A stretch of DNA of 64,000 nt, taken from Nitrospira sp. KM1 (lineage in GTDB: Bacteria > Nitrospirota > Nitrospiria > Nitrospirales > Nitrospiraceae). A model generated the notes under the pieces. That model saw only the letters and a program-made list of their open reading frames with translations, had not been told where the DNA came from and did not search any database. Shown piece by piece: positions 1 to 64,000 of this stretch. The stretch is from contig NZ_AP022671.1 in the NCBI RefSeq assembly GCF_011405515.1, positions 2,480,001-2,544,000 on the forward strand, read 5' to 3'. The position numbers and the translations under genes were made by a program. Each line of letters begins with the position of its first letter. Position 1 is the first letter of the stretch.

Positions 1-121
1 CGCCGATCTTGGCGCCGTAATAGAAACCGAGATAGATTTCCCTCAAGACCTGTCGCTTGGGCGGATAAACTTTGCCGACGTTGACGAGCGAGAAGATGAC
101 TTGTTTGTCGTTGGTGGCCAT
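1..121 (-). CDS. ettA: Energy-dependent translational throttle protein EttA (ABC-F), N-terminal fragment
   Basis: The gene runs off the left edge, so only the first 40 residues are visible. They read MATNDKQVIFSLVNVGKVYP and continue with PPKRQVLREIYLGFYYGAKIG, which is the characteristic EttA start leading into the first Walker A region, itself outside the window. EttA is a cytosolic ABC-F ATPase that binds the ribosomal E site and couples translation elongation to the ATP/ADP ratio. The ATG is preceded by GAAGGA about five bases upstream, which supports this start. It lies downstream of the small ORF at 257-427 and the hydrolase at 433-1203 on the same strand, so the three may be co-transcribed. 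EttA rather than another ABC-F paralog is inferred from the N-terminal wording only. Confidence 0.85.
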   Translation of the reverse strand, partial: MATNDKQVIFSLVNVGKVYPPKRQVLREIYLGFYYGAKIG

Positions 122-256
122 AGTGTCCTTCGGATTGATTGGGAAAGGGTGACACCTTAACAGAGCCGGCGCACAGACCTCAAGAATTGCTCAACTCCTG
201 GGTGGCGGACCAGATTGGCATAGGTCGTGCCGGAGATGACCGCAAGACGACATCCC

Positions 257-427
257 TCAGATGCCGAGATCCTCTCCGAGGCGTAGTTCCGTTTCGTCGA
301 GGATTTCCTCAAGACAGGTAAAACAGGCAAATGGGAACCGGTCGACGGGAAGAGCGCACACCTCTCCAATCGATGTGTTGGTCTCGACCGCAGGGCCTCC
401 GCATTCTTTATGAATAATGGCCAGCAT
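257..427 (-). CDS. Small Cys-containing protein, 56 aa, unknown function
   Basis: This short ORF translates as MLAIIHKECGGPAVETNTSI, then a region ending FTCLEEILDETELRLGEDLGI. It starts five bases after the stop of the upstream hydrolase gene and sits ahead of ettA, all on the minus strand, a spacing typical of an operon. Four cysteines (CGG, VC, AC and TC near residues 9, 24, 35 and 38) and a histidine could bind a metal, and the C-terminal third is acidic. The composition looks protein-like rather than random, and no frame on the other strand is convincing. I do not recognise a family. A competing 70-residue frame on the same strand overlaps it but has no ribosome-binding site or plausible composition. 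Confidence 0.5.
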   Translation of the reverse strand: MLAIIHKECGGPAVETNTSIGEVCALPVDRFPFACFTCLEEILDETELRLGEDLGI

Positions 428-432
428 GACGG

Positions 433-1203
433 TCACTCCACCTCGATGACCAAACGGCGCAGACGTTCCATGTGTTCCGGAGCGCTTAAACGGTGATCTC
501 CTGGAACGAGCAGCAGTTCGACCGGAAATCCTGGATGGATGACCGACAAGCGTTCCGCAAATTCGACGCTTCCGCGAAAGTGAATCACCTTGTCCTGAAG
601 GCCGTGAACAATAGTGGTTTTGACGGGCCGAAGACGGTGGAAGCTATCATTCCAGGATGATTCACTCTCTTCAACCCATTTCCAGGCGAGCGGCCAGTCT
701 TTATGCAATGGATCGTCATCCCACGGCATCCACCCCGTCTTGCGCCACGCCTGGCGTCTGTCTTCGGAAATGGAGCCCGCCCGCACCCCCATCATATTGA
801 ACGCCGGGGCGACCATGATGAGGCGTTCGATCAACTCATGCTCGCGGGCTATCAACCATGCAATCCAACTGCCCAACGAATTGCCGACGACCGTGATCGG
901 TGGTCCGGTCTGTAGCGAAGCCAGTACGACGCGGGCATCCGCAATCCAATCTGAAAGCGTATAGTCGCGAAACCGGCCGTCGGAATCCCCGAATCCACGT
1001 ACGTCGTAACAGCTGAAACCCCATCCACGCTCCTGACACCATTGTGCCAAAGCCTTGCTCTTGTTTCCCCACCGTTTGGAAAGGAATCCTGTGATAAAGA
1101 GCACCTGGCGATCCACGCCATCAAGGCGATCCCCTCGAATCATGCAACCGTCCGCTCCTTTGACCTCAAAGGCCCGTACATTCATGTCTTGGTCAGTCGT
1201 CAT
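433..1203 (-). CDS. Alpha/beta-fold hydrolase
   Basis: A 256-residue serine hydrolase of the alpha/beta fold, probably cytosolic because no signal peptide is seen. The nucleophile elbow is GNSLGSW. The acid is likely the Asp in HGLQDKVIHF, and the base the His in PGDHRLSAPEHM, giving Ser-Asp-His in the usual order. The sequence VLFITGFLSKRWGNKSKAL gives the oxyanion-hole strand. The substrate cannot be told; esterase, lipase-like or peptidase activities are all possible. I chose the ATG at 1203, with a weak AGG upstream; a GTG at 1221 would add six residues. It is followed after five bases by the small ORF at 427-257. Confidence 0.85.
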   Translation of the reverse strand: MTTDQDMNVRAFEVKGADGCMIRGDRLDGVDRQVLFITGFLSKRWGNKSKALAQWCQERGWGFSCYDVRGFGDSDGRFRDYTLSDWIADARVVLASLQTGPPITVVGNSLGSWIAWLIAREHELIERLIMVAPAFNMMGVRAGSISEDRRQAWRKTGWMPWDDDPLHKDWPLAWKWVEESESSWNDSFHRLRPVKTTIVHGLQDKVIHFRGSVEFAERLSVIHPGFPVELLLVPGDHRLSAPEHMERLRRLVIEVE

Positions 1204-1392
1204 GTCGGAACCTGAAAACACACTTCTTTGATAATCTCGGTTGGCCGCATCGTCGTGCAGTTCACCACATGATGGAGGTCATTTCCCCGAATGTTGAGGA
1301 ATACGGTTCATGAAGCGGGGGCCATTCGATACAGGCCGGAGTCGCACAGATGCTTCCCCACACCAGCATCGAGTTTGTCAAAAGTCTCCGTG

Positions 1393-2112
1393 TCATGTAG
1401 CACCCAGCACCCTGCTCAAGAAGGCACCGAGGCGAAGGAGCACGGGTTCAGGAATTTCATGTCCTCCGCGAAAGCTGTGCCAGTCTACCGTCAGTCCCGC
1501 CTTGACGAAGGCATCGCGCAGCCGCTCGGCCATGAGATAGGACAGAATTTGGTCCTGCATCCCATGACTCTGGAAGACCGGAACGCCGGACCGCCGTGAG
1601 ATCGCAGGTCGCCAATCCTGTTTGGCGATCAAGGTCCCGGAAAGCTGAATCAGACCGGCACAGGGAAGGCTCGTCCTCATGAATACATCGGCGGTCAGCA
1701 TCGCCCCCTGCGAGAAGCCTCCGATGCAGGTCGTTCGAGGGTTAAATGGCAGACTCCTGGGCAGCTGGGACAGGAATCGTTCGAACGTCTCGCGAGCCTG
1801 GGGGAGACCGCGCGGCACCTCGTCGGATAGATCACGCACACGGCCGGCGGCTCGATCCGCCTCGATCCTTGCCATGTCGATGAGCCACCAGGCGCGGGAC
1901 TCTCCGTAGCCCATGCTGAGCGAGAGCGGACCCTCCGGATAGAGAAACCTTGTACCCTTTGGGACGGTCAAGACTTCTCCGATGGCGACCAAATCGTCGC
2001 CCGGAGCACCGAAGCCGTGAAGGAGGATCACGAGAGGGCCGTCTCCGCCGCCTTTCCCGTCCGTCCCACCGGTTATTCTGGTCTTCACACCGCCTATGAG
2101 TGCGTGATGCAT
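1393..2112 (-). CDS. Phospholipase/carboxylesterase family protein (Abhydrolase_2 type)
   Basis: A 239-residue alpha/beta hydrolase of the carboxylesterase/acyl-protein-thioesterase type. The N-terminal strand VILLHGFGAPGDDLVAIGEV carries the HG oxyanion motif, GGFSQGAM is the nucleophile elbow, the acid is in VFQSHGMQDQILSY and the base His in FRGGHEIPEP. Length and motif spacing match the cytosolic esterases of this family, which hydrolyse short-chain esters or thioesters. It begins 11 bases after the end of the large membrane-protein gene at 5348-2124 on the same strand, so co-transcription is likely. About 190 bases then separate it from the next hydrolase, with no promoter I could identify with confidence. 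Confidence 0.88.
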   Translation of the reverse strand: MHHALIGGVKTRITGGTDGKGGGDGPLVILLHGFGAPGDDLVAIGEVLTVPKGTRFLYPEGPLSLSMGYGESRAWWLIDMARIEADRAAGRVRDLSDEVPRGLPQARETFERFLSQLPRSLPFNPRTTCIGGFSQGAMLTADVFMRTSLPCAGLIQLSGTLIAKQDWRPAISRRSGVPVFQSHGMQDQILSYLMAERLRDAFVKAGLTVDWHSFRGGHEIPEPVLLRLGAFLSRVLGAT

Positions 2113-2123
2113 GTGCGAGTCCG

Positions 2124-5100
2124 TCAGCGGACGTAGAGATATTGAAGCAGCGCGATCAGGCCATAGAGTGAGGATTCAATCACCGGCTGCTGGTAGAGCG
2201 GCACGAAGGCTCCCTTCTCATTATTTTCCACCTCGTTGATAATGAATTGAATCTGCTTGGTACGGATATCATAGTTCTCTCCGACACCGAGAATTTTCAC
2301 CATCTGCCGGCTGAGACCCGCTAACATCGCGGCCTTGGCTTTACTGGCCGCCTGATAGAGAAGAAATGCGCCGATGAGCGCCACCAAAATGTTCAACGCC
2401 CAAGCCGACAGCAAAATCACGGGATAATTCCAAATGTCGAAATAGTCGTTTCTGGCCGCGATCATGATCAGCAGGGCGATAAACGGATACCGAATCATGC
2501 GATTGACCACTTCGGTGCGCTGGGCGATGAGATCGACGGTGGCCAGATACTTGAGCTTTTGAAACTCCGCTTTCTGAGCTGACCCCAGGCCATACTCAGC
2601 GAGATATTCCTCCTGGACCTGATCGGACCATCCGCCCGTCGAATTCGTCAGCCAGCCGATCCAGCGCCGGCACAACATAACGGCATCGAATACCGCAAGA
2701 TTCAGCAGGACGACGGCGGCCATACTGATCCAGGTCATGAATGCGTCCATCGTGCAACTCAGATGACCACGGCAAGGTCTGATCATTTCCTCATCAAGAA
2801 CCCACCGCTTCAGCGCCCACAGGATCGCCAGGTAAAAGAAAAACAAAATCAGGGTCCGAGCCACCCGATGCGACGGTTTCCCTGCTTCCCGATACCATGC
2901 CCAGGCCTGATCCACGGTCGCTGGAGTCATCGTGGCCGGAGGATGATGAACGCGCTTCAGATTTTCCCAAAAGCTCCGCCACGAGAATGGCCGTCGGCTG
3001 GAACTGTCTTCGAATCGGAATTTTTCCGCGATCCGCTGATTGTTTCTGGCCAAATCTCGGGCGCCCTTGGTCATGAGTACGGCAGAAAGAATCACGACGA
3101 TCACGCGCAGAGTTTCGCCAGGCCAGAGACTGACGCCAGCCGTCAGCGAAAACGGTTCCCCTTCATCGTGATTGGCGAGCAGCGCCGGTGCTCCGCCCAG
3201 CGCGATGAAGGCGGAGAAGGAGCCCAATAGTACGATGCCGAGCACACCAACCAGTGTCGGATTGGCGGATACCCACAACCATGTCCGCTGATTGCTCCAG
3301 GCGATGATCGTGCCCACGAGAAGCGCGATCAATACGGATGCGGCAACGGCCGTATCGTTGAACCCGATGCCTTGTTTCAGCTGGCCGAGTTGCGGCGTAT
3401 GGTCCAAGTCAGGCCGTAACGGATGGATGGTGCGGATGCCTTCGCGGTCGACGACGCTCAAATCCACTGCCCCATTACGTCCGACTTCGAAGATTCTGGG
3501 ATGCAACCCGGCATCGTACAGCCGGTCATCAGGAGTGAGAGCCACATGATAGGCGGTCGAGCAGGATCCATCCGCCCGTTGCCCTCCTGGGGTGCAGACG
3601 ACGTGCTGAACGGCCTGCAACGCAGCGAAATAGGCTGCGGTCTGGTAGCTGCCCCGGAACGGCGGGACATCGCGCTGGAGTCCGCCTTCCAACTGAAGAC
3701 CGAACGGCGAGACGATGAGCATGTTGCGGGTCGATTTGTATTCGCTTGGATGAAGATAGCGTCCGTCGAGGTCCACCGTGAAAAAGATCGCGTGAGGAAA
3801 TGACGGCCTGAGCGCCTTGATGATCAGCAAGGCATCGTAGGGATCCGAGCCAAGGATCCCAATGGCCCTGGCACCCTCTCCCTCATCGTAAATCCTCGCG
3901 GCAAGCGCCCGCACATAGTCGGTCTGGCTCGTGCCTTCGGGGCGATCTCTCGTATTGTCTTTCGCCTGGTCCGGAGCATTCGCCTTCGCAGCCCTCGCCG
4001 CTCGCGCCGCGTCATCACCCGGAATCTCCCCGTCAAGTCCGCTGAGGTAACTATAGCGGAACACATTGAGCGTGAGTGCTTCATACTCCGCCGGTCGCTG
4101 GATCTGCAGATCGAGGGCGCGAGGAACGTTCGGGCACACGTGCTTGATCTCGACGGGAACCTGGATCTTTTTTAAATCCTCTTCCGGAAACGTGGCCACC
4201 TTGGCACAGGCCGCGGCTCGAAACTCCACCGGCAGGGTTCTGCCGTAGAACGAATCCCATTCCCCGATCAAAATGACGGCATCCCAGCCGAGTCGGACCT
4301 GGCGGCGCTCCAATTCGCCGACCAATGCATCGAACAGTTCGTTGTCGGAACCAATATCATAGGCCAGCCGGATATTCGCATCCTTGAGTCGTCGATAGAA
4401 TTCGTGTTCGCAGTCTTCGTACGTGGCACAGACCGCCCCTTTTCCCGATTCAGCCTTCATGCCATACGCGAGCAACCCTTTCATGGCGCTCGCCCAGGGG
4501 GAGAATAATTCGATCGTCCCGTCGGCGTTGGGCCAGACTCCGACCTCTTCGTGTGAATCTCGGTACAGACGTCCTGACTCTTCCAGAAGAGTCCGAAATC
4601 CCGATGAACGGCGCGGCCCGATGATCTTGAACGTGACCGCGCGCTGCGAGGCTCCGTCCAACCGAATGAGCTTGCGTTTCCCATCGTTCAACAGGCACTC
4701 GCCCTTTTCATTGTCCTGGCACACGAGTGCCTGGGAGAGGGAAGACAGGGTGGAAATGAAACCCCGATCAAGGGCTTCGTCGGCGAGCCAAATGAGGAGC
4801 ACCCCGGTGGAGCGCGAGTTCATACCTCCACAGACCCGGGTTTTCCGAAGCCGGTACCATTCGTAGGGAAGCGCTTGGATGGGACCTTGACGTTCCCATT
4901 CGATAAAAGAGAGGTGCCCTTCATCTTCAGGAGCATAGCATCCTACCCCGAGTCCCGTGCCGATCGCATAACGGTCACGAATCCGGGATTCGGTGCTTTC
5001 GACGTATGGCCCGCCGCTCGTGCTCACAAACAAGACGGTGACGCGCTCGCCGTTCTTGACCCGTTCCCTCAAGGCGTGGCGGAGCGGTTTGAGCCGTTGC

Positions 5101-5348
5101 GCAAATGAGCCCTCGGGCCCGGATTTGGGAGGAATAGTCTTTATCGCGCGAGAGACGGCCGCAACTGGATCTTCCCACAGGCGCGCGCGCACCAGCTGCT
5201 CTCCCGTGGTCGGTTTCATCTCGAGGCCGGCGCCGACCGGTCGCGAGCTGCGCAACGGTTCCTTCACAAGCAGGACACCCGCAATGGCCAGGGCCAGCGT
5301 CAGCGCTCCGGCTACGGCCAGTTTCGAATCGCCGCGTGCTTTAGCCAT
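2124..5348 (-). CDS. Large multi-pass membrane protein with periplasmic domain, unknown function
   Basis: This 1074-residue protein has an N-terminal membrane anchor (residues about 10-28), a long hydrophilic and presumably periplasmic part (about 30-650), and a C-terminal block with roughly seven hydrophobic segments near residues 665, 695, 740, 830, 870, 950 and 980. The hydrophilic part contains alpha/beta-looking stretches such as VILIGEWDSF, AIGILGSDPYDALLIIKAL and AIFFTVDLDGRYL, reminiscent of periplasmic-binding or receptor-type folds; this is inference from secondary-structure look only. No catalytic motif was identified. It is followed closely by an esterase gene. A perfect palindrome lies about 58 bases upstream (5406-5420). 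I do not recognise a named family. Confidence 0.8.
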   Translation of the reverse strand: MAKARGDSKLAVAGALTLALAIAGVLLVKEPLRSSRPVGAGLEMKPTTGEQLVRARLWEDPVAAVSRAIKTIPPKSGPEGSFAQRLKPLRHALRERVKNGERVTVLFVSTSGGPYVESTESRIRDRYAIGTGLGVGCYAPEDEGHLSFIEWERQGPIQALPYEWYRLRKTRVCGGMNSRSTGVLLIWLADEALDRGFISTLSSLSQALVCQDNEKGECLLNDGKRKLIRLDGASQRAVTFKIIGPRRSSGFRTLLEESGRLYRDSHEEVGVWPNADGTIELFSPWASAMKGLLAYGMKAESGKGAVCATYEDCEHEFYRRLKDANIRLAYDIGSDNELFDALVGELERRQVRLGWDAVILIGEWDSFYGRTLPVEFRAAACAKVATFPEEDLKKIQVPVEIKHVCPNVPRALDLQIQRPAEYEALTLNVFRYSYLSGLDGEIPGDDAARAARAAKANAPDQAKDNTRDRPEGTSQTDYVRALAARIYDEGEGARAIGILGSDPYDALLIIKALRPSFPHAIFFTVDLDGRYLHPSEYKSTRNMLIVSPFGLQLEGGLQRDVPPFRGSYQTAAYFAALQAVQHVVCTPGGQRADGSCSTAYHVALTPDDRLYDAGLHPRIFEVGRNGAVDLSVVDREGIRTIHPLRPDLDHTPQLGQLKQGIGFNDTAVAASVLIALLVGTIIAWSNQRTWLWVSANPTLVGVLGIVLLGSFSAFIALGGAPALLANHDEGEPFSLTAGVSLWPGETLRVIVVILSAVLMTKGARDLARNNQRIAEKFRFEDSSSRRPFSWRSFWENLKRVHHPPATMTPATVDQAWAWYREAGKPSHRVARTLILFFFYLAILWALKRWVLDEEMIRPCRGHLSCTMDAFMTWISMAAVVLLNLAVFDAVMLCRRWIGWLTNSTGGWSDQVQEEYLAEYGLGSAQKAEFQKLKYLATVDLIAQRTEVVNRMIRYPFIALLIMIAARNDYFDIWNYPVILLSAWALNILVALIGAFLLYQAASKAKAAMLAGLSRQMVKILGVGENYDIRTKQIQFIINEVENNEKGAFVPLYQQPVIESSLYGLIALLQYLYVR

Positions 5349-5405
5349 GAAATGGGATTCTCCGCGGGTACGGCAGCGCCACTGTACAGCGACTTCTCAA
5401 GGACT

Positions 5406-5420
5406 TTCCAGTAGCTGGAA
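5406..5420. promoter_or_regulatory. Perfect palindrome TTCCAG-TAG-CTGGAA upstream of the large membrane-protein gene
   Basis: Two 6-base arms with a 3-base spacer lie about 58 bases before the start codon at 5348. The position and symmetry fit an operator or a short hairpin. No clear -35/-10 pair was found around it, so the role is open. A GC-rich hairpin at about 5451-5465 lies between this site and the end of the quinoprotein gene and could act as its transcription stop, although no T-run follows. Confidence 0.3.
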
Positions 5421-5539
5421 CAGCATGAGCACATCTGTGGCAGGACGGCACCGCCGCGAGGGCGGCGCGCCATCGTATCACCATCACGTTCGGAGCAGAG
5501 CCGCAAGTCGATCTCAGCCCCGACGCCGGTCGGGATCTC

Positions 5540-7429
5540 TTATTGGGGGGCGTTCGGGTTCAAGACCACCCGGTAAATGCTGCCCCCGCTCGATGTGGAG
5601 CCGCTGACGTACATATACCCATCCGGTCCCTGCTTGAAGGCAATTAACCCACCGGCGGCATTTTGAACGTCCAAGGCCACGGAATCCGATGCGACCGTTT
5701 TGAATGAGGGATCAAGCACAAGGCGATGAATTTTCCCCTCCACATAGTCCGTGAAGAACAGGTTGTTGTGATAGAGCGAGGGATAGACCGAAGTGGCCTG
5801 CAAGGCGACGATATTGGTAATGCCAACCGGTTGCTCCAAGACAAAGGCGGGATCGATAAACCGGGGATCGCCCTTTCCGGTCGTTTCAGGCCAGCCGTAA
5901 TTGCCGCCTTTGGCAGCGAGATTCACCTCGTCGTTTACGGTGGGTCCGTTATCCGTAAACCAGAGATCGTTGGTCGCCGGATGCACGGCCAAGCCAAAGC
6001 TGTTTCTCACACCGTACAGCCAGGTCCGCGAACCGGGGAACGGATTATCGGCCGGGATGCTGCCGTCGGTATTGATACGAAGGATCTTGCCGTTCAACGA
6101 CGCCGGATCTTGAGCTAAATTGTCCTGCGTGGCTTCCCCGACCGTAACATATAGCTTTCCATCTGCTCCGAACAACAAGACCCCGCCGTTGTGCTGGTCG
6201 GCTGCAAGAATACCGTCGATGAGGATTTGCTCATTGCCCGCTTGGCCATTCATATCCGTCACCCGAACGAGACGATTCCGTTGCTGATCCGGTGTCGAGA
6301 AATAAATGTAGACAAATTTGTTTGTGGCATAGTTGGGATCGATCGCGATTCCGGCGAGCCCTTGTTCACCCAGTTGACCGACCTCTGTGTGGTAAAACGG
6401 CGTGGTCCGTCTTTGCCATGCCCCTCCGGCCGTATCGATCACCCAGACGTTCCCGCCCTTGCCATCGGTATAAAAAAGCTGGTCACCCGGGGCAAACGCC
6501 ATTCCATTGGCGGATGCGTCGATCATGGGCTCGAGGTCGAAGTCCCCGGCAGCCGTCGACTGGGCGACGGAGAACGTCAAGATTTGCATTGCTTCGGGAT
6601 TGGCGAGCGGCTGATGCGCGGCATCAACCAGCACAAACTGGACCTGGTGCTGTCCGGCTCCCAATGCAAACATCCGAAAACTCGTCGGACTGTGCCAATG
6701 AACGAGATGAGTATGGCCCCCCTTGTACACGACACCGTTCTCATCGTCGATTCCCGGCCCGTTGTAAAAGTGGTGTGGCTCCGTATCACCATCGACGAAG
6801 AAATGCAGGTGCGATTGTCCGTTCACCCCGATCGAATGGTTCAGGCTCACAAATGACACCGTCACCGGTCCGGGAACCTCGCTCCCGCTCAACGGAGAAA
6901 TCGGGACAATCGTGGGAACCGGGGCGCCAGCCACGCCTTTCGAAAAATACAATGCCGTCGATGATCCGACAGCCTGGTTATCAGTCCCATTCGCATTGAC
7001 GAGCTGAAATACTATCGCGTGCTGTCCGTCGGGAAGATTGTTGAATCGGAAAGATGTCGGGCTCAGCCACTCGGGCTCCGTCGTTTCAACCCCGTTGTAG
7101 AGGATTTTCTTATCATTGCCGTTCAGAACCGTATAGGGATTCGGATCACCGTCCAAAACGAACCGCATGTGGGGCTGTCCAACCCCGCCGATGGTAAAGT
7201 TTGTGGTCGAATACACGATGGTGACGGGTCCCGATGCCGTACTCGCATTTTGATCAGGACTCGCGATCGTAATTCCCACTGTTTGATTTGAACTTCCGGA
7301 AGTGCCGCCTCCACCATTCGTGGTACCGGGGGGGGGCGCCGAACCGTCGGATCCACTGCTACAGTTCATGAGCGTAAGAGCAACAAACAGCACGACACTC
7401 GCTTGATACAAACGGCTTCTTCGCGACAT
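5540..7429 (-). CDS. Lipoprotein quinoprotein: two beta-sandwich repeats plus glucose/sorbosone dehydrogenase domain
   Basis: This 629-residue protein starts with a signal peptide and a possible lipobox (LMNC, Cys23; Asn at -1 is unusual), followed by a Ser/Pro/Gly linker. Two related repeats follow, about residues 48-165 and 172-285, each with a GPVTxxY/F...GxPHxRFxxDGD...SPTSFR pattern, probably beta-sandwich modules. The C-terminal half (about 295-625) is a six-bladed glucose/sorbosone dehydrogenase propeller, with GLAGIAIDP, ADQHNGGVLLFGADGKLYV and YGVRNSFGLAVHP in order. Family members use PQQ in the periplasm to oxidise aldose sugars or related alcohols. The window also holds pqqABCDE and a second such dehydrogenase. 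The start is supported by GAGGAA upstream. The substrate cannot be assigned. Confidence 0.85.
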   Translation of the reverse strand: MSRRSRLYQASVVLFVALTLMNCSSGSDGSAPPPGTTNGGGGTSGSSNQTVGITIASPDQNASTASGPVTIVYSTTNFTIGGVGQPHMRFVLDGDPNPYTVLNGNDKKILYNGVETTEPEWLSPTSFRFNNLPDGQHAIVFQLVNANGTDNQAVGSSTALYFSKGVAGAPVPTIVPISPLSGSEVPGPVTVSFVSLNHSIGVNGQSHLHFFVDGDTEPHHFYNGPGIDDENGVVYKGGHTHLVHWHSPTSFRMFALGAGQHQVQFVLVDAAHQPLANPEAMQILTFSVAQSTAAGDFDLEPMIDASANGMAFAPGDQLFYTDGKGGNVWVIDTAGGAWQRRTTPFYHTEVGQLGEQGLAGIAIDPNYATNKFVYIYFSTPDQQRNRLVRVTDMNGQAGNEQILIDGILAADQHNGGVLLFGADGKLYVTVGEATQDNLAQDPASLNGKILRINTDGSIPADNPFPGSRTWLYGVRNSFGLAVHPATNDLWFTDNGPTVNDEVNLAAKGGNYGWPETTGKGDPRFIDPAFVLEQPVGITNIVALQATSVYPSLYHNNLFFTDYVEGKIHRLVLDPSFKTVASDSVALDVQNAAGGLIAFKQGPDGYMYVSGSTSSGGSIYRVVLNPNAPQ

Positions 7430-7616
7430 GGAATTCCTCGAATTGGGGGTACCCGGGTGTGAAATCAGCTTCCGAAAAGACTCAACGGACTGTACCTCTT
7501 GCTTTCATCCTTGCTATATACCTCTTTGGAGTCAGAGGATTTTACGTAGGCATACACACATCGATATCGGGGATTGATCGATCACATTTCTTTGCCTCGC
7601 TCCGTGTACGCGAATC

Positions 7617-9092
7617 TTAAGATGAGCAACTGACGGAGAGGTGTTTACCCCAATTTGGAGGGGACGCGGTGTATCCGGACATTTCCGGGCGATCCGTAAA
7701 AGGGTCCTGCAGTAATCTATACAACCGATCGATTTCGGTAAAGTCTTTCCGGTGCGCCTTGTCAATCGCCTGCTGCGCCAGATAATTGCGGAGCACGATG
7801 GCGGGGTTTGTACGGTTCATCCGCGTCAACCGTTCCTCGTCCCGGCTTTCCTCGCTTCTCAGCCGCTCGGCATACTGCGCTGCCCAGTGATCGAACATCT
7901 CGCCATTGATAAAATGTTCGCGCAGGCGGCCGTTCACCGCTCCCGGAGCGGAGGAGAAGGCCGCGAGTTCGCGAAAGACAATCGTGTAGTCTGCATGACT
8001 GTCCTGCATGAGTTGCAACAACCCCTGGATCAAGACCTCGTCTTCGGGCCGCTGTTGCGTCAATCCCAGTTTTGCTCTCATGAGCGCGGCATACTCGCCT
8101 TCATAAAGCGGCGTGTAGTGGTCGAGCGCCGACTTGAGTTCTTCTTTCGCCACCAGCGGGAGGAGTGCCTGCGCGAGGCAGCTGAGATTCCAGAGTCCGA
8201 TAAAGGGCTGTTGATTGAAGGCGTAACGCCCATTGTGGTCCGAGTGATTACAGATGAATCCGGCGTCGTACGCGTCCATGAATCCATACGGCCCGTAATC
8301 CAGCGTCAACCCGAGAATCGACATATTATCGGTATTGAGGACCCCATGGGCCCAGCCGACCGCCTGCCATCGCGCGATGAGTTTCGCGGTGCGTTCGACG
8401 ACTTCGTGAAAAAAGCGCGCATACTTGTCCGCGGCGACATGAATCGCAGCAAAGTGTTGACCGATGACAAAGTCGGCCAACACTTTCAAATTCTCGTACT
8501 GCTTTCGATAGTAAAATACCTCGAATGTGCCGAATCGGACATGCGATGGCGCCATGCGGACCAGCATGGCGCCCGGTTCGGTCTGCTCACGATAAATTTT
8601 ATCGTCGCTGCCGACGAGACAGAGGGCCCGGGTAGTCGGAATGCCCAAGGCATCCATGGCTTCGCAGCATAAATACTCGCGGATGGTCGAGCGCAGCACC
8701 GCCCGGCCATCCCCGTCGCGGGAAAAGGGCGTCATCCCGGCGCCTTTGAGATGCAAATCCCATTTCTGTCCCCGCTCGTTCCGAACTTCCCCCAACAGGA
8801 TGGCGCGACCGTCGCCCAGTTGCGGCACATAGACGCCAAATTGATGTCCGGAGTACAGCATGGCGAGTGGGTCCATGCCCGGCGCAAGCATGCTGCCGCC
8901 GAACAGGGCGGCGAATTCCGGCCGGGAACATTCCCCGTGGTCGAGATCGATCAGCTCGATCGCCGAGCGGTTGGCATGGATGAAATATGGAGGTGAGGTG
9001 AATGGTGTCGGGTTCTGCTTGGCGTAGAACGATTCAGGGAGACGGGCGTAGGTATTGTCGAACCGAAGTGTTTCCAGTGTTTGCTTCCTCAT
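7617..9092 (-). CDS. selO: Protein adenylyltransferase SelO (YdiU family)
   Basis: SelO is a pseudokinase-fold enzyme that transfers AMP from ATP to Ser/Thr/Tyr of target proteins; in E. coli it is linked to redox homeostasis. The family opening LRFDNTYARLPESFY, the SGHQFGVYVPQLGDGRA and LHLKGAGMTPFSRDGDGRAV segments, RVAPSH-like MAPSHVRFGTFE, and NTDNMSILGLTLDYGPYGF (catalytic loop and DFG-equivalent DYG) are all present. The protein ends VSCSS, with Cys third from the end, the position taken by selenocysteine in animal SelO. The start at 9092 gives MRKQTLETLRFDN, which matches the family; ATG 9101 and TTG 9137 are alternatives. It stands alone between the quinoprotein and the MpsC gene. Confidence 0.92.
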   Translation of the reverse strand: MRKQTLETLRFDNTYARLPESFYAKQNPTPFTSPPYFIHANRSAIELIDLDHGECSRPEFAALFGGSMLAPGMDPLAMLYSGHQFGVYVPQLGDGRAILLGEVRNERGQKWDLHLKGAGMTPFSRDGDGRAVLRSTIREYLCCEAMDALGIPTTRALCLVGSDDKIYREQTEPGAMLVRMAPSHVRFGTFEVFYYRKQYENLKVLADFVIGQHFAAIHVAADKYARFFHEVVERTAKLIARWQAVGWAHGVLNTDNMSILGLTLDYGPYGFMDAYDAGFICNHSDHNGRYAFNQQPFIGLWNLSCLAQALLPLVAKEELKSALDHYTPLYEGEYAALMRAKLGLTQQRPEDEVLIQGLLQLMQDSHADYTIVFRELAAFSSAPGAVNGRLREHFINGEMFDHWAAQYAERLRSEESRDEERLTRMNRTNPAIVLRNYLAQQAIDKAHRKDFTEIDRLYRLLQDPFTDRPEMSGYTASPPNWGKHLSVSCSS

Positions 9093-9254
9093 GTTACCCA
9101 TGAGCCGAGCATGACAGGACCGCAGACTCGGTTTCAAGCCGAGGGACTCACCAAAATGCCATGCCCCTTCAATGCTTGTTCGGAGAATTTCGGCACGTTA
9201 TGAATGAGGCGCGTGTCTGCGCGAGGAGATACTTACGGATCCAAGACGTTTAGG

Positions 9255-9635
9255 CTACCGTACGCCGGTTTGGATGTCCCGGTCCATCGTGAAGACAAAG
9301 ACCCGTTCGCCAAGCTGTACGTCGATGTCGGTAAAGATGCCGAGAATTTTGGCACGGGAGATGTCGCTGATCTGATCACAGAGCTTGTCGCGTCCCTGTG
9401 CGATCAGAGTTTGGCGAAGCCGTTTGACCATTTCCACACCTTCAACGGTCTTGGCCAATTGACGTTCAGCGGGCGTCAGCACCCCCTTCAGTCTGACGAC
9501 GATCATGTCGCGAACAATGACGGCTCGCACCTCGTCAGGGCCCCGGCCCAAGAACTCCTGTTCGAACTTAATGATGGCGTTCCGTACGGCTGTTTCCACG
9601 GATTGATTATAGATTTTGATGGAGCACCGGGACAA
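9255..9635 (-). CDS. mpsC: MpsC/DUF2294 family protein
   Basis: A soluble protein of about 126 residues with the whole DUF2294 signature: AIIKFEQEFLGRGPDEVRAV, the MIVVRLKGVLTPAER strand, and a C-terminal DISRAKILGIFTDIDVQLGER. In Staphylococcus, DUF2294 protein MpsC is encoded with MpsA (NuoL-like) and MpsB (DUF2309) as a membrane-potential/inorganic-carbon system; here it is divergent from the DabB/DabA genes. The start is uncertain. The longest frame begins at TTG 9635, but a TTGTCC-N18-TATAAT promoter-like element lies inside it, just before a GTG at 9599, and the family normally starts near that GTG. If the promoter is real, the message would be almost leaderless. Confidence 0.8.
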   Translation of the reverse strand: MSRCSIKIYNQSVETAVRNAIIKFEQEFLGRGPDEVRAVIVRDMIVVRLKGVLTPAERQLAKTVEGVEMVKRLRQTLIAQGRDKLCDQISDISRAKILGIFTDIDVQLGERVFVFTMDRDIQTGVR

Positions 9636-9730
9636 GGAGAATACGCGGAGATCCCAACCTGCGAAGATGTCGACTAGGTCTTTCGGGCCACAACACGACC
9701 GGACGAGAGGACCGCGTCCACATCCTGTGC

Positions 9731-9757
9731 TTGACGGTTATGTCAGCGCCGTATTAA
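9731..9757 (+). promoter_or_regulatory. Promoter-like element ahead of the first dabB, duplicated downstream
   Basis: TTGACG and TATTAA are separated by 15 bases (or TTGACG-N17-TTAATG). The same arrangement, with the shared 12-mer GCCGTATTAATG, recurs at 11672-11698 in front of the second dabB gene, exactly 1941 bases away. Conservation of the block between the two copies while the flanks differ supports a functional promoter. It would start a leader of about 195 bases before the first dabB. Confidence 0.45.
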
Positions 9758-9855
9758 TGATGGTCATCATCGATGAGCGCGTCCATGTCGCCTGTTCCGA
9801 ATCGATGACTGCAAACAGGCGGGATGCCGCATAGTTCGATACTGGTCCGTAGGGT

Positions 9856-9943
9856 AACCGGCAGCACGAGCGAGCGGCCGGTTGCAGTGCAAGCCAACCG
9901 CGACAGCTCGACCGGGAGGTCGAGAGGCCGGGTTGGCTTTTTT
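9856..9943 (+). terminator. Leader RNA with intrinsic-terminator-like hairpin before dabB1 (candidate attenuator)
   Basis: In the 325-base gap between the divergent mpsC and dabB1, a first stem pairs AACCGGC (9856-9862) with GCCGGTT (9877-9883). A second, stronger stem pairs AAGCCAACC (9891-9899) with GGTTGGCTT (9931-9939), contains an inner CTCGACC/GGTCGAG stem, and runs into a T-tract (9938-9943). It ends 17 bases before the dabB1 ATG. No plus-strand gene lies upstream for it to terminate, so a regulatory (attenuation) role is inferred. The rest of the gap, 9636-9855, shows only the promoter-like block at 9731. Confidence 0.55.
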
Positions 9944-9960
9944 CTTTATACGGGTGTGAC

Positions 9961-11664
9961 ATGTGGACCTTCGCCGTGCTGCTTGTTCCGTTGCTGCCGC
10001 TCCTGACCACATGTATCGTGCTCGCGGGCGATGAAGCGGCGATTCGTAGACGGGTCAAGTTTGCGGTTGGCCCGATCGGTGCCGCCTTCGCCGGCGCCGC
10101 GGTGACCCTCTATATCGTCGCGACGCAAGGACCGATCACGGTCCGCTTCTATGATTCCGGCTTGGCCGGGTCGTTTCCCGTGCCGGTGGGCTTCTATATT
10201 GACCGTCTGAGCGCGGTCATGATGGTGCTCATTTCCGCTATCGGGACGATCATCTATACCTACTCCCTCCAATACATGAACCAGGAACCCCACGAACGCC
10301 GCTATTTCGCGCTGCTCGGCATCACCGTCTGCGTGTTGCTCTGCATGGTGTCGAGCGCCAACCTCATGATGTTGTTCATCTTCTGGCAACTGCTCTCATA
10401 TCTTCTCTATCTCCTCATTCATAACCACACACACGCCGCGACGCTCGAAAGCGCATTTCGAACCTTCACACTGCTGCGGACGGGGGACGTCGCCTTTCTC
10501 GCCGGCACCGCGCTGGCCTACGCGCTCTACGGCACGCTGGAGTTTCCCGAGTTGTTTGCCGCAGCCGTTCAGTCGCAGGTCACGATCACCCTAATTCCCG
10601 GCTTGGACTGCAGCGGGGCCACAGTCGTCACGTTGCTCTTGTTGATCGGGGCCATGAGCAAGTCGGCCCAGTTCCCGTTCCACATCTGGCTCCCGCGTTA
10701 CCTGTACGCGCCAACGCCTGTGACGGCGCTGCTGCACGCGGGCATCATCAACGCCGGGGGGTTCTTGATCAACCGGCTTGCGCCGCTGTTTGGATTGAGC
10801 TCGACGACGCTCCATGTCGCGTTCGTCCTCGGAACGCTGACGGCCGTACTCGGGGCCTCCATGATGCTGGCCCAGAACGACATCAAGAACATGCTGGGGT
10901 TCTCGACGATTGGCCAGATGGGATATATGATCATGGAATGCGGGCTTGGGGCATTTTCGCTCGCGGTGTTCCATTTGATCGCGCACGGACTGTTCAAGGC
11001 CACCGTATTCCTCAATTGCGGCAACGTCATCGGCAAGGCCCGGCTGGAGCCGCATTTCCCCCATCCCGCGAAGACGGATGAGGACACTTATTCGAACTTG
11101 GCCTGGGCAACCGGATTCGTCACGACGCTATTGATCCCGTTGCTGATTCTCTTGGTCACGCACGGCGTGCTGCGAATTCCCCTGCTCGAAGCGCAGGGCA
11201 CCGTGATTTTTCTGTTCTTCATTTGGATCACGTCCTCACAGGCCATCTTGACTCTCACGCATCTCCGGGCTGTCGCGTCATGGAAAGTGTCCGCCGCGAT
11301 GCTGCTCACCCTCTTGTTTATCGTGTTCGTGTACCTCTTCGCGGTGGAGTCGTTCACGGCCTTTTTGTATCCCAATCCGGTGGATGTCGCGTCCTACTTC
11401 AAGGCGGCGGCGCTGCCAAGCCGCCTGTTCGACGTCATGATCGCCGCAGCAACACTCATGACCGTCATCGGTTGGTGCTATGTCTATCTCAGGGCTCACG
11501 GCCGGTCCCTGCCGATGCCGGCCTGGGTCTACGCCTTCCGCATACGGCTCTATGTCCTCTTCCTGAATCGGCTCCATGTCGACGAGGCTGTCCAGCGACT
11601 GGGGCGGGCCCCACTGTCCGCTATCCGGCGATGCGAGGAGCTGACGCCGGGACGGATGTCGTGA
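9961..11664 (+). CDS. dabB: NuoL-like proton-channel subunit of a DAC/Mps-type system, copy 1
   Basis: A 567-residue multi-pass membrane protein of the NuoL/MrpA family. Characteristic are GAMSKSAQFPFHIWLP with the channel Lys, APTPVTALLHAGIINAGGFLI, and FSTIGQMGYMIMECGLGAF. The Glu found in NuoL in the FWE motif is Gln here (FWQ), which sets it apart from respiratory complex I. Together with DUF2309 proteins, such subunits form energy-coupled inorganic-carbon accumulation complexes (DabAB) or the Staphylococcus MpsAB system in the inner membrane. No other complex I genes surround it. It is closely similar to the next gene over most of its length, so the pair arose by tandem duplication. A structured leader precedes it; the ATG at 9961 has only a weak GGGTG ribosome-binding site. 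Confidence 0.9.
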   Translation: MWTFAVLLVPLLPLLTTCIVLAGDEAAIRRRVKFAVGPIGAAFAGAAVTLYIVATQGPITVRFYDSGLAGSFPVPVGFYIDRLSAVMMVLISAIGTIIYTYSLQYMNQEPHERRYFALLGITVCVLLCMVSSANLMMLFIFWQLLSYLLYLLIHNHTHAATLESAFRTFTLLRTGDVAFLAGTALAYALYGTLEFPELFAAAVQSQVTITLIPGLDCSGATVVTLLLLIGAMSKSAQFPFHIWLPRYLYAPTPVTALLHAGIINAGGFLINRLAPLFGLSSTTLHVAFVLGTLTAVLGASMMLAQNDIKNMLGFSTIGQMGYMIMECGLGAFSLAVFHLIAHGLFKATVFLNCGNVIGKARLEPHFPHPAKTDEDTYSNLAWATGFVTTLLIPLLILLVTHGVLRIPLLEAQGTVIFLFFIWITSSQAILTLTHLRAVASWKVSAAMLLTLLFIVFVYLFAVESFTAFLYPNPVDVASYFKAAALPSRLFDVMIAAATLMTVIGWCYVYLRAHGRSLPMPAWVYAFRIRLYVLFLNRLHVDEAVQRLGRAPLSAIRRCEELTPGRMS

Positions 11665-11671
11665 TCGCAGC

Positions 11672-11698
11672 TTGACGACGATCCGGGTGCCGTATTAA
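11672..11698 (+). promoter_or_regulatory. Second copy of the promoter-like block, ahead of dabB2
   Basis: TTGACG-N15-TATTAA, sharing GCTTGACG and GCCGTATTAATG with the block at 9731-9757. It lies in the 58-base gap between the two dabB genes and 24 bases before the GTG of the second. Unlike the first copy, it is not followed by the terminator hairpin, so the second gene and those downstream could be expressed independently of the leader. Confidence 0.4.
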
Positions 11699-11722
11699 TG
11701 GTTAGCCCCTGATGAGGTAGTT

Positions 11723-13423
11723 GTGACGCTCGTCCTGTTGGTACCGCTCCTCCTGCTCGCGGCCGCCTGCATCGTGCTATTCGGACCGCACGGCTCCGAA
11801 CATGCTCGGGTGAAGGCGGCCGGCTATCCCATCGCGGCCGCCTTCCTCGGCTCAATCGCGACGCTGCATCTCGTGACAGCCCTCGGACCCGTCTCGATCC
11901 GGTTCTACGATCTGTCCTCGATCGCCTCCTTCGCAATCCCGATCGGATTTTACGTCGACCGGCTGAGCGCGGTGATGATGACCCTGATTACAGGCGTCAG
12001 CGTCATCATTTACAGCTACTCGACAGGGTACATGTACCAGGATCGGCACGCCCGTCGGTACCTTGCCATGATCTGCCTCACGGATTTCGTCCTCATTTGC
12101 ATGGTGTCCGGCGCCAATCTCATGATGCTGTTTCTCTTCTGGCAGATCCTCAGCTACCTGCTTTACGTGCTTGCCCACAATCATGCCCATGCGGGGACGC
12201 TCGCAGGAGCGTTCAAGACGTTTACGCTTCTGCGCGTGGCCGATATGGCGTTTCTGGCCGGCATTGTGCTCGCCTACCAATTGTACGGAACTCTCGAATT
12301 CCAAGAGCTCTTTGCCCGAGCCGCCGACACACCGGTCATGTTGTCTCTATGGTCCGGTGTGGAGATAAGCGGCGCCACGGCCGTCACGCTGCTCGTTTTC
12401 ATCGGGGCGATGGGCAAATCGGCACAGTTTCCCATCCATCTTTGGCTGCCGGGATCGTTGTTCGCGCCGACACCGGTACATGCGTTGCTCCACGCGGGCA
12501 TCATCAACGCCGGCGGGTTCCTGATCAACCGGCTCGCGCCGTTGTTCGGGCTCAGCTCAACGACGCTGCATGTCGCCTTTCTTGTTGGCACGGTGACCGC
12601 CATCCTTGGCGCCTCCATGATGCTGGCCCAGAACGACATCAAGAAGACGCTCGGGTTCTCGACCATCGGCCAAATGGGGTACATGATCATGGAATGCGGC
12701 CTGGGCGCGTTCTCTCTTGCGGTATTTCATTTGATTGCACACGGCTTATTCAAAGCGACCGTGTTCCTGAACTGTGGCACTATCATTCACAAGGCGAGAC
12801 AGGAACCCGATTTCCCGCATGTCGATCATCAGGCTGAGGAACCGGGTTTGTCCCGCCTCACGTGGTTCACGGGATCCGTCACCACGCTGTTCATCCCGCT
12901 TCTCATTCTGTTGATCACGCATGGCGTCCTGCACATCCCCTTGCTGGAATCTCAAGGGACGGTGATTTTTCTGTTCTTCATCTGGATCACCTCGTCGCAG
13001 GCGATCCTGACGTTGACGCGTCTGCGCCAGGTTGCGTCGTGGAAAGTCTCGACCGCCATGCTGATGACGCTGCTGTTTATCGTATTTGTCTACCTGTTCG
13101 CCGTCGAGTCGTTCACCGAGTTCCTGTATCCGAATCCGGAGGAAGTGGCGTCGTACTTCAGGGCCGCTGCTCTTCCCAACTGGCTGTTCGATCTCATTAT
13201 TGTGACGGCCACGATTCTGACCGTTGCCAGTTGGTCCTATCTCTACATGAGCGCCCACGGGATGTCCCTGCGAATGCCTCCATGGGTTCAAGGTTTGCGC
13301 GTACGCCTGTATCTCCCCTTCATGAACCGGTTGTACGCCGACGAACTCTACGCACTGATCGGGCAGACCATCATGCGTGCCGTGCACCAGGTCGACAAAC
13401 GGGAGCGAGGCTGGTCGAGATGA
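11723..13423 (+). CDS. dabB: NuoL-like proton-channel subunit of a DAC/Mps-type system, copy 2
   Basis: A 566-residue paralog of the preceding gene, with the same motifs (GAMGKSAQFPIHLWLP, LLHAGIINAGGFLINRLAP, FSTIGQMGYMIMECGLGAF) and the same FWQ in place of NuoL FWE. The two proteins share long identical blocks in the central transmembrane region but differ in the loops after the central domain (PDFPHVDHQAEEPG here). The GTG start at 11723 has GAGGT upstream. It overlaps the next gene by four bases (ATGA), which indicates coupled translation. Two non-identical proton subunits plus a NuoM-like third would give the complex more than one ion path; that is an inference. Confidence 0.9.
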   Translation: MTLVLLVPLLLLAAACIVLFGPHGSEHARVKAAGYPIAAAFLGSIATLHLVTALGPVSIRFYDLSSIASFAIPIGFYVDRLSAVMMTLITGVSVIIYSYSTGYMYQDRHARRYLAMICLTDFVLICMVSGANLMMLFLFWQILSYLLYVLAHNHAHAGTLAGAFKTFTLLRVADMAFLAGIVLAYQLYGTLEFQELFARAADTPVMLSLWSGVEISGATAVTLLVFIGAMGKSAQFPIHLWLPGSLFAPTPVHALLHAGIINAGGFLINRLAPLFGLSSTTLHVAFLVGTVTAILGASMMLAQNDIKKTLGFSTIGQMGYMIMECGLGAFSLAVFHLIAHGLFKATVFLNCGTIIHKARQEPDFPHVDHQAEEPGLSRLTWFTGSVTTLFIPLLILLITHGVLHIPLLESQGTVIFLFFIWITSSQAILTLTRLRQVASWKVSTAMLMTLLFIVFVYLFAVESFTEFLYPNPEEVASYFRAAALPNWLFDLIIVTATILTVASWSYLYMSAHGMSLRMPPWVQGLRVRLYLPFMNRLYADELYALIGQTIMRAVHQVDKRERGWSR

Positions 13424-14730
13424 TGGACGGTACGATGATTCCTTGGCTGCTGGCCGGTATCCCGTTGGTGGGGATGCTCGCCTGCCTGCCCTTTCGCTCG
13501 GATCCCGGACGGCTAAAACAGTCCTCTGTCGCCTGGGCCATGTTCAGCCTCGTCTCGGTTGCGGGATGTGCCAACCGAATCGACGTGCCACCTGAAGGAC
13601 TTCTGCCGCTCTTCCTCCTGCCGTTGGCCGCCACAATCTCGATTCTGGGGCAACCGGTTCACGAACATCACCGGCTTTCGTGGATGTTGACGTTGTTGTT
13701 TCTTGGATTGGGCTTATCCGCCATAAGCATTCCCCCGCCGATCGGCTTCTTGAGCTTGACACTGCTCCTGGCTCTGATAGCAGGACTGCTCTACCGGCAC
13801 CACAGCGAACTCTGGCCCAGATCCTCGTGGGGCATCGGCGCCTACGGTTTCGGTGCTTTGTGTGCCGTCGCGTCAGCCGCCGCCGATGCTCCGCTGTCAT
13901 CGGTGGCTTCTCTGTTGACCTGCGCGGTCTTGCTCCCCCTCGTGCCCTTTCACGATGGTCACCTGACAGCGCTGACGCGGCTGCCAGGCAGTCTGCCCTC
14001 ATTCATCGTCGTGCTCCTTCCACTCGCCGGTCTCCACCACCTTGCGGCTGCCATGCCGACGATCCCGGACATCGTGGCTTGGACCGTGAGCCTTTTCGCC
14101 CTGGCGGGAGCTTCCTACGGCGCGCTCAAGGCGCTGGCACAATCCCGTGTCCGTCTCCTGCTGGCCTACGGAAGTCTCTCGTTCTTTTCCATTCTCTGGT
14201 GGTTCGCCGCCGCCTCGCGCACGGCGACGCCCCGGTCCGCTCTCCTGGTAGGGACAGTGGGCCTGGCTACAAGCGGGCTCATGATCGCCTGGCAGGTCAT
14301 CCGTACCAGATACGGCGATGACGTGGACCCGCAAGCCATCAGCGGCCTCGCGACCGGCATGCCGAAGTATGCGGTCTTACTATCGCTGCTCGCGCTGGCG
14401 GCGATGGGTCTGCCGCCCTTTGGTGTCTTCGCCGGATTTATGGGTCTGCTGTTGAGCCCACCGTTTCCTTCATTGGCTGGCCTGTTCTTCACGCTCCTGG
14501 CGTGGCTTGCCGCCTCCTGGTACATCATGCAGATGGTGCAACGGCTGCTCTTCGGCGTCCGGCGGCCCGAATTGCGATACACCGATCTGCTCCAAGCCGA
14601 GTTCGCTTCGTTATTGATCGTCGTGCTGGTCCTTCTCGCTTTGGGGCTGGCGCCCACGACCCTCTTCGCCTCCGAACGGGCCTTGCTCGGAACCGTCACT
14701 GCCGGAGACTCGCCCACGTGGATTCCCTAG
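13420..14730 (+). CDS. NuoM/NuoN-like membrane subunit in the DAC-type cluster
   Basis: A 436-residue, very hydrophobic protein starting at the ATG that overlaps the dabB2 stop by four bases. Its C-terminal part, with LALAAMGLPPFGVFAGFMGL and then WYIMQMVQRLLFGVRRPEL, matches the last helices of NuoM/Mrp antiporter-like subunits. The first half has many short hydrophobic helices and is more divergent, lacking a clear GKSAQ-type motif. It presumably sits in the inner membrane with the two DabB proteins and DabA. The classical two-gene DAC lacks such a subunit, so this cluster is an extended version. Its stop lies inside the start region of dabA. Confidence 0.8.
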   Translation: MMDGTMIPWLLAGIPLVGMLACLPFRSDPGRLKQSSVAWAMFSLVSVAGCANRIDVPPEGLLPLFLLPLAATISILGQPVHEHHRLSWMLTLLFLGLGLSAISIPPPIGFLSLTLLLALIAGLLYRHHSELWPRSSWGIGAYGFGALCAVASAAADAPLSSVASLLTCAVLLPLVPFHDGHLTALTRLPGSLPSFIVVLLPLAGLHHLAAAMPTIPDIVAWTVSLFALAGASYGALKALAQSRVRLLLAYGSLSFFSILWWFAAASRTATPRSALLVGTVGLATSGLMIAWQVIRTRYGDDVDPQAISGLATGMPKYAVLLSLLALAAMGLPPFGVFAGFMGLLLSPPFPSLAGLFFTLLAWLAASWYIMQMVQRLLFGVRRPELRYTDLLQAEFASLLIVVLVLLALGLAPTTLFASERALLGTVTAGDSPTWIP

Positions 14731-17700
14731 ATCGCGCGACCGACATCGAATCGAAACGGATGGAGTTACGGGGGGTCGTTCGCCTCGCCGGCGAAGTCGT
14801 CGCGCAGTACTGGCCGATGCGGACGTTCGTGCATCACAACCCGCTCCACAGCCTCGAGTATCTTCCCTTCGAGGAAACGGTCCGCCGCGGCAAGCAATTC
14901 ATGGGCGGGAGCGGTTATCTTCCCGGCGAGGTGTATCGTCAGTATTTCCGGTCGGGGCGGATCCGCTCCGAACACCTGGACGAGGTCTTGACCCCGCTGG
15001 TGCAGGACACTCACGTCGCGATCGGTGCCCGCATCATTACGCACGGCGGGGTGCTGCGCGCCTGCCTGACCGAGGGACTGGGATCGCCTGCCGTCGAACC
15101 GCTCGACAGTCAGTTGCCCGATCCCTCGCACGCGCTGATCGAACGACTCGCAGCCCGGCTTGACTCCGTGCTCACCTATCCGGACCTCCAGACACGCCTA
15201 CGCGCCATCGTGGATGCCGACGAAGCCGCCTTGGGACGATGGCTCACGCTGTCGCACTGGTGCGACGATACGCTGGGGACGCAGATCGTCCGCCAGATCA
15301 ATGATCAGCTCATCAAATGGTGTGAGGCCTTCCTTGACGAAGGGCACGCGACCTGGGCCATGCCTGAACGCGAAAAGGGCCTGTACCAAGCCTGGAAAGC
15401 GATCGCCGCTCATGAATGGTCACCCTGCGGAATTGCCGATAGCGGCCGAAAAATTGCGGCCCTCCCCGATTATCCCGAGGATGCCCTTCTGGAGAGCCTT
15501 GATGCACTGGGCATCCCGCTCGATCTTCGCCAGGATTATCTCTCGCTGCAATTGACCGCTCTCCCGGGCTGGGCCGGTTTCATCAAATGGCGCGGCGAAG
15601 AACGGGACTATCCCTGGCAACAGGCATATCCGGCGGGGCTCGTCAAGTTCCTGGCCATCCGCCTCTGGTACGCGCGCGAGCTCGTTCAGAAAGCTTGCCG
15701 AGACGAACTCGGAATCGACGGTCGCTACGAGGCCGTGACCGCATACATGCGCAGCCGGCCAGAAGAGTATTACTTGCGGCGACAGCGGGTTGCGGGGCGA
15801 TTGCCGGCGTTGTACGCGGAAGAGGTCGATCGACTCGCCCACCAGGGAGGCAACGGGTGGAAGGCGGTGCTTGATCGCTACCGAATCGAGGTGGTTCCCC
15901 GGCAGGCAACGGCAGCCCGTCGGGCAGCGGCCAGAATCCTGCTGGCGCTGGCGCAATCACTGGACCTCGATCGGGAGCAGCTCGTGACGACCCCTCCCGA
16001 AACGCTGAAACAATTGGTCGAATGGATTGAGTCATTTCCGGAGTCCACTCATGGTCCGGTCTGGCTCAAGGCCCTCGAATCCAGCTATCAGAAGTCTTTA
16101 TTGGGACGGCTCCGATCCCGGACATCGGGTGCCGAAGCACCGGCACTCCGGCCATACTCGCAGTCGGTCTACTGCATTGATGTGCGATCAGAACCGTTCC
16201 GTCGGCACCTGGAATCGACCGGCGCGCACGACACTTATGGCTTCGCCGGGTTCTTCGCCGCGTTTATCCGGTTCCGTGCCTGGGGAAAGGAGCACGAGAC
16301 GGAACAGTTTCCCGTCATCATGCGCGCCAAGAACGAGGTCCGGGAGATTCCACGCAGTTATCTCGATCACAAGGTATCCACCCATGAAGCCCGCACGAAG
16401 TGGGTCCATGCCGGCCACACGCTCCTTCACGATCTCAAGGAGAACGTGGTCACGCCCTATGTCATGGTGGAATCGTTAGGATGGGTGTACGCCATTCCCA
16501 TTTTCGGCAAGACCTTGTGGCCGTCACTTTACCGGCGATGGACGGCCTGGTTGCGGCGCCTGTTCGTCCCACCCATCGCGACGACGTTGACCGTCGGCAA
16601 GCTGGCCCCGGATGAAACCGCCGAGATGCTGGTGGCCCAGCAGCAGGCCAGGATCCGGACAGCACTTGAAGAACACACGGGGCTGCGAAAGTCTCGGATC
16701 ACCCCTCTGCTCGTCGAGGCTCTCCGGCAACGAGCCCTGGGCGGCACGGGGGAAGTCGATCAGGTGTTCCTGGATGCCGCTACGCAGGCCGGGCTCTCAC
16801 CGGAATCGCTCGAACGGCTCGTGGGCGTCCTGCAACGGCAATACGACATCAGCGCACGCTCCGCGTCCCATCAGCGGGAACGGATCACGCGCACCGGATT
16901 CACCACAGAAGAGCAGGTGCTGACGGTGGACACGGCGTTGAGGATGATGGGCCTGACACGGAATTTCGCGCGGTTGGTCTTCTTCTGCGCGCACGGGAGC
17001 ACCTCCGAAAACAATCCCTATGAGTCTGCGCTCGATTGCGGCGCCTGCGGCGGCAACGAGGGCAAGCCCAATGCTCGGGTTCTGGCCATGATGGCGAACA
17101 ATCGGACAGTACGGGAACGCCTGGCCAAAAATGGCCTCGACATCCCGGCCGACACCCATTTCCTGGCCGGCCAGATGGATACCACGACCGACCAGGTGAC
17201 GTTGTTCGACCTGGAAGATGTGCCGCCGACCCACCGCGCTGATCTGGCCCGGTTGCAGGAAGATCTGCAGGAGGCGGCCGAGCTGACCAGTCAAGAACGC
17301 TGCGCGCGCTTTCCCGACCTCGAGCCGGCGCCGGTCGGAAAACGGGCGGCGGCTCACGTGCGAAAACGCAGCGCGGACTGGAGCCAGGTCCGACCGGAAT
17401 GGGGACTCTCGGGCAACACCGCCATCATCTTCGGCCGCCGGGAACTGACCAAGGGTCTCGATTTAGAGGGCCGAGTCTTCCTGCATTCGTACGACTACCG
17501 GGAAGATCCGTCCAATCGCCTGCTGGAGGTGCTGCTGACCGCACCACAAGTCGTGGCGCAGTGGATCAACATGGAACACTATTTTTCCATCACCGACAAC
17601 GAGGTCTACGGAAGCGGAAGCAAGATCTACCACAACGTCGTCGGAAGACTGGGGATCATGTCGGGGCCCTGGAGCGATCTTCGCCTGGGGCTCGCGCGGC

Positions 17701-17915
17701 AGACCGTCATGAATGGCGAGCTTCCCTATCATGAGCCGATGCGGCTGCTCACGATCATCGAGGCGCCGCGGGAGCGCATCGACAAATTGATCGGACGACA
17801 CGAAGTGCTGCAGCACTTCTATCACAATGAATGGGTCCATCTCGTCGCGCTCGATCCCATGGATACGGTATGGTATCGATATCGCCCCACAAAGGCATGG
17901 GTTGCGATTGATTGA
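14718..17915 (+). CDS. dabA: DabA/MpsB-like DUF2309 zinc protein of the inorganic-carbon system
   Basis: About 1065 residues, DUF2309 throughout. The N-terminal signature RLAGEVVAQYWPMRTFVHHNPLHSLEYLPFEE is followed by the beta-carbonic-anhydrase-like metal site. That site comprises Cys486 and Asp488 in YCIDVRSE, His759 in FFCAHGST and Cys774 in DCGACGG. The Cys-x-Asp pair and the 15-residue His-Cys spacing are the same as in Halothiobacillus DabA2. DabA with DabB is thought to hydrate CO2 to bicarbonate in an energy-coupled way at the cytoplasmic face. The GTG at 14718 has GGAG upstream and overlaps the previous gene by 13 bases; an ATG at 14760 (1051 residues) is the alternative. The P-II-like gene follows 112 bases later. 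Confidence 0.93.
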   Translation: MDSLDRATDIESKRMELRGVVRLAGEVVAQYWPMRTFVHHNPLHSLEYLPFEETVRRGKQFMGGSGYLPGEVYRQYFRSGRIRSEHLDEVLTPLVQDTHVAIGARIITHGGVLRACLTEGLGSPAVEPLDSQLPDPSHALIERLAARLDSVLTYPDLQTRLRAIVDADEAALGRWLTLSHWCDDTLGTQIVRQINDQLIKWCEAFLDEGHATWAMPEREKGLYQAWKAIAAHEWSPCGIADSGRKIAALPDYPEDALLESLDALGIPLDLRQDYLSLQLTALPGWAGFIKWRGEERDYPWQQAYPAGLVKFLAIRLWYARELVQKACRDELGIDGRYEAVTAYMRSRPEEYYLRRQRVAGRLPALYAEEVDRLAHQGGNGWKAVLDRYRIEVVPRQATAARRAAARILLALAQSLDLDREQLVTTPPETLKQLVEWIESFPESTHGPVWLKALESSYQKSLLGRLRSRTSGAEAPALRPYSQSVYCIDVRSEPFRRHLESTGAHDTYGFAGFFAAFIRFRAWGKEHETEQFPVIMRAKNEVREIPRSYLDHKVSTHEARTKWVHAGHTLLHDLKENVVTPYVMVESLGWVYAIPIFGKTLWPSLYRRWTAWLRRLFVPPIATTLTVGKLAPDETAEMLVAQQQARIRTALEEHTGLRKSRITPLLVEALRQRALGGTGEVDQVFLDAATQAGLSPESLERLVGVLQRQYDISARSASHQRERITRTGFTTEEQVLTVDTALRMMGLTRNFARLVFFCAHGSTSENNPYESALDCGACGGNEGKPNARVLAMMANNRTVRERLAKNGLDIPADTHFLAGQMDTTTDQVTLFDLEDVPPTHRADLARLQEDLQEAAELTSQERCARFPDLEPAPVGKRAAAHVRKRSADWSQVRPEWGLSGNTAIIFGRRELTKGLDLEGRVFLHSYDYREDPSNRLLEVLLTAPQVVAQWINMEHYFSITDNEVYGSGSKIYHNVVGRLGIMSGPWSDLRLGLARQTVMNGELPYHEPMRLLTIIEAPRERIDKLIGRHEVLQHFYHNEWVHLVALDPMDTVWYRYRPTKAWVAID

Positions 17916-18027
17916 GCATCGATGATGCCGACGGAGCAGTCACGTCCGGACCGGAGGGACTTCCGCATGCGGCCGGCGGGGCTGATACACAGATTCCTCA
18001 TACTGACTTCGAAAGGAGATTGAGTCC

Positions 18028-18369
18028 ATGGGTGGGTTGACGTTACATTCGATGAAAGAGATCCGCGTGATCGTGGCCGGTGAGCACCGGGCCTTCGTGA
18101 CGGAATTGCTCGACCGCGTCAATGCGACGGGCTATACGATCATCGGCAACGTGTCGGGAAAGGGCCACCATGGCGTGCGGGAAGCCCATTTCATGTTCAG
18201 CGAACAAGAAAGCTTGGAGATGATCATGACGGTGGTTCCGGAAGAGAAGGTCGAACCTATTCTCGCCGGTCTCAGGCCGCTTTTTGAGCGCCATTCCGGC
18301 GTCATGTTCGTCGCCGACGTGTCCGTGAGCCGGCAGGAGTATTTTGGGAAGAAAAAGCCGTCGAGCTGA
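18028..18369 (+). CDS. P-II-like signalling protein (CPII/SbtB-type)
   Basis: A 113-residue small protein with the ferredoxin-like P-II fold pattern: KEIRVIVAGEHRAFVTELLD, a short T-loop region GKGHHGVREAHFMF in place of the long uridylylated loop, and a C-terminal HSGVMFVADVSVSR strand. The lack of a Tyr51-type loop separates it from GlnB. P-II-like proteins of this group bind adenine nucleotides, in some cases bicarbonate, and sit beside inorganic-carbon transporters. Its place right after dabA suggests it gates the DabAB complex. The start is backed by AAGGAG nine bases upstream. Function is inferred from fold and context. Confidence 0.82.
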   Translation: MGGLTLHSMKEIRVIVAGEHRAFVTELLDRVNATGYTIIGNVSGKGHHGVREAHFMFSEQESLEMIMTVVPEEKVEPILAGLRPLFERHSGVMFVADVSVSRQEYFGKKKPSS

Positions 18370-18479
18370 GGGAGTGTCGCGGAGACATCTCCAAGAGCGC
18401 CCTTGTCTTCGAGCCCTGAACACGTCTACAATGCCGATCCTGCGACTCGGCAGAAGATGTGCGTGGCATGGAGGCGAGA

Positions 18480-18749
18480 GTGAAGGGTTTGCGGTTCGAA
18501 AGGATCGGCCAGGGTCGCTACTATAATGTCGTGTTTCATCTTGGGAGCACCTACGTGCCTGTAAGCGATGAAACGATTGAGGAACTCAAGGCGCAAAGCC
18601 TACTCCCCGCCGAACGTTTTCTCGATCTTCTCATCGATCGCGTGGGCTATTCATCATACCTCAAGGATCAGATCCGCACAGAATTAAAAGGCTCCGGCGA
18701 TCCTGTGACGCAGATTACGGTGCTCCAGGGCGCCATCCGCGAACTGTAA
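18480..18749 (+). CDS. Conserved-looking small protein, unknown function
   Basis: Eighty-nine residues, starting at a GTG preceded by GGAGG with five bases of spacing; an ATG at 18468 and a GTG at 18459 in the same frame lack a good site. The N-terminal half looks like a beta-rich domain (GLRFERIGQGRYYNVVFHLG) and the C-terminal half is helical. There is no signal peptide or membrane segment. It follows the P-II-like gene by about 110 bases on the same strand and may be the last gene of the inorganic-carbon cluster. I do not recognise the family. Confidence 0.6.
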   Translation: MKGLRFERIGQGRYYNVVFHLGSTYVPVSDETIEELKAQSLLPAERFLDLLIDRVGYSSYLKDQIRTELKGSGDPVTQITVLQGAIREL

Positions 18750-18750
18750 T

Positions 18751-18871
18751 CAGGCGTTGAAAAACGCCGCCTGCTTCGTTCTCGCTTTACTCAAGGGCTC
18801 AACGTATCAGCAAACATACGCCTCGCCTTCCCGCTCGCTGCGGCCTCGCTGGCGACGCTTTTGAGCGCCTG
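18751..18871. repeat. 121-bp MITE-like or dispersed palindromic element
   Basis: The element begins CAGGCGTTGAAAAACG and ends with the near-inverted CGCTTTTGAGCGCCTG (13 of 16 positions pair). Inside it is another inverted pair, CGTAT-N8-ATACG. It has no coding capacity and sits directly after the stop of the preceding gene. Short non-coding elements with imperfect terminal inverted repeats are typical of MITEs or REP-type dispersed repeats. No second copy lies in this window, so dispersal is inferred. The first hairpin (GGCG/CGCC) could also serve as a transcription stop. Confidence 0.5.
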
Positions 18872-18913
18872 CAGACCCAACCAAAAGGGGTACGTCTTCA
18901 GAATTGCTCTGCC

Positions 18914-19462
18914 TTAGGCATTGAGGCATTCACGAACACGACTGATCAATCCCTTTAGAGTGGACAGGCTGCGGGCCGTCCATACACCACCGAAGCGTTT
19001 TGAGCAATCCCGACTGATGGTTCCCCATGGCGGTCGCTTCGTGCGCTCAAGTATATTGAGCTCTGTCAGAGGATCTCGTTTCCATACTCGAACTAGTCGA
19101 TCATTCACTGGCTCGAAGACTCCGTGATTCGTGGTCCACTGTTCGTTTACTGAGCGCGGCAGCCTAATAGTATCTACTCGGAGGGCAATGCCGCGGGTCC
19201 AACGAATTCCAGGCTCGGTCGGGGGGAGGGAGTCAGATAGTGCATCATTAAACTGTCTTTCGAGCTGATCTAGATCAAGCATCAACCAAGATGTACCTGT
19301 ACCAGAACCCATTTGTTTCTGAATCTCGACAGGCAGTTCGACTCCGGCATCTATCCCGAAATTCCCAGTCTGCCGATACCAGCATAGGACTCTGGCTTGA
19401 AGTCCCATTGCTGCAAACTGATCGTTCAACTGTCGAGGCCATGTCACCGACATGAACTCCAA
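18914..19462 (-). CDS. Hypothetical protein, 182 aa, in an accessory patch
   Basis: An open frame of 182 residues with protein-like composition, e.g. LNDQFAAMGLQARVLCWYRQ, LMLDLDQLERQFNDALSD and GVWTARSLSTLKGLISRVRE. There is no signal peptide or membrane helix. The longest frame uses TTG at 19462; an ATG at 19453 is the other choice, but its upstream GGAG is only three bases away. Its base composition is lower in GC than the housekeeping genes nearby, and it lies between a MITE-like repeat and a broken antitoxin gene, so acquisition is likely. I do not recognise the family. Confidence 0.5.
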   Translation of the reverse strand: MEFMSVTWPRQLNDQFAAMGLQARVLCWYRQTGNFGIDAGVELPVEIQKQMGSGTGTSWLMLDLDQLERQFNDALSDSLPPTEPGIRWTRGIALRVDTIRLPRSVNEQWTTNHGVFEPVNDRLVRVWKRDPLTELNILERTKRPPWGTISRDCSKRFGGVWTARSLSTLKGLISRVRECLNA

Positions 19463-19589
19463 AGGCTAACAACATGTTCATCTTGTTACTGAGTCATCTC
19501 TTCTTATCGAATGATGCTAAGCGACAACGGTAGTCAGGTCAGTTAGTTTCTTTTAAGACCTTAGGAACCATTCACCATGGTAAGGCATG

Positions 19590-19831
19590 CTATAACCGAC
19601 CGGCCACCGTAAGCTTGTTGAGAATGCGATCCGTCAGCTTGATCCCTTTTGGGCTTCTCCCAACGGCCCGCATCCTCGCCAACAATGAGTCGGTATCTAT
19701 AGGCATGCTGTACGCCGCTTGTTGGAGATAGGAGAGAACCTGAAAGTTCAGATTCCATCTATGGGTATCTGCTGTTGTCTCAGGCGTTTCAGCAACGGCT
19801 CCGGAACGTTCTTAATAACCAAATTGACCAT
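19590..19831 (-). pseudogene. Frameshifted FitA/VapB-type ribbon-helix-helix antitoxin
   Basis: From the ATG at 19831, frame 1 reads MVNLVIKNVPEPLLKRLRQQ, the usual ribbon-helix-helix N-terminus of FitA/VapB-like antitoxins, then hits a stop a few codons on. Changing frame by one base near 19765-19778 restores a continuation, NFQVLSYLQQAAYSMPIDTD, then SLLARMRAVGRSPKGIKLTD and RILNKLTVAGRL, which is the typical toxin-binding tail. The total span is not a multiple of three. No PIN-domain toxin frame follows. The gene therefore looks inactivated and orphaned, unless the shift is a sequencing error. It shares the accessory patch with the MITE-like repeat. Confidence 0.7.
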
Positions 19832-19881
19832 GGCTTCGTTTCCAAGGATGCTAAACCGGATGCTGTTATTTCGACAGCCTG

Positions 19882-20916
19882 CTAATCCCCGACCCGCCCT
19901 TCCTGAAACAGTTGATTCATGATGGCGTTTTTCTTATCGGGATCCTGGTAGTACTTGAGCGCCTTGGCATAGTTGTCCATCGCGCTTTCCGGCTTTCGCC
20001 GTTGTGCATAGTATTCGGCAATACCGTGGTACGCTCTCGCATCCTGTTCGTTCGCCTTCAGTCCTCGGTTGAACGCCTCGAACGCATCTTGTAAGTGACC
20101 TTTCCGTAGCGAGATCCAGCCTAGCGCCGTGTGTGCGGGGCCGAAGTCGGGATCGGCTTGTAACGCATCTCCGAACTCCTTCTGCGCCAGATCCATGCGG
20201 CTGCGGGTTTCGTAGAGGCTGCCGAGTGCGAAGTGCACTTCCGCATCATTGGGATTCAGGCGCAAGGCTTCTTTGTACGCTTGCACCGCCGGCTCCAATT
20301 TTCCCTGTTCGGCAAGCGCGCAAGCCAGATTGGCATGCGCCAGGCTGTCCAGCGGGTTGAGTTTGATGACCTCGCGATATTGCGGAATCGCCATTTCCAG
20401 GCGGCCCTGTTCCTGATAGGCCACGCCAAGATTGGACCGGGCCGGGGCAAAAGCGGGATCAAGCCGTACTGCCTCACGATATTCCTTGATCGCCATCTCC
20501 GGATGCCCGGCACGTTCATGGATCTGCGCCAGGAAGTAATGGGGATAGACCGACGCAGAATTCAGTTGAGCGGCTTGCTTGTAGGCGTGGATCGACTGTT
20601 CGGACTGACCTGACTGAGCGAGGAACAGGCCCGCCAGCAGATGTGCGGAGGATTCGTCGGGGTGCGTCGCCGCAATATCTTCGATCCATTCTTTGACGGA
20701 GGCGATATCATGCGGTTCCTGTAGTGACTTCGCATGGATCGACCACGCCTCGGCGAACTGCCCCTTGACCAAATGGACGACGTTGAGCGCAAAGTTCGGA
20801 CGAGGGTCCGGCGTGCCTGATGGAGTCAGGCTTATCCATGCTTTCGCCTCCCGAGAGGCTTCGTCCCAATCTCCGCGAAGCAGCGCAGCCTCGCACCGTG
20901 CCTGATGCTCGCTCAT
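19882..20916 (-). CDS. Tetratricopeptide-repeat protein
   Basis: A 344-residue protein made almost wholly of TPR units, for instance ASVYPHYFLAQIHERAGHPE, AFAPARSNLGVAYQEQGRLE, DSLAHANLACALAEQGKLEP and DAEVHFALGSLYETRSRMDL. About seven to eight repeats can be counted. No signal peptide or membrane segment is present, so it is probably a cytosolic scaffold for protein-protein contacts. It starts 15 bases after the end of the ThyX-like gene on the same strand, and the two are likely co-transcribed. No partner can be named. Confidence 0.85.
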   Translation of the reverse strand: MSEHQARCEAALLRGDWDEASREAKAWISLTPSGTPDPRPNFALNVVHLVKGQFAEAWSIHAKSLQEPHDIASVKEWIEDIAATHPDESSAHLLAGLFLAQSGQSEQSIHAYKQAAQLNSASVYPHYFLAQIHERAGHPEMAIKEYREAVRLDPAFAPARSNLGVAYQEQGRLEMAIPQYREVIKLNPLDSLAHANLACALAEQGKLEPAVQAYKEALRLNPNDAEVHFALGSLYETRSRMDLAQKEFGDALQADPDFGPAHTALGWISLRKGHLQDAFEAFNRGLKANEQDARAYHGIAEYYAQRRKPESAMDNYAKALKYYQDPDKKNAIMNQLFQEGRVGD

Positions 20917-20931
20917 GGATATCGGTCCCGG

Positions 20932-22419
20932 CTATCGGGTCAATGTATCTTCAATATCCGGGGAGGTCGCCTGCATATGGTGGCCCAGCGACGGATACCG
21001 CTCAGTGAGTTTTTGCTTCATGTGCCATGCGATGGCCCGATAGGACCAGTGCCCCTTCACCCCGGATCGTAGTTTGGCGATATACTCGGCCTCGGCAAAA
21101 TCCATTTTGAACAGACAGCGGACTTTGCATCCAAACGGAATCGCATAAAGAGCCGCCTCCGCACTGACTTTCTTCAGCCGTTCGATGTCGGACAACACCA
21201 CGTCCATCGCTTGCCGATATTCATCTGCAAGTCCGGCTTGCACGAGCGGCGGTGGGACGTCATAGCCGTGCACGGTCGTGAAGTTCTGCTGAATCTGCTG
21301 GCACCGGCGATGCCGGTGCATGTCTCGCCATCCTCCGATATCCATCAACACGTCGAAGATGAACGCGTAGCCGCTCCGGAATTCTTTTATTAACTCATCA
21401 TATGGGCCGCGACTGCCCAGCGCCACCGCCATCGTGTCCTGCTTTTTCTTCTCTGACCAGTTCCGCACTTCGGCCAGAATTTTTCGATACGGCGCTTGAG
21501 ACACCCGATACAGGAGCGTGGCAATGGTTTCGTCAACAGGATCGTGTAGATCAATGAGATCGACCGACTCCTGTTTTCCCCATGAGGCTGGTTGATCGAG
21601 ATCGGTCCCTTTGAGCGCCTCTTTGGCATAACGGGAAAGGTCGCTGTAGACGCCGGCCTGATATTCGTTGGCCTTCGCATGACGCGCCAGGGTTGGAGCC
21701 ATGGGCTCGTTCAACCCCGCGGACTGTCCGGAGAGTTCCCCCCACACGTTCATCGGAGGTCGCAGGCAGGCATCCTTCAACTCTTCTCCGATCATCCGCA
21801 GTTCAGGCAACTGCGAGGAGAGCAGACGTGTAATTTGCTTCTCCAGGGTCCTGATGCTGACGACTTGCCCTACGTTGGTGCGGGATGCCAAGGGGAGAAG
21901 GTATCGCGTCGCATCGAAGGCTCGAGCGGCGATCGTCCGCTGATATTCCGCTGCTTTCATGTCCTGTGGACAGGGTTCTCGATTGGACAGAAAGGTCACG
22001 AGGGGCTCATGCAACTGCCGATAGATTTCTCCAAGGCTTCGAAGCACACCCAGGTAGGTACCTTCTGTTTCACTTCCATGAATCGCATCCGGCACATACC
22101 AGCCGCTGGACGCGAAGTTCTGGTACCGGCTGGACTTGGCCTGCCCGTCCCATACCGGTTCGTCTTCGAGCCTGACAGCGGCCAGTTCGGTAATATCTTC
22201 AAAACACACGATCACGTGGCCAAGATCGGCAATGGAGGCATGGCCGTAATCGAAGTAAAACTGCTCCCAGAATTTCTCCGACGAATGTCCATGGACCCAC
22301 TTGATACTGTTTTCGATCGAATCGGGAGACCGGCTGTAGCGCGCCAGCGCATAGGCGGATTTCTCCGGAGGCATCGGCGCCACGGCAATGACACGACGGG
22401 CTGGACGGTCGGCGCTCAT
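20932..22419 (-). CDS. thyX: Long-form ThyX-like flavin-dependent thymidylate synthase
   Basis: A 495-residue protein, about twice the length of a usual ThyX, apparently two ThyX-type halves. The N-terminal half has FDYGHASIADLGHVIVCFED and DGQAKSSRYQNF, the latter aligning with the SxR part of the ThyX motif. The C-terminal half has GGWRDMHRHRRCQQIQQNF, corresponding to RHRxxS but with Cys-Gln in place of the usual residues. ThyX methylates dUMP using methylene-tetrahydrofolate, FAD and NADPH. Long ThyX-like proteins exist in several phyla; whether both halves are active is unclear. It is divergent from hisS and followed by the TPR gene. Confidence 0.75.
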   Translation of the reverse strand: MSADRPARRVIAVAPMPPEKSAYALARYSRSPDSIENSIKWVHGHSSEKFWEQFYFDYGHASIADLGHVIVCFEDITELAAVRLEDEPVWDGQAKSSRYQNFASSGWYVPDAIHGSETEGTYLGVLRSLGEIYRQLHEPLVTFLSNREPCPQDMKAAEYQRTIAARAFDATRYLLPLASRTNVGQVVSIRTLEKQITRLLSSQLPELRMIGEELKDACLRPPMNVWGELSGQSAGLNEPMAPTLARHAKANEYQAGVYSDLSRYAKEALKGTDLDQPASWGKQESVDLIDLHDPVDETIATLLYRVSQAPYRKILAEVRNWSEKKKQDTMAVALGSRGPYDELIKEFRSGYAFIFDVLMDIGGWRDMHRHRRCQQIQQNFTTVHGYDVPPPLVQAGLADEYRQAMDVVLSDIERLKKVSAEAALYAIPFGCKVRCLFKMDFAEAEYIAKLRSGVKGHWSYRAIAWHMKQKLTERYPSLGHHMQATSPDIEDTLTR

Positions 22420-22556
22420 TTGGACTCCGCCAAAGAAAGAACGGCACTATAGCCCTCCGTTCATGTCCGTGCAAGCGCATCGCGTTGACTTGCCAGCAAA
22501 GCCGCCGTTATAGTCCGCTCGCATCGAGATTTGGCTCAACGAAACGGCACTCCTCA

Positions 22557-23813
22557 ATGATCAAGGGCATCAAAGGCGTCAAAGATATCCTTCCCGAAGA
22601 CTCCGCTCGCTGGAGGTTCATCGAAAACGCCGCGAGGCGATGGGGCGATTGCTATGGTTTCCGAGAGATACGCATTCCAATCTTCGAACTCACCACGCTG
22701 TTCGCTCGCAGCATCGGCGCGACCACCGACATTGTCGAAAAGGAGATGTACACCTTTCCCGATCGTGACGGCACGTCTTTGACGCTTCGCCCTGAGGGGA
22801 CGGCCGGGACTGTGCGGGCGTTCATCGAACACAATCGTGGCGCAGATCCTATCCCGCAGAAGTATTTTTATCTTGGTCCGATGTTCAGGCACGAACGCCC
22901 CCAGGCCGGACGTCTACGGCAATTCCATCAGTTCGGTGTGGAATATTTCGGCACGCAGGACCCCCGGGCCGATGTCGAGGTCATTTCATTGCTGTGGCGG
23001 TTTCTATCCGACCTGGCGCTGCCGGCGCTCACCCTGGAGATCAACAGCCTGGGGAGCAGTTCGGATCGCGCAGCCTATTTGCCGGTGCTAGTGGCCTTTC
23101 TCAAGAAGAAGGCCGGACAGCTCTGCGAAAATTGTCGGCGACGCATCGACACGAACCCGCTACGTGTCCTGGACTGCAAAGTGCCTGAATGCCGCATGGC
23201 AACCGAGGATGCTCCTCAGCTGGTGGCACATTTGTCGCCGGAGGCCAAGGATCATTTTGATCGAGTTCTGACAGGCCTCACAGCCCTGGGTATTCCCCAC
23301 CATCTGAATCCCAGACTCGTTCGGGGGCTGGACTACTATTGTTTTACCGCGTTCGAAATCACGTCATCGCACCTTGGCGCGCAGAACGCTGTTGGTGCAG
23401 GTGGACGCTACGACGGATTGGTCGAGGTCTTGGGAGGTTCCCCGACTCCAGCCATCGGCTTTGCAACTGGTTTGGAACGCATTTCTCTCATGTTGCCGGA
23501 CCAGCGTCTTCCTGATGCAGGTCCTTCTGTCTATGTGGCAGCGTTCGGAGCAGAAGGTTCACGAGCGGGAGTGATACTTCTCGACGAACTGCGCCGGGCC
23601 GGAGTACCGGCGCAATCCGACTATCGCTCTACGACCTTGAAGGCGCACCTCCGCCAAGCCGATCGCAGTCACTGTCTCTATGCCATCCTTCTTGGCGACG
23701 ATGAAATTCAGCGAGGTTCAGCCCCTGTTCGCAATATGCTGACCAAGGAACAACAAGACATCGCTCTTCCAGACCTTCCACACTATTTTCACCAACTTCA
23801 AGCCCCATCATAA
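22557..23813 (+). CDS. hisS: Histidyl-tRNA synthetase
   Basis: A 418-residue class II aminoacyl-tRNA synthetase that charges tRNA-His. It shows the start IKGIKGVKDILPEDSARW, class II motif 2 in YFYLGPMFRHERPQAGRLRQFHQFGVE, the HisA signature LVRGLDYYCFTAFE, and motif 3 in GGSPTPAIGFATGLERI, followed by the C-terminal anticodon-binding domain. The length is normal. The ATG at 22557 was chosen because the family starts there; upstream in-frame codons would add an unrelated segment. The gene is divergent from thyX and followed by an AT-rich stretch. Confidence 0.96.
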   Translation: MIKGIKGVKDILPEDSARWRFIENAARRWGDCYGFREIRIPIFELTTLFARSIGATTDIVEKEMYTFPDRDGTSLTLRPEGTAGTVRAFIEHNRGADPIPQKYFYLGPMFRHERPQAGRLRQFHQFGVEYFGTQDPRADVEVISLLWRFLSDLALPALTLEINSLGSSSDRAAYLPVLVAFLKKKAGQLCENCRRRIDTNPLRVLDCKVPECRMATEDAPQLVAHLSPEAKDHFDRVLTGLTALGIPHHLNPRLVRGLDYYCFTAFEITSSHLGAQNAVGAGGRYDGLVEVLGGSPTPAIGFATGLERISLMLPDQRLPDAGPSVYVAAFGAEGSRAGVILLDELRRAGVPAQSDYRSTTLKAHLRQADRSHCLYAILLGDDEIQRGSAPVRNMLTKEQQDIALPDLPHYFHQLQAPS

Positions 23814-23927
23814 ACTGCAGTTTTTTCGTGTTGACTTCCTTCCGTAAAACTCGTACGCTCGCGCTCAAATGTTAATGTAACCATTTGATTATTAATAAGA
23901 ACTTTCTTTGTGTTCTTCTTTTGAAAG

Positions 23928-24248
23928 ATGGCATCACGTAAACTTGGACTCTTGTTATCCACAGGCCCTTCTCAGCCTAATGTGAATGCGGTGGTCCGTG
24001 TCTGTGAGGCCGCTCTCCGACAGGGAATTGATGTGTATCTCTATCTCATCGATGAAGGCGTGAAAAGCCTGCCGGATGTGAGATTTACGAGCCTCATCGA
24101 TAATGGACTGAAGATGTCGGTGTGCGCATACGGCTGCCATCAGCATGGGGTATCGACTGGGGACCTGGATTCGCGCATTTCTTTGTCCGGACTTGTCGTG
24201 CTTTCCGGCATCATCGACGGGTGTGATCGCTTTCTGGCATTTACATAG
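23928..24248 (+). CDS. DsrE/TusD-like sulfur-relay protein
   Basis: A 106-residue DsrE-fold protein: KLGLLLSTGPSQPNVNAVVR, then YLYLIDEGVKSL, and a cysteine motif SVCAYGCHQHGV at the position of the sulfur-carrying Cys of TusD/DsrE. It is the first of three small genes that together resemble TusDCB/DsrEFH, which form a cytosolic hexamer passing persulfide sulfur to TusE/DsrC. No dsrAB or dsrC is present in the window. A perfect DnaA box (TTATCCACA, 23955-23963) lies within the coding sequence. The region is clearly more AT-rich than the genes on either side. Confidence 0.75.
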   Translation: MASRKLGLLLSTGPSQPNVNAVVRVCEAALRQGIDVYLYLIDEGVKSLPDVRFTSLIDNGLKMSVCAYGCHQHGVSTGDLDSRISLSGLVVLSGIIDGCDRFLAFT

Positions 24249-24262
24249 AGACAGACTTCCTT

Positions 24263-24607
24263 GTGTCGAAAAAAATTGCCGTTGTCATAACCGAAGATCC
24301 CACGAAGTCACATCGACCCGTGGAAGCATTGCGGATCGCTCTTGGGCTGTGTGCGGGAGACCATGACACCAGCGTGGTCCTACTCGGCAAGTCCTCTGTT
24401 CTCGTCGGGGAAGACATCGACGATGTGGTGGACGTCGATATTCTTGAAAAATGCCGTCCCTCCCTGGCGCGACTTGGCGTTCCGTTTTTCGTAGAATCTG
24501 GTTCCGAAACATTACGATTGCAAAATAGGTTCCTCGTGACAGGCAAAGATCCTTTAGAAATACGTACGTTTCTCGCATCTGTTGACCAGGCAATCATTTT
24601 TTCATGA
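24263..24607 (+). CDS. DsrF/TusC-like small protein
   Basis: A 114-residue protein with the alternating pattern of the DsrE/F fold: KKIAVVITEDPTKSHRPVEAL, GDHDTSVVLLGKSSVLVGED, and the C-terminal FLASVDQAIIFS. It starts 14 bases after the DsrE-like gene and overlaps the DsrH-like gene by four bases, giving the order E-F-H typical of sulfur relay loci. The start codon is GTG in the frame at 24263. No catalytic Cys is expected in this subunit. The assignment rests on fold look and gene order. Confidence 0.65.
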   Translation: MSKKIAVVITEDPTKSHRPVEALRIALGLCAGDHDTSVVLLGKSSVLVGEDIDDVVDVDILEKCRPSLARLGVPFFVESGSETLRLQNRFLVTGKDPLEIRTFLASVDQAIIFS

Positions 24608-24822
24608 ACAAGATTCTTTACCTTTTGAGACGTCGCCGGGAATCTATCGACAAGTCGCTATTCGACTTTTCTGATGCTGTTGGCGAGATGGTTTTCTTAC
24701 GTGACAGCGGTGGTATTTCCCCGTCATTGCTGGTTACGGACATTTCAGGAGCGGAATCTTCAATATCGTATGATGATCTCGTGAGAAAAATTTACGAAAA
24801 CGATAGGACTATCGTGGTGTGA
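24604..24822 (+). CDS. DsrH/TusB-like small protein
   Basis: A 72-residue protein beginning MNKILYLLRRRRESIDKSLF, with EMVFLRDSGGISPSLLV and the tail SYDDLVRKIYENDRTIVV, the usual DsrH/TusB layout. The ATG overlaps the preceding stop (ATGA). As the third member of an E-F-H set it would complete a heterohexameric sulfur carrier. A conserved Cys is lacking. It is the last gene before the probable replication origin. Confidence 0.65.
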   Translation: MNKILYLLRRRRESIDKSLFDFSDAVGEMVFLRDSGGISPSLLVTDISGAESSISYDDLVRKIYENDRTIVV

Positions 24823-24954
24823 ACTGTCCTTCTTCTCCGAAGATATGTCTAGAAGAAGAGAAGAGTCGTAGTGAACGGAGTAAGAGTAAGAGCTGTGAAT
24901 TCTGAGGATGCTCTACAAGCCATTGAAGATGAGGAAATATTTTTTAGTGTGTCG

Positions 24955-25123
24955 TGTGGACAATGAAGGGGAAAAGTTATGGACGGCCATTGGGCAGCCC
25001 GTTCATAACCCTGTGCTGTCCAGACAATGACATGGGAACGGCCATTCTTTGTATTGGCAAGAGTTATGGTCTTAGGGAAAGATTGCAGGAGATTGGATAC
25101 AAGTTATCCACAGTTGTGAATAA
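24955..25123. other. oriC: Probable oriC/dnaA promoter region with DnaA boxes
   Basis: The 309-base gap before dnaA holds a near-match box TGTGGACAA (24955-24963), a perfect TTATCCACA (25104-25112) and an inverted TGTGAATAA (25115-25123). The last two are head-to-head with a two-base gap, nine bases before the dnaA frame. Direct repeats AGTTATGG (24975-24982, 25062-25069) and ACGGCCATT (24983-24991, 25038-25046) resemble iterons. An AT-rich run is seen near 24935-24947. Position beside dnaA supports an origin, or at least DnaA autoregulation. Confidence 0.65.
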
Positions 25124-25131
25124 GTCTGTGT

Positions 25132-26496
25132 ATGGGAATGGACACAAGAACCATGACAGCATCGACGGTATGGCAGGAAGCTCTGGCATACATTCAGGGT
25201 AAGGTTCCAAAACAGGTTTATGATACGTGGTTTACGCCGGTTCACCTCGAGCGGATTGAGGACATGACGGCGCACATCGCGGTCCCTAATAAGTTCTTTG
25301 GCGACTGGCTTAGTCAACATTATGGTCCTCTCCTGAAAGAGGCGGTCTCTACTGCTCGGGGCGGTGGTGAAACTTCTGTGGCGTTTGTCGTGTTCAGCCG
25401 GCTCTCGGCAAAGAACGAGGATCAGGCCGCCCCCTATCACGTAGTGAAACAAGCCGCTCAGGTGAAACCGCGGCGCGGGATTCAACTGAATCCGAAATAT
25501 ACGTTCAAGAATTTCGTTGTCGGGGCTGGGAATCAATTTGCTCATGCTGCATGTATGGCTGTGGCCGAACAACCGGCCAAAGCGTATAACCCGTTGTTCA
25601 TTTATGGGGGGGTCGGACTTGGGAAGACGCATTTGCTGAATGCGATTGCGAACCATGTCGCTGAAAGAACTGATCTCAGGATCGCATATTTGACGACCGA
25701 GCAATTTACCAATGAGGTCATCAATTCAATACGCTACGACAAGATGATGGATCTCAGGAAACGGTACCGTCACATCGATATGCTCATGATCGATGACATT
25801 CAGTTTTTAGCTGGGAAAGAGAGGACACAAGAAGAGTTTTTCCATACCTTCAATGCCCTGTATGAGGCCCATAAGCAAATCGTCCTCTCCAGCGACCGAT
25901 TTCCAAAGGAGATGCCGGACATCGAAGAACGGTTGCGGTCCCGTTTCGAATGGGGGTTAATTGCCGACCTTCAGCCTCCAGATGTCGAAACGCGCATCGC
26001 CATCCTCCGGAAGAAATCGGAAGACGAAGGCGTGACGTTGCCGGAGGATGTCATACAATTTCTGTCCACGACGATGAAAAGCAACATCCGTGAGTTGGAA
26101 GGGTCGCTCGTTCGGCTGGGGGCGTATGCGTCCCTGACGGGGCAAACCATCACGCTGGAGATGGCGAAAAATGTGCTGCGTGATCTCATTGGCGACAAGA
26201 AAAAAATCGTGGCGATGGAAGATATACAGGAAACGGTCAGCTCGTGGTTTCACGTGAAAGTTGCAGATCTGAAATCACGGCGGCGGAGCAAAACGCTCGT
26301 TCACCCGCGTCAGATTGCCATGTATCTGTGTCGGGAATTGACGGATGCGTCGTATCCGGAAATCGGCCGTCTGTTCGGAGGCAAAGACCACACAACAATC
26401 ATCCATGCCTGCCGCCAGATCACCAAGGCCAGGGAGCAGGACAACGCGTTGCAGGCAACACTGGACGGCTTGAAGGAAAAGATCCTTCGCAATTGA
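25132..26496 (+). CDS. dnaA: Chromosomal replication initiator DnaA
   Basis: A 454-residue replication initiator. Domain I (about 8-85) is followed by a short linker. The AAA+ core begins at NPKYTFKNFVVGAGNQFAHA, with Walker A YGGVGLGKTHLLNAI and Walker B MLMIDDIQFLAGKERTQEE. Domain IV has the DnaA signature GRLFGGKDHTTIIHACRQI that contacts DnaA boxes. In-frame ATGs at 25132, 25138 and 25153 are all possible starts; none has a clear ribosome-binding site. DnaA boxes directly upstream suggest autoregulation. dnaN begins 25 bases after the stop. Confidence 0.97.
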   Translation: MGMDTRTMTASTVWQEALAYIQGKVPKQVYDTWFTPVHLERIEDMTAHIAVPNKFFGDWLSQHYGPLLKEAVSTARGGGETSVAFVVFSRLSAKNEDQAAPYHVVKQAAQVKPRRGIQLNPKYTFKNFVVGAGNQFAHAACMAVAEQPAKAYNPLFIYGGVGLGKTHLLNAIANHVAERTDLRIAYLTTEQFTNEVINSIRYDKMMDLRKRYRHIDMLMIDDIQFLAGKERTQEEFFHTFNALYEAHKQIVLSSDRFPKEMPDIEERLRSRFEWGLIADLQPPDVETRIAILRKKSEDEGVTLPEDVIQFLSTTMKSNIRELEGSLVRLGAYASLTGQTITLEMAKNVLRDLIGDKKKIVAMEDIQETVSSWFHVKVADLKSRRRSKTLVHPRQIAMYLCRELTDASYPEIGRLFGGKDHTTIIHACRQITKAREQDNALQATLDGLKEKILRN

Positions 26497-26521
26497 GCGG
26501 GTGGAGGGGAGACTGGGGATT

Positions 26522-30189
<3,668 letters not shown>

Positions 30190-30199
30190 CGGGTCCCGT

Positions 30200-30280
30200 C
30201 ACACGTAGGAGACCGTCCGTCCTCGCACCCCGCCCGGTGTAGGGACCCCGCTGCGGGCGGGCGGGTCTCCTACGCGTGTG
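30200..30280. repeat. Long inverted repeat between gyrB and gyrA
   Basis: The arms CACACGTAGGAGACC (30200-30214) and GGTCTCCTACGCGTGTG (30264-30280) pair almost perfectly, with a two-base bulge, around a GC-rich 49-base loop. A related string, CACGTAGGAGAC, precedes the gyrB start at 27687-27698, where it supplies the ribosome-binding site. There is no T-run, so a classic terminator is unlikely; RNA processing or supercoiling-sensitive control is possible. Confidence 0.55.
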
Positions 30281-30325
30281 CCACCCGCTGCAGTCCTGTG
30301 AGAGAAATGGAGAAAAGAGAAGGAT

Positions 30326-32800
30326 ATGCCCCCTGATGAACGCCTAGGCCAGATTGCCATCGAAGACGAAATGCGATCGTCCTATCTTGATTACGCGATG
30401 AGCGTGATCGTCGGTCGGGCGCTCCCGGACGTGCGGGACGGCCTCAAGCCGGTCCACCGGCGCATTCTCTTCGGCATGAACGAAATGGGGTTGGTGCATA
30501 ACCGGACCTACCGAAAGTCCGCCAAGATCGTTGGCGAGATCATGGGCAACTACCATCCTCATGGTGATTCGGCCATTTACGACACGTTGGTCCGCATGGC
30601 TCAGGATTTCAACATGCGGTATCCCCTGGTGGACGGGCAGGGCAACTACGGGTCCATGGACGGCGATTCGCCGGCGGCCATGCGCTATACCGAGGCGCGC
30701 ATGACGAAGCTTGCCGAAGAATTGCTCGCCGATATCGACAAGGAGACGGTGGATTTCGGACCGAACTACGACGAATCGAGACAGGAGCCGTTGGTCCTTC
30801 CGACGAAAGTACCGAACCTGTTAATCAACGGAGCCGGCGGTATTGCAGTGGGCTATGCGACGAACATTCCCACCCACAACCTGGGCGAGGTCGTCGCGGG
30901 GTTGTTGCTGTTACTGGAACATCCCGACGTTACCGTGGCGAAGTTGATGGAGAAAATTCCTGGCCCTGATTTTCCGACTGCCGGATTCATCTACGGCCTC
31001 AGCGGGATCAAAGAGGCGTATGAAACCGGACGTGGACTGCTGAAACTCCGCGCGAAGGTGGTCATCGAATCGGACGGACGGACGGATCGGGAACGCCTCA
31101 TCGTTACCGAGATCCCCTACCAGGTCAACAAGGCGAGATTGATCGAGAAGATCGCGGAGCTCATCCAGGAGGACCGGATCAAAGGCATCTCCGACCTCCG
31201 CGACGAGTCCTCTGCCCGCGAAGGCGTGCGAGTCGTGATCGAACTGAAGCGAGGGGAAATTCCGCTCGTCGTGTTGAACAATCTGTACAAGCATACTCAG
31301 CTTGAGACGACCTTCGGTGTCATCATGCTCGCGCTGGTCAACAACCGGCCGGAGGTCCTGAACCTGAAGCAGATCCTCCACTATTTTCTCGAGCACCGCC
31401 GCGAGGTGGTCGTGCGCCGGACCGCCTTCGAGCTCCGCAAAGCGGAGGAACGCGCCCACATTCTCGAAGGACTCAAGATCGCGCTCGACAATCTGGACGC
31501 GGTCATCGCGTTGATCCGTCGTGCGCAGTCGCCTGACGAAGCCAGGGTCGGGTTGATCAGACAGTTCGCGCTGAGCGAGATCCAGGCGAATGCGATTCTG
31601 GACATGCGGTTACAGCGGCTCACTCAGTTGGAACGCACGAAACTGGTCGAGGAATATGCCGAAGTGCTGAAGCAGATCGAATATCTAAAGTCCGTGCTGG
31701 GCAGTGAGGCCCTCGTCCGGAAGATCATCAAGGACGAACTGACGGAACTCCTTGAGACATACCGTGATGATCGTAGAACCCAGATCGTCAAAGAAGAAGG
31801 AGAGATCAATATCGAAGATCTCATCGCGGAGGAGGAAGTCGCCGTCACGATTTCCCATGCCGGGTATATTAAACGGAACGCGGCTTCGCTCTACCGCGCC
31901 CAACGCCGGGGCGGCAAGGGCAAAATCGGCATGGGCATCAAGGACGAAGACTTCGTGGAAACCCTCTTCACGGCTTCGACCCATGACGCGCTTCTCTTCT
32001 TTACCGATGCCGGGAAGGTGTTCTGGTTGAAGGTGCACGAAATCCCGGAAGCCAGTCGGGCTGCGAAGGGCAAGGCGCTGGTCAATCTTCTTGCCCTATC
32101 GGGAACGGAAAAGGTGACGGCGACGCTTCCCGTGAAAGAGTATCGTGAAGATCGCTACGTCATCATGGCGACCAAGAGAGGTATCATTAAGAAAACGGAG
32201 CTGTCGGCCTACAGCAATCCCAGGCAGGGCGGGATTATCGCGCTGGGGCTGGAAGAAGGCGACAAATTGATCGCCGTCCATGTGACTGACGGCCAGCGGG
32301 AAATACTCTTGGGCACCAAGCAGGGCATTACGATCCGCTTTAAAGAAGACGAAGTCAGACCGATGGGCCGTACGGCGTACGGCGTCAAGGGCATCACCCT
32401 CGAAGAGGGAAACGAGGTGATCGGGATGGAGACCATCAGGCCGGATTCCACCACGGCCATTCTGACTGTGACAGAGGGGGGCTACGGAAAGCGGACGCCC
32501 GTCACGGAGTATCGTGTTCAGGGACGGGGCGGCAAAGGCATCATCAGCGTGAAGACGACGGAGCGGAACGGGCTGGCGATTGCGTTTCTGCAAGTGCGAG
32601 ACGGTGACGAGATCATGCTCATGGCTGCCCAAGGCAAGGTACTTCGATGCACGGTCGACGACATCAGAGAAATCGGCCGCAATACGCAGGGCGTCCGTAT
32701 ACTGGATCTTGAAGGAGAGGACGACCGCGTGGTCGCCGTCGCGAGGCTCGCAGAGACGGTTGAACGCGATGAAGCGGCCCCGGAAGATACGGGAGTGTAA
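30326..32800 (+). CDS. gyrA: DNA gyrase subunit A
   Basis: An 824-residue catalytic subunit that cleaves and rejoins DNA. The quinolone-resistance region reads [19 protein letters not shown], with Ser82 and Asp86 in the wild-type-like state at the usual positions, and the active-site tyrosine is Tyr121 in [10 protein letters not shown]. The GyrA box [12 protein letters not shown] (about residue 530) marks it as gyrase rather than topoisomerase IV, and the C-terminal beta-pinwheel follows. It starts at an ATG with AAGGA close upstream and ends in an acidic tail. It is 136 bases after gyrB. Confidence 0.97.
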
Positions 32801-32846
32801 CCGGCAGAATCCTAATCGGCCCTTCCTGCCATGAGCGCCTCTTTCC

Positions 32847-33416
32847 ATGAGCGATCCACACAACCCAGCTCCGGCTGCGGGCAAAACGAAGCCGCTCGAC
32901 ACGGTGGTCAAACTGGCCCTGATGGTCTTCTTCGGGTCCTTTGGCCTGATTTGGGGCGGCATGTATCTCAGCCGGCCCGATCGGTCGATCCCTCCTTATA
33001 GTATCGGTTCGCAGGAGGGCACTGCCGTTGCGATCCATGTCCCTGCCTGGACCAGTGACACCGAAATTCAGACACTGATCGAACGCTTCAGGAAGGTCGG
33101 TCACGAGACCAGAAACTTTGGGCCGATGAAGATCAGACCGACGACACCCGATGATCCAAAGGGACGGTACCGGAACATGACCATCTATATCTTTACCCAT
33201 GAAGCTTGGGCCGAAGCTTCCATTCTTCATCAATATGTGGTCGGCGTGGATCGTGAAGTGCGAGACGGGTTCCGACGTGCAATGCGAGGTTTGTACCGGT
33301 TGACGGAAACAGAAGAGGAGGGCAGGATAGGTCCTCTCGTCGACGGACCCGATTCGGCGGCGACCGCCGCCTATTCACGACAGTTGTTCAAGGATCGCCT
33401 GACTCCCTTGCCCTAA
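32847..33416 (+). CDS. Membrane-anchored protein, unknown function
   Basis: A 189-residue protein with a single N-terminal membrane helix (about residues 20-42, KLALMVFFGSFGLIWGGMYL) and a C-terminal domain likely in the periplasm. It contains YIFTHEAWAEASILHQYVVG near residue 115, with a helical tail. It follows gyrA by 46 bases on the same strand. Its stop overlaps by four bases the stop of the convergent DciA gene. I do not recognise the family. Confidence 0.7.
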   Translation: MSDPHNPAPAAGKTKPLDTVVKLALMVFFGSFGLIWGGMYLSRPDRSIPPYSIGSQEGTAVAIHVPAWTSDTEIQTLIERFRKVGHETRNFGPMKIRPTTPDDPKGRYRNMTIYIFTHEAWAEASILHQYVVGVDREVRDGFRRAMRGLYRLTETEEEGRIGPLVDGPDSAATAAYSRQLFKDRLTPLP

Positions 33417-33886
33417 GAGGTCTGACGGGATAGCGCCGTTGCGATCACGCGAGTCAGATGGTCGCGAAGCTCCGGGTCGTTCACCGTCTGCGTGTGCATC
33501 GAGGCTTCGAGGACCATCGATTCACTGGGTAGGGTTGGATCCATCCCGTGAACGACTAAAGAGTCGTGAGACATTCCCAGTGGAATGTCACCGACCCGGA
33601 AGGTGATATCTGTGATCAGGGGCGCCCCCGTCTGCTCGTTGAGCTTAGCCAAGAGAGCGGGTTTTAGAAACGTCAATTGTTGGAGCCAGACGGAATTCCT
33701 TACGAGAACCGACAATTTCTTGAAACGAAGGTGATGGGGCCAGGTATGCAAAGCCATTGGCTCTCCGACGATGTCCCGCCACCGACGTTGCAAGCGCATT
33801 TCGAAGAGGTGGGTATCGAGCCCGAGCCGCTTGGAAAGTGTCGTGAGGATCGCGCCGAACGGATCAAGAGTTCCCTGTGCGCGCAT
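33413..33886 (-). CDS. dciA: DciA-like (DUF721) protein, candidate replicative helicase loader
   Basis: A 157-residue protein with a DUF721 domain in the first 110 residues: LTTLSKRLGLDTHLFEMRLQ, RRWRDIVGEPMALHTWPHHL and KLSVLVRNSVWLQQLTFLKP. DciA is the ancestral loader or operator of the DnaB helicase in most bacteria that lack DnaC/DnaI. Its presence close to dnaA, dnaN and gyrase fits. The C-terminal tail of about 40 residues is less conserved. It is convergent with the preceding gene and divergent from smpB. Confidence 0.8.
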   Translation of the reverse strand: MRAQGTLDPFGAILTTLSKRLGLDTHLFEMRLQRRWRDIVGEPMALHTWPHHLRFKKLSVLVRNSVWLQQLTFLKPALLAKLNEQTGAPLITDITFRVGDIPLGMSHDSLVVHGMDPTLPSESMVLEASMHTQTVNDPELRDHLTRVIATALSRQTS

Positions 33887-33943
33887 GGACGGATCTTAGG
33901 CTCTGATTCCCCGCCGGTCAAGTAGCGCGAAGACAAGATCCAT

Positions 33944-34411
33944 ATGAAGAACGATGATGCTGGAAAACCGGTGGCGACGAATCGGAAGGCCTTTCACGAA
34001 TACTTCATCGAGGAAAAGTTCGAAGCCGGCATTGTCCTCCAAGGAACGGAGGTAAAATCTCTCCGCAACGGCAGGGTCAATCTTCAGGACAGCTACGCCT
34101 CGGTTCGTGAGGGAGAGGCATTTCTTCATCACTGCCATATCAGCCCCTACAGCCACGGCAACATCATGAACCACGATCCCATCCGCGTGCGGAAACTGTT
34201 GCTCCATAAAAAGGAGATCAACAAGCTCCTTGGGAAGACTCAGCAGAAGGGTCTGACGCTGATCCCGCTTCGCATCTACTTCTCGAAACGCGGGCACGCA
34301 AAGGTGGAGTTAGGCTTGGCAAAAGGCAAGAAGCTCTATGACCGGCGTGAGTCGATCAAGGCCCGAGAGGCCGGTCGAGAGGTCGAACGGGCGATCAAAG
34401 ACCGCAAATAG
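33944..34411 (+). CDS. smpB: SsrA-binding protein SmpB
   Basis: A 155-residue tmRNA partner needed for trans-translation rescue of stalled ribosomes. It has the hallmark [49 protein letters not shown], and the C-terminal basic tail [22 protein letters not shown] that mimics the tRNA acceptor codon region. The length is standard. The tmRNA gene itself was not found in the window. The region after it (34412-34545) holds no recognisable gene. Confidence 0.96.
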
Positions 34412-34545
34412 CCGGTCGCATTCCCACCCTGCATAACTTTTCCGGGACACAGCCTGGTTCTTCCATAGCGCAGGGCTTTTCCCCCTTCACCGCTCACCCT
34501 GTAAAATTGTCCCACGGCCCATGAAAGGCCGCCCAACCGGGCCCC

Positions 34546-34574
34546 TTGACTCTGGTTCTAACTAGAACTATCTT
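34546..34574 (+). promoter_or_regulatory. Promoter with palindromic operator in the -35/-10 spacer, ahead of pirin
   Basis: TTGACT (34546-34551) and TATCTT (34569-34574) are spaced by the ideal 17 bases. The spacer contains the perfect palindrome GTTCTA-AC-TAGAAC (34555-34568), which ends against the -10 box. A further half-site, TTGAAC, covers 34573-34578. A regulator bound here would block RNA polymerase. The next gene on this strand is pirin, about 260 bases downstream; the leader between them carries the 11-bp repeats and no other gene. Confidence 0.6.
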
Positions 34575-34742
34575 GAACGGAGGAAGATGGCGGGGCTTTC
34601 ATGAAGAAATCGGATGGTCGGACAGTGAGCTGGTACGTTGCCATCTCTCATCCTAGTGCGTAGAGGTTTCCAGGCTGCTATGGTGGGTTTGAAATGAGCG
34701 GAGGGGATTCTGCGGGCAGCTCCAGCTGCATAACGGTCGGCA

Positions 34743-34797
34743 ACAGGGAAAAGACAGGGAAAAGACAGGGAAAAGACAGGGAAAAGACAGGGAAAAG
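34743..34797 (+). repeat. Five perfect tandem copies of an 11-bp unit (ACAGGGAAAAG)
   Basis: Five identical 11-base units lie in the pirin leader, ending 37 bases before the start codon. The unit is not a multiple of three and lies outside the coding sequence, so changes in copy number would alter the leader length and one DNA turn per unit, not the protein. Perfect identity suggests a recent expansion or active slippage. Confidence 0.9.
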
Positions 34798-34834
34798 ATA
34801 CGCTCGCCAATATGACTGCAAGGAGGTATCCAAG

Positions 34835-35719
34835 ATGACGACGCATACGATAGCCGAAAAATCCGTTCATGGCGTGTATCAACCAGGCTCGAGCCATATG
34901 GTGGGCGACGGCTTTCCAGTGAGAAACCTGTTTCCCAGCAACGATCTCGATCGGCAGCTCAGCCCGTTTTTGATGTTGGACTATGCGGGTCCCCACTATT
35001 TCTCTCCGACCGATCAGCCGAGGGGTGTGGGGGAACATCCCCACAGAGGCTTTGAGACCGTCACGATTGTCTACGAGGGAGTCGTTGCGCACAGAGACTC
35101 CGCTGGTAATGCTGGGACCATCGGTCCGGGAGACGTCCAGTGGATGACCGCGGCATCCGGTGTCGTACATGAAGAATTTCACGAAAAGGAGTTTGCGCGT
35201 AAAGGCGGAACGCTCCATGCCATCCAACTGTGGGTGAATTTGCCGCAGCGGTTCAAGATGTCTGCACCGGCGTATCAGACCATTGTGGACGCTCAAATTC
35301 CTGTGGTGGATGTGGGGGGCGGCGCCGGCCGGTTGCGCATCATTGCCGGAGCGTACGAAGGACGAACGGGGCCTGCGCATACCATGACACCGGTGGAATT
35401 GTTCGACCTTGAGATCGGGAGCGGCCGTGATCTGACACTGACCCTGCCCGAGGGGCATCAGGCTGGGATTTTTGTCCTGAGCGGACGGGTCACCTCCAAT
35501 CGGTCGCACGAAGCGGGCGAAGCTGAATTAATCGTGTTCGATCGGGTCGGTTCCGCGGTGACGATTCATGCAAAGGAGAACAGTCGATTGCTGATCATGG
35601 CTGGTGAACCGATCGAGGAGCCGATCGCTCGATACGGACCGTTTGTCATGAACACGAGAGCGGAACTGCAACAGGCGGCTCGGGACTATCAATCGGGAAA
35701 AATGGGCCACTTGTCGTGA
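34835..35719 (+). CDS. Pirin family protein (cupin-type)
   Basis: A 294-residue two-cupin protein. The metal-binding motif of the pirin N-terminal domain is present as EHPHRGFETVTIVYEG, with HEE in SGVVHEEFHE completing the site. LMLDYAGPHYFSPTDQPRG is characteristic. Bacterial pirins act as quercetinase-like dioxygenases or as regulators; which applies here cannot be told. The ATG at 34835 has a strong AAGGAGGT. The frame is open upstream to 34694, but that extension just translates the 11-bp repeats and is rejected. A DsbA-like gene follows. Confidence 0.92.
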   Translation: MTTHTIAEKSVHGVYQPGSSHMVGDGFPVRNLFPSNDLDRQLSPFLMLDYAGPHYFSPTDQPRGVGEHPHRGFETVTIVYEGVVAHRDSAGNAGTIGPGDVQWMTAASGVVHEEFHEKEFARKGGTLHAIQLWVNLPQRFKMSAPAYQTIVDAQIPVVDVGGGAGRLRIIAGAYEGRTGPAHTMTPVELFDLEIGSGRDLTLTLPEGHQAGIFVLSGRVTSNRSHEAGEAELIVFDRVGSAVTIHAKENSRLLIMAGEPIEEPIARYGPFVMNTRAELQQAARDYQSGKMGHLS

Positions 35720-35786
35720 GCCGTGTCGTGCGTTTCAGGATAGAGGTCATGTCTCACGGCCTGGACGTGAACGCCGAGGAGGACCG

Positions 35787-36473
35787 GTGAAAACAGCCTC
35801 GTCAGAATTCCATATCGATATTTATTCTGATGTGGTGTGCCCCTGGTGCTATGTCGGAAAGCGCCGCCTGGAAAGGGCATTGAAGTTGAAGCAGGCTGCG
35901 GGCGACCTCCGGCCCACGATCGCCTGGCGGCCGTTTCAATTGAACCCGACGATGCCGGAAGGCGGCGTCGACCGGCGGGCGTACCTGGAGGCGAAATTCG
36001 GCAGCATGGAGGCGTTCGAGCAAATGGAGGGACACGTCGTGGAAGCCGGGCGATCCGAGCAGATTGATTTCAGGTTCGATTCGATTGCTCGGACCCCCAA
36101 TACGGCTCTCGCGCACCGGTTGATCTGGTACGCCGGGACACAACGGAAGCAAGAGCTCATGGTCGAGACGCTCTTTCGCGCATATTTCGAAGAGGGTTGT
36201 GATATCGGTGCACGGCCCGTCCTCGTGAGTTTGGCCGACCGTGCCAAGATGGACGCGGGGAGCGTGCAACGAGTATTGGACACCGATGAAGGTCTATCGG
36301 AAGTTCGAGCCGAGGAAGCAGCAGGTCATCGCCTGGGTATTCGGGGTGTGCCGTACTTCGTGCTCGATCACGCCTATGGTTTGTCCGGGGCTCAACCGGT
36401 TGAGCGGTTTCTCTCGGCGTTTGAGGCTGTCAAGGCCAAGGCCGGTGCCGGTTCATCCGGCAGAGAGGAGTGA
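35787..36473 (+). CDS. DsbA-family (FrnE-like) thioredoxin-fold oxidoreductase
   Basis: A 228-residue thioredoxin-fold protein with CPWC in DVVCPWCYVGKRRLERAL and an inserted helical domain, as in FrnE/2-hydroxychromene-2-carboxylate isomerase relatives. The cis-Pro loop is GIRGVPYFVLD. There is no signal peptide, so it acts in the cytosol, probably as a disulfide oxidoreductase or polyketide-type isomerase homolog. The start is a GTG with GAGGAGG upstream. It follows pirin by about 70 bases and precedes a VOC gene by three bases, so the latter two are an operon. Confidence 0.9.
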   Translation: MKTASSEFHIDIYSDVVCPWCYVGKRRLERALKLKQAAGDLRPTIAWRPFQLNPTMPEGGVDRRAYLEAKFGSMEAFEQMEGHVVEAGRSEQIDFRFDSIARTPNTALAHRLIWYAGTQRKQELMVETLFRAYFEEGCDIGARPVLVSLADRAKMDAGSVQRVLDTDEGLSEVRAEEAAGHRLGIRGVPYFVLDHAYGLSGAQPVERFLSAFEAVKAKAGAGSSGREE

Positions 36474-36476
36474 GAG

Positions 36477-36887
36477 ATGCCAGTCCAAGTATACGGATGT
36501 AACCATGTGGTCATAGAAGTAACCGACGCCAAGAAGGCGGTCAAGTTTTACTCGGATGTCTTCGGTCTGAAGATGTTGAAAGGTGGAGAAGGAGCGGCTT
36601 GGTGCAAGCTTGGAGAGCATCAGTTCATGGCGATCTTCGAGGTGGAGACATTACAGCCGGATCGTGTGAAGCACTTTGGTTTGATGGTTCGCGATGCCGC
36701 GCAGATTAAAGAGGTACGGAGCAAGTTGACTAAAAAATATAAGCTCAAATTGCATCCGGATTTTCGGTGTGACTTTCGGGACCCTTGGGGAAACCGCATT
36801 CAGGTCGGCGACCTGTCCGATGAGTCGTTGGTGTGGCTCCTCCCCTATCAGGAAGTGCAAAAGGCCGGCGTGACGTTCACGCCGTGA
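36477..36887 (+). CDS. VOC (glyoxalase/dioxygenase) superfamily protein
   Basis: A 136-residue protein with one VOC module pair. The beta-alpha-beta start YGCNHVVIEVTDAKKAVKFY holds the first metal His, HFGLMVRD the second, and DFRDPWGNRIQVGDLSD the end of the second module. These proteins use a divalent metal for glyoxalase, dioxygenase or antibiotic-binding roles; the substrate is unknown. It begins three bases after the DsbA-like gene. Confidence 0.82.
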   Translation: MPVQVYGCNHVVIEVTDAKKAVKFYSDVFGLKMLKGGEGAAWCKLGEHQFMAIFEVETLQPDRVKHFGLMVRDAAQIKEVRSKLTKKYKLKLHPDFRCDFRDPWGNRIQVGDLSDESLVWLLPYQEVQKAGVTFTP

Positions 36888-36921
36888 TTTGACTACAGGG
36901 CGGCAAAATGGAGGTGACACG

Positions 36922-37290
36922 ATGAGCATGGGTAATCTTGCACAGCGGCTTCAGGACCTTCACAATCACATCAGGCAAGGGAAAGTCATAGAAGCCATGA
37001 ACGAATTTTACGACAACGACACCGTTATGCAGGACAACGCCAATCCGCCGACCAAGGGACTGGCCGCAAATATCGAACGCGAAAGGCAGTTCTTGAGCGG
37101 CGTCAAGGAATGGAAGGGTTTCAACGTCACGGCGTCCGGCATCGGCGACAACACGACGTTCTATGAAGCCGTGATGGATTTTATAGCCACGAACGGCCAG
37201 CCGGTCCATATGGAACAGGTTTCGGTCGCCAGGTGGAAGAACGGGAAGATTGTCCACGAACGGTTTTATTACGATACCGGGAAGAAATAA
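36922..37290 (+). CDS. SnoaL-like (NTF2-fold) protein
   Basis: A 122-residue protein of the NTF2-like fold: a helical start MSMGNLAQRLQDLHNHIRQG, then EFYDNDTVMQDNANPPTKGL, and the sheet strands HMEQVSVARWKNGKIVHERF. Members are small ligand-binding proteins or polyketide-cyclase-like enzymes. GGAGGTGA seven or so bases before ATG 36922 decides the start; upstream codons in the frame (36889) lack one. It lies 34 bases after the VOC gene in the same direction. Confidence 0.8.
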   Translation: MSMGNLAQRLQDLHNHIRQGKVIEAMNEFYDNDTVMQDNANPPTKGLAANIERERQFLSGVKEWKGFNVTASGIGDNTTFYEAVMDFIATNGQPVHMEQVSVARWKNGKIVHERFYYDTGKK

Positions 37291-37348
37291 TGGTTGCGGT
37301 CTGATGGTCATCGCCGTTCCAAAAGTCGTTCCCCATAAGGAATCATTC

Positions 37349-38221
37349 GTGTCTGCCATAAAATGGATGGCTGCTATTCTGATCTGCGGAGCCCTAGCGG
37401 TTCACGCGCCGCGCGCGGAGGCGCAGACATCCCGTCCCGATGACGAGATCACCAAACTGACCGAACACGTGTATCTATTCCGGCATCAGTTCCACCAGTC
37501 GGCGTTCATCGTTACCAACCAAGGGGTAATCATCACCGATCCGATTAGCCGGGAAGCGGCCGAATGGCTGAAACCGGAACTGAAAAAGCTGACCGATCAT
37601 CCGGTGCGTTACGTGGTCTATAGCCACGACCATGCGGATCACATCACGGGGGGTCAGACATTTGCCGACACAGCGACGTTTATCAGTCACTGGGCAGCTC
37701 GTAAGGCGATAGCGAATGGTTCGCGATCCGACACTCCCCTTCCCGACCTGACGTTCACCGATAAGATGTTCATCGACCTGGGGGGGCAGCACGTCGAATT
37801 GATCTACACGGGGAAGAATCACTCTGACAACAGTCTGGTGGTTCTTGTCCCGCAGGACAGACTGCTCTTTGCGGTCGACTTCATTCCGGTGGAAACGGTG
37901 GCGTACCGGACGATGCGAAGTGATTACCCCGACGATTGGATTGAGTCGCTCAAACAGGTCGAACAGCTGGATTTCGATGTGCTTGTCCCAGGACATGGGA
38001 AGATCGGCAAGAAAGAACACGCAAGGCAGTTCAGGCGGTATTTGGAAGATCTTCGAGCAGCGGTGCAAAGCGCGCTGACTGCGCGTATGGGTCTTGAAGA
38101 AGCCAAACAGCGCATTCGTCTCCCGCAATATGAAGCGTGGCAACGGTATGATGACTGGTTTCCAGAGAATGTCGAAGGCATGTATCGATATTTGAGCGAG
38201 CGTCAGAAAGCAGCTCCTTAA
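37349..38221 (+). CDS. Secreted metallo-beta-lactamase-fold hydrolase
   Basis: A 290-residue MBL-fold protein. The motif SHDHADH, His in TGKNHSDNSL, Asp in LLFAVDF and His in VPGHGKIG make up the two-metal site. The GTG at 37349 was chosen because it has AAGGA upstream and yields a clean signal peptide (KWMAAILICGALAVHAPRAEA, cut before Q), so the mature enzyme is periplasmic; a longer frame begins at ATG 37304. The substrate is unknown. The family includes SoxH-like and quinoprotein-associated hydrolases, which is notable given the pqq operon that follows. Confidence 0.85.
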   Translation: MSAIKWMAAILICGALAVHAPRAEAQTSRPDDEITKLTEHVYLFRHQFHQSAFIVTNQGVIITDPISREAAEWLKPELKKLTDHPVRYVVYSHDHADHITGGQTFADTATFISHWAARKAIANGSRSDTPLPDLTFTDKMFIDLGGQHVELIYTGKNHSDNSLVVLVPQDRLLFAVDFIPVETVAYRTMRSDYPDDWIESLKQVEQLDFDVLVPGHGKIGKKEHARQFRRYLEDLRAAVQSALTARMGLEEAKQRIRLPQYEAWQRYDDWFPENVEGMYRYLSERQKAAP

Positions 38222-38269
38222 TCCCGTTGATCCTTGGTTCCCATGTGCCGGTCGTCCGTTGGAGATGAG

Positions 38270-38914
38270 ATGATGAAAATCGCATTGATTGGGGCGACCG
38301 GGTTTGTGGGAAAGGCCATTCTCAAGGAAGCGCTAGACCGCGGCCACGAAGTTACCGCCATCGCCCGTGATCCCTCTAAGATCGCATCTCACGGCCGTCT
38401 CCATCTGCAGGCCTGCAATGTGATGGAGGTCGAGTCAGCCGCTAAGGCGGTTCAAGGCCATGAAGCCGTGATTAGTGCCTTCAACCCGGGATGGAGGCAG
38501 TCTGATCTTTACGAACAGCAAGTCAAAGGCACGCGTTCCATTATTGAGGGAGTGAAGCGATCCTCTGTGAAACGGTTGTTGTTCGTCGGCGGCGCCGGCA
38601 GTCTTGAGGTGAAGCCGGGAATTCAGTTGGTCGACGGGCCCCAATTTCCTGCTGAGTATAAGCAAGGAGCCTTGGCGACCCGCGAGGCTCTCGCCTTACT
38701 CCGTCAAGAAGCGGGGCTGGAATGGACATTTCTCTCTCCGTCCGCCGATCTGTTTCCCGGCACGCGGACCGGGCGATACCGGATTGGAAGAGATCAGCTG
38801 CTGAAAAACGAAGAGGGACAAAGCCGTATTTCGGTCGAAGATTACGCCAAGGCCATGGTTGATGAGGTTGAACGGCCTGCACACGTCAGACAGCGGTTCA
38901 CCGTCGGCTATTGA
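38270..38914 (+). CDS. NAD(P)-binding NmrA/YwnB-like protein
   Basis: A 214-residue Rossmann-fold protein beginning MMKIALIGATGFVGKAILKE, with the GxxGxxG nucleotide motif, then EAVISAFNPGWRQ and KRLLFVGGAGSLEV. These short atypical SDRs (NmrA or flavin-reductase-like) act as NAD(P)H sensors or reductases; no Tyr-Lys catalytic pair is evident. GGAG six bases before ATG 38270 supports the start. It is followed by pqqA after 86 bases. Confidence 0.85.
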   Translation: MMKIALIGATGFVGKAILKEALDRGHEVTAIARDPSKIASHGRLHLQACNVMEVESAAKAVQGHEAVISAFNPGWRQSDLYEQQVKGTRSIIEGVKRSSVKRLLFVGGAGSLEVKPGIQLVDGPQFPAEYKQGALATREALALLRQEAGLEWTFLSPSADLFPGTRTGRYRIGRDQLLKNEEGQSRISVEDYAKAMVDEVERPAHVRQRFTVGY

Positions 38915-39000
38915 ACAGTGAGCAAGGTCGACCGTTGAGGATTGCCGGGAGTCAATGACGGACCACGGTTTTCACGATGGATTCGGGGAGGAGGGAACGT

Positions 39001-39159
39001 ATGATGACGCCATGGGAAAAGCCTGTGTTCACAGAAGTGAGAATGGACGCCGAAATTAATGGCTACCAAGACGAGTTTGAGGATGTCCCCGACATCCGGC
39101 CCATATCCAGTCAGATTACCGTTGTAGCCCCCGATGACAAGGCCGGATCAGCCGCATGA
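39001..39159 (+). CDS. pqqA: PQQ precursor peptide PqqA
   Basis: A 52-residue ribosomally made peptide from which pyrroloquinoline quinone is built. The essential Glu and Tyr are Glu18 and Tyr22 in MDAEINGYQ, with the ExxxY spacing that PqqE cross-links. It is longer than the 23-residue type, with a C-terminal extension (DEFEDVPDIRPISSQITVVAP) as seen in RMDAEIN-type PqqA. AGGAGGG lies about six bases upstream of the ATG. Its stop overlaps the pqqB start (ATGA). Confidence 0.9.
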   Translation: MMTPWEKPVFTEVRMDAEINGYQDEFEDVPDIRPISSQITVVAPDDKAGSAA

Positions 39160-40076
39160 TCGTGAGGGTTCTCGGTTCAGCCGCTGGGGGCGGGTTCCCA
39201 CAATGGAACTGCGCGTGTCTCAATTGCCAGGGAGTTCGTGACGGATCGGTTCTGGCGGTCGCGCGGACGCAGGAATCTCTCTGCATCGGCACCGGCACCG
39301 GCGATTGGTTTATTCTCAATGCCTCCCCCGATATTCATGCCCAGATTGAAGGCTTTCCGCCTCTTCACCCTCGGCAACTACGGCATTCTCCGGTGCAGGC
39401 CATTTTCCTGACAAATGGAGATCTCGATCACTGTCTCGGATTGTTTTCATTGCGGGAGAACCACCGTCTTGCGGTCTACGCGACCGATACCGTATGGCGC
39501 GGATTCATGGACGACAATCTATTGTGTCGAACGCTTCAGCGATTTCCCGGACAGCTCACCTGGCGGAACGTGAAACCAGGCTTGGAGGAGACGGTCTTAT
39601 GCATGGATGGACGTCCATCGGGACTGAGCGTACAAGCGATGGCCGTGCCGGGAAAACTTCCGGTCCATCTCGAAGGGCTCGCCTCATCGTCCGATCCGGA
39701 GGTCAACATCGGACTAAAGTTCCGGGAGACCGCCAGCAGACGTGTCTTGGCCTATCTTCCTGCCGTCGGAAGTGTTCAACCTTCACTGATGGAATGGTTG
39801 CATGATGCGGATCTGATCCTATTCGACGGAACGTTCTGGTCGGAGGACGAGCTGTCCGCATCGGGTATCCTCAAGAAGTCAGCAGCGGATATGGCCCATT
39901 GCCCAATTTCAGGACACCATGGAAGCCTTGCCGCGCTTCAGGCCCTGAAAGCAAGGCGCGTGTTCATCCACATCAACAATACCAATCCCATTCTCAGAGA
40001 GGATTCGTCCGAGCGCCGGGCGGTCGAAGCCGCTGGATGGGAAGTGGCTCATGATGGGATGGAGATGACGGTATGA
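39156..40076 (+). CDS. pqqB: PQQ biosynthesis protein PqqB
   Basis: A 306-residue protein of the metallo-beta-lactamase fold, with the PqqB signatures GSAAGGGFPQWNCACLNC and LTNGDLDHCLGLFSLR and, late in the protein, CPISGHHGSLAALQ and FIHINNTNPIL. PqqB is a cytosolic hydroxylase proposed to oxidise the tyrosine moiety of the cross-linked precursor. The size is normal. It is translationally coupled to pqqA and pqqC through four-base overlaps. Confidence 0.95.
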   Translation: MIVRVLGSAAGGGFPQWNCACLNCQGVRDGSVLAVARTQESLCIGTGTGDWFILNASPDIHAQIEGFPPLHPRQLRHSPVQAIFLTNGDLDHCLGLFSLRENHRLAVYATDTVWRGFMDDNLLCRTLQRFPGQLTWRNVKPGLEETVLCMDGRPSGLSVQAMAVPGKLPVHLEGLASSSDPEVNIGLKFRETASRRVLAYLPAVGSVQPSLMEWLHDADLILFDGTFWSEDELSASGILKKSAADMAHCPISGHHGSLAALQALKARRVFIHINNTNPILREDSSERRAVEAAGWEVAHDGMEMTV

Positions 40077-40852
40077 CGGACGGTCGCCGGGCGGCACTTT
40101 CCAGGGACGAGTTCCTTCAGTGGCTGATGCGCGAAGGGTCCAGTCGCTATCATGATCGCCATCCCTACCATACGCTCATGCATAGGGGAGAATTGTCGGC
40201 GGATCAACTTCGGCAATGGGTATTGAATCGCTATTACTATCAGACGCGCATTCCCGTAAAAGATGCCCTGATCGTTTCGAAATCGGAAGATCCGCAGTTT
40301 CGTCGGCTTTGGCTGCGACGGGTTCAGGATCATGACGGACGAAATCCCGGAGAAGGAGGCCTGGAGTCTTGGTTGCGTCTGGCGAGAGGGGTCGGTTTGG
40401 ACGTCGACGAAGTCAGGAGCTGTCGTTCCGTTCTACCGGAGGTGCGCGGCGCCTGCGATTCCTATGTAGAGTTTGTGCGGCGAGCCACACTACTCGAAGC
40501 CGTGGCCTCCTCTCTGACAGAGTTGTTCGCGCCCGATCTCATGCAGCGTCGCGTGGAAGCGTGGCAACAGCATTATCCGTGGGTCAGCGCCGAGTCGCTG
40601 GAATATTTCCGCGCGCGCATGTCTCATGCAGCTCAGGACTCGAAAGAAGGCGTCGAATTCGTAGTCACACAAGCGACGACGTACGACCTTCAGCAGCGCT
40701 GCGTCCTGGCTCTCATCACAAAAGCGGACATCTTGTGGAGCATGCTCGACGGTGTGTATCAGGTTTACGTGGGACGTGACCCGTCAAGAAGGGATCACGC
40801 GTTGGGGCAAGGACGTGAACATGGCTGGAATGACGTTGAGACCACGGCTTAG
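40073..40852 (+). CDS. pqqC: PQQ synthase PqqC
   Basis: A 259-residue cofactorless oxidase that carries out the final ring closure and eight-electron oxidation to PQQ. The heme-oxygenase-like helical bundle is recognisable from RYHDRHPYHTLMHRGELSAD, QLRQWVLNRYYYQTRIPVKD, and QDHDGRNPGEGGLESWLRLA, with active-site His and Tyr/Arg residues as expected. It overlaps pqqB by four bases and its end overlaps pqqD by 32 bases. Confidence 0.95.
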   Translation: MTDGRRAALSRDEFLQWLMREGSSRYHDRHPYHTLMHRGELSADQLRQWVLNRYYYQTRIPVKDALIVSKSEDPQFRRLWLRRVQDHDGRNPGEGGLESWLRLARGVGLDVDEVRSCRSVLPEVRGACDSYVEFVRRATLLEAVASSLTELFAPDLMQRRVEAWQQHYPWVSAESLEYFRARMSHAAQDSKEGVEFVVTQATTYDLQQRCVLALITKADILWSMLDGVYQVYVGRDPSRRDHALGQGREHGWNDVETTA

Positions 40853-41102
40853 CCCCAAAGCTCGCCTTCGTCGGGACCGGCAAACCGGGCGAGACTGGCT
40901 GCTCTATCCGGAGAGGGGACTGGATCTGAACCGCACGGGAAGTGAAATCCTTCGGCTGTGCAACGGCAACAGGACGGTTGACGACATTGTCGCGCTCCTG
41001 GCTCACGGCCATGGCGACGCGCTTCGGGAGACGATCAACCGGGATGTCCATGCGTTTCTCATCGGTCTGACCAATCGCGGGCTCCTCAGAGGTGCCTCAT
41101 GA
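40821..41102 (+). CDS. pqqD: PQQ peptide chaperone PqqD
   Basis: A 93-residue winged-helix RiPP-recognition protein that binds PqqA and presents it to PqqE. RPRLSPKARLRRDRQTGRDW, LLYPERGLDLNRTGSEILRL and NRTVDDIVALLA are the usual PqqD elements. The start was set at ATG 40821, with AGGA upstream, inside the 3' end of pqqC. It overlaps pqqE by four bases. Confidence 0.93.
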   Translation: MAGMTLRPRLSPKARLRRDRQTGRDWLLYPERGLDLNRTGSEILRLCNGNRTVDDIVALLAHGHGDALRETINRDVHAFLIGLTNRGLLRGAS

Positions 41103-42202
41103 CGATGGAACATCGTCCGTACACGTTGATTGCCGAATTGACCTACCGTTGCCCGCTGCGCTGTCCTTATTGCTCGAATCCTGTCGGGCTCGGACATCGG
41201 GAGGACGAGATCGATGGCCATACCTGGGTCCGGGTTCTCGAAGAAGCGGAACGCCTGGGGGTCGTACAGGTCAACCTGACCGGCGGTGAGCCGCTGCTCA
41301 GACAGGATCTCGAGCGGCTGATCGAACGGGCCGGTCAGCTCGACTTGTATACCAACCTTATCACGAGCGGCATCCCGCTGACGCGCGCTCGCCTCGCCGC
41401 CCTGCAGCGGCTCGGCTTGAACGGCGTACAGATCTCGATACAAAGTGCACGCCCGGAGGAGTCAGATCACGTGGCAGGGGCTGAGTCTTTCAATCAGAAA
41501 CTCGAGGCCATGGGGTGGGCGAAAGAGCTTGGCCTCCCATTGACGGTGAACGTCGTGCTCCATCGCGACAACATCGGGAATGTGACGGAATGTATCGCGC
41601 TGGCTGAACACGTATCTGCCGATCGCATCGAACTGGCGAATGCCCAGTACCATGGTTGGGCGTGGCGGAATCGGACATCGCTCCTGCCGACTAAAGAGCA
41701 GTTGGAACAGGCTCGAAACGAAGCCCAGCAAGCCAGAAGCCGTCTCCGCGGGACCATGGAAGTGCAGTTCGTCATGCCGGACTACTATTCAGACATTCCT
41801 AAATCCTGCCTGAATGGATGGGGGCGCAATTCGATCGTCGTGAACCCTGAAGGACTCGTCCTGCCGTGTCATCTAGCGCATATGCTGCCGGGTCTGAGTT
41901 TCGACAACGTCAAACTGCGAAATCTGCATGACATCTGGCATCATTCCTCCGGCTTCAACCGGTACCGGGGAGAGGATTGGATGCCGGATCCTTGTCGGGG
42001 TTGCGACCGTCGTCTGATCGACTTCGGGGGCTGTCGTTGTCAGGCCTTTCAGATTGCCGGTGACGCCGGCCTGACAGACCCGGCCTGCTCATTGTCTCCC
42101 CATCATCCGCAGATTGTCTCTGCCCGCGCTCAAGCAGACAGCTTGGGCGGAGTGCCGGTGCAATTCGAGTATCGATCAGCACGTGGAATCTCTCACGCGT
42201 GA
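41099..42202 (+). CDS. pqqE: PqqA peptide cyclase PqqE (radical SAM)
   Basis: A 367-residue radical SAM/SPASM enzyme that forms the Glu-Tyr carbon-carbon bond in PqqA. The SAM cluster cysteines are Cys18, Cys22 and Cys25 in YRCPLRCPYC, and GGEP is present in NLTGGEPLLRQ. The SPASM region has Cys in LPCHLAH, MPDPCRGCDRR and GGCRCQAF for the auxiliary clusters. It begins four bases before the end of pqqD, and the permease gene starts within its stop codon, so the operon continues. Confidence 0.96.
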   Translation: MTMEHRPYTLIAELTYRCPLRCPYCSNPVGLGHREDEIDGHTWVRVLEEAERLGVVQVNLTGGEPLLRQDLERLIERAGQLDLYTNLITSGIPLTRARLAALQRLGLNGVQISIQSARPEESDHVAGAESFNQKLEAMGWAKELGLPLTVNVVLHRDNIGNVTECIALAEHVSADRIELANAQYHGWAWRNRTSLLPTKEQLEQARNEAQQARSRLRGTMEVQFVMPDYYSDIPKSCLNGWGRNSIVVNPEGLVLPCHLAHMLPGLSFDNVKLRNLHDIWHHSSGFNRYRGEDWMPDPCRGCDRRLIDFGGCRCQAFQIAGDAGLTDPACSLSPHHPQIVSARAQADSLGGVPVQFEYRSARGISHA

Positions 42203-42714
42203 GCCGACGGATGGATGTCAGCACGATTGTCTTGCTCGCCCTCGTCATGGGCATCGGGGTTGCGGCATACCTGAAAGACCATTCGTTGCCCATGGAGGGT
42301 CTCGCTGCGGCCGGTCGCCTGCTCGGAAACGTCTGGATAGATCTGGCGTTGGGTTTTCTTATCGCCGGTCTGTTGGACGTGCTGCTTTCTCCGGCAGAGA
42401 TTACCGCATGGCTTGGAAGCGGGTCCTCTGCTCGTGGAATCATCGTCGGATGGGTTGTGGGTCTGATACTCCCAGGCGGACCGTATCTCCTCTTTCCGGT
42501 TGCGGCGAACCTCTTCAAGGCGGGAGCGGCTCCAGGAGCCTTGATCGCGCTGATTACGGCAAAGACCCTGCTGAGTCCCATCCGTATCCTGACGTACGAA
42601 GCTCCACTCTTGGGCTGGCAGCTGACCATTGCCAGGTGTGTTCCCGCGCTCTGCGTCCCGCCGATCATGGGACTGCTTGGTCAATGGATCTTCGATGCAC
42701 TGGAAAAGAAATGA
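42199..42714 (+). CDS. Small permease-like membrane protein (UPF0718/YraQ-type half)
   Basis: A 171-residue, hydrophobic protein with about four or five membrane helices. GFLIAGLLDVLLSPAEITAWLG, and GWVVGLILPGGPYLLFPVAA with the GGP motif, resemble one half of the YraQ/DUF318 permeases, which normally contain two such halves. The GTG start overlaps the pqqE stop by four bases, so it is translated with the PQQ operon. It may move a PQQ-related or metal cargo, but that is a guess from position. Confidence 0.7.
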   Translation: MSRRMDVSTIVLLALVMGIGVAAYLKDHSLPMEGLAAAGRLLGNVWIDLALGFLIAGLLDVLLSPAEITAWLGSGSSARGIIVGWVVGLILPGGPYLLFPVAANLFKAGAAPGALIALITAKTLLSPIRILTYEAPLLGWQLTIARCVPALCVPPIMGLLGQWIFDALEKK

Positions 42715-42739
42715 AAAGCGACACACTCAAGGTGCTTCT

Positions 42740-43843
42740 ATGCTGAAGCTCGCCTGTGCAGTTGTTGTCTGTCTGATCATGAGCGCGTGCCGGCTCCATG
42801 CCGGGACGCTTCCTCTCGACAAGATCAAACTGCCTCCTGGTTTTGCCATAGCCATATACGCAGACAATGTTCCGAACGCCCGTGGCATGGTGCTCGGTCA
42901 GAGCGGCACGCTCTTTGTCGGAAGCAAGACAGGCGACGTCTATGCGGTGATCGACCACGATCATGATCATCGGGCTGACGAGGTCAAGATCATCGCCCGG
43001 GACCTCAATATGCCGGTTGGAGTCGCGTATCGTGACGGGTCGCTGTACGTGTCAGCGGTCGATCGCATCCTGCGTTTTGAGAGGATCGAGCAGCGATTAT
43101 CGAAGCCATCGGAGCCGGTGGTCGTGACGGATCGCTTTCCCTCGGAGAAGGCCCATGGGTGGAAATTTATCGCCTTTGGTCCGGATGGGAAGCTGTACGT
43201 GCCGGTTGGAGCGCCGTGCAACATCTGTGAGCCTGATCCGGATCGCTATGCGCTGATCGGACGGATGAATCTCGATGGAAGCGGATATGAAGTCATCGCC
43301 CGAGGGGTCCGCAATTCTGTGGGGTTCGATTGGCATCCCGACACGAAGGACCTCTGGTTTACGGAAAATGGCCGTGACTGGCTGGGGGATGACCAACCGC
43401 CGGACGAGCTCAATCGCCTGTCGAGACCCGGGCAACACTTCGGGTATCCCTACTGTCATGGAGGCACAATCAGCGATCCCGAGTTCGGCAAAACGCGACC
43501 GTGCAACGAATTCACGGCCCCTGAGCTGATCCTCGGGCCGCATGTGGCCTCGCTGGGCATGCGGTTCTATACCGGCTCGATGTTTCCAGAAGAGTACCGG
43601 AACCGGATTTTCATCGCGGAACATGGATCTTGGAATCGGAAAAGCAAGATCGGATACCGGGTGACACTGGCCTCGCGTGATCAACAGGGAAAACTTCGCT
43701 ACTCAGTATTTGCCGAGGGATGGCTGCAGGGTGAGACGTCCTGGGGACGGCCTGCCGACATCCTGGTCATGCCTGATGGAGCCCTGTTGGTCTCCGATGA
43801 TTCAGCAGGAGTGATCTATCGAATCAGTTATCGGAAACCATAG
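42740..43843 (+). CDS. PQQ-dependent soluble-type sugar dehydrogenase
   Basis: A 367-residue secreted quinoprotein. The signal peptide (MLKLACAVVVCLIMSAC) either has a lipobox at Cys17 or is cut at LHA. The GSDH propeller includes LDKIKLPPGFAIAIYADNVP, GWKFIAFGPDGKLYVPVG, IARGVRNSVGFDWHPDTKDL and LNRLSRPGQHFGYPYCHGG; the DLWFTENGRDW strand contributes to the PQQ site. It would be a periplasmic aldose or alcohol dehydrogenase. It starts 25 bases after the permease and is effectively part of the pqq operon, which supplies the cofactor. Start ATG 42740 is preceded by AAGGTG. Confidence 0.9.
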   Translation: MLKLACAVVVCLIMSACRLHAGTLPLDKIKLPPGFAIAIYADNVPNARGMVLGQSGTLFVGSKTGDVYAVIDHDHDHRADEVKIIARDLNMPVGVAYRDGSLYVSAVDRILRFERIEQRLSKPSEPVVVTDRFPSEKAHGWKFIAFGPDGKLYVPVGAPCNICEPDPDRYALIGRMNLDGSGYEVIARGVRNSVGFDWHPDTKDLWFTENGRDWLGDDQPPDELNRLSRPGQHFGYPYCHGGTISDPEFGKTRPCNEFTAPELILGPHVASLGMRFYTGSMFPEEYRNRIFIAEHGSWNRKSKIGYRVTLASRDQQGKLRYSVFAEGWLQGETSWGRPADILVMPDGALLVSDDSAGVIYRISYRKP

Positions 43844-43904
43844 CGCTGCCGGCGCGACGAATTGGGCTCTTCCCTCGATGAATGCCAGCAGCCACGGAGG
43901 CATA

Positions 43905-44615
43905 ATGAAGAATGACAAGCGGGTAATCGTCATCGCAGGCGCCGCCGGAGGGCTTGGCCGTACCGTTGTCCCTGCGTTCACTGGAACGGGAACGCATGTC
44001 GTGGCGCTGAACCGGAGCGGCCCGCCATCCGTGAGCGAAGCATCCTCCTCTGTGCAGGTCGACGTGACGGATGAATCGGACGTTCGCCGGGCGGTCAACG
44101 ACATCATAAAGAAGACGGGCCGCATCGACGTCATGATTAATCTTGTCGGGGGATTTGCAGTCGGGCGTGTCGTGGACACCGATGCATCACTCTGGCAACG
44201 GATGCTGGCCATGAATCTGACATCGGCCTTCTTGCTCTCGAAAGCCGTGCTTCCTCACATGGTGGATCGCGGGAGCGGCCGCATCGTGCACGTAGCGGCT
44301 TGGGCGGCGGTCGAGCCGTTCCCAGGAGCTGCCGCCTATATCGTCGCCAAGTCGGGTCTGCTCGCCCTGATCAACGTGATGGCGCTCGAAACGAAAGGCT
44401 CGGGAGTGACCGTCAACGGCGTGCTACCTGCCACCATCGATACTCCAGCCAACCGGACCAACATGCCCGAGGCTGATCCCTCCTCCTGGACCAAGCCGGA
44501 ATCCATCGCCGGGACGTTGCTCTTCCTGGCTTCGGAAGCAGCCGACCAGATCAGTGGAGCGACTATTCCAGTCGGTACGAGAATCGGTGGAAAACAGGCG
44601 GCAAGAGAAAGGTGA
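43905..44615 (+). CDS. Short-chain dehydrogenase/reductase (SDR)
   Basis: A 236-residue Rossmann-fold oxidoreductase with the nucleotide motif AGAAGGLGRTV (variant of TGxxxGxG), NLVGGFAVG in place of NNAG, and a Ala-Tyr-x-x-x-Lys active site (AAYIVAKSGL). Substrate and cofactor preference cannot be told. ATG 43905 is preceded by GGAGG, so it was preferred over ATG 43878. It follows the quinoprotein in the same direction and may act on its product; this is inference. Confidence 0.9.
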   Translation: MKNDKRVIVIAGAAGGLGRTVVPAFTGTGTHVVALNRSGPPSVSEASSSVQVDVTDESDVRRAVNDIIKKTGRIDVMINLVGGFAVGRVVDTDASLWQRMLAMNLTSAFLLSKAVLPHMVDRGSGRIVHVAAWAAVEPFPGAAAYIVAKSGLLALINVMALETKGSGVTVNGVLPATIDTPANRTNMPEADPSSWTKPESIAGTLLFLASEAADQISGATIPVGTRIGGKQAARER

Positions 44616-44627
44616 CAAGGCTGAATC

Positions 44628-45050
44628 ATGGAATATCAGGGTCGCGTGAAGACTCATCTGTCCAAGCTGTCGCGAGCGCTCCTTCGTCTGCATAAGGCGT
44701 TGCTGGACGACGAACGGCAGTCCTATGAGCGCGTGCATGGCCGGATCGCCTCCAGCGGCGCCTTGCTGCAGCTCGTATTGGGGGATTCTTCGTTTGCCTG
44801 GCTGCGTCCGCTATCCCAACTGACGGCCAAACTCGACGAACTCGATGAGAGCAAGGAGCCGGAGGCATCGGCGCAAATCACTGCGGTGCTGGCTTCCATA
44901 CGGACGCTGCTGACACCCATGGAAGAGGGAGAGGGATTCGGCAGGCGGTATTACAGCGCGCTGCAGCGGGAGCCCGATGTCGTGCTGGCGCATACGGAGG
45001 TCAAAGCGCTGCTTGGGCGACTGCCCGGACAAAAGGAGTCTGTCAGATGA
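44628..45050 (+). CDS. Helical protein, unknown function
   Basis: A 140-residue, almost entirely alpha-helical, hydrophilic protein (VKTHLSKLSRALLRLHKALL, DERQSYERVHGRIASSGALL, QLTAKLDELDESKEPEASAQ). No signal peptide, membrane segment or metal motif is present. It starts 12 bases after the SDR and overlaps the next VOC gene by four bases. I do not recognise the family; helix content suggests a protein-protein role. Confidence 0.65.
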   Translation: MEYQGRVKTHLSKLSRALLRLHKALLDDERQSYERVHGRIASSGALLQLVLGDSSFAWLRPLSQLTAKLDELDESKEPEASAQITAVLASIRTLLTPMEEGEGFGRRYYSALQREPDVVLAHTEVKALLGRLPGQKESVR

Positions 45051-45493
45051 AAGCACACTATCTCGGCCACATCGTGTTTTACGTCAAAGATCTCGAGCGG
45101 TCGCTGGCATTCTATCGCGACCTGTTGGGGTTCAAGGAAGTCGGGCGCGCCTTCAATGGGGCCGCGGCGGCTCTTACCTCCGGCCGTACGCATCACGAGT
45201 TTCTACTGATCCAAGTCGGAGATATCCCTGGTCCTCCGCCTGGCCGCCGCCGCGGGCTCTATCACATCGGCATCAAGATCGGAGACGGCCTCGATGAATT
45301 GCGTCTCGCAAAGCGGGAACTCGAACAGGCCGGGATCACGATTGATGGGATGAGCGATCATACGGTAAGCCAAAGCCTGTACCTTCGCGATCCGGACGGC
45401 AATGAAGTCGAGCTCTATGTGGATGCTCCCGAATCGACGTGGAAAAACGATCCTGCCGCGGTCCTCTCCCCGATCAAACCTCTCCAACTCTAA
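45047..45493 (+). CDS. VOC (glyoxalase-like) protein
   Basis: A 148-residue VOC protein. YLGHIVFYVKDLERSLAFYRDLLGFKE gives the first module with its metal His, GLYHIGIKIGD the second His, and YLRDPDGNEVELYVDAPE the Glu of the metal site, so the H-H-E set is complete. This pattern fits glyoxalases or extradiol dioxygenases. Its ATG overlaps the preceding stop. It ends the run of genes that starts at pqqA; a 171-base gap with no gene follows. Confidence 0.88.
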   Translation: MKAHYLGHIVFYVKDLERSLAFYRDLLGFKEVGRAFNGAAAALTSGRTHHEFLLIQVGDIPGPPPGRRRGLYHIGIKIGDGLDELRLAKRELEQAGITIDGMSDHTVSQSLYLRDPDGNEVELYVDAPESTWKNDPAAVLSPIKPLQL

Positions 45494-45664
45494 CGACCGG
45501 CTCGATGAGCCCGCCTATGAACAACCTCGTGAGTATCGAGCGAGGCCTACTTGCTCTTCGAAGGAACCCTGAGGCATGCTCAACGACCAGCAACAGCCGA
45601 GACCGACGGGATGCCGGTTCACGCAAGGCCCGTGCGGGATATTGGGTGAACAACGGAGTGATCG

Positions 45665-46810
45665 ATGGATAGGACTCTGATGCGCGTCAGCCCGTTTCGT
45701 ATGCTGATTGGGTCGTGGCTCATGATTGCGGCCCTCGCATCCGGATGTAAAGGGGAAGCAGGGTCGGCTGCCTCCCGTCCGACCCCGGAAGTGCAGGTGG
45801 TCGATATTGCTCCTCAGACCGTACCGGATGAGCCTGAGCTGATCGGCCAGGCAGAGGCGTCCAGCATCGTCGAGATTCGGCCGCAGGTGACCGGTATCAT
45901 GAAGCAACGATATTTCTCAGAAGGACGCGACGTCAAGAAAGGCGACCGCCTGTATGAGATCGATCCGGTGCCCTTCAAGGCCGCCGAGATCAGCGCCAAA
46001 GCGAGAGTGAGTCAGGCCGAGGCGCGCCTCGTCCAAGCCAAGCAGGACCTGGCGCGGGTGAAACCGCTCCTCGCTGAAGAAGCCGTCAGTCAAAAAGACG
46101 TCGACGACGCGATCGCGGAAAATCTCGCGGCCAAAGCCGCCTTGGAAGCGGCCAAGGGCGATCTCGTCAAAGCCCAATTCGATCTCGACAATACCCTCAT
46201 CGTCGCCCCCATCGACGGCCTGATCGAGCGCACCCGCTTCTATCAGGGGCGATTGGTGACCGCTCAGACCGACCTTCTCACCATCATCCATCAAGTCGAT
46301 CCGATGTACGTGATCGTCAGCGCCCCTGAAAGTTTTTTGTTGAAGCGCCGACGAGACATACTCTCTCGTCGCATCACGCACCCGGGAATCTACAAACTCA
46401 CTGGCACAATCATCTTCGTCGATGGGACCACGTATTCCCACGAAGGGATCTTGGATTTTGCAGACGTCAGTTTACGGGCGGAAACAGGCTCACGGCAGGC
46501 CCGTGTCGTCTTTCCAAATCCTGATCGGGTGCTCTTGCCCGGTCAGTTCGTCACGGTACGGTTTCATGGAGTATCGAAGCCCAACACTATTCTCGTTCCG
46601 CAGCGGGCAGTTCAGCAGGGACCGAAAGGCCAGGTTGTCTATGTCGTCGGCAAAGACGATCAGGTGGAAGTCCGCGACGTGAAGGCGACCGATTGGCAGG
46701 GTGATCAATGGCTGATCGAAGAGGGCCTCCATCCGGGCGAACGAGTCATGGTGGAAGGATTCCAGCGCATCGCTCCGGGAACCAAAGTCAAGCCGGTAGC
46801 CGCCTCCTGA
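45665..46810 (+). CDS. RND system A: periplasmic adaptor lipoprotein
   Basis: A 381-residue membrane-fusion protein. The N-terminus has a lipobox ALASGC with Cys28, so it is probably lipid-anchored to the inner-membrane outer leaflet. The lipoyl and hairpin domains are shown by EIRPQVTGIMKQRYFSEGRDVKKGDRLYEIDPVPF and EARLVQAKQDLARVKPLLAEEAVSQKDV. It is an AcrA/MexA-type adaptor linking the RND pump to TolC-like channel. GGAG lies six bases before the ATG. The gene at 62027 is a close paralog. The 171-base gap upstream contains GCTCGAT/ATCGAGC and GTTCAC/GTGAAC inverted pairs but no clear promoter. Confidence 0.92.
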   Translation: MDRTLMRVSPFRMLIGSWLMIAALASGCKGEAGSAASRPTPEVQVVDIAPQTVPDEPELIGQAEASSIVEIRPQVTGIMKQRYFSEGRDVKKGDRLYEIDPVPFKAAEISAKARVSQAEARLVQAKQDLARVKPLLAEEAVSQKDVDDAIAENLAAKAALEAAKGDLVKAQFDLDNTLIVAPIDGLIERTRFYQGRLVTAQTDLLTIIHQVDPMYVIVSAPESFLLKRRRDILSRRITHPGIYKLTGTIIFVDGTTYSHEGILDFADVSLRAETGSRQARVVFPNPDRVLLPGQFVTVRFHGVSKPNTILVPQRAVQQGPKGQVVYVVGKDDQVEVRDVKATDWQGDQWLIEEGLHPGERVMVEGFQRIAPGTKVKPVAAS

Positions 46811-46819
46811 CGACATACG

Positions 46820-49800
46820 ATGAGCCTGAGCTTTTTCATCGACCGTCCGATTTTTGCGTCCGTTCTGTCCATCGTCGTCATCGTGATCGGTCTCGTGTCG
46901 ATGCGGGCTCTCCCCGTTGCACAGTTTCCGCCGATCACCCCCCCGACGGTTCAGATCGAGGCCGATTATCCGGGCGCGAGCGCGGAAGTCGTGGCCGAAT
47001 CGGTCGCCAGGCCGATCGAATTGCAGCTTCCCGGCATCGACAATCTTTTGTATTTCGATTCGACCAGCACCAACGATGGGCACGTGAGCATCCGGCTGAC
47101 ATTCCAGATCGGGACGGACGTGGACATCGCGCAGGTGCAGGCGCAAAACCGGGAAAAATTGGCAGAACCGCAGCTTCCGCCTGAAGTCATCCGTCAGGGC
47201 ATCACCGTGAAGAAGATGTCTCCTGATCTCCTTACGGTCATCGTCTTGGAATCGGACGACCCGCGTCAGGATGCCTTTTTCCTTTCAAATTTTGCGATTC
47301 TGCGGATTCTCGACAACATCAAACGTTTGCCCGGTGTCGGTGACGCGTCGGTCTTCGGACAGCAGAATTACAGTATGCGTCTGATCCTCGATCCCGTCCG
47401 CATGGCTCAGCTCAGTCTGACGCCCTCCGATATCGCGACCGTCGTGCGCGAGCAAAACCGCGATTTTCCAGCCGGCACGATCGGCCGGGAACCAATGGTG
47501 ACGGAGACGGAATTGACGCTTCCCCTCATTACGGAAGGACGGATGTCCGAGGTGCGCGAGTTCGAAGACATGATCGTCCGTGCACTGCCCAACGGATCCA
47601 TGGTGCGGCTGAAGGATGTGGCGCGGGTCGAACTGGGGGCGCAGTCGTATGTGCTCGAGGGGCGGTACAAACGCAAGCCGACCGCATTGCTGTTGACCTT
47701 CCTTTCGCCGGGAGCCAACGCTCTGGAAACCGTCAAACGCATCCGGCAGGAAATGAGCAGCCTGACCAAGTTCTTCCCGGCCGGCGTCACCTACGACATT
47801 CCCTATGACACCACGCGGTTTGTCGAGGTCTCGATTGAGGAAGTGGTGGCGACGTTGCGCGATGCGATGATCCTCGTCTTGCTGGTCGTCTACCTGTTTC
47901 TGCAAAGCTGGCGAGCCACGCTGGTTCCGGCGATCGCGGTCCCCGTGTCTCTGATCGGCACGTTCGCCGGTATGGAGGCGCTCGGCTTCTCGATCAATAC
48001 GCTCACGCTGTTCGGATTGGTGCTGGCCATCGGGATCGTGGTCGACGATGCCATCGTGGTCGTGGAAAACGTCGAGCGCCACATGGAAAACGGACTCTCT
48101 CCGAAGAACGCGGCCAAGAAAGCCATGGGCGAGGTAGCCGGTCCGGTCATTGCCATCGTCCTCGTGTTGTGCGCCGTCTTCGTGCCGGTGGGATTTCTCG
48201 GCGGCATTACCGGGCAGCTCTACAAACAGTTTGCCATTACGATTGCCGTTTCGGTGGCGATTTCAGGATTCGTGGCGCTGACATTGAGTCCTGCACTCTG
48301 CGCGCTGGTCCTCAAGCCGAGCCACGGACCTCGCAAAGGATTCTTCGGATGGTTCAACCGTGTGTTCGACCGCACGCAGCACGGATACTCTTCCACGGTG
48401 GCATTGGCGCTGCGCCACAGGATGTTGTCGCTGGCAGTATGCGGTCTGGTCATGGGGGCAGCCCTGCTGCTGTTCAAGCATATTCCGATGGCGTTCCTGC
48501 CCGACGAAGACCAGGGGTATTTCATCACCATTGTGCAGCTTCCGGACGGCGCCTCCAAGAAGCGGACCGATGCGGTCGTGGACCGGCTCGAAGAGTATTA
48601 TCTGACGCTGCCGGCGGTCTACGGCACACAGGGCCTGTCCGGACAGAATTTCGTGTTCAACACACGGGGGACCAACACGGCCACCATGTTCATCCCTCTC
48701 AAGCTGTGGGATCAGCGGAAACAGAAACAGGACCATGTCAAATCTCTCATCGCCGGCGCATTCAAAGAGTTCGGAAAAATTCCCGGCGCGTTGGTGCTGG
48801 CGTTTAACGCCCCGTCGATCCGCGGTCTGGGAGCGACCGGGGGCTTTTCAGTCCAAGTTCAAGATCCCAGTGGGGGGGATTTCAAGGCGTTTGGTGCCAT
48901 TGCCCAGAAATTCGTCGAAACCGCCAGGCAGGATCCGGCGATCGGATCGATCAGCACGAGCTTTCGCGTGAGCGCGCCGCGCGTGCACGCGAAGATCAAC
49001 CGGGAACGGGCGAAAGCGCTGGGCGTGCCGATCTCGGAAGTGTTCGACACGCTGCAGGCCTTTTTCGGGAATCTCTACATCAACGACTTCGTGAAGTTCG
49101 GACGGGTCTACCGGGTGCAAACCGAATCTGAACCGCAATACAGGTCCCGTCCCGCCGATATCAGCAAGATCTACGTTCGGGCGTTGAACGGACAAAGCGC
49201 CTCGATGATTCCGCTTGATACTGTCGTGTCGACGACCTATTCAAGCGGACCCGATCCGGTCACGCATTTCAACGGGTTCAATACTGCGCTCGTGCTTGGC
49301 TCCGCAGCACCCGGATACAGTTCGGGTCAGGCGTTGGATGCATTGCAACGCGCGGCGGATGCCGAACTGGTCCCGAGCGGGTTCGACATCGACTGGAGCG
49401 GGATCTCGTATCAGGAACGCAAGGCCGGCACGCAGTCGGTTCTGGCGTTCGCGTTTGGCCTGCTCATGGTGTTTCTCGTGCTGGCGGCGCAGTACGAGAG
49501 CTGGACCGTGCCGTTTGCCGTCATCCTGGCCGTTCCGTTCGGCGTGTTCGGGGCGCTGACGGCCGTGTGGATGTCCGGCATGACCAACGATATCTATTTT
49601 CAGATCGGTCTGGTCACGCTCATCGGTCTGGCGGCCAAGAATGCCATTTTGATCGTGGAATTCGCGAATCAGCGCTATGAGCACGGGCTCTCACTGACAG
49701 AGGCGGCGATCGAGGCGGCGAGGCTGCGGTTCCGGCCGATTCTCATGACCTCGATGGCCTTCATCCTGGGCGTCGTCCCTCTCGTTCTCGCCAGCGGCGC

Positions 49801-49984
49801 GGGGGCGGCGAGCCGTCATTCGATCGGCACCGGGGTGTTCGGCGGAATGATCGCCGCGACGTTTCTGGCAATCGTGTTCGTGCCCTTATTCTTTGTGGTC
49901 ATTCGGTCATTGAGCGGGCCCTCTACCGCTCCGGTCGGTCGGACCGACGGTCAGCATGCACCCCCGCCGGCCGGCGTCGTATAA
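46820..49984 (+). CDS. RND system A: HAE1-family inner-membrane pump
   Basis: A 1054-residue AcrB/MexB-type pump. The N-terminus MSLSFFIDRPIFASVLSIVV, the TM4 aspartate pair in IVVDDAIVVVENVERH that carries protons, and FLPDEDQGYFITIVQLPDGASKKRTDA in the second half are all typical. Such trimers export hydrophobic drugs, bile-type compounds or dyes. The gene follows the adaptor by nine bases and the channel gene comes 12 bases after it, giving a complete tripartite operon. The substrate is not predictable. Confidence 0.95.
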   Translation: MSLSFFIDRPIFASVLSIVVIVIGLVSMRALPVAQFPPITPPTVQIEADYPGASAEVVAESVARPIELQLPGIDNLLYFDSTSTNDGHVSIRLTFQIGTDVDIAQVQAQNREKLAEPQLPPEVIRQGITVKKMSPDLLTVIVLESDDPRQDAFFLSNFAILRILDNIKRLPGVGDASVFGQQNYSMRLILDPVRMAQLSLTPSDIATVVREQNRDFPAGTIGREPMVTETELTLPLITEGRMSEVREFEDMIVRALPNGSMVRLKDVARVELGAQSYVLEGRYKRKPTALLLTFLSPGANALETVKRIRQEMSSLTKFFPAGVTYDIPYDTTRFVEVSIEEVVATLRDAMILVLLVVYLFLQSWRATLVPAIAVPVSLIGTFAGMEALGFSINTLTLFGLVLAIGIVVDDAIVVVENVERHMENGLSPKNAAKKAMGEVAGPVIAIVLVLCAVFVPVGFLGGITGQLYKQFAITIAVSVAISGFVALTLSPALCALVLKPSHGPRKGFFGWFNRVFDRTQHGYSSTVALALRHRMLSLAVCGLVMGAALLLFKHIPMAFLPDEDQGYFITIVQLPDGASKKRTDAVVDRLEEYYLTLPAVYGTQGLSGQNFVFNTRGTNTATMFIPLKLWDQRKQKQDHVKSLIAGAFKEFGKIPGALVLAFNAPSIRGLGATGGFSVQVQDPSGGDFKAFGAIAQKFVETARQDPAIGSISTSFRVSAPRVHAKINRERAKALGVPISEVFDTLQAFFGNLYINDFVKFGRVYRVQTESEPQYRSRPADISKIYVRALNGQSASMIPLDTVVSTTYSSGPDPVTHFNGFNTALVLGSAAPGYSSGQALDALQRAADAELVPSGFDIDWSGISYQERKAGTQSVLAFAFGLLMVFLVLAAQYESWTVPFAVILAVPFGVFGALTAVWMSGMTNDIYFQIGLVTLIGLAAKNAILIVEFANQRYEHGLSLTEAAIEAARLRFRPILMTSMAFILGVVPLVLASGAGAASRHSIGTGVFGGMIAATFLAIVFVPLFFVVIRSLSGPSTAPVGRTDGQHAPPPAGVV

Positions 49985-49996
49985 GGAGAGCAGAAC

Positions 49997-51424
49997 GTGC
50001 GTGGTCTTTGTGCAGCCATAGTCTCGGGTCTTCTACTCTCATGCGCCATGGGACCGGACTATTCACGGCCGGACATTCCGACGGCGGACTCGTTCCGCAT
50101 GGCCGAGGAAGGCCATGATCTGCCGTCTCTTGCCAATATGCCGTGGTGGGAACTCTACCAGGATCAGGAGCTTCAAACCCTGATCAAGATTTCTCTGGAG
50201 GAGAATAAGGACCTCGAGCGCGCCGTCGCCACCGTCGAGGAATATGAAGCCCGGCTCTTCATTGCAAGAACCGATTTCGCTCCTCAAATGACCGGGACGG
50301 TCAACGCTCCCGTTGCGCGCCAAGGCGGCGTGCGTTTTCGGGGATTTCCGAACCCGTTCAACTACTATGTGCAGGGCAATCTGTCATGGGAAATCGATCT
50401 CTGGGGCCGCATCCGGCGGTCGAATGAAGCGGCGCGCGGTGATTTGCTAGCCCGCGAAGAAAACCGGCGTGCAATCATCCTGCAACTGGTCGGGGGGGTG
50501 GCGCAGGCGTACTTCGACTTGCGGCAATTCGATCTTCAACTGGAGATCTCGCAACGCACACTCCTCGCCTGGGAAGAGTCCGTCCGGATCGGCAAGGCGA
50601 GACATCGGCAGGGATTGATCAACCGGCTGGATGTCGATCAGTTCGAAGCCGAACGGGAAAATGCCGCGGCGCGCATTGCGGATCTCAAACGCCAGATGAT
50701 CCAGAAGGAAAACGAATTGAGCATTCTCCTGGGAAGGAATCCCGGCCACATCCCCAGGGGCCAGACGTTGACCGAACAGATTATGCCCCCCGTGATCCCG
50801 GCCGGCCTGCCCTCGGAACTTCTGCAGCGCCGTCCCGATGTCGTCCAGGCCGAACAGCAACTGGCCGCTGCCACCGCGAGGATCGGGGCCGCAAAAGCCG
50901 ATCGCTTTCCGAAAATCTCCCTGACCGGCATTCTAGGGATCGCCAACCCGAGTCTCTCGAAGCTCTACTTGCCCCAAGATTTGTTCGGTGCCCTTGGACC
51001 AGGGGTGACCGCGCCGTTATTGAACGCCCAGATTCTTGGATTCCAACAGGAGGCGACTCAAGCTCAGGAACGCCAGGCGTTGGCGCAGTACAAGCAGACG
51101 ATTCTGGTAGCATTTCGAGAGGTGGAGGATGCCCTGGCCGGCGTGACCAACACGCGCGACCAGGCGTCGGCCCAGGAGCGACAGGTCAATGCCTTGCGGT
51201 CGGCTCTTCGTCTGGCCAATCTCCGATACAAGGGCGGACTTGCCAACTATCTCGACGTGCTCATTGCGCAACGCAGTCTGTTTGACGCGGAGCTCGCGCT
51301 GGTCGCGACCCGGCGGCTGTATCTGACGTCAGTGGTTCAGCTGTATAAGGCATTGGGCGGGGGTTGGTCTCCGGACGAGCATGGACGGGTGCAGCCAGTG
51401 AGCGCCACTACCGACGCTCAGTAG
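49997..51424 (+). CDS. RND system A: outer-membrane channel lipoprotein (NodT/OprM type)
   Basis: A 475-residue outer-membrane factor. It starts at a GTG with AAGGAG upstream, has a lipobox LLSC with Cys16, and the family marker GPDYSRPDIP soon after. PWWELYQDQELQTLIKISLEEN and two related efflux repeats, ending in YKGGLANYLDVLIAQRSLFDAELALVATRR, identify the TolC-like fold. It completes tripartite system A. The next gene, 137 bases on, is the sigma54 activator, which could regulate it although no binding site was seen ahead of this operon. Confidence 0.93.
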   Translation: MRGLCAAIVSGLLLSCAMGPDYSRPDIPTADSFRMAEEGHDLPSLANMPWWELYQDQELQTLIKISLEENKDLERAVATVEEYEARLFIARTDFAPQMTGTVNAPVARQGGVRFRGFPNPFNYYVQGNLSWEIDLWGRIRRSNEAARGDLLAREENRRAIILQLVGGVAQAYFDLRQFDLQLEISQRTLLAWEESVRIGKARHRQGLINRLDVDQFEAERENAAARIADLKRQMIQKENELSILLGRNPGHIPRGQTLTEQIMPPVIPAGLPSELLQRRPDVVQAEQQLAAATARIGAAKADRFPKISLTGILGIANPSLSKLYLPQDLFGALGPGVTAPLLNAQILGFQQEATQAQERQALAQYKQTILVAFREVEDALAGVTNTRDQASAQERQVNALRSALRLANLRYKGGLANYLDVLIAQRSLFDAELALVATRRLYLTSVVQLYKALGGGWSPDEHGRVQPVSATTDAQ

Positions 51425-51560
51425 CGTCGACGCATGAACCGTCGCACGTCACGAGACCTTTCGCCGATTCTTTCCTTCTGCCTCATTGAGTGTATCCGCA
51501 TACAAAGGAGGGATTTCCGCCTCTTGAGCCTCTTCGGACGATAGGCCATACTGCCTCTCT

Positions 51561-54143
51561 ATGGAGAGGCCTTCCACATCGCCCTGCGAAACGCTGGCCG
51601 AGCGATACCAGGCGTTGCTGGAAGTCGCCGAATCTATCTCCAGGCACCGTGATCTCCGCGAGCTGTGCCGGGACCTTGCTCAACGTCTGCCTCGTGTCGT
51701 CCAGGTCAACTTCGTCTCCCTATCCCTCCATGATCCTGCGCGCAACATCATGCGGTTGCACACGATACAGGCGAATGTACCGGCCGATCTGATCGGCGGT
51801 CATGAGCAGCCGGTGGAAGACACCCCGAGCGGCGTCGTTTGGCAGACGCAACAACCCATTTTGGTTCCAGAGGTCAAAGAGGAGCGTCGGTGGCCGGGGG
51901 TCCTCGAGCGGATGAAAGAAGACGGGGTACGTTCGTTTTGCGTGGTTCCGCTGACGACGGCGGTCCGCCGCCTGGGAGCCATCGGGTTTTCGAGTTTGCA
52001 AAATCAGGCTTATGGCGAGGCGGATCTGGAGTTCCTCGGACAGGTCGGGAAACAGCTGGGTGTCGCCGTCGATAATGTGCTCCATCAACAGGACCTGGCG
52101 CATGATCGGGACCGCCTGCGCATGTTGTTGGAAGTGTCTGAGTCCATCGCCTCGTACGGCGATCTTGAACAGTTGTTTCAAGACCTTGCCCAGCGCCTTC
52201 CCAAGATCGTCCCGTTCGACTACATCAATGCAGTCCTGCACGATGAAAGCCTCAACGTCATGCGCTTGTGGTTGTTGGTCACGGCGGAGCCGAGCACGAT
52301 CAGTCCAGGATTGGAGTTGCCGGTCGATGAGTCCCCGGGCGGGCTCGTCTGGAAAACGCAGGAGTCGCTGACGGTGAACGATGTGGCACAGGAGCGGCGG
52401 TTTCCAAAACTGATGGCCTTGCTTCGGGACAACGGTGTGGCATCGTTCTGCGTCGTTCCCCTGACGACTGCCCAACGCAAGCTTGGGGCCATGGGGTTCG
52501 GCAGCTTGCATCCGAAGACCTATGACGAAGCAGAGATCGATTTCATGCGGCAAGTGGCCAAACAGATCGCGGTCGCGGTGGATAACGCGCTGAATTCGAA
52601 GGCGGCGCTCGCCTATCAGCGGCAGTTGGCGCTGGAACGCGACCGGCAACGCCTGCTGCTCGAGGTCAACAACGCCGTCGTTTCTCACCTGGAATTGCGC
52701 GAGCTGCTGAAGGCAATTTCAACCTGTCTCAGGCGCGTCATGCCGCATGACCTCGCGGGGTTCGCCCTCTACGATCCCGGCACAGGCCAATTGCTGACGC
52801 ATGCGCTGGACTTTCCGCGAAACCAGGACTTCATCGAGGCTGGTGTCGCCATCCCGCTCGAAGGAACCCCGGAGGGTCGTGCGTTCACGTCTCGGCAGGC
52901 CGTGCGTATCAAACACCTCAGTTTGAGTGAATTTCCCGCGGAGATCATCAAGCGAGCGGAACTGGAAGGTTTGAAATCAGGATGTGCGGTTCCTCTCATT
53001 TCCCATGGGCGGGTCCTCGGCACCCTGAGCGTCGTCAGCTTGCGGGACGATGCGTTCAGCACGGACGACGCCGAATTGTTGACCCAAATCGGGGCGCAGG
53101 TGGCCATTGCCGTAGAGAATGGCCTGGCCTACCGCGAAATCGCCGATCTCAAAGACAAGCTCGGGAAGGAGAAGCTCTACCTCGAAGACGAAATCCGCAC
53201 CGAATACAATTTTGAAGAAATCATTGGAGAGAGCACGGCCCTCAAAAAGGTTCTGAAACAGGTCGAGGTGGTCGCCCCGACCGATTCGACCGTGCTGATA
53301 CTGGGAGAAACGGGTACCGGAAAGGAACTGTTGGCACGCGCCATTCATAACCTGAGCGGACGGCGTGAGCGAACATTCGTGAAGATGAATTGCGCGGCGA
53401 TTCCCACCGGCTTGTTGGAAAGCGAACTCTTCGGGCATGAAAAGGGCGCCTTCACGGGAGCCATCGCCACCAAGATCGGTCGCTTTGAGCTGGCGCATCA
53501 AGGGACGATTTTCCTCGATGAGGTAGGAGAGATCCCGTTGGATCTGCAGGTCAAATTGCTTCGTGTTCTGCAGGAGCAGGAATTTGAACGTCTTGGCAGT
53601 ACGCGCACGATCAGGGTCAACGTGCGCGTGGTGGCGGCGACGAACCGGGATTTGTCGCGGATGGTGGAAGAGGGCGCCTTTCGTAACGACCTGTACTATC
53701 GATTGAATGTTTTCCCCCTGACGGTCCCACCGCTCAGAGATCGAATCGGAGATATCCCACCCTTAGTCCGCCATTTCGCTCAGAAATTTGCGTTGCGCAT
53801 GGGGAAAGGCATCGAAACAATTCCCTCAGAAGCGATCAGGGCGCTCGAAGCCTATCCCTGGCCGGGAAACGTGAGGGAGCTCGAAAACTTCATCGAGCGG
53901 GCGGTCATTCTCTCTCAGGGGTCGGTGCTGCATGTATCATTGGCTGAGCTTCGTCCTCGAGGAGGCGGCAAGGTGCAACCAGCGGCAACGCTGGAGGCCG
54001 CCGAACGAGAGCATATTCTTCGCATACTTCGTGAAACCGGGTGGGTCATCGGAGGCGCTTCTGGCGCAGCGACCAGGCTGGGCATGAAGCGCACCACGCT
54101 TCAATCCAAGATGCAAAAGCTGGGCATTGCCCGTCCTTCCTAA
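51561..54143 (+). CDS. Sigma54-dependent transcriptional activator with three GAF domains (FhlA-like)
   Basis: An 860-residue bacterial enhancer-binding protein. Three GAF domains cover about residues 15-165, 190-345 and 370-525. The AAA+ domain has Walker A GETGTGKE (about 582), the sigma54 contact loop GAFTGA (629-634) and Walker B IFLDEVGEIP, so it is competent to activate RpoN-holoenzyme. A Fis-type helix-turn-helix ends the protein (GAATRLGMKRTTLQSKMQKLGI). The GAF sensors would bind a small ligand, as formate does in FhlA. Forty bases after its stop lies the first double UAS. No receiver domain is present, so it is not a phosphorelay protein. Confidence 0.94.
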   Translation: MERPSTSPCETLAERYQALLEVAESISRHRDLRELCRDLAQRLPRVVQVNFVSLSLHDPARNIMRLHTIQANVPADLIGGHEQPVEDTPSGVVWQTQQPILVPEVKEERRWPGVLERMKEDGVRSFCVVPLTTAVRRLGAIGFSSLQNQAYGEADLEFLGQVGKQLGVAVDNVLHQQDLAHDRDRLRMLLEVSESIASYGDLEQLFQDLAQRLPKIVPFDYINAVLHDESLNVMRLWLLVTAEPSTISPGLELPVDESPGGLVWKTQESLTVNDVAQERRFPKLMALLRDNGVASFCVVPLTTAQRKLGAMGFGSLHPKTYDEAEIDFMRQVAKQIAVAVDNALNSKAALAYQRQLALERDRQRLLLEVNNAVVSHLELRELLKAISTCLRRVMPHDLAGFALYDPGTGQLLTHALDFPRNQDFIEAGVAIPLEGTPEGRAFTSRQAVRIKHLSLSEFPAEIIKRAELEGLKSGCAVPLISHGRVLGTLSVVSLRDDAFSTDDAELLTQIGAQVAIAVENGLAYREIADLKDKLGKEKLYLEDEIRTEYNFEEIIGESTALKKVLKQVEVVAPTDSTVLILGETGTGKELLARAIHNLSGRRERTFVKMNCAAIPTGLLESELFGHEKGAFTGAIATKIGRFELAHQGTIFLDEVGEIPLDLQVKLLRVLQEQEFERLGSTRTIRVNVRVVAATNRDLSRMVEEGAFRNDLYYRLNVFPLTVPPLRDRIGDIPPLVRHFAQKFALRMGKGIETIPSEAIRALEAYPWPGNVRELENFIERAVILSQGSVLHVSLAELRPRGGGKVQPAATLEAAEREHILRILRETGWVIGGASGAATRLGMKRTTLQSKMQKLGIARPS

Positions 54144-54182
54144 CTGTCTGCCCTTCTGTTCCATCCTCTACCGCTGGGGTCG

Positions 54183-54216
54183 CGCCGATGAATCGGCACG
54201 TGCCGAGATGTCGGCA
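54183..54216. promoter_or_regulatory. Double upstream activator site, TGCCGA-N4-TCGGCA type
   Basis: Two 16-base palindromes: CGCCGA-TGAA-TCGGCA (54183-54198) and TGCCGA-GATG-TCGGCA (54201-54216), centres 18 bases apart. They lie 111-144 bases ahead of the -24/-12 promoter at 54327, a typical enhancer distance. The same double site occurs at 61388-61421. The neighbouring sigma54 activator is the natural candidate to bind it. Confidence 0.7.
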
Positions 54217-54326
54217 GTCATTCATCGGCCTAGAGGAGCATCTTCGTCCCAGCCCATTCGGCAAGCCGATGGGTAATTCTCGGATTTTCGAGTGTTTAAA
54301 CGTCTCCCAGTCGTCGTTGAACGCGG

Positions 54327-54341
54327 TGGAACGATCATTGC
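54327..54341 (+). promoter_or_regulatory. Sigma54 (-24/-12) promoter ahead of the DedA-rhodanese gene
   Basis: TGGAACGATCATTGC matches the consensus TGGCACG-N4-TTGC at all defined positions but one, including GG and GC spaced by ten bases. It lies 47 bases before the ATG at 54389, leaving a short leader. With the double palindrome upstream, it makes a complete RpoN-type control region. Confidence 0.7.
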
Positions 54342-54388
54342 CACTGTCGAGGTCGAAACAGGCGTCGGCCCACGAATCGGAGATCAAA

Positions 54389-55345
54389 ATGGATGCGGTG
54401 ATCCAGTTTCTAGGCGGTCAAGGCGCGATGGTGCTCTTCGTCGCCATACTCGCAAAACAGATCGGCCTGCCCATACCCGCCGCACCCTTGCTGATTGCAG
54501 CGGGAGCGCTGGCAGGCAACGGGCAGTTGAGCCTGGGCATCGCCTTCGCCTCTGCGATGAGCGCCGCGCTCCTAGGAGATCACGTGTGGTACGAACTGGG
54601 CCGCCGTAAGGGCCGCGTGGTGCTGATGTGGCTCTGCAGGCTTTCATTTGAGGCGACTGCATGTGTTCGGAGGATGGAGGACATCTTCACACGGCACGGT
54701 ATGCGCTCGCTGATCGCCGCGAAATTCGTTCCGGGTCTGAGCACCATCGCGCCTCCGCTGGCTGGAATCGTGGGGATGCGATCTGCTCACTATTTTTTCT
54801 ATAACGCCCTCGGAACCGCGATCTGGATCGGTGCGGAGCTTGGACTCGGATATCTCTTGCGGGATCAACTTGATTGGCTGCAGGCGGTCACGTCTCAGAT
54901 CGGACCGTTCCTCGCGGTACTCACTGTGGCGGCGCTTGGGAGCTATGTCGTTTTCAGGCTTGTTCGGCGACGATTTGTTGAAAGGTTGGTGCCCCGCATG
55001 ACCGCCGAACGCGTGACTGAGAAACTCGCAGCCGGAGAGGATCTTTTCATTGTCGATCTCCGTTCACGGGAAGCTCGTCAGGATGAGGCGGGCATTCCAG
55101 GAGCCGTGGCTCTCTCCATTGAGAATCTGCTCGCGATGCGCAAGGATTTTCAAGATGACCGGGATACCATTCTTTATTGTGCCTGCCCGGGCGATGCGGC
55201 AAGCCTGTATGCGGCCTGGAAGCTCCGCGGTCAGGGGGTGACGCGCGTGTGGCCCTTGGCGGGCGGTCTGGGGGCCTGGCAAGCACTGCACAATCAACCG
55301 ATGGCCGCGCACGGAATGCGAGATATTCATACGGTTGCGGCCTGA
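54389..55345 (+). CDS. DedA-family membrane protein fused to a rhodanese domain
   Basis: A 318-residue fusion. Residues 1-200 are a DedA/VTT-type membrane domain with KQIGLPIPAAPLLIAAGALAG and the basic motif FVPGLSTIAPPLAGIVGM; the C-terminal 120 residues are a rhodanese with the active-site loop CACPGDAA. DedA proteins are flippase-like transporters of undecaprenyl phosphate or phospholipids and support envelope integrity; the attached rhodanese may transfer sulfur or act as a redox switch. ATG 54389 has GGAG upstream. It is driven by a predicted sigma54 promoter and followed by the TerB/Coq4-like gene. Confidence 0.88.
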   Translation: MDAVIQFLGGQGAMVLFVAILAKQIGLPIPAAPLLIAAGALAGNGQLSLGIAFASAMSAALLGDHVWYELGRRKGRVVLMWLCRLSFEATACVRRMEDIFTRHGMRSLIAAKFVPGLSTIAPPLAGIVGMRSAHYFFYNALGTAIWIGAELGLGYLLRDQLDWLQAVTSQIGPFLAVLTVAALGSYVVFRLVRRRFVERLVPRMTAERVTEKLAAGEDLFIVDLRSREARQDEAGIPGAVALSIENLLAMRKDFQDDRDTILYCACPGDAASLYAAWKLRGQGVTRVWPLAGGLGAWQALHNQPMAAHGMRDIHTVAA

Positions 55346-55387
55346 CGGACGATCAGCCGGTACGACATAGCCAAAGGAGCCGATCAC

Positions 55388-56368
55388 ATGGAATTGCGAT
55401 TACCTACACCGGAGCAAGCGTACTGGGGTTTGCGAGCCATGAAGACCGTGGCCCTTGCCGATGGCGTGCTGGATGAATCCGAGGCGCATATGCTGACTTC
55501 CATACAACGAATTCTGGGGACAGATCACCCGATCGATCAGCTCCCGTGTATCGATCCCGGGAAACTCGCACGCGAGCTTCAAGACCGCCAAATCCGGCAG
55601 CAGCTTGTCCAGGGCCTGATTATTGTGTCTTTGATCGATGGCAAAGCCGACGAACAGGAAACGGCATTGGTCGAACAATTCGCCCAGGCGTTAGAAGTGA
55701 AGGCCATAGAGGTTGAGGATCTCCGACACCTGCTGAAGGGGGAGATTCTCGCGCTCCGTCTTGACCTGGCGCGGAGGTTTTGGCTTCGGGACAAAATCAA
55801 GGAGATATGGAACGAGGAAGGAATTCGCGGTCTCTACAAATTTGTTCGAGGGATGATCGGGCAATACGAAGACCCGACGCTCGCAACACGGTATCAGGCC
55901 TTGGAACACTATCCCGAGGGATCCTTAGGGCGGACGTATTGGGAGTATTGCCGGCGCAACGGTTTTGCCCTTCCCGGAGAAAAGGGCGGAGCGGCGGAGC
56001 CGATTCTATTCCACGACTGCGCTCATATCCTGTCCGGATACGGAACTGATCCAGCGGGGGAAGTTCAGGTGGCATGTTTCAGCGCGGGATTTCAACGCCG
56101 CGATCCTTGGCTCTTCGTCTTCTTCGTCCTCCTGCAGTTTCACGTCGGGATCAGGATGACACCCATCACGCAGGCTCGCACGGGATTCTTTGATCCGCAA
56201 AAGGCGTTGATCGCGATCCGGCGCGGAGCAGCAATGAACGTGGACTTGAATTCGGGATGGGATTATTGGCCTGTGATGCGCGAGCAAGTCGAGGAATTGC
56301 GCCGACGGTACAATATTCCGTCGTTGGAAAGTTTCACACCCGCGAGCCACCATGTGTCCGCATCCTAA
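55388..56368 (+). CDS. Protein with TerB-like N-terminus and Coq4-like C-terminus
   Basis: A 326-residue soluble protein. Residues about 5-120 are a helical TerB-like tellurite/stress module (YWGLRAMKTVALADGVLDES and IIVSLIDGKADEQETALVEQ). The C-terminal part carries FHDCAHILSGYGTDPAGE, the HDxxH-x-E metal motif of Coq4, which in eukaryotes removes the C1 carboxyl in ubiquinone synthesis. It follows the DedA-rhodanese gene by 42 bases and is probably under the same sigma54 promoter. A role in quinone or membrane stress is a reasonable inference. Confidence 0.78.
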   Translation: MELRLPTPEQAYWGLRAMKTVALADGVLDESEAHMLTSIQRILGTDHPIDQLPCIDPGKLARELQDRQIRQQLVQGLIIVSLIDGKADEQETALVEQFAQALEVKAIEVEDLRHLLKGEILALRLDLARRFWLRDKIKEIWNEEGIRGLYKFVRGMIGQYEDPTLATRYQALEHYPEGSLGRTYWEYCRRNGFALPGEKGGAAEPILFHDCAHILSGYGTDPAGEVQVACFSAGFQRRDPWLFVFFVLLQFHVGIRMTPITQARTGFFDPQKALIAIRRGAAMNVDLNSGWDYWPVMREQVEELRRRYNIPSLESFTPASHHVSAS

Positions 56369-56433
56369 TATTTCAAGAGGTTGTGGTGGAGGGGCGGCGA
56401 TCCCCGGGTCTTTAGCGAAATCTATAAACACAG

Positions 56434-56470
56434 ACCGTCCAGACGGTTGACAACAGACCGTCCGGACGGT
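56434..56470. promoter_or_regulatory. Two tandem TetR operators (ACCGTCCGGACGGT type) over a promoter
   Basis: ACCGTCCAGACGGT (56434-56447) and the perfect palindrome ACCGTCCGGACGGT (56457-56470) have centres 23 bases apart. A -35-like TTGACA (56447-56452) lies between them, followed after 17 bases by a weak TTAGTC. The sites sit 15 bases before the TetR gene, as expected for autorepression together with the efflux genes behind it. Confidence 0.8.
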
Positions 56471-56484
56471 TAGTCTTTGGCACG

Positions 56485-57108
56485 ATGAAACGCGTCGATA
56501 CAAAACTTCAGCAGCTTCTGCTCAACGCCGCCGAGGCCGTGGTCGCCCGTCAAGGCATTGCAAACCTGACACTCGACGCCGTGGCCGCCGAGGCCGGCAT
56601 GAGCAAAGGGGGGCTCCTGCATCACTTTCCATCGAAAGATCGGTTGGTCGTCGCGCTCGTCACGCGTTGCGCGGAGGGTTGGCGGTCCTGCTATACGGAA
56701 GCGTACGCACGAACATCGGAAGGGCCTGGGCGCATGGCGCGCGCATTGTTGAGTCATTGTCTTTCGGATGCCAAGTGCTGGACTGAGGAATTGCGCCGCA
56801 GTTCCTCCGCCGTGTTCGCGGCATTGGCCCAGAATCCCGCCCTGATCGAACCGATGCGCGCCGTGTACGCGGATCTTCACCGCCGTCTAGCAGACGACGG
56901 GTTGCCGCCCGGTGTATCGGAGGCGGTCGCCGCGGCCATCGACGGTTTATGGTTAGACTGGGTGCTGGGATTCGTTCCGCTGGAACAAACCCGCGTCGTC
57001 CGTGTGCGCAAAGCCTTGGAGGATATGCTCGCACGAGCGAAGCCTGTTCACCGCTTGCCAAAACTCGTTCCTGCCCCCGCAAAACGTGTAGGAGGGCGTC
57101 GCGCATGA
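56485..57108 (+). CDS. TetR-family transcriptional repressor
   Basis: A 207-residue repressor. The N-terminal helix-turn-helix reads NLTLDAVAAEAGMSKGGLLHHFPSKDRLVVAL, the classic TetR DNA-binding motif, and the remainder is a helical ligand-binding domain. It is preceded by two matching operators and overlaps the adaptor of RND system B by four bases, so it probably represses its own operon until an effector binds. The ligand is not predictable, though pump substrates are likely. Confidence 0.93.
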   Translation: MKRVDTKLQQLLLNAAEAVVARQGIANLTLDAVAAEAGMSKGGLLHHFPSKDRLVVALVTRCAEGWRSCYTEAYARTSEGPGRMARALLSHCLSDAKCWTEELRRSSSAVFAALAQNPALIEPMRAVYADLHRRLADDGLPPGVSEAVAAAIDGLWLDWVLGFVPLEQTRVVRVRKALEDMLARAKPVHRLPKLVPAPAKRVGGRRA

Positions 57109-58229
57109 CGGCACATCATTGGATGAAATCGTTGCTGCTTCTCCTGACGGTCGTGGTGCTCGGTATCGGCTTGGCGGCATGGAAATATACGTCTATCCAG
57201 GAAAATGCCGCGGCCTCGGCAAATCAGCCGGAACCGATGGAATCGGTCACCGCGGCTCCGGCTCGCGCGCTCGAACATCGGATGAGCGCGACCTCGATCG
57301 GGACGGTGCTCGCATTGCGTTCCATCAGTTTGCGTAACGAACTTCCGGGGACCGTGAAGGAAGTCACGTTGACGCCCGGACAGATCGTTGAAAAGGGAAC
57401 GGTGCTGGTGGCGCTCGATGTGTCGGTCGAAGAGGCCGATCTGAAGGCGCAGCAGGCGCAAGCTGCTCTCGCGCAGGCCGTGCTCAAACGACGACAACAT
57501 CTGCGACAGGATCTCGCGACGGCGCAGGAAGAAGTGGATCGGGCGCGTGCCGATCTCGACGTGGCCTTGGCCCAGATTGCGCGCACGAAGGCGATCATCG
57601 CCCGAAAAACGATCAGAGCACCCTTTCGCGCGAGGATCGGGTTGGCCGATGTGCATCCGGGGCAATATCTGAATGAAGGGAGTCAGCTCACGACGTTGCA
57701 GGGCGTTGACGACGCCGTACACATCGACTTCATGGTGGCGCAGCAGGTGGCGGCGGGACTGCGTGTGGGTGACAGCGTGGAGGTATTCTCCGCCGAGCAA
57801 TCGGCGCCGGTAACCGCAAAGCTCGTTGCGATCGACGCACGGGTCGATCCGGCGACCCGCAATGCCATGATTCGCGCCAGAATTGAAGGTGCCAGTGGGA
57901 CACCATCACCCGGATCGTCCGTCCGCGTCAGAGTCCCGGTCGGTCCGTCGAGGAAAGGTGTCGCCATTCCGGCTAGTGCGCTGCGAAAGGGGCCGGGAGG
58001 CGATCAGGTCTTCGTGATTACTCCGGACAAGGACGGCAATCCCCGGGCGTACGGACGGCAGGTGGAGACCGGCACCATGCTCGGTGAAGAAGTCGTCATT
58101 CTCGATGGTTTGCCGGCCGGCCAACTCGTCGCGACCTCCGGATCGTTCAAGCTCCGCGATGCCGTGCGCGTCATCATCGCCGATGCGGATGCGAAGAACG
58201 GACAGGACCACGGACCGGACGGACAATAA
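57105..58229 (+). CDS. RND system B: periplasmic adaptor
   Basis: A 374-residue membrane-fusion protein anchored by an N-terminal helix (SLLLLLTVVVLGIGLAAWKY). The lipoyl half-motifs RNELPGTVKEVTLTPGQIVEKGTVLVALDV and the beta-barrel RARIGLADVHPGQYLNEGSQL are typical of MdtA/CusB-like adaptors. It starts within the TetR stop (ATGA) and precedes the pump by 42 bases. It differs clearly from the adaptors of systems A and C. Confidence 0.92.
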   Translation: MTAHHWMKSLLLLLTVVVLGIGLAAWKYTSIQENAAASANQPEPMESVTAAPARALEHRMSATSIGTVLALRSISLRNELPGTVKEVTLTPGQIVEKGTVLVALDVSVEEADLKAQQAQAALAQAVLKRRQHLRQDLATAQEEVDRARADLDVALAQIARTKAIIARKTIRAPFRARIGLADVHPGQYLNEGSQLTTLQGVDDAVHIDFMVAQQVAAGLRVGDSVEVFSAEQSAPVTAKLVAIDARVDPATRNAMIRARIEGASGTPSPGSSVRVRVPVGPSRKGVAIPASALRKGPGGDQVFVITPDKDGNPRAYGRQVETGTMLGEEVVILDGLPAGQLVATSGSFKLRDAVRVIIADADAKNGQDHGPDGQ

Positions 58230-58270
58230 CTGCGGATGCACCTGTAGACAAGCGAAGAAGAGACGAGAAC

Positions 58271-61200
58271 ATGCGTAGGTTCACCGACATCTTTATCAAG
58301 CATCCTGTCCTGGCGGTGGTCGTCAACCTCGTCATCGTGCTCGTGGGCTGGCGGGCGCTGACCGTCCTCCCTCTGCAGCAATATCCGAAAATCGAAAGTT
58401 CCTCGATCATTATCACCACGGTCTATTACGGAGCCGCGGCCGAGACGGTGCGCGGTTTTCTCACAACCCCGATCGAGCGGGTGGTGTCTGCGATCAGCGG
58501 GGTGGATTATCTGGAATCGACAAGCCGCGCCGGCGTCAGCACGGTCACCGTCCACCTGAAATTGAACCACAACAGCACGGCGGCACTCGCCGAAGTCACC
58601 GCGCGCCTGCAGCAGGTCCGCTCGGAACTGCCGCCGGAAGCGGAGCCCCCCGTCGTCGAAGTTCAACGGGCCGACCGGCCGTATGCATCGTTCTATCTCA
58701 GTTTCACGTCGTCGGAACGGAGCGTCCCGGCGGTGACCGATTGGCTTGTCCGAACTCTGCAGCCGCAACTGGCCACGCTTGCCGGCGTGCAACGGGTCAC
58801 CATCGAAGGCGGGCGGCAGATTGCCATGCGCATCTGGATCGATCCCGACCGCCTCGCCATGTTCAATCTTTCGCCGGGAGACGTGCAGGCGGCCTTGCGG
58901 CGCAACAATTACCTGGCCGCCGTCGGACGCACGAAGGGCAATCAGGTCCAGGTGAATCTGCTGGCGAACACCGACCTGCGTTCCACCGAGGAATTCGAAC
59001 ATCTGATCGTCGCTGATCGCGGAGGCGCGATCGTTCGGTTGAGCGATGTGGCGCGAGTCGAGTTGGGGGCCGAAGAGGCCGAGATGGTCGCCAAGTACGG
59101 CAAGACCGAGGGTGTCTATCTGGGGGTATGGCCGTTGGTCGGTTCGAACGAGATCGAGGTCGCGCACCGCCTGCGTGATGAAATGGAGCGCATCAGACCG
59201 ACCCTGCCCAAAGACATCGACATGCGGTTGGTCTGGGACGGAACGATGTTCATGGAAAACGCGTTGAAGGAGATTACCAAAACACTCGGTGAGACGATTT
59301 TAATCGTCGCCGTCGTCGTCTTCCTCTTCATGGGTTCGGTGCGCACGGCGCTCGTCCCATTGGTGGCCATGCCCATTTCGCTGGTTGGCGCGGCCATCTT
59401 CATGTACACGTTCGGCTTCAGTTTGAATCTTCTGACCATTCTGGCCATCGTCCTGTCGGTTGGGCTGGTGGTCGACGACGCGATCGTCGTCGTCGAAAAC
59501 GTCGAGCGCCATGTCCGACTGGGCAAATCCAGAATCGAGGCCGCATTGGTCGGCGCCCGCGAACTGGTCGGCCCAATTATCGCCATGACGATCACGCTGG
59601 CTGCGGTCTACGCGCCGATCGGCTTTCAGGGCGGATTGACGGGTTCGCTCTTCTTGGAATTTGCGATCACACTGGCCGCCGCCGTGGTGCTTTCCGGCAT
59701 CGTGGCGGTGACGCTGTCTCCTGTGATGAGTTCGCGTTTCGTCCATGCTCAGGGAGAGGAAGGCCGCTTTACCAAATTCGTCAATGGTGCGTTCGAGCTG
59801 GTGCGTCGGCTGTACGCCCGGATGCTCGATGCGGCGCTTGAAATGCGCTGGGCGATCGTCGCAGCCTCGTTGCTGGTCATGGTGGCGGCTTGGCCGCTCT
59901 ACATGTTTTCCAAGCAGGAACTCGCGCCAGTCGAGGATCAGAGCCACATCAGTCTGTTTCTCGAAGCCTCGCCGGATTCGACCTTGGAGGCGAGCAACCG
60001 GGACACGATGAAGGTCGTGGATGCGGTCACGGCATTTCCGGAAGCGCGATTCATGTGGTCGTTGACGACGGCTTGGGGCGGGTTTGGCGGCATGGTGGCC
60101 AAGGACTGGCACGAGCGGACCCGTTCGACGGAGGAACTGTTCGGACAGGTCTTCGGCGCGGTGTCGCAGGTCCCGGGGCTGCGGGTCTTTCCCCGACTCG
60201 ATCCCCCGCTGCCGACGCCCGGTCAATACGATGTCGAACTGGTGCTGCAGAGCGATGCCCCGGTAGGACAGATGATGGAAACGGCCGGGGCGGTTCTCGG
60301 AGCCGGTTGGCAAAGCGGCAAATTCTTGTATGTCGATACCGATCTGAAAATCGACTTGCCGGAAGCCCGAGTGGTTCTGGATCGGGAGCGGCTCGCGGAT
60401 CTTGGATTCGATCTGGCCGGTGTCGGGCGTGAACTCGGCACGCTGCTCGGCGGTGCGTACGTCAATCGGTTCAATTTCTTCGATCGCAGCTATAAAGTGA
60501 TTCCGCAGATCGGTGATCGAGACCGGGCAACGGTCGGACCGCTGCTCGATCTCAAAATCAAGACGCCGGGCGGGCAACTCGTTCCCGTATCGACCTTTAC
60601 GCACATAGAGTCGAGTACGGCGCCGCGCACCTTGAACCGGTTTCAGCAGCGCAACGCCGTGAGAATTTTCGGCGGAGTCAAGCCGGGCGTGACGAAGGAC
60701 GAAGGGTTGCGGGTGCTCGAACAGGCAGTCGGTTCGACGGGGGGCTCGCGCGTGGTGCTCGATTATGCCGGCGAATCACGGCAGATCCGTCATGAAGGAT
60801 CCGCTCTCACGGTCACACTCGGCTTCGCCATCGTCCTGATTTATCTGGTCCTGGCTGCGCAATTTCAGAGTTTTCGCGATCCGCTGATCGTCCTGCTCGG
60901 CTCAGTACCGCTGGCGATCTCGGGAGCGTTGGTCTTCAGTTTTCTCGATCTCACCACCATCAACATTTATTCACAGGTCGGGTTGATCACTCTTGTGGGA
61001 TTAATCGCTAAAAACGGCATTCTCATCGTAGAGTTTGCCAACACGCTCCAGGCCCGTGGCCTGCCCAAGATCGATGCGTTGCGTGAAGCGTCGGTGACCC
61101 GGCTACGACCTGTACTGATGACCTCCGCGGCCACCGTCTTTGGCCATCTTCCTTTGGTGCTCGCCACCGGGCCCGGAGCGGCGGCGCGCAATAGCATCGG

Positions 61201-61378
61201 AGCCGTACTCGTCACCGGCATGACGGTGGGAACGCTGTTTACGCTGTTCGTCGTACCGGTGTTCTACTCGCTGATCGCCGCACAGCATCAACCGGACCGC
61301 CCGAATGTCGCCACGGGCGACGTTCGGCCGAGATCAACCGGCCATCCGGTTCCCACACCCTCCTTTGTAGAAACGTAA
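58271..61378 (+). CDS. RND system B: inner-membrane multidrug pump
   Basis: A 1035-residue RND pump of the MdtB/MdtC-like or MexF-like branch. It has MRRFTDIFIKHPVLAVVVNL at the start, the TM4 aspartates in LVVDDAIVVVENVERHVRLG, and GLIAKNGILIVEFANTLQARG in the second half. It should use the proton gradient to export amphipathic compounds with the adaptor before it. No outer-membrane factor gene follows, so it would borrow one, for example that of system A. The double palindrome of the sigma54 type starts ten bases after its stop. Confidence 0.94.
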   Translation: MRRFTDIFIKHPVLAVVVNLVIVLVGWRALTVLPLQQYPKIESSSIIITTVYYGAAAETVRGFLTTPIERVVSAISGVDYLESTSRAGVSTVTVHLKLNHNSTAALAEVTARLQQVRSELPPEAEPPVVEVQRADRPYASFYLSFTSSERSVPAVTDWLVRTLQPQLATLAGVQRVTIEGGRQIAMRIWIDPDRLAMFNLSPGDVQAALRRNNYLAAVGRTKGNQVQVNLLANTDLRSTEEFEHLIVADRGGAIVRLSDVARVELGAEEAEMVAKYGKTEGVYLGVWPLVGSNEIEVAHRLRDEMERIRPTLPKDIDMRLVWDGTMFMENALKEITKTLGETILIVAVVVFLFMGSVRTALVPLVAMPISLVGAAIFMYTFGFSLNLLTILAIVLSVGLVVDDAIVVVENVERHVRLGKSRIEAALVGARELVGPIIAMTITLAAVYAPIGFQGGLTGSLFLEFAITLAAAVVLSGIVAVTLSPVMSSRFVHAQGEEGRFTKFVNGAFELVRRLYARMLDAALEMRWAIVAASLLVMVAAWPLYMFSKQELAPVEDQSHISLFLEASPDSTLEASNRDTMKVVDAVTAFPEARFMWSLTTAWGGFGGMVAKDWHERTRSTEELFGQVFGAVSQVPGLRVFPRLDPPLPTPGQYDVELVLQSDAPVGQMMETAGAVLGAGWQSGKFLYVDTDLKIDLPEARVVLDRERLADLGFDLAGVGRELGTLLGGAYVNRFNFFDRSYKVIPQIGDRDRATVGPLLDLKIKTPGGQLVPVSTFTHIESSTAPRTLNRFQQRNAVRIFGGVKPGVTKDEGLRVLEQAVGSTGGSRVVLDYAGESRQIRHEGSALTVTLGFAIVLIYLVLAAQFQSFRDPLIVLLGSVPLAISGALVFSFLDLTTINIYSQVGLITLVGLIAKNGILIVEFANTLQARGLPKIDALREASVTRLRPVLMTSAATVFGHLPLVLATGPGAAARNSIGAVLVTGMTVGTLFTLFVVPVFYSLIAAQHQPDRPNVATGDVRPRSTGHPVPTPSFVET

Positions 61379-61387
61379 CGCGGTCGC

Positions 61388-61421
61388 TGCCGACGTCTCG
61401 GCTCGTGCCGAGATATCGGCA
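61388..61421. promoter_or_regulatory. Second double TGCCGA-N4-TCGGCA site, ahead of the STAS/RND-C operon
   Basis: TGCCGA-CGTC-TCGGCT (61388-61403) and TGCCGA-GATA-TCGGCA (61406-61421), centres 18 bases apart, exactly as at 54183-54216. Twenty bases (CGTGCCGAGATRTCGGCAGT) are shared between the two loci with one change. It sits downstream of the RND-B pump and upstream of the STAS gene. Confidence 0.68.
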
Positions 61422-61508
61422 GTCCCGATTCGTCACATTAAGCATGGCTTAGATATAAGTCTTGATTCATGATAATTTTCAATATTTTAGGAGAAGGCTC
61501 TTTATTCA

Positions 61509-61523
61509 TGGCAAGGAACGGGC
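61509..61523 (+). promoter_or_regulatory. Possible sigma54 promoter ahead of the STAS gene
   Basis: TGGCAAGGAACGGGC has the required GG and GC ten bases apart and TGGCA at -24, but GG in place of TT before the -12 GC. It lies 88-121 bases after the double site and 36 bases before the ATG. It is a weaker match than the site at 54327. Confidence 0.4.
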
Positions 61524-61558
61524 TTTGCCATGGCCAGGTATTAGATAAGGAGCTGACG

Positions 61559-61873
61559 ATGCTAAAAATAAGTGAACGACAGGAGAAGGACGAAGGTCCC
61601 ATTTCTCTGATTCTTGAAGGGCGCCTCGCCGGTCCATGGGTGGGAGAAGCCGACCTCTATTGGGGCCGTATCGCTGCTGCCCAGCGAAGTCACGCAGCGG
61701 TCGATTTGAGCGGTTTGACTTTCGTCGATGCGGACGGCAAGGCGCTCCTCACTCGAATGTGGCAAGACGGAGCCCGGTTATCCGCGACCGGATGTTTAAT
61801 GAGATGTCTTGTCGAGGAAATTACCGGAAAAGGTCAGAAACGGTCAGACCTAACCAAGCAGTGTTCGGATTAA
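61559..61873 (+). CDS. STAS-domain-like protein
   Basis: A 104-residue soluble protein. ISLILEGRLAGPWVGEADLY and AAVDLSGLTFVDADGKALLT follow the STAS/anti-sigma-antagonist fold, but the phosphorylated Ser motif (DSSG) is changed to DADG, so phospho-control is unlikely. Such proteins sit next to RND or Mla-type operons as small partners. AAGGAG upstream of ATG 61559 sets the start; the frame is open to 61469 without a site. It begins the operon STAS - small membrane protein - RND-C. Confidence 0.75.
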   Translation: MLKISERQEKDEGPISLILEGRLAGPWVGEADLYWGRIAAAQRSHAAVDLSGLTFVDADGKALLTRMWQDGARLSATGCLMRCLVEEITGKGQKRSDLTKQCSD

Positions 61874-61889
61874 CTTCTCGGAGGTGATC

Positions 61890-62030
61890 ATGGAATCGAT
61901 CACAGCAATCACCCTGACAATTGCTTTACAGGTGTCGATCATTTTCATTGCGGGTCTTTCATGGTGCTATGCGGCGTTCAAAGTGGCCCGTGCAGCACAC
62001 AATAGGAAACTGCGACGGGACCTCGAATGA
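61890..62030 (+). CDS. Small single-helix membrane protein, 46 aa
   Basis: An ORF of 46 residues, MESITAITLTIALQVSIIFI, then AGLSWCYAAFKVARAAHNRK and a basic tail. It has one hydrophobic helix of about 25 residues with positive charges after it, so it would sit with its C-terminus in the cytosol. GGAGGTG lies four bases before the ATG and the stop overlaps the adaptor start by four bases (ATGA), which strongly suggests translation. It may be a small accessory subunit of the pump, comparable in size to AcrZ, though not related in sequence as far as I can see. Confidence 0.75.
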   Translation: MESITAITLTIALQVSIIFIAGLSWCYAAFKVARAAHNRKLRRDLE

Positions 62031-63229
62031 TGAACACACGCGTGAAGATGATAGGTCCCGGCGTTCAGCCGCGCATGCTGATGCTCGCGGTGGCCGTGGT
62101 TCTTGGACTGAGCGGTTGCAGGCAGGAGGCCGGCTCTGCCCCCCCGCAGCAGCTGCCTCAGGTTGAGGTGGTCACCGTGACGACACAGACGGTGCCCGAT
62201 GAGCCGGAATTTATCGGCCAGGCGGAAGCCTCGCGCCCCGTGGAGATCCGATCGCAGGTCACAGGCATTTTGAAGGCCGTGCTCTATCCCGAGGGGCGCG
62301 ATGTGAAAAAGGGAGACCGGCTGTATCAAATCGATCCGGTTCCATTTCAAGCGGCCGCGGCCGGCGCCAAGGCCAAGATCGCGCAAGCCGAGGCAAAGGT
62401 CGTTCAGGCAAAGCAGGATCTTGCGCGAGTCAAGCCCCTCTTGGCCGATCAGGCCGTGAGTCAGAAAGATGTCGACGATGCCATTGCCGCGGATCTCTCA
62501 GCCAAGGCTGCGGTTCAAGGTGCCAAGGCCGATCTGATCAAAGCTCAATTCGATTTGGACAATACGCTGATCATCGCGCCGATCGCCGGGTTGATCGAGC
62601 GAAGCCGCTACTACGAAGGCCGTCTGGTCTCGGCTCAGACCGATTTGCTGACCACCATTCATCGTGTCGATCCGATGTACGTTGTCGTGAGCGTTCCGGA
62701 GACGTTCCTTTTGAAACGTCAGCGCGATATCGAGCAAAAGAAGATCGAACATCCCGGCGTCTATCAACTGCGGGGCGTCCTGAAGCTGATGGACGGGACT
62801 CTTTATCCGCAGGAAGGTGTGCTGGATTTGATGGAACCAGGCTTGCGGACGGAGACCGGATCGCGCCAGGTGCGCATGACATTCGCCAATCCGAAACGAG
62901 CGTTGCTGCCCGGTCAGTTCGTCAACGTGAAATTCAAGGGAGATGCAAAGCCCAACGCGGTCCTCATCCCGCAGCGCTCGGTCCAACAAGGTCCCCAGGG
63001 GCCGTTCGTCTATGTGGTCGGTCCGGAGGACAAGATCGAAATCCGAAATGTCCAGGCTTCGGCCTGGCAGGGTGACCAGTGGCTCATCGATTCGGGGTTA
63101 CAAACAGGCGAACGCGTGGTCGTCAACGGGTTGATGAAGATTGGACCTGGCGCTCTCGTCAATGCCGTGCCTCTTGGAGCGGTGCCATCGACTGAAACGG
63201 CCCCTCCCACCGAACCGAAACAGGGATGA
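62027..63229 (+). CDS. RND system C: periplasmic adaptor lipoprotein
   Basis: A 400-residue adaptor with lipobox LSGC at Cys31. It is a clear paralog of the system A adaptor: PDEPEFIGQAEASRPVEIRSQVTGILK, GRDVKKGDRLYQIDPVPFQA and QAKQDLARVKPLLADQAVSQKDV are almost the same words. The C-terminus ends in a Pro/Thr-rich tail. The ATG overlaps the preceding small membrane gene. The pump gene begins four bases after its stop. Confidence 0.93.
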   Translation: MMNTRVKMIGPGVQPRMLMLAVAVVLGLSGCRQEAGSAPPQQLPQVEVVTVTTQTVPDEPEFIGQAEASRPVEIRSQVTGILKAVLYPEGRDVKKGDRLYQIDPVPFQAAAAGAKAKIAQAEAKVVQAKQDLARVKPLLADQAVSQKDVDDAIAADLSAKAAVQGAKADLIKAQFDLDNTLIIAPIAGLIERSRYYEGRLVSAQTDLLTTIHRVDPMYVVVSVPETFLLKRQRDIEQKKIEHPGVYQLRGVLKLMDGTLYPQEGVLDLMEPGLRTETGSRQVRMTFANPKRALLPGQFVNVKFKGDAKPNAVLIPQRSVQQGPQGPFVYVVGPEDKIEIRNVQASAWQGDQWLIDSGLQTGERVVVNGLMKIGPGALVNAVPLGAVPSTETAPPTEPKQG

Positions 63230-63232
63230 GCC

Positions 63233-64000
63233 GTGACTTCACACGTCTTCATTGATCGGCCGATTCTGGCCTCCGTCGTATCCATCATCATCGTCGTCAT
63301 GGGACTGCTTGCCGTGCAGTTTTTGCCGATTGCGCAGTTTCCTGAAATCACCCCACCGGTGGTGCAGATCGATGCGGACTATCCCGGCGCCAGCGCGGAG
63401 GTCGTCGCAGAATCTGTCGCGCGGGCGATCGAGGTCCAGTTGCCGGGGATCGACAACCTCGTCTACTTTGACAGCACGAGCAGCAACGACGGCCATGTGA
63501 CCATCAAGTTGACGTTCGAAATCGGGACCGATCCGGACATCGCGCAAGTCCAAACCCAGAATAGAGAAAAATTGGCGGAGCCCCAGCTGCCTCCAGAGGT
63601 GATCCGGCAGGGCGTCAGTGTCAAGAAGATGTCTCCTGATCTGGTGGCCGTGATCGCGCTCAAGTCCACCGATCCGAATCACGACGCGGTCTTCCTGTCC
63701 AACTACGCCATCTTGCGTTTGGTCGACAACGTGCGTCGCGTCAAGGGAGTCGGAGATGCGATGGTGTTTGGACAGCAGAACTACAGCATGCGCATCATCC
63801 TGAATCCGCTGCACATGGCCAAACTGGGACTGACGCCGACGGATATCGCTGCCACCATCCGCGAGCAAAACAGGGACTATCCGGCCGGCACCATCGGACG
63901 CGAGCCAGCTCCAAAGGGTACCGAGATGACCATTCCGGTGATCACGAAGGGCCGGCTGACCGAGGTCCAGGACTTTGAAGAGCTGATCGTCCGCGCGATG
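63233..64000 (+). CDS. RND system C: inner-membrane pump, N-terminal 256 residues
   Basis: The pump runs off the right edge. The visible part begins with a GTG and reads MTSHVFIDRPILASVVSIII, ITPPVVQIDADYPGASAEVV, QVQTQNREKLAEPQLPPEVI and NYSMRIILNPLHMAKLGLTP. These are the porter-domain landmarks of HAE1 pumps, and it is closely similar to the system A pump over this length. With the adaptor it would form a second AcrAB-like system. Whether an outer-membrane gene follows cannot be seen. Confidence 0.93.
   Translation, partial: MTSHVFIDRPILASVVSIIIVVMGLLAVQFLPIAQFPEITPPVVQIDADYPGASAEVVAESVARAIEVQLPGIDNLVYFDSTSSNDGHVTIKLTFEIGTDPDIAQVQTQNREKLAEPQLPPEVIRQGVSVKKMSPDLVAVIALKSTDPNHDAVFLSNYAILRLVDNVRRVKGVGDAMVFGQQNYSMRIILNPLHMAKLGLTPTDIAATIREQNRDYPAGTIGREPAPKGTEMTIPVITKGRLTEVQDFEELIVRAM

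Follow-up and report, generated by a model that had tools for sequence, protein, structure and literature searches.

A predicted one-component sigma54 regulon with tandem palindromic enhancers at RND efflux operons of Nitrospira sp. KM1

Analysis of the window, a stretch of 64,000 nucleotides from Nitrospira sp. KM1, revealed a gene encoding a GAF-type activator and two copies of a tandem palindrome, each positioned upstream of a sigma54-like promoter and a set of membrane or efflux genes (Table 1). The activator ORF ends at 54143, which leaves 39 bases between its stop codon and the first palindrome of copy 1. The GCCGA-N4-TCGGC pair of copy 1 has its centers 18 bases apart (approximately 1.7 helical turns). 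An earlier interpretation made without database searches (the sequence-only reading) had noted this pair just 3' of the activator, and the rescan returned the same positions, 54183 and 54201. Copy 2 (61388-61421) was absent from that reading; its 18-bp period is identical, and it fronts the STAS-like/RND efflux operon. Beyond the window, the RND pump gene of this second operon is followed by an outer-membrane channel gene. A third RND system, consisting of an adaptor, an AcrB-type pump, and a NodT-type channel, is located at 45700-51424, directly 5' of the activator gene, without a recognizable tandem of its own.

Table 1. Genes and sequence elements of the two predicted sigma54-dependent units (window positions)
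Feature	Position	Strand	Basis
Activator, 860-aa enhancer-binding protein; 3 GAF, Sigma54_activat AAA+ with GAFTGA, Fis-type HTH	51561..54143	+	Pfam; GAFTGA read from ORF
Distal palindrome, copy 1: CGCCGA-TGAA-TCGGCA = CGCCGATGAATCGGCA	54183..54198	.	Motif scan of window
Proximal palindrome, copy 1: TGCCGA-GATG-TCGGCA = TGCCGAGATGTCGGCA	54201..54216	.	Motif scan of window
Weakly conserved extra half-site TCGGC, 3' of copy-1 tandem	54225..54229	+	Family logo positions +41 to +48
IHF-like TTTCGAGTGTTTA, 1 mismatch to TTTCAANNNNTTA; weak	54286..54298	+	Read from spacer; enrichment in 106-112 class
-24/-12 sigma54 promoter, TGGAACG-ATCA-TTGC = TGGAACGATCATTGC / TGGAACGATCATTGCC	54327..54342	+	Window scan, family comparison
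Target 1: DedA (VTT)-rhodanese fusion protein	54389..55345	+	Pfam PF09335, PF00581
Target 2: TerB/Coq4-like protein	55388..56368	+	Pfam TerB 3.8e-13; Coq4 below cutoff
TetR-family regulator; possible read-through member (inferred)	56485..57108	+	Profile search
RND adaptor MFP1 (HlyD-type); orthologues elsewhere have own tandem promoter	57105..58229	+	Profile searches, relatives' loci
RND pump RND1 (AcrB family)	58271..61378	+	Profile searches
Distal palindrome, copy 2: TGCCGA-CGTC-TCGGCT	61388..61403	.	Motif scan of window
Proximal palindrome, copy 2: TGCCGA-GATA-TCGGCA	61406..61421	.	Motif scan of window
Extra half-site TCGTCAC, copy 2	61430..61436	+	Read from sequence; family logo
IHF-like TTTCAATATTTTA between enhancer and promoter, copy 2	61477..61489	+	Spacer scan
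-24/-12 promoter, copy 2: AGGAACG-GGCT-TTGC = AGGAACGGGCTTTGCC / AGGAACGGGCTTTGC	61514..61529	+	Window scan, family comparison
STAS-like protein, first gene of second operon; start set 3' of promoter	61559..61873	+	PF13466 E 0.0042 (below cutoff); orthologues behind tandems
Small membrane protein ORF, 46 aa	61891..62031	+	Sequence/translation
RND adaptor MFP2	62027..63229	+	TIGR01730
RND pump, gene start, running past window	63233..64000	+	Gene maps incl. L048; sequence

Both predicted promoters have the GG and GC of their -24/-12 elements 10 bp apart and share GGAACG-N4-TTGCC. The promoter at 54327 lies 110 bases 3' of the copy-1 tandem and is the sole site in the window that matches TGGCACG-N4-TTGC with no more than one mismatch. 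This mismatch is an A for C in GGCAC, and GGAAC is the norm in the family. The -24 element of copy 2 deviates from the consensus in its first base (A, not T). The last base of the 54327 promoter is 47 bases 5' of the DedA-rhodanese ATG at 54389. The position, one-mismatch status, and distance given in the sequence-only reading were all reproduced.

The exact pattern GCCGA-N4-TCGGC-N4-GCCGA-N4-TCGGC was found twice in the 4.5-Mb genome, both times within the window, and the reversed-pattern control gave no match. This result excludes a chance origin of the tandem. With up to three mismatches, the genome contained five tandems (reversed control, 0). A single perfect palindrome at genome position 1334668, the third in the genome, and a 2-mismatch tandem at 403151 were dropped, as each sits within a long open frame. 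Another 2-mismatch tandem, at 3757288 (L178, 9989), is intergenic, with a small STAS-like/SpoIIAA-like ORF on one side and a FabG-like gene on the other, and lacks a good sigma54 site.

The tandem was then counted at two or fewer mismatches in 147 Nitrospiraceae genomes; assignment to this family was made from named contigs matching genomes in the search, among them Nitrospira sp. CR1.3 and UBA5699, from the genus of the window. It was present in 69 of the 147 genomes, compared to a total of about 11 for the reversed-pattern controls. Removal of identical copies from the family genomes and named contigs left 68 distinct tandems, and both sides of each were searched for TGGMAYG-N4-TTGCY (GG and GC fixed, up to two mismatches). 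Such a sigma54 site was located 90 to 114 bp away in 57 of the 68 tandems but at only 1.2% of positions chosen at random within those loci. The tandem-to-promoter distances fell into two narrow classes, 93 to 97 bp (class A) and 106 to 112 bp (class B), both inside the 80 to 200 bp typical of enhancers that serve sigma54 promoters. Comparison of loci of equal spacing revealed a spacer identity of 31%, which is near the random level, and an identity of 84% for the -24/-12 sites, indicating that the promoters are kept while the surrounding DNA drifts; the palindrome arms were 94% identical, a value partly fixed by the search pattern itself. The family logo, oriented by the promoter, showed a proximal palindrome GCCGANATNTCGGC(A), a distal palindrome whose core varies, and, some 9 bp past the tandem, a weaker half-site, TCGGCAC/TCGTCAC. 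The rpoN gene is present in the genome (E 3e-56), and the sites are conserved in relatives, as the regulon proposed by the sequence-only reading demands.

In class A, 10 of 14 spacers carried an IHF-like TTTCAANNNNTTA in the middle, compared to 1.0 expected from shuffles. The enrichment was weak in class B (8 of 44; 1.6 in shuffled spacers). Involvement of IHF at these promoters is tentatively considered likely; the HU/IHF-family protein of the genome, at 118 bits, scores just under the IHF-alpha (himA) cutoff of 120.

The genes behind the conserved promoters form a consistent set. Of 58 tandem-promoter units, 51 had a homologue of a window gene as the first recognized downstream gene, namely, DedA-rhodanese (17), STAS-like (18), RND adaptor (13), or TerB/Coq4-like (3). 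Gene maps of 20-kb loci revealed the same genes in rearranged order, with one tandem per operon and up to four per genome. The main targets in relatives were RND operons (STAS-like-adaptor-pump-outer membrane channel or adaptor-pump), accompanied by DedA-rhodanese and TerB/Coq4-like genes. The two targets named in the sequence-only reading, DedA-rhodanese and TerB/Coq4-like, remain part of the predicted regulon, but that list was too narrow given the second promoter of the window and the predominance of RND efflux operons across relatives. The quinone stress response that it had suggested gained no support, since the Coq4 match (20.7 bits) is below the Pfam cutoff of 22.9.

In relatives' loci, the activator gene is often directly 5' of the tandem, with its stop codon 5 to 55 bp away. 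Activator and tandem occurred together in 52 genomes, tandem without activator in 17, activator without tandem in 22, and neither in 56 (odds ratio, 7.8; p 1e-8; the genomes are related, and the counts are therefore not independent events). The 17 tandem-bearing genomes without a strong activator match include fragmented assemblies and some coding matches. Most activators without a strict tandem for which the locus was fetched are followed by palindromes that have diverged, stand alone, or are spaced by 19 bp, and the sigma54 site is where it normally lies; the number 22 therefore overcounts true absences of the tandem.

The activator combines Sigma54_activat and GAFTGA with a Fis-type HTH and a GAF sensor, as one-component GAF enhancer-binding proteins do. 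Its HTH (GAAxxLGMKRTTLQSKMQKLGI) is almost invariant among activators directly 5' of tandems. A paralogous GAF activator at genome 1751399 (G000:C1:1750300-1753250; L221) has an 877-aa frame with the same HTH signature and is followed by a related double palindrome, then by CGGCACGCTCTGTGCC as a possible sigma54 site and by a gene for a lipoprotein, DUF3313-like by eye. This paralogue could bind the same DNA as the window activator, and cross-talk is possible. A short sister group of about 520 aa has a nearly identical HTH and 19-bp tandems, which precede DoxX/STAS-like or adaptor genes; the sister activators at L227, L232, L233, and L197 likewise show the same palindromes with a period of 19 bp rather than 18 bp, 5' of genes of these types.

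The best named NCBIfam model for the activator was FhlA, the formate hydrogenlyase activator of Escherichia coli, with 622 bits over residues 353-858, which is below the NF011958 cutoff of 830. The NorR model NF003451 scored 384 bits (cutoff, 476). FhlA has the same GAF, AAA+, and Fis-type HTH modules and usually acts from paired inverted repeats 5' of sigma54 promoters, and NorR, a nitric oxide-responsive regulator, is likewise a GAF-gated AAA+ activator of a neighboring operon. NorR systems use multiple palindromic enhancer sites and IHF. The window activator differs from FhlA in its three GAF domains over a longer N terminus, in its linkage to efflux/membrane genes instead of hydrogenase genes, and in the palindrome arms, which are GCCGA/TCGGC, whereas the FhlA UAS is given as TGT/ACA inverted repeats (PMC6615313). 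NorR has one GAF domain and different target genes.

The unit is conserved in its anatomy and keeps its spacing, and it is linked to a single activator family and a single group of target genes. These data support well the local sigma54 regulon with paired enhancers and an adjacent GAF activator that had been proposed from the sequence. We consider it highly probable (approximately 0.87) that the locus encodes a one-component sigma54 regulon in which the FhlA-like activator at 51561-54143 uses the tandem enhancers and the core output is RND efflux together with membrane-associated proteins. Most likely, a single sensor-activator turns on drug efflux pumps and membrane protection genes.

The palindromes might instead be bound by another regulator, either the GAF paralogue at 1751399 or the TetR-family protein encoded within the operon, while the adjacent activator acts elsewhere. 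The similar HTH of the paralogue and the related site immediately 3' of its gene are in line with this explanation, as is the presence of the TetR-family gene. We regard it as unlikely, because the tandem in relatives sits directly behind the orthologue of the window activator and at a fixed distance from sigma54 promoters, which require an enhancer-binding protein. Moreover, most gene maps of relatives contain no TetR gene, and the 19-bp-spaced or altered tandems of sister activators are consistent with a variant for each activator. It is much less probable still that the palindromes act at the RNA level, as hairpins 3' of the activator gene (terminators or mRNA structures), and that the sigma54-like sequence is incidental. 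Both regions do form good RNA folds (z -2.4 and -5.2), as any palindrome would, and the copy-1 site follows a gene end, but a search for a T-tract or terminator-like site at the palindromes found none. The palindromes also front operons without a preceding activator, and both their period (18 bp) and their distance to -24/-12 are fixed, with loops that vary. The idea of chance palindromes or a dispersed repeat family without a regulatory role, compatible with 36 single palindromes at one mismatch in the genome (control, 12) and with many matches within long open frames in high-GC genomes of other phyla, can be dismissed because the only two perfect tandems both lie 5' of sigma54-like promoters and the sites are kept where spacers have diverged; for the tandem form, chance is refuted by the family counts, the genome scan, and the sigma54-distance statistics.

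For the sigma54 regulon favored here, the simplest mechanism is textbook sigma54 control, in which a ligand-gated hexamer of the activator occupies two dimer sites. The cytoplasmic FhlA-like activator is predicted to bind the tandem GCCGA-N4-TCGGC palindromes 18 bp apart, and it is plausible that its three GAF domains sense a ligand. The DNA between enhancer and promoter would bend into a loop, a step in which an IHF-like protein would assist, at the STAS/RND promoters at least. The AAA+ ring would then contact RNA polymerase-sigma54 at TGGAAYG-N4-TTGC, about 95 or 110 bp away, and open the promoter. Promoter 1 would drive the DedA-rhodanese and TerB/Coq4-like genes and probably read on into TetR-MFP1-RND1, and promoter 2 would drive STAS-like-MFP2-RND-outer membrane channel. 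From the gene content we infer an efflux function, in which a toxic or membrane-active compound would be exported while membrane-associated companion proteins are produced; the pumps, DedA, and rhodanese suggest defense against a membrane-active or electrophilic compound.

Exact tandems beside activator homologues and/or the STAS-like gene were also found on contigs labeled Terriglobia, Blastocatellia, Acidobacteria (Acidobacteriota), Deltaproteobacteria, Rokubacteria, and others; in some of them, a sigma54 site lies 94 to 114 bp away. Many exact matches in high-GC contigs of Streptomyces, Mesorhizobium, and Kiritimatiellota were rejected as coding repeats, lying in long open frames without an activator or sigma54 site. 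On the retained contigs, the STAS-like gene precedes HlyD-ABC or EmrAB-like exporter genes or is fused to an apparent TolC-type channel (ORFs read by eye). Two such fusions, at L060 3419-5018 and L087 complement ~2650-4260, are single ORFs with an N-terminal STAS-like domain followed by the apparent channel, and the L087 ORF is followed by EmrA/EmrB-like exporter genes. In three Acidobacteriota loci (L111, L070, and L138), a gene for an ECF-type sigma factor lies 3' of the tandem, and in two of the three a STAS-like gene separates them; this arrangement is possibly a sigma54-to-ECF cascade. We tentatively propose, at somewhat less than even odds, an unnamed cross-phylum family of FhlA-like GAF activators with one enhancer code (tandem GCCGA-N4-TCGGC, 18/19-bp period, about 95/110 bp to sigma54) that controls a small STAS-like protein and the exporter of each lineage (RND, HlyD-ABC, or EmrAB type). 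It would act as a general sigma54 "efflux alarm," with the STAS-like protein as partner of the pump.

The order of activator gene, enhancer palindromes, -24/-12 site, and adjacent operon resembles computed sigma54 regulons of Desulfovibrio vulgaris (PMC4641369), Clostridiales (PMC6615313), and several phyla (PMC12316311, PMC3162934). RND pumps do not appear in the three survey texts that were checked for this term, the Clostridiales paper does not mention efflux, and the Desulfovibrio paper contains no TCGGC enhancer. Openly accessible literature, to which our search was confined, yielded nothing relevant on the motif, on sigma54-controlled efflux in Nitrospira, or on the STAS link, an absence that is not proof. 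The type of switch is known, and the identity of the regulon is new and appears to be undescribed.

Genetics is little developed in Nitrospira, a key group of nitrifiers, and next to nothing is known of their regulons. For them, the locus provides a concrete, testable regulon in which activator, targets, and operator code are all specified. It also links sigma54 with RND efflux, a connection unmentioned in the searchable sigma54 surveys. Since several phyla share the site, the activator, and the STAS-like gene, a single screen for binding and inducers could account for how efflux is induced in many soil bacteria that have not been cultured.
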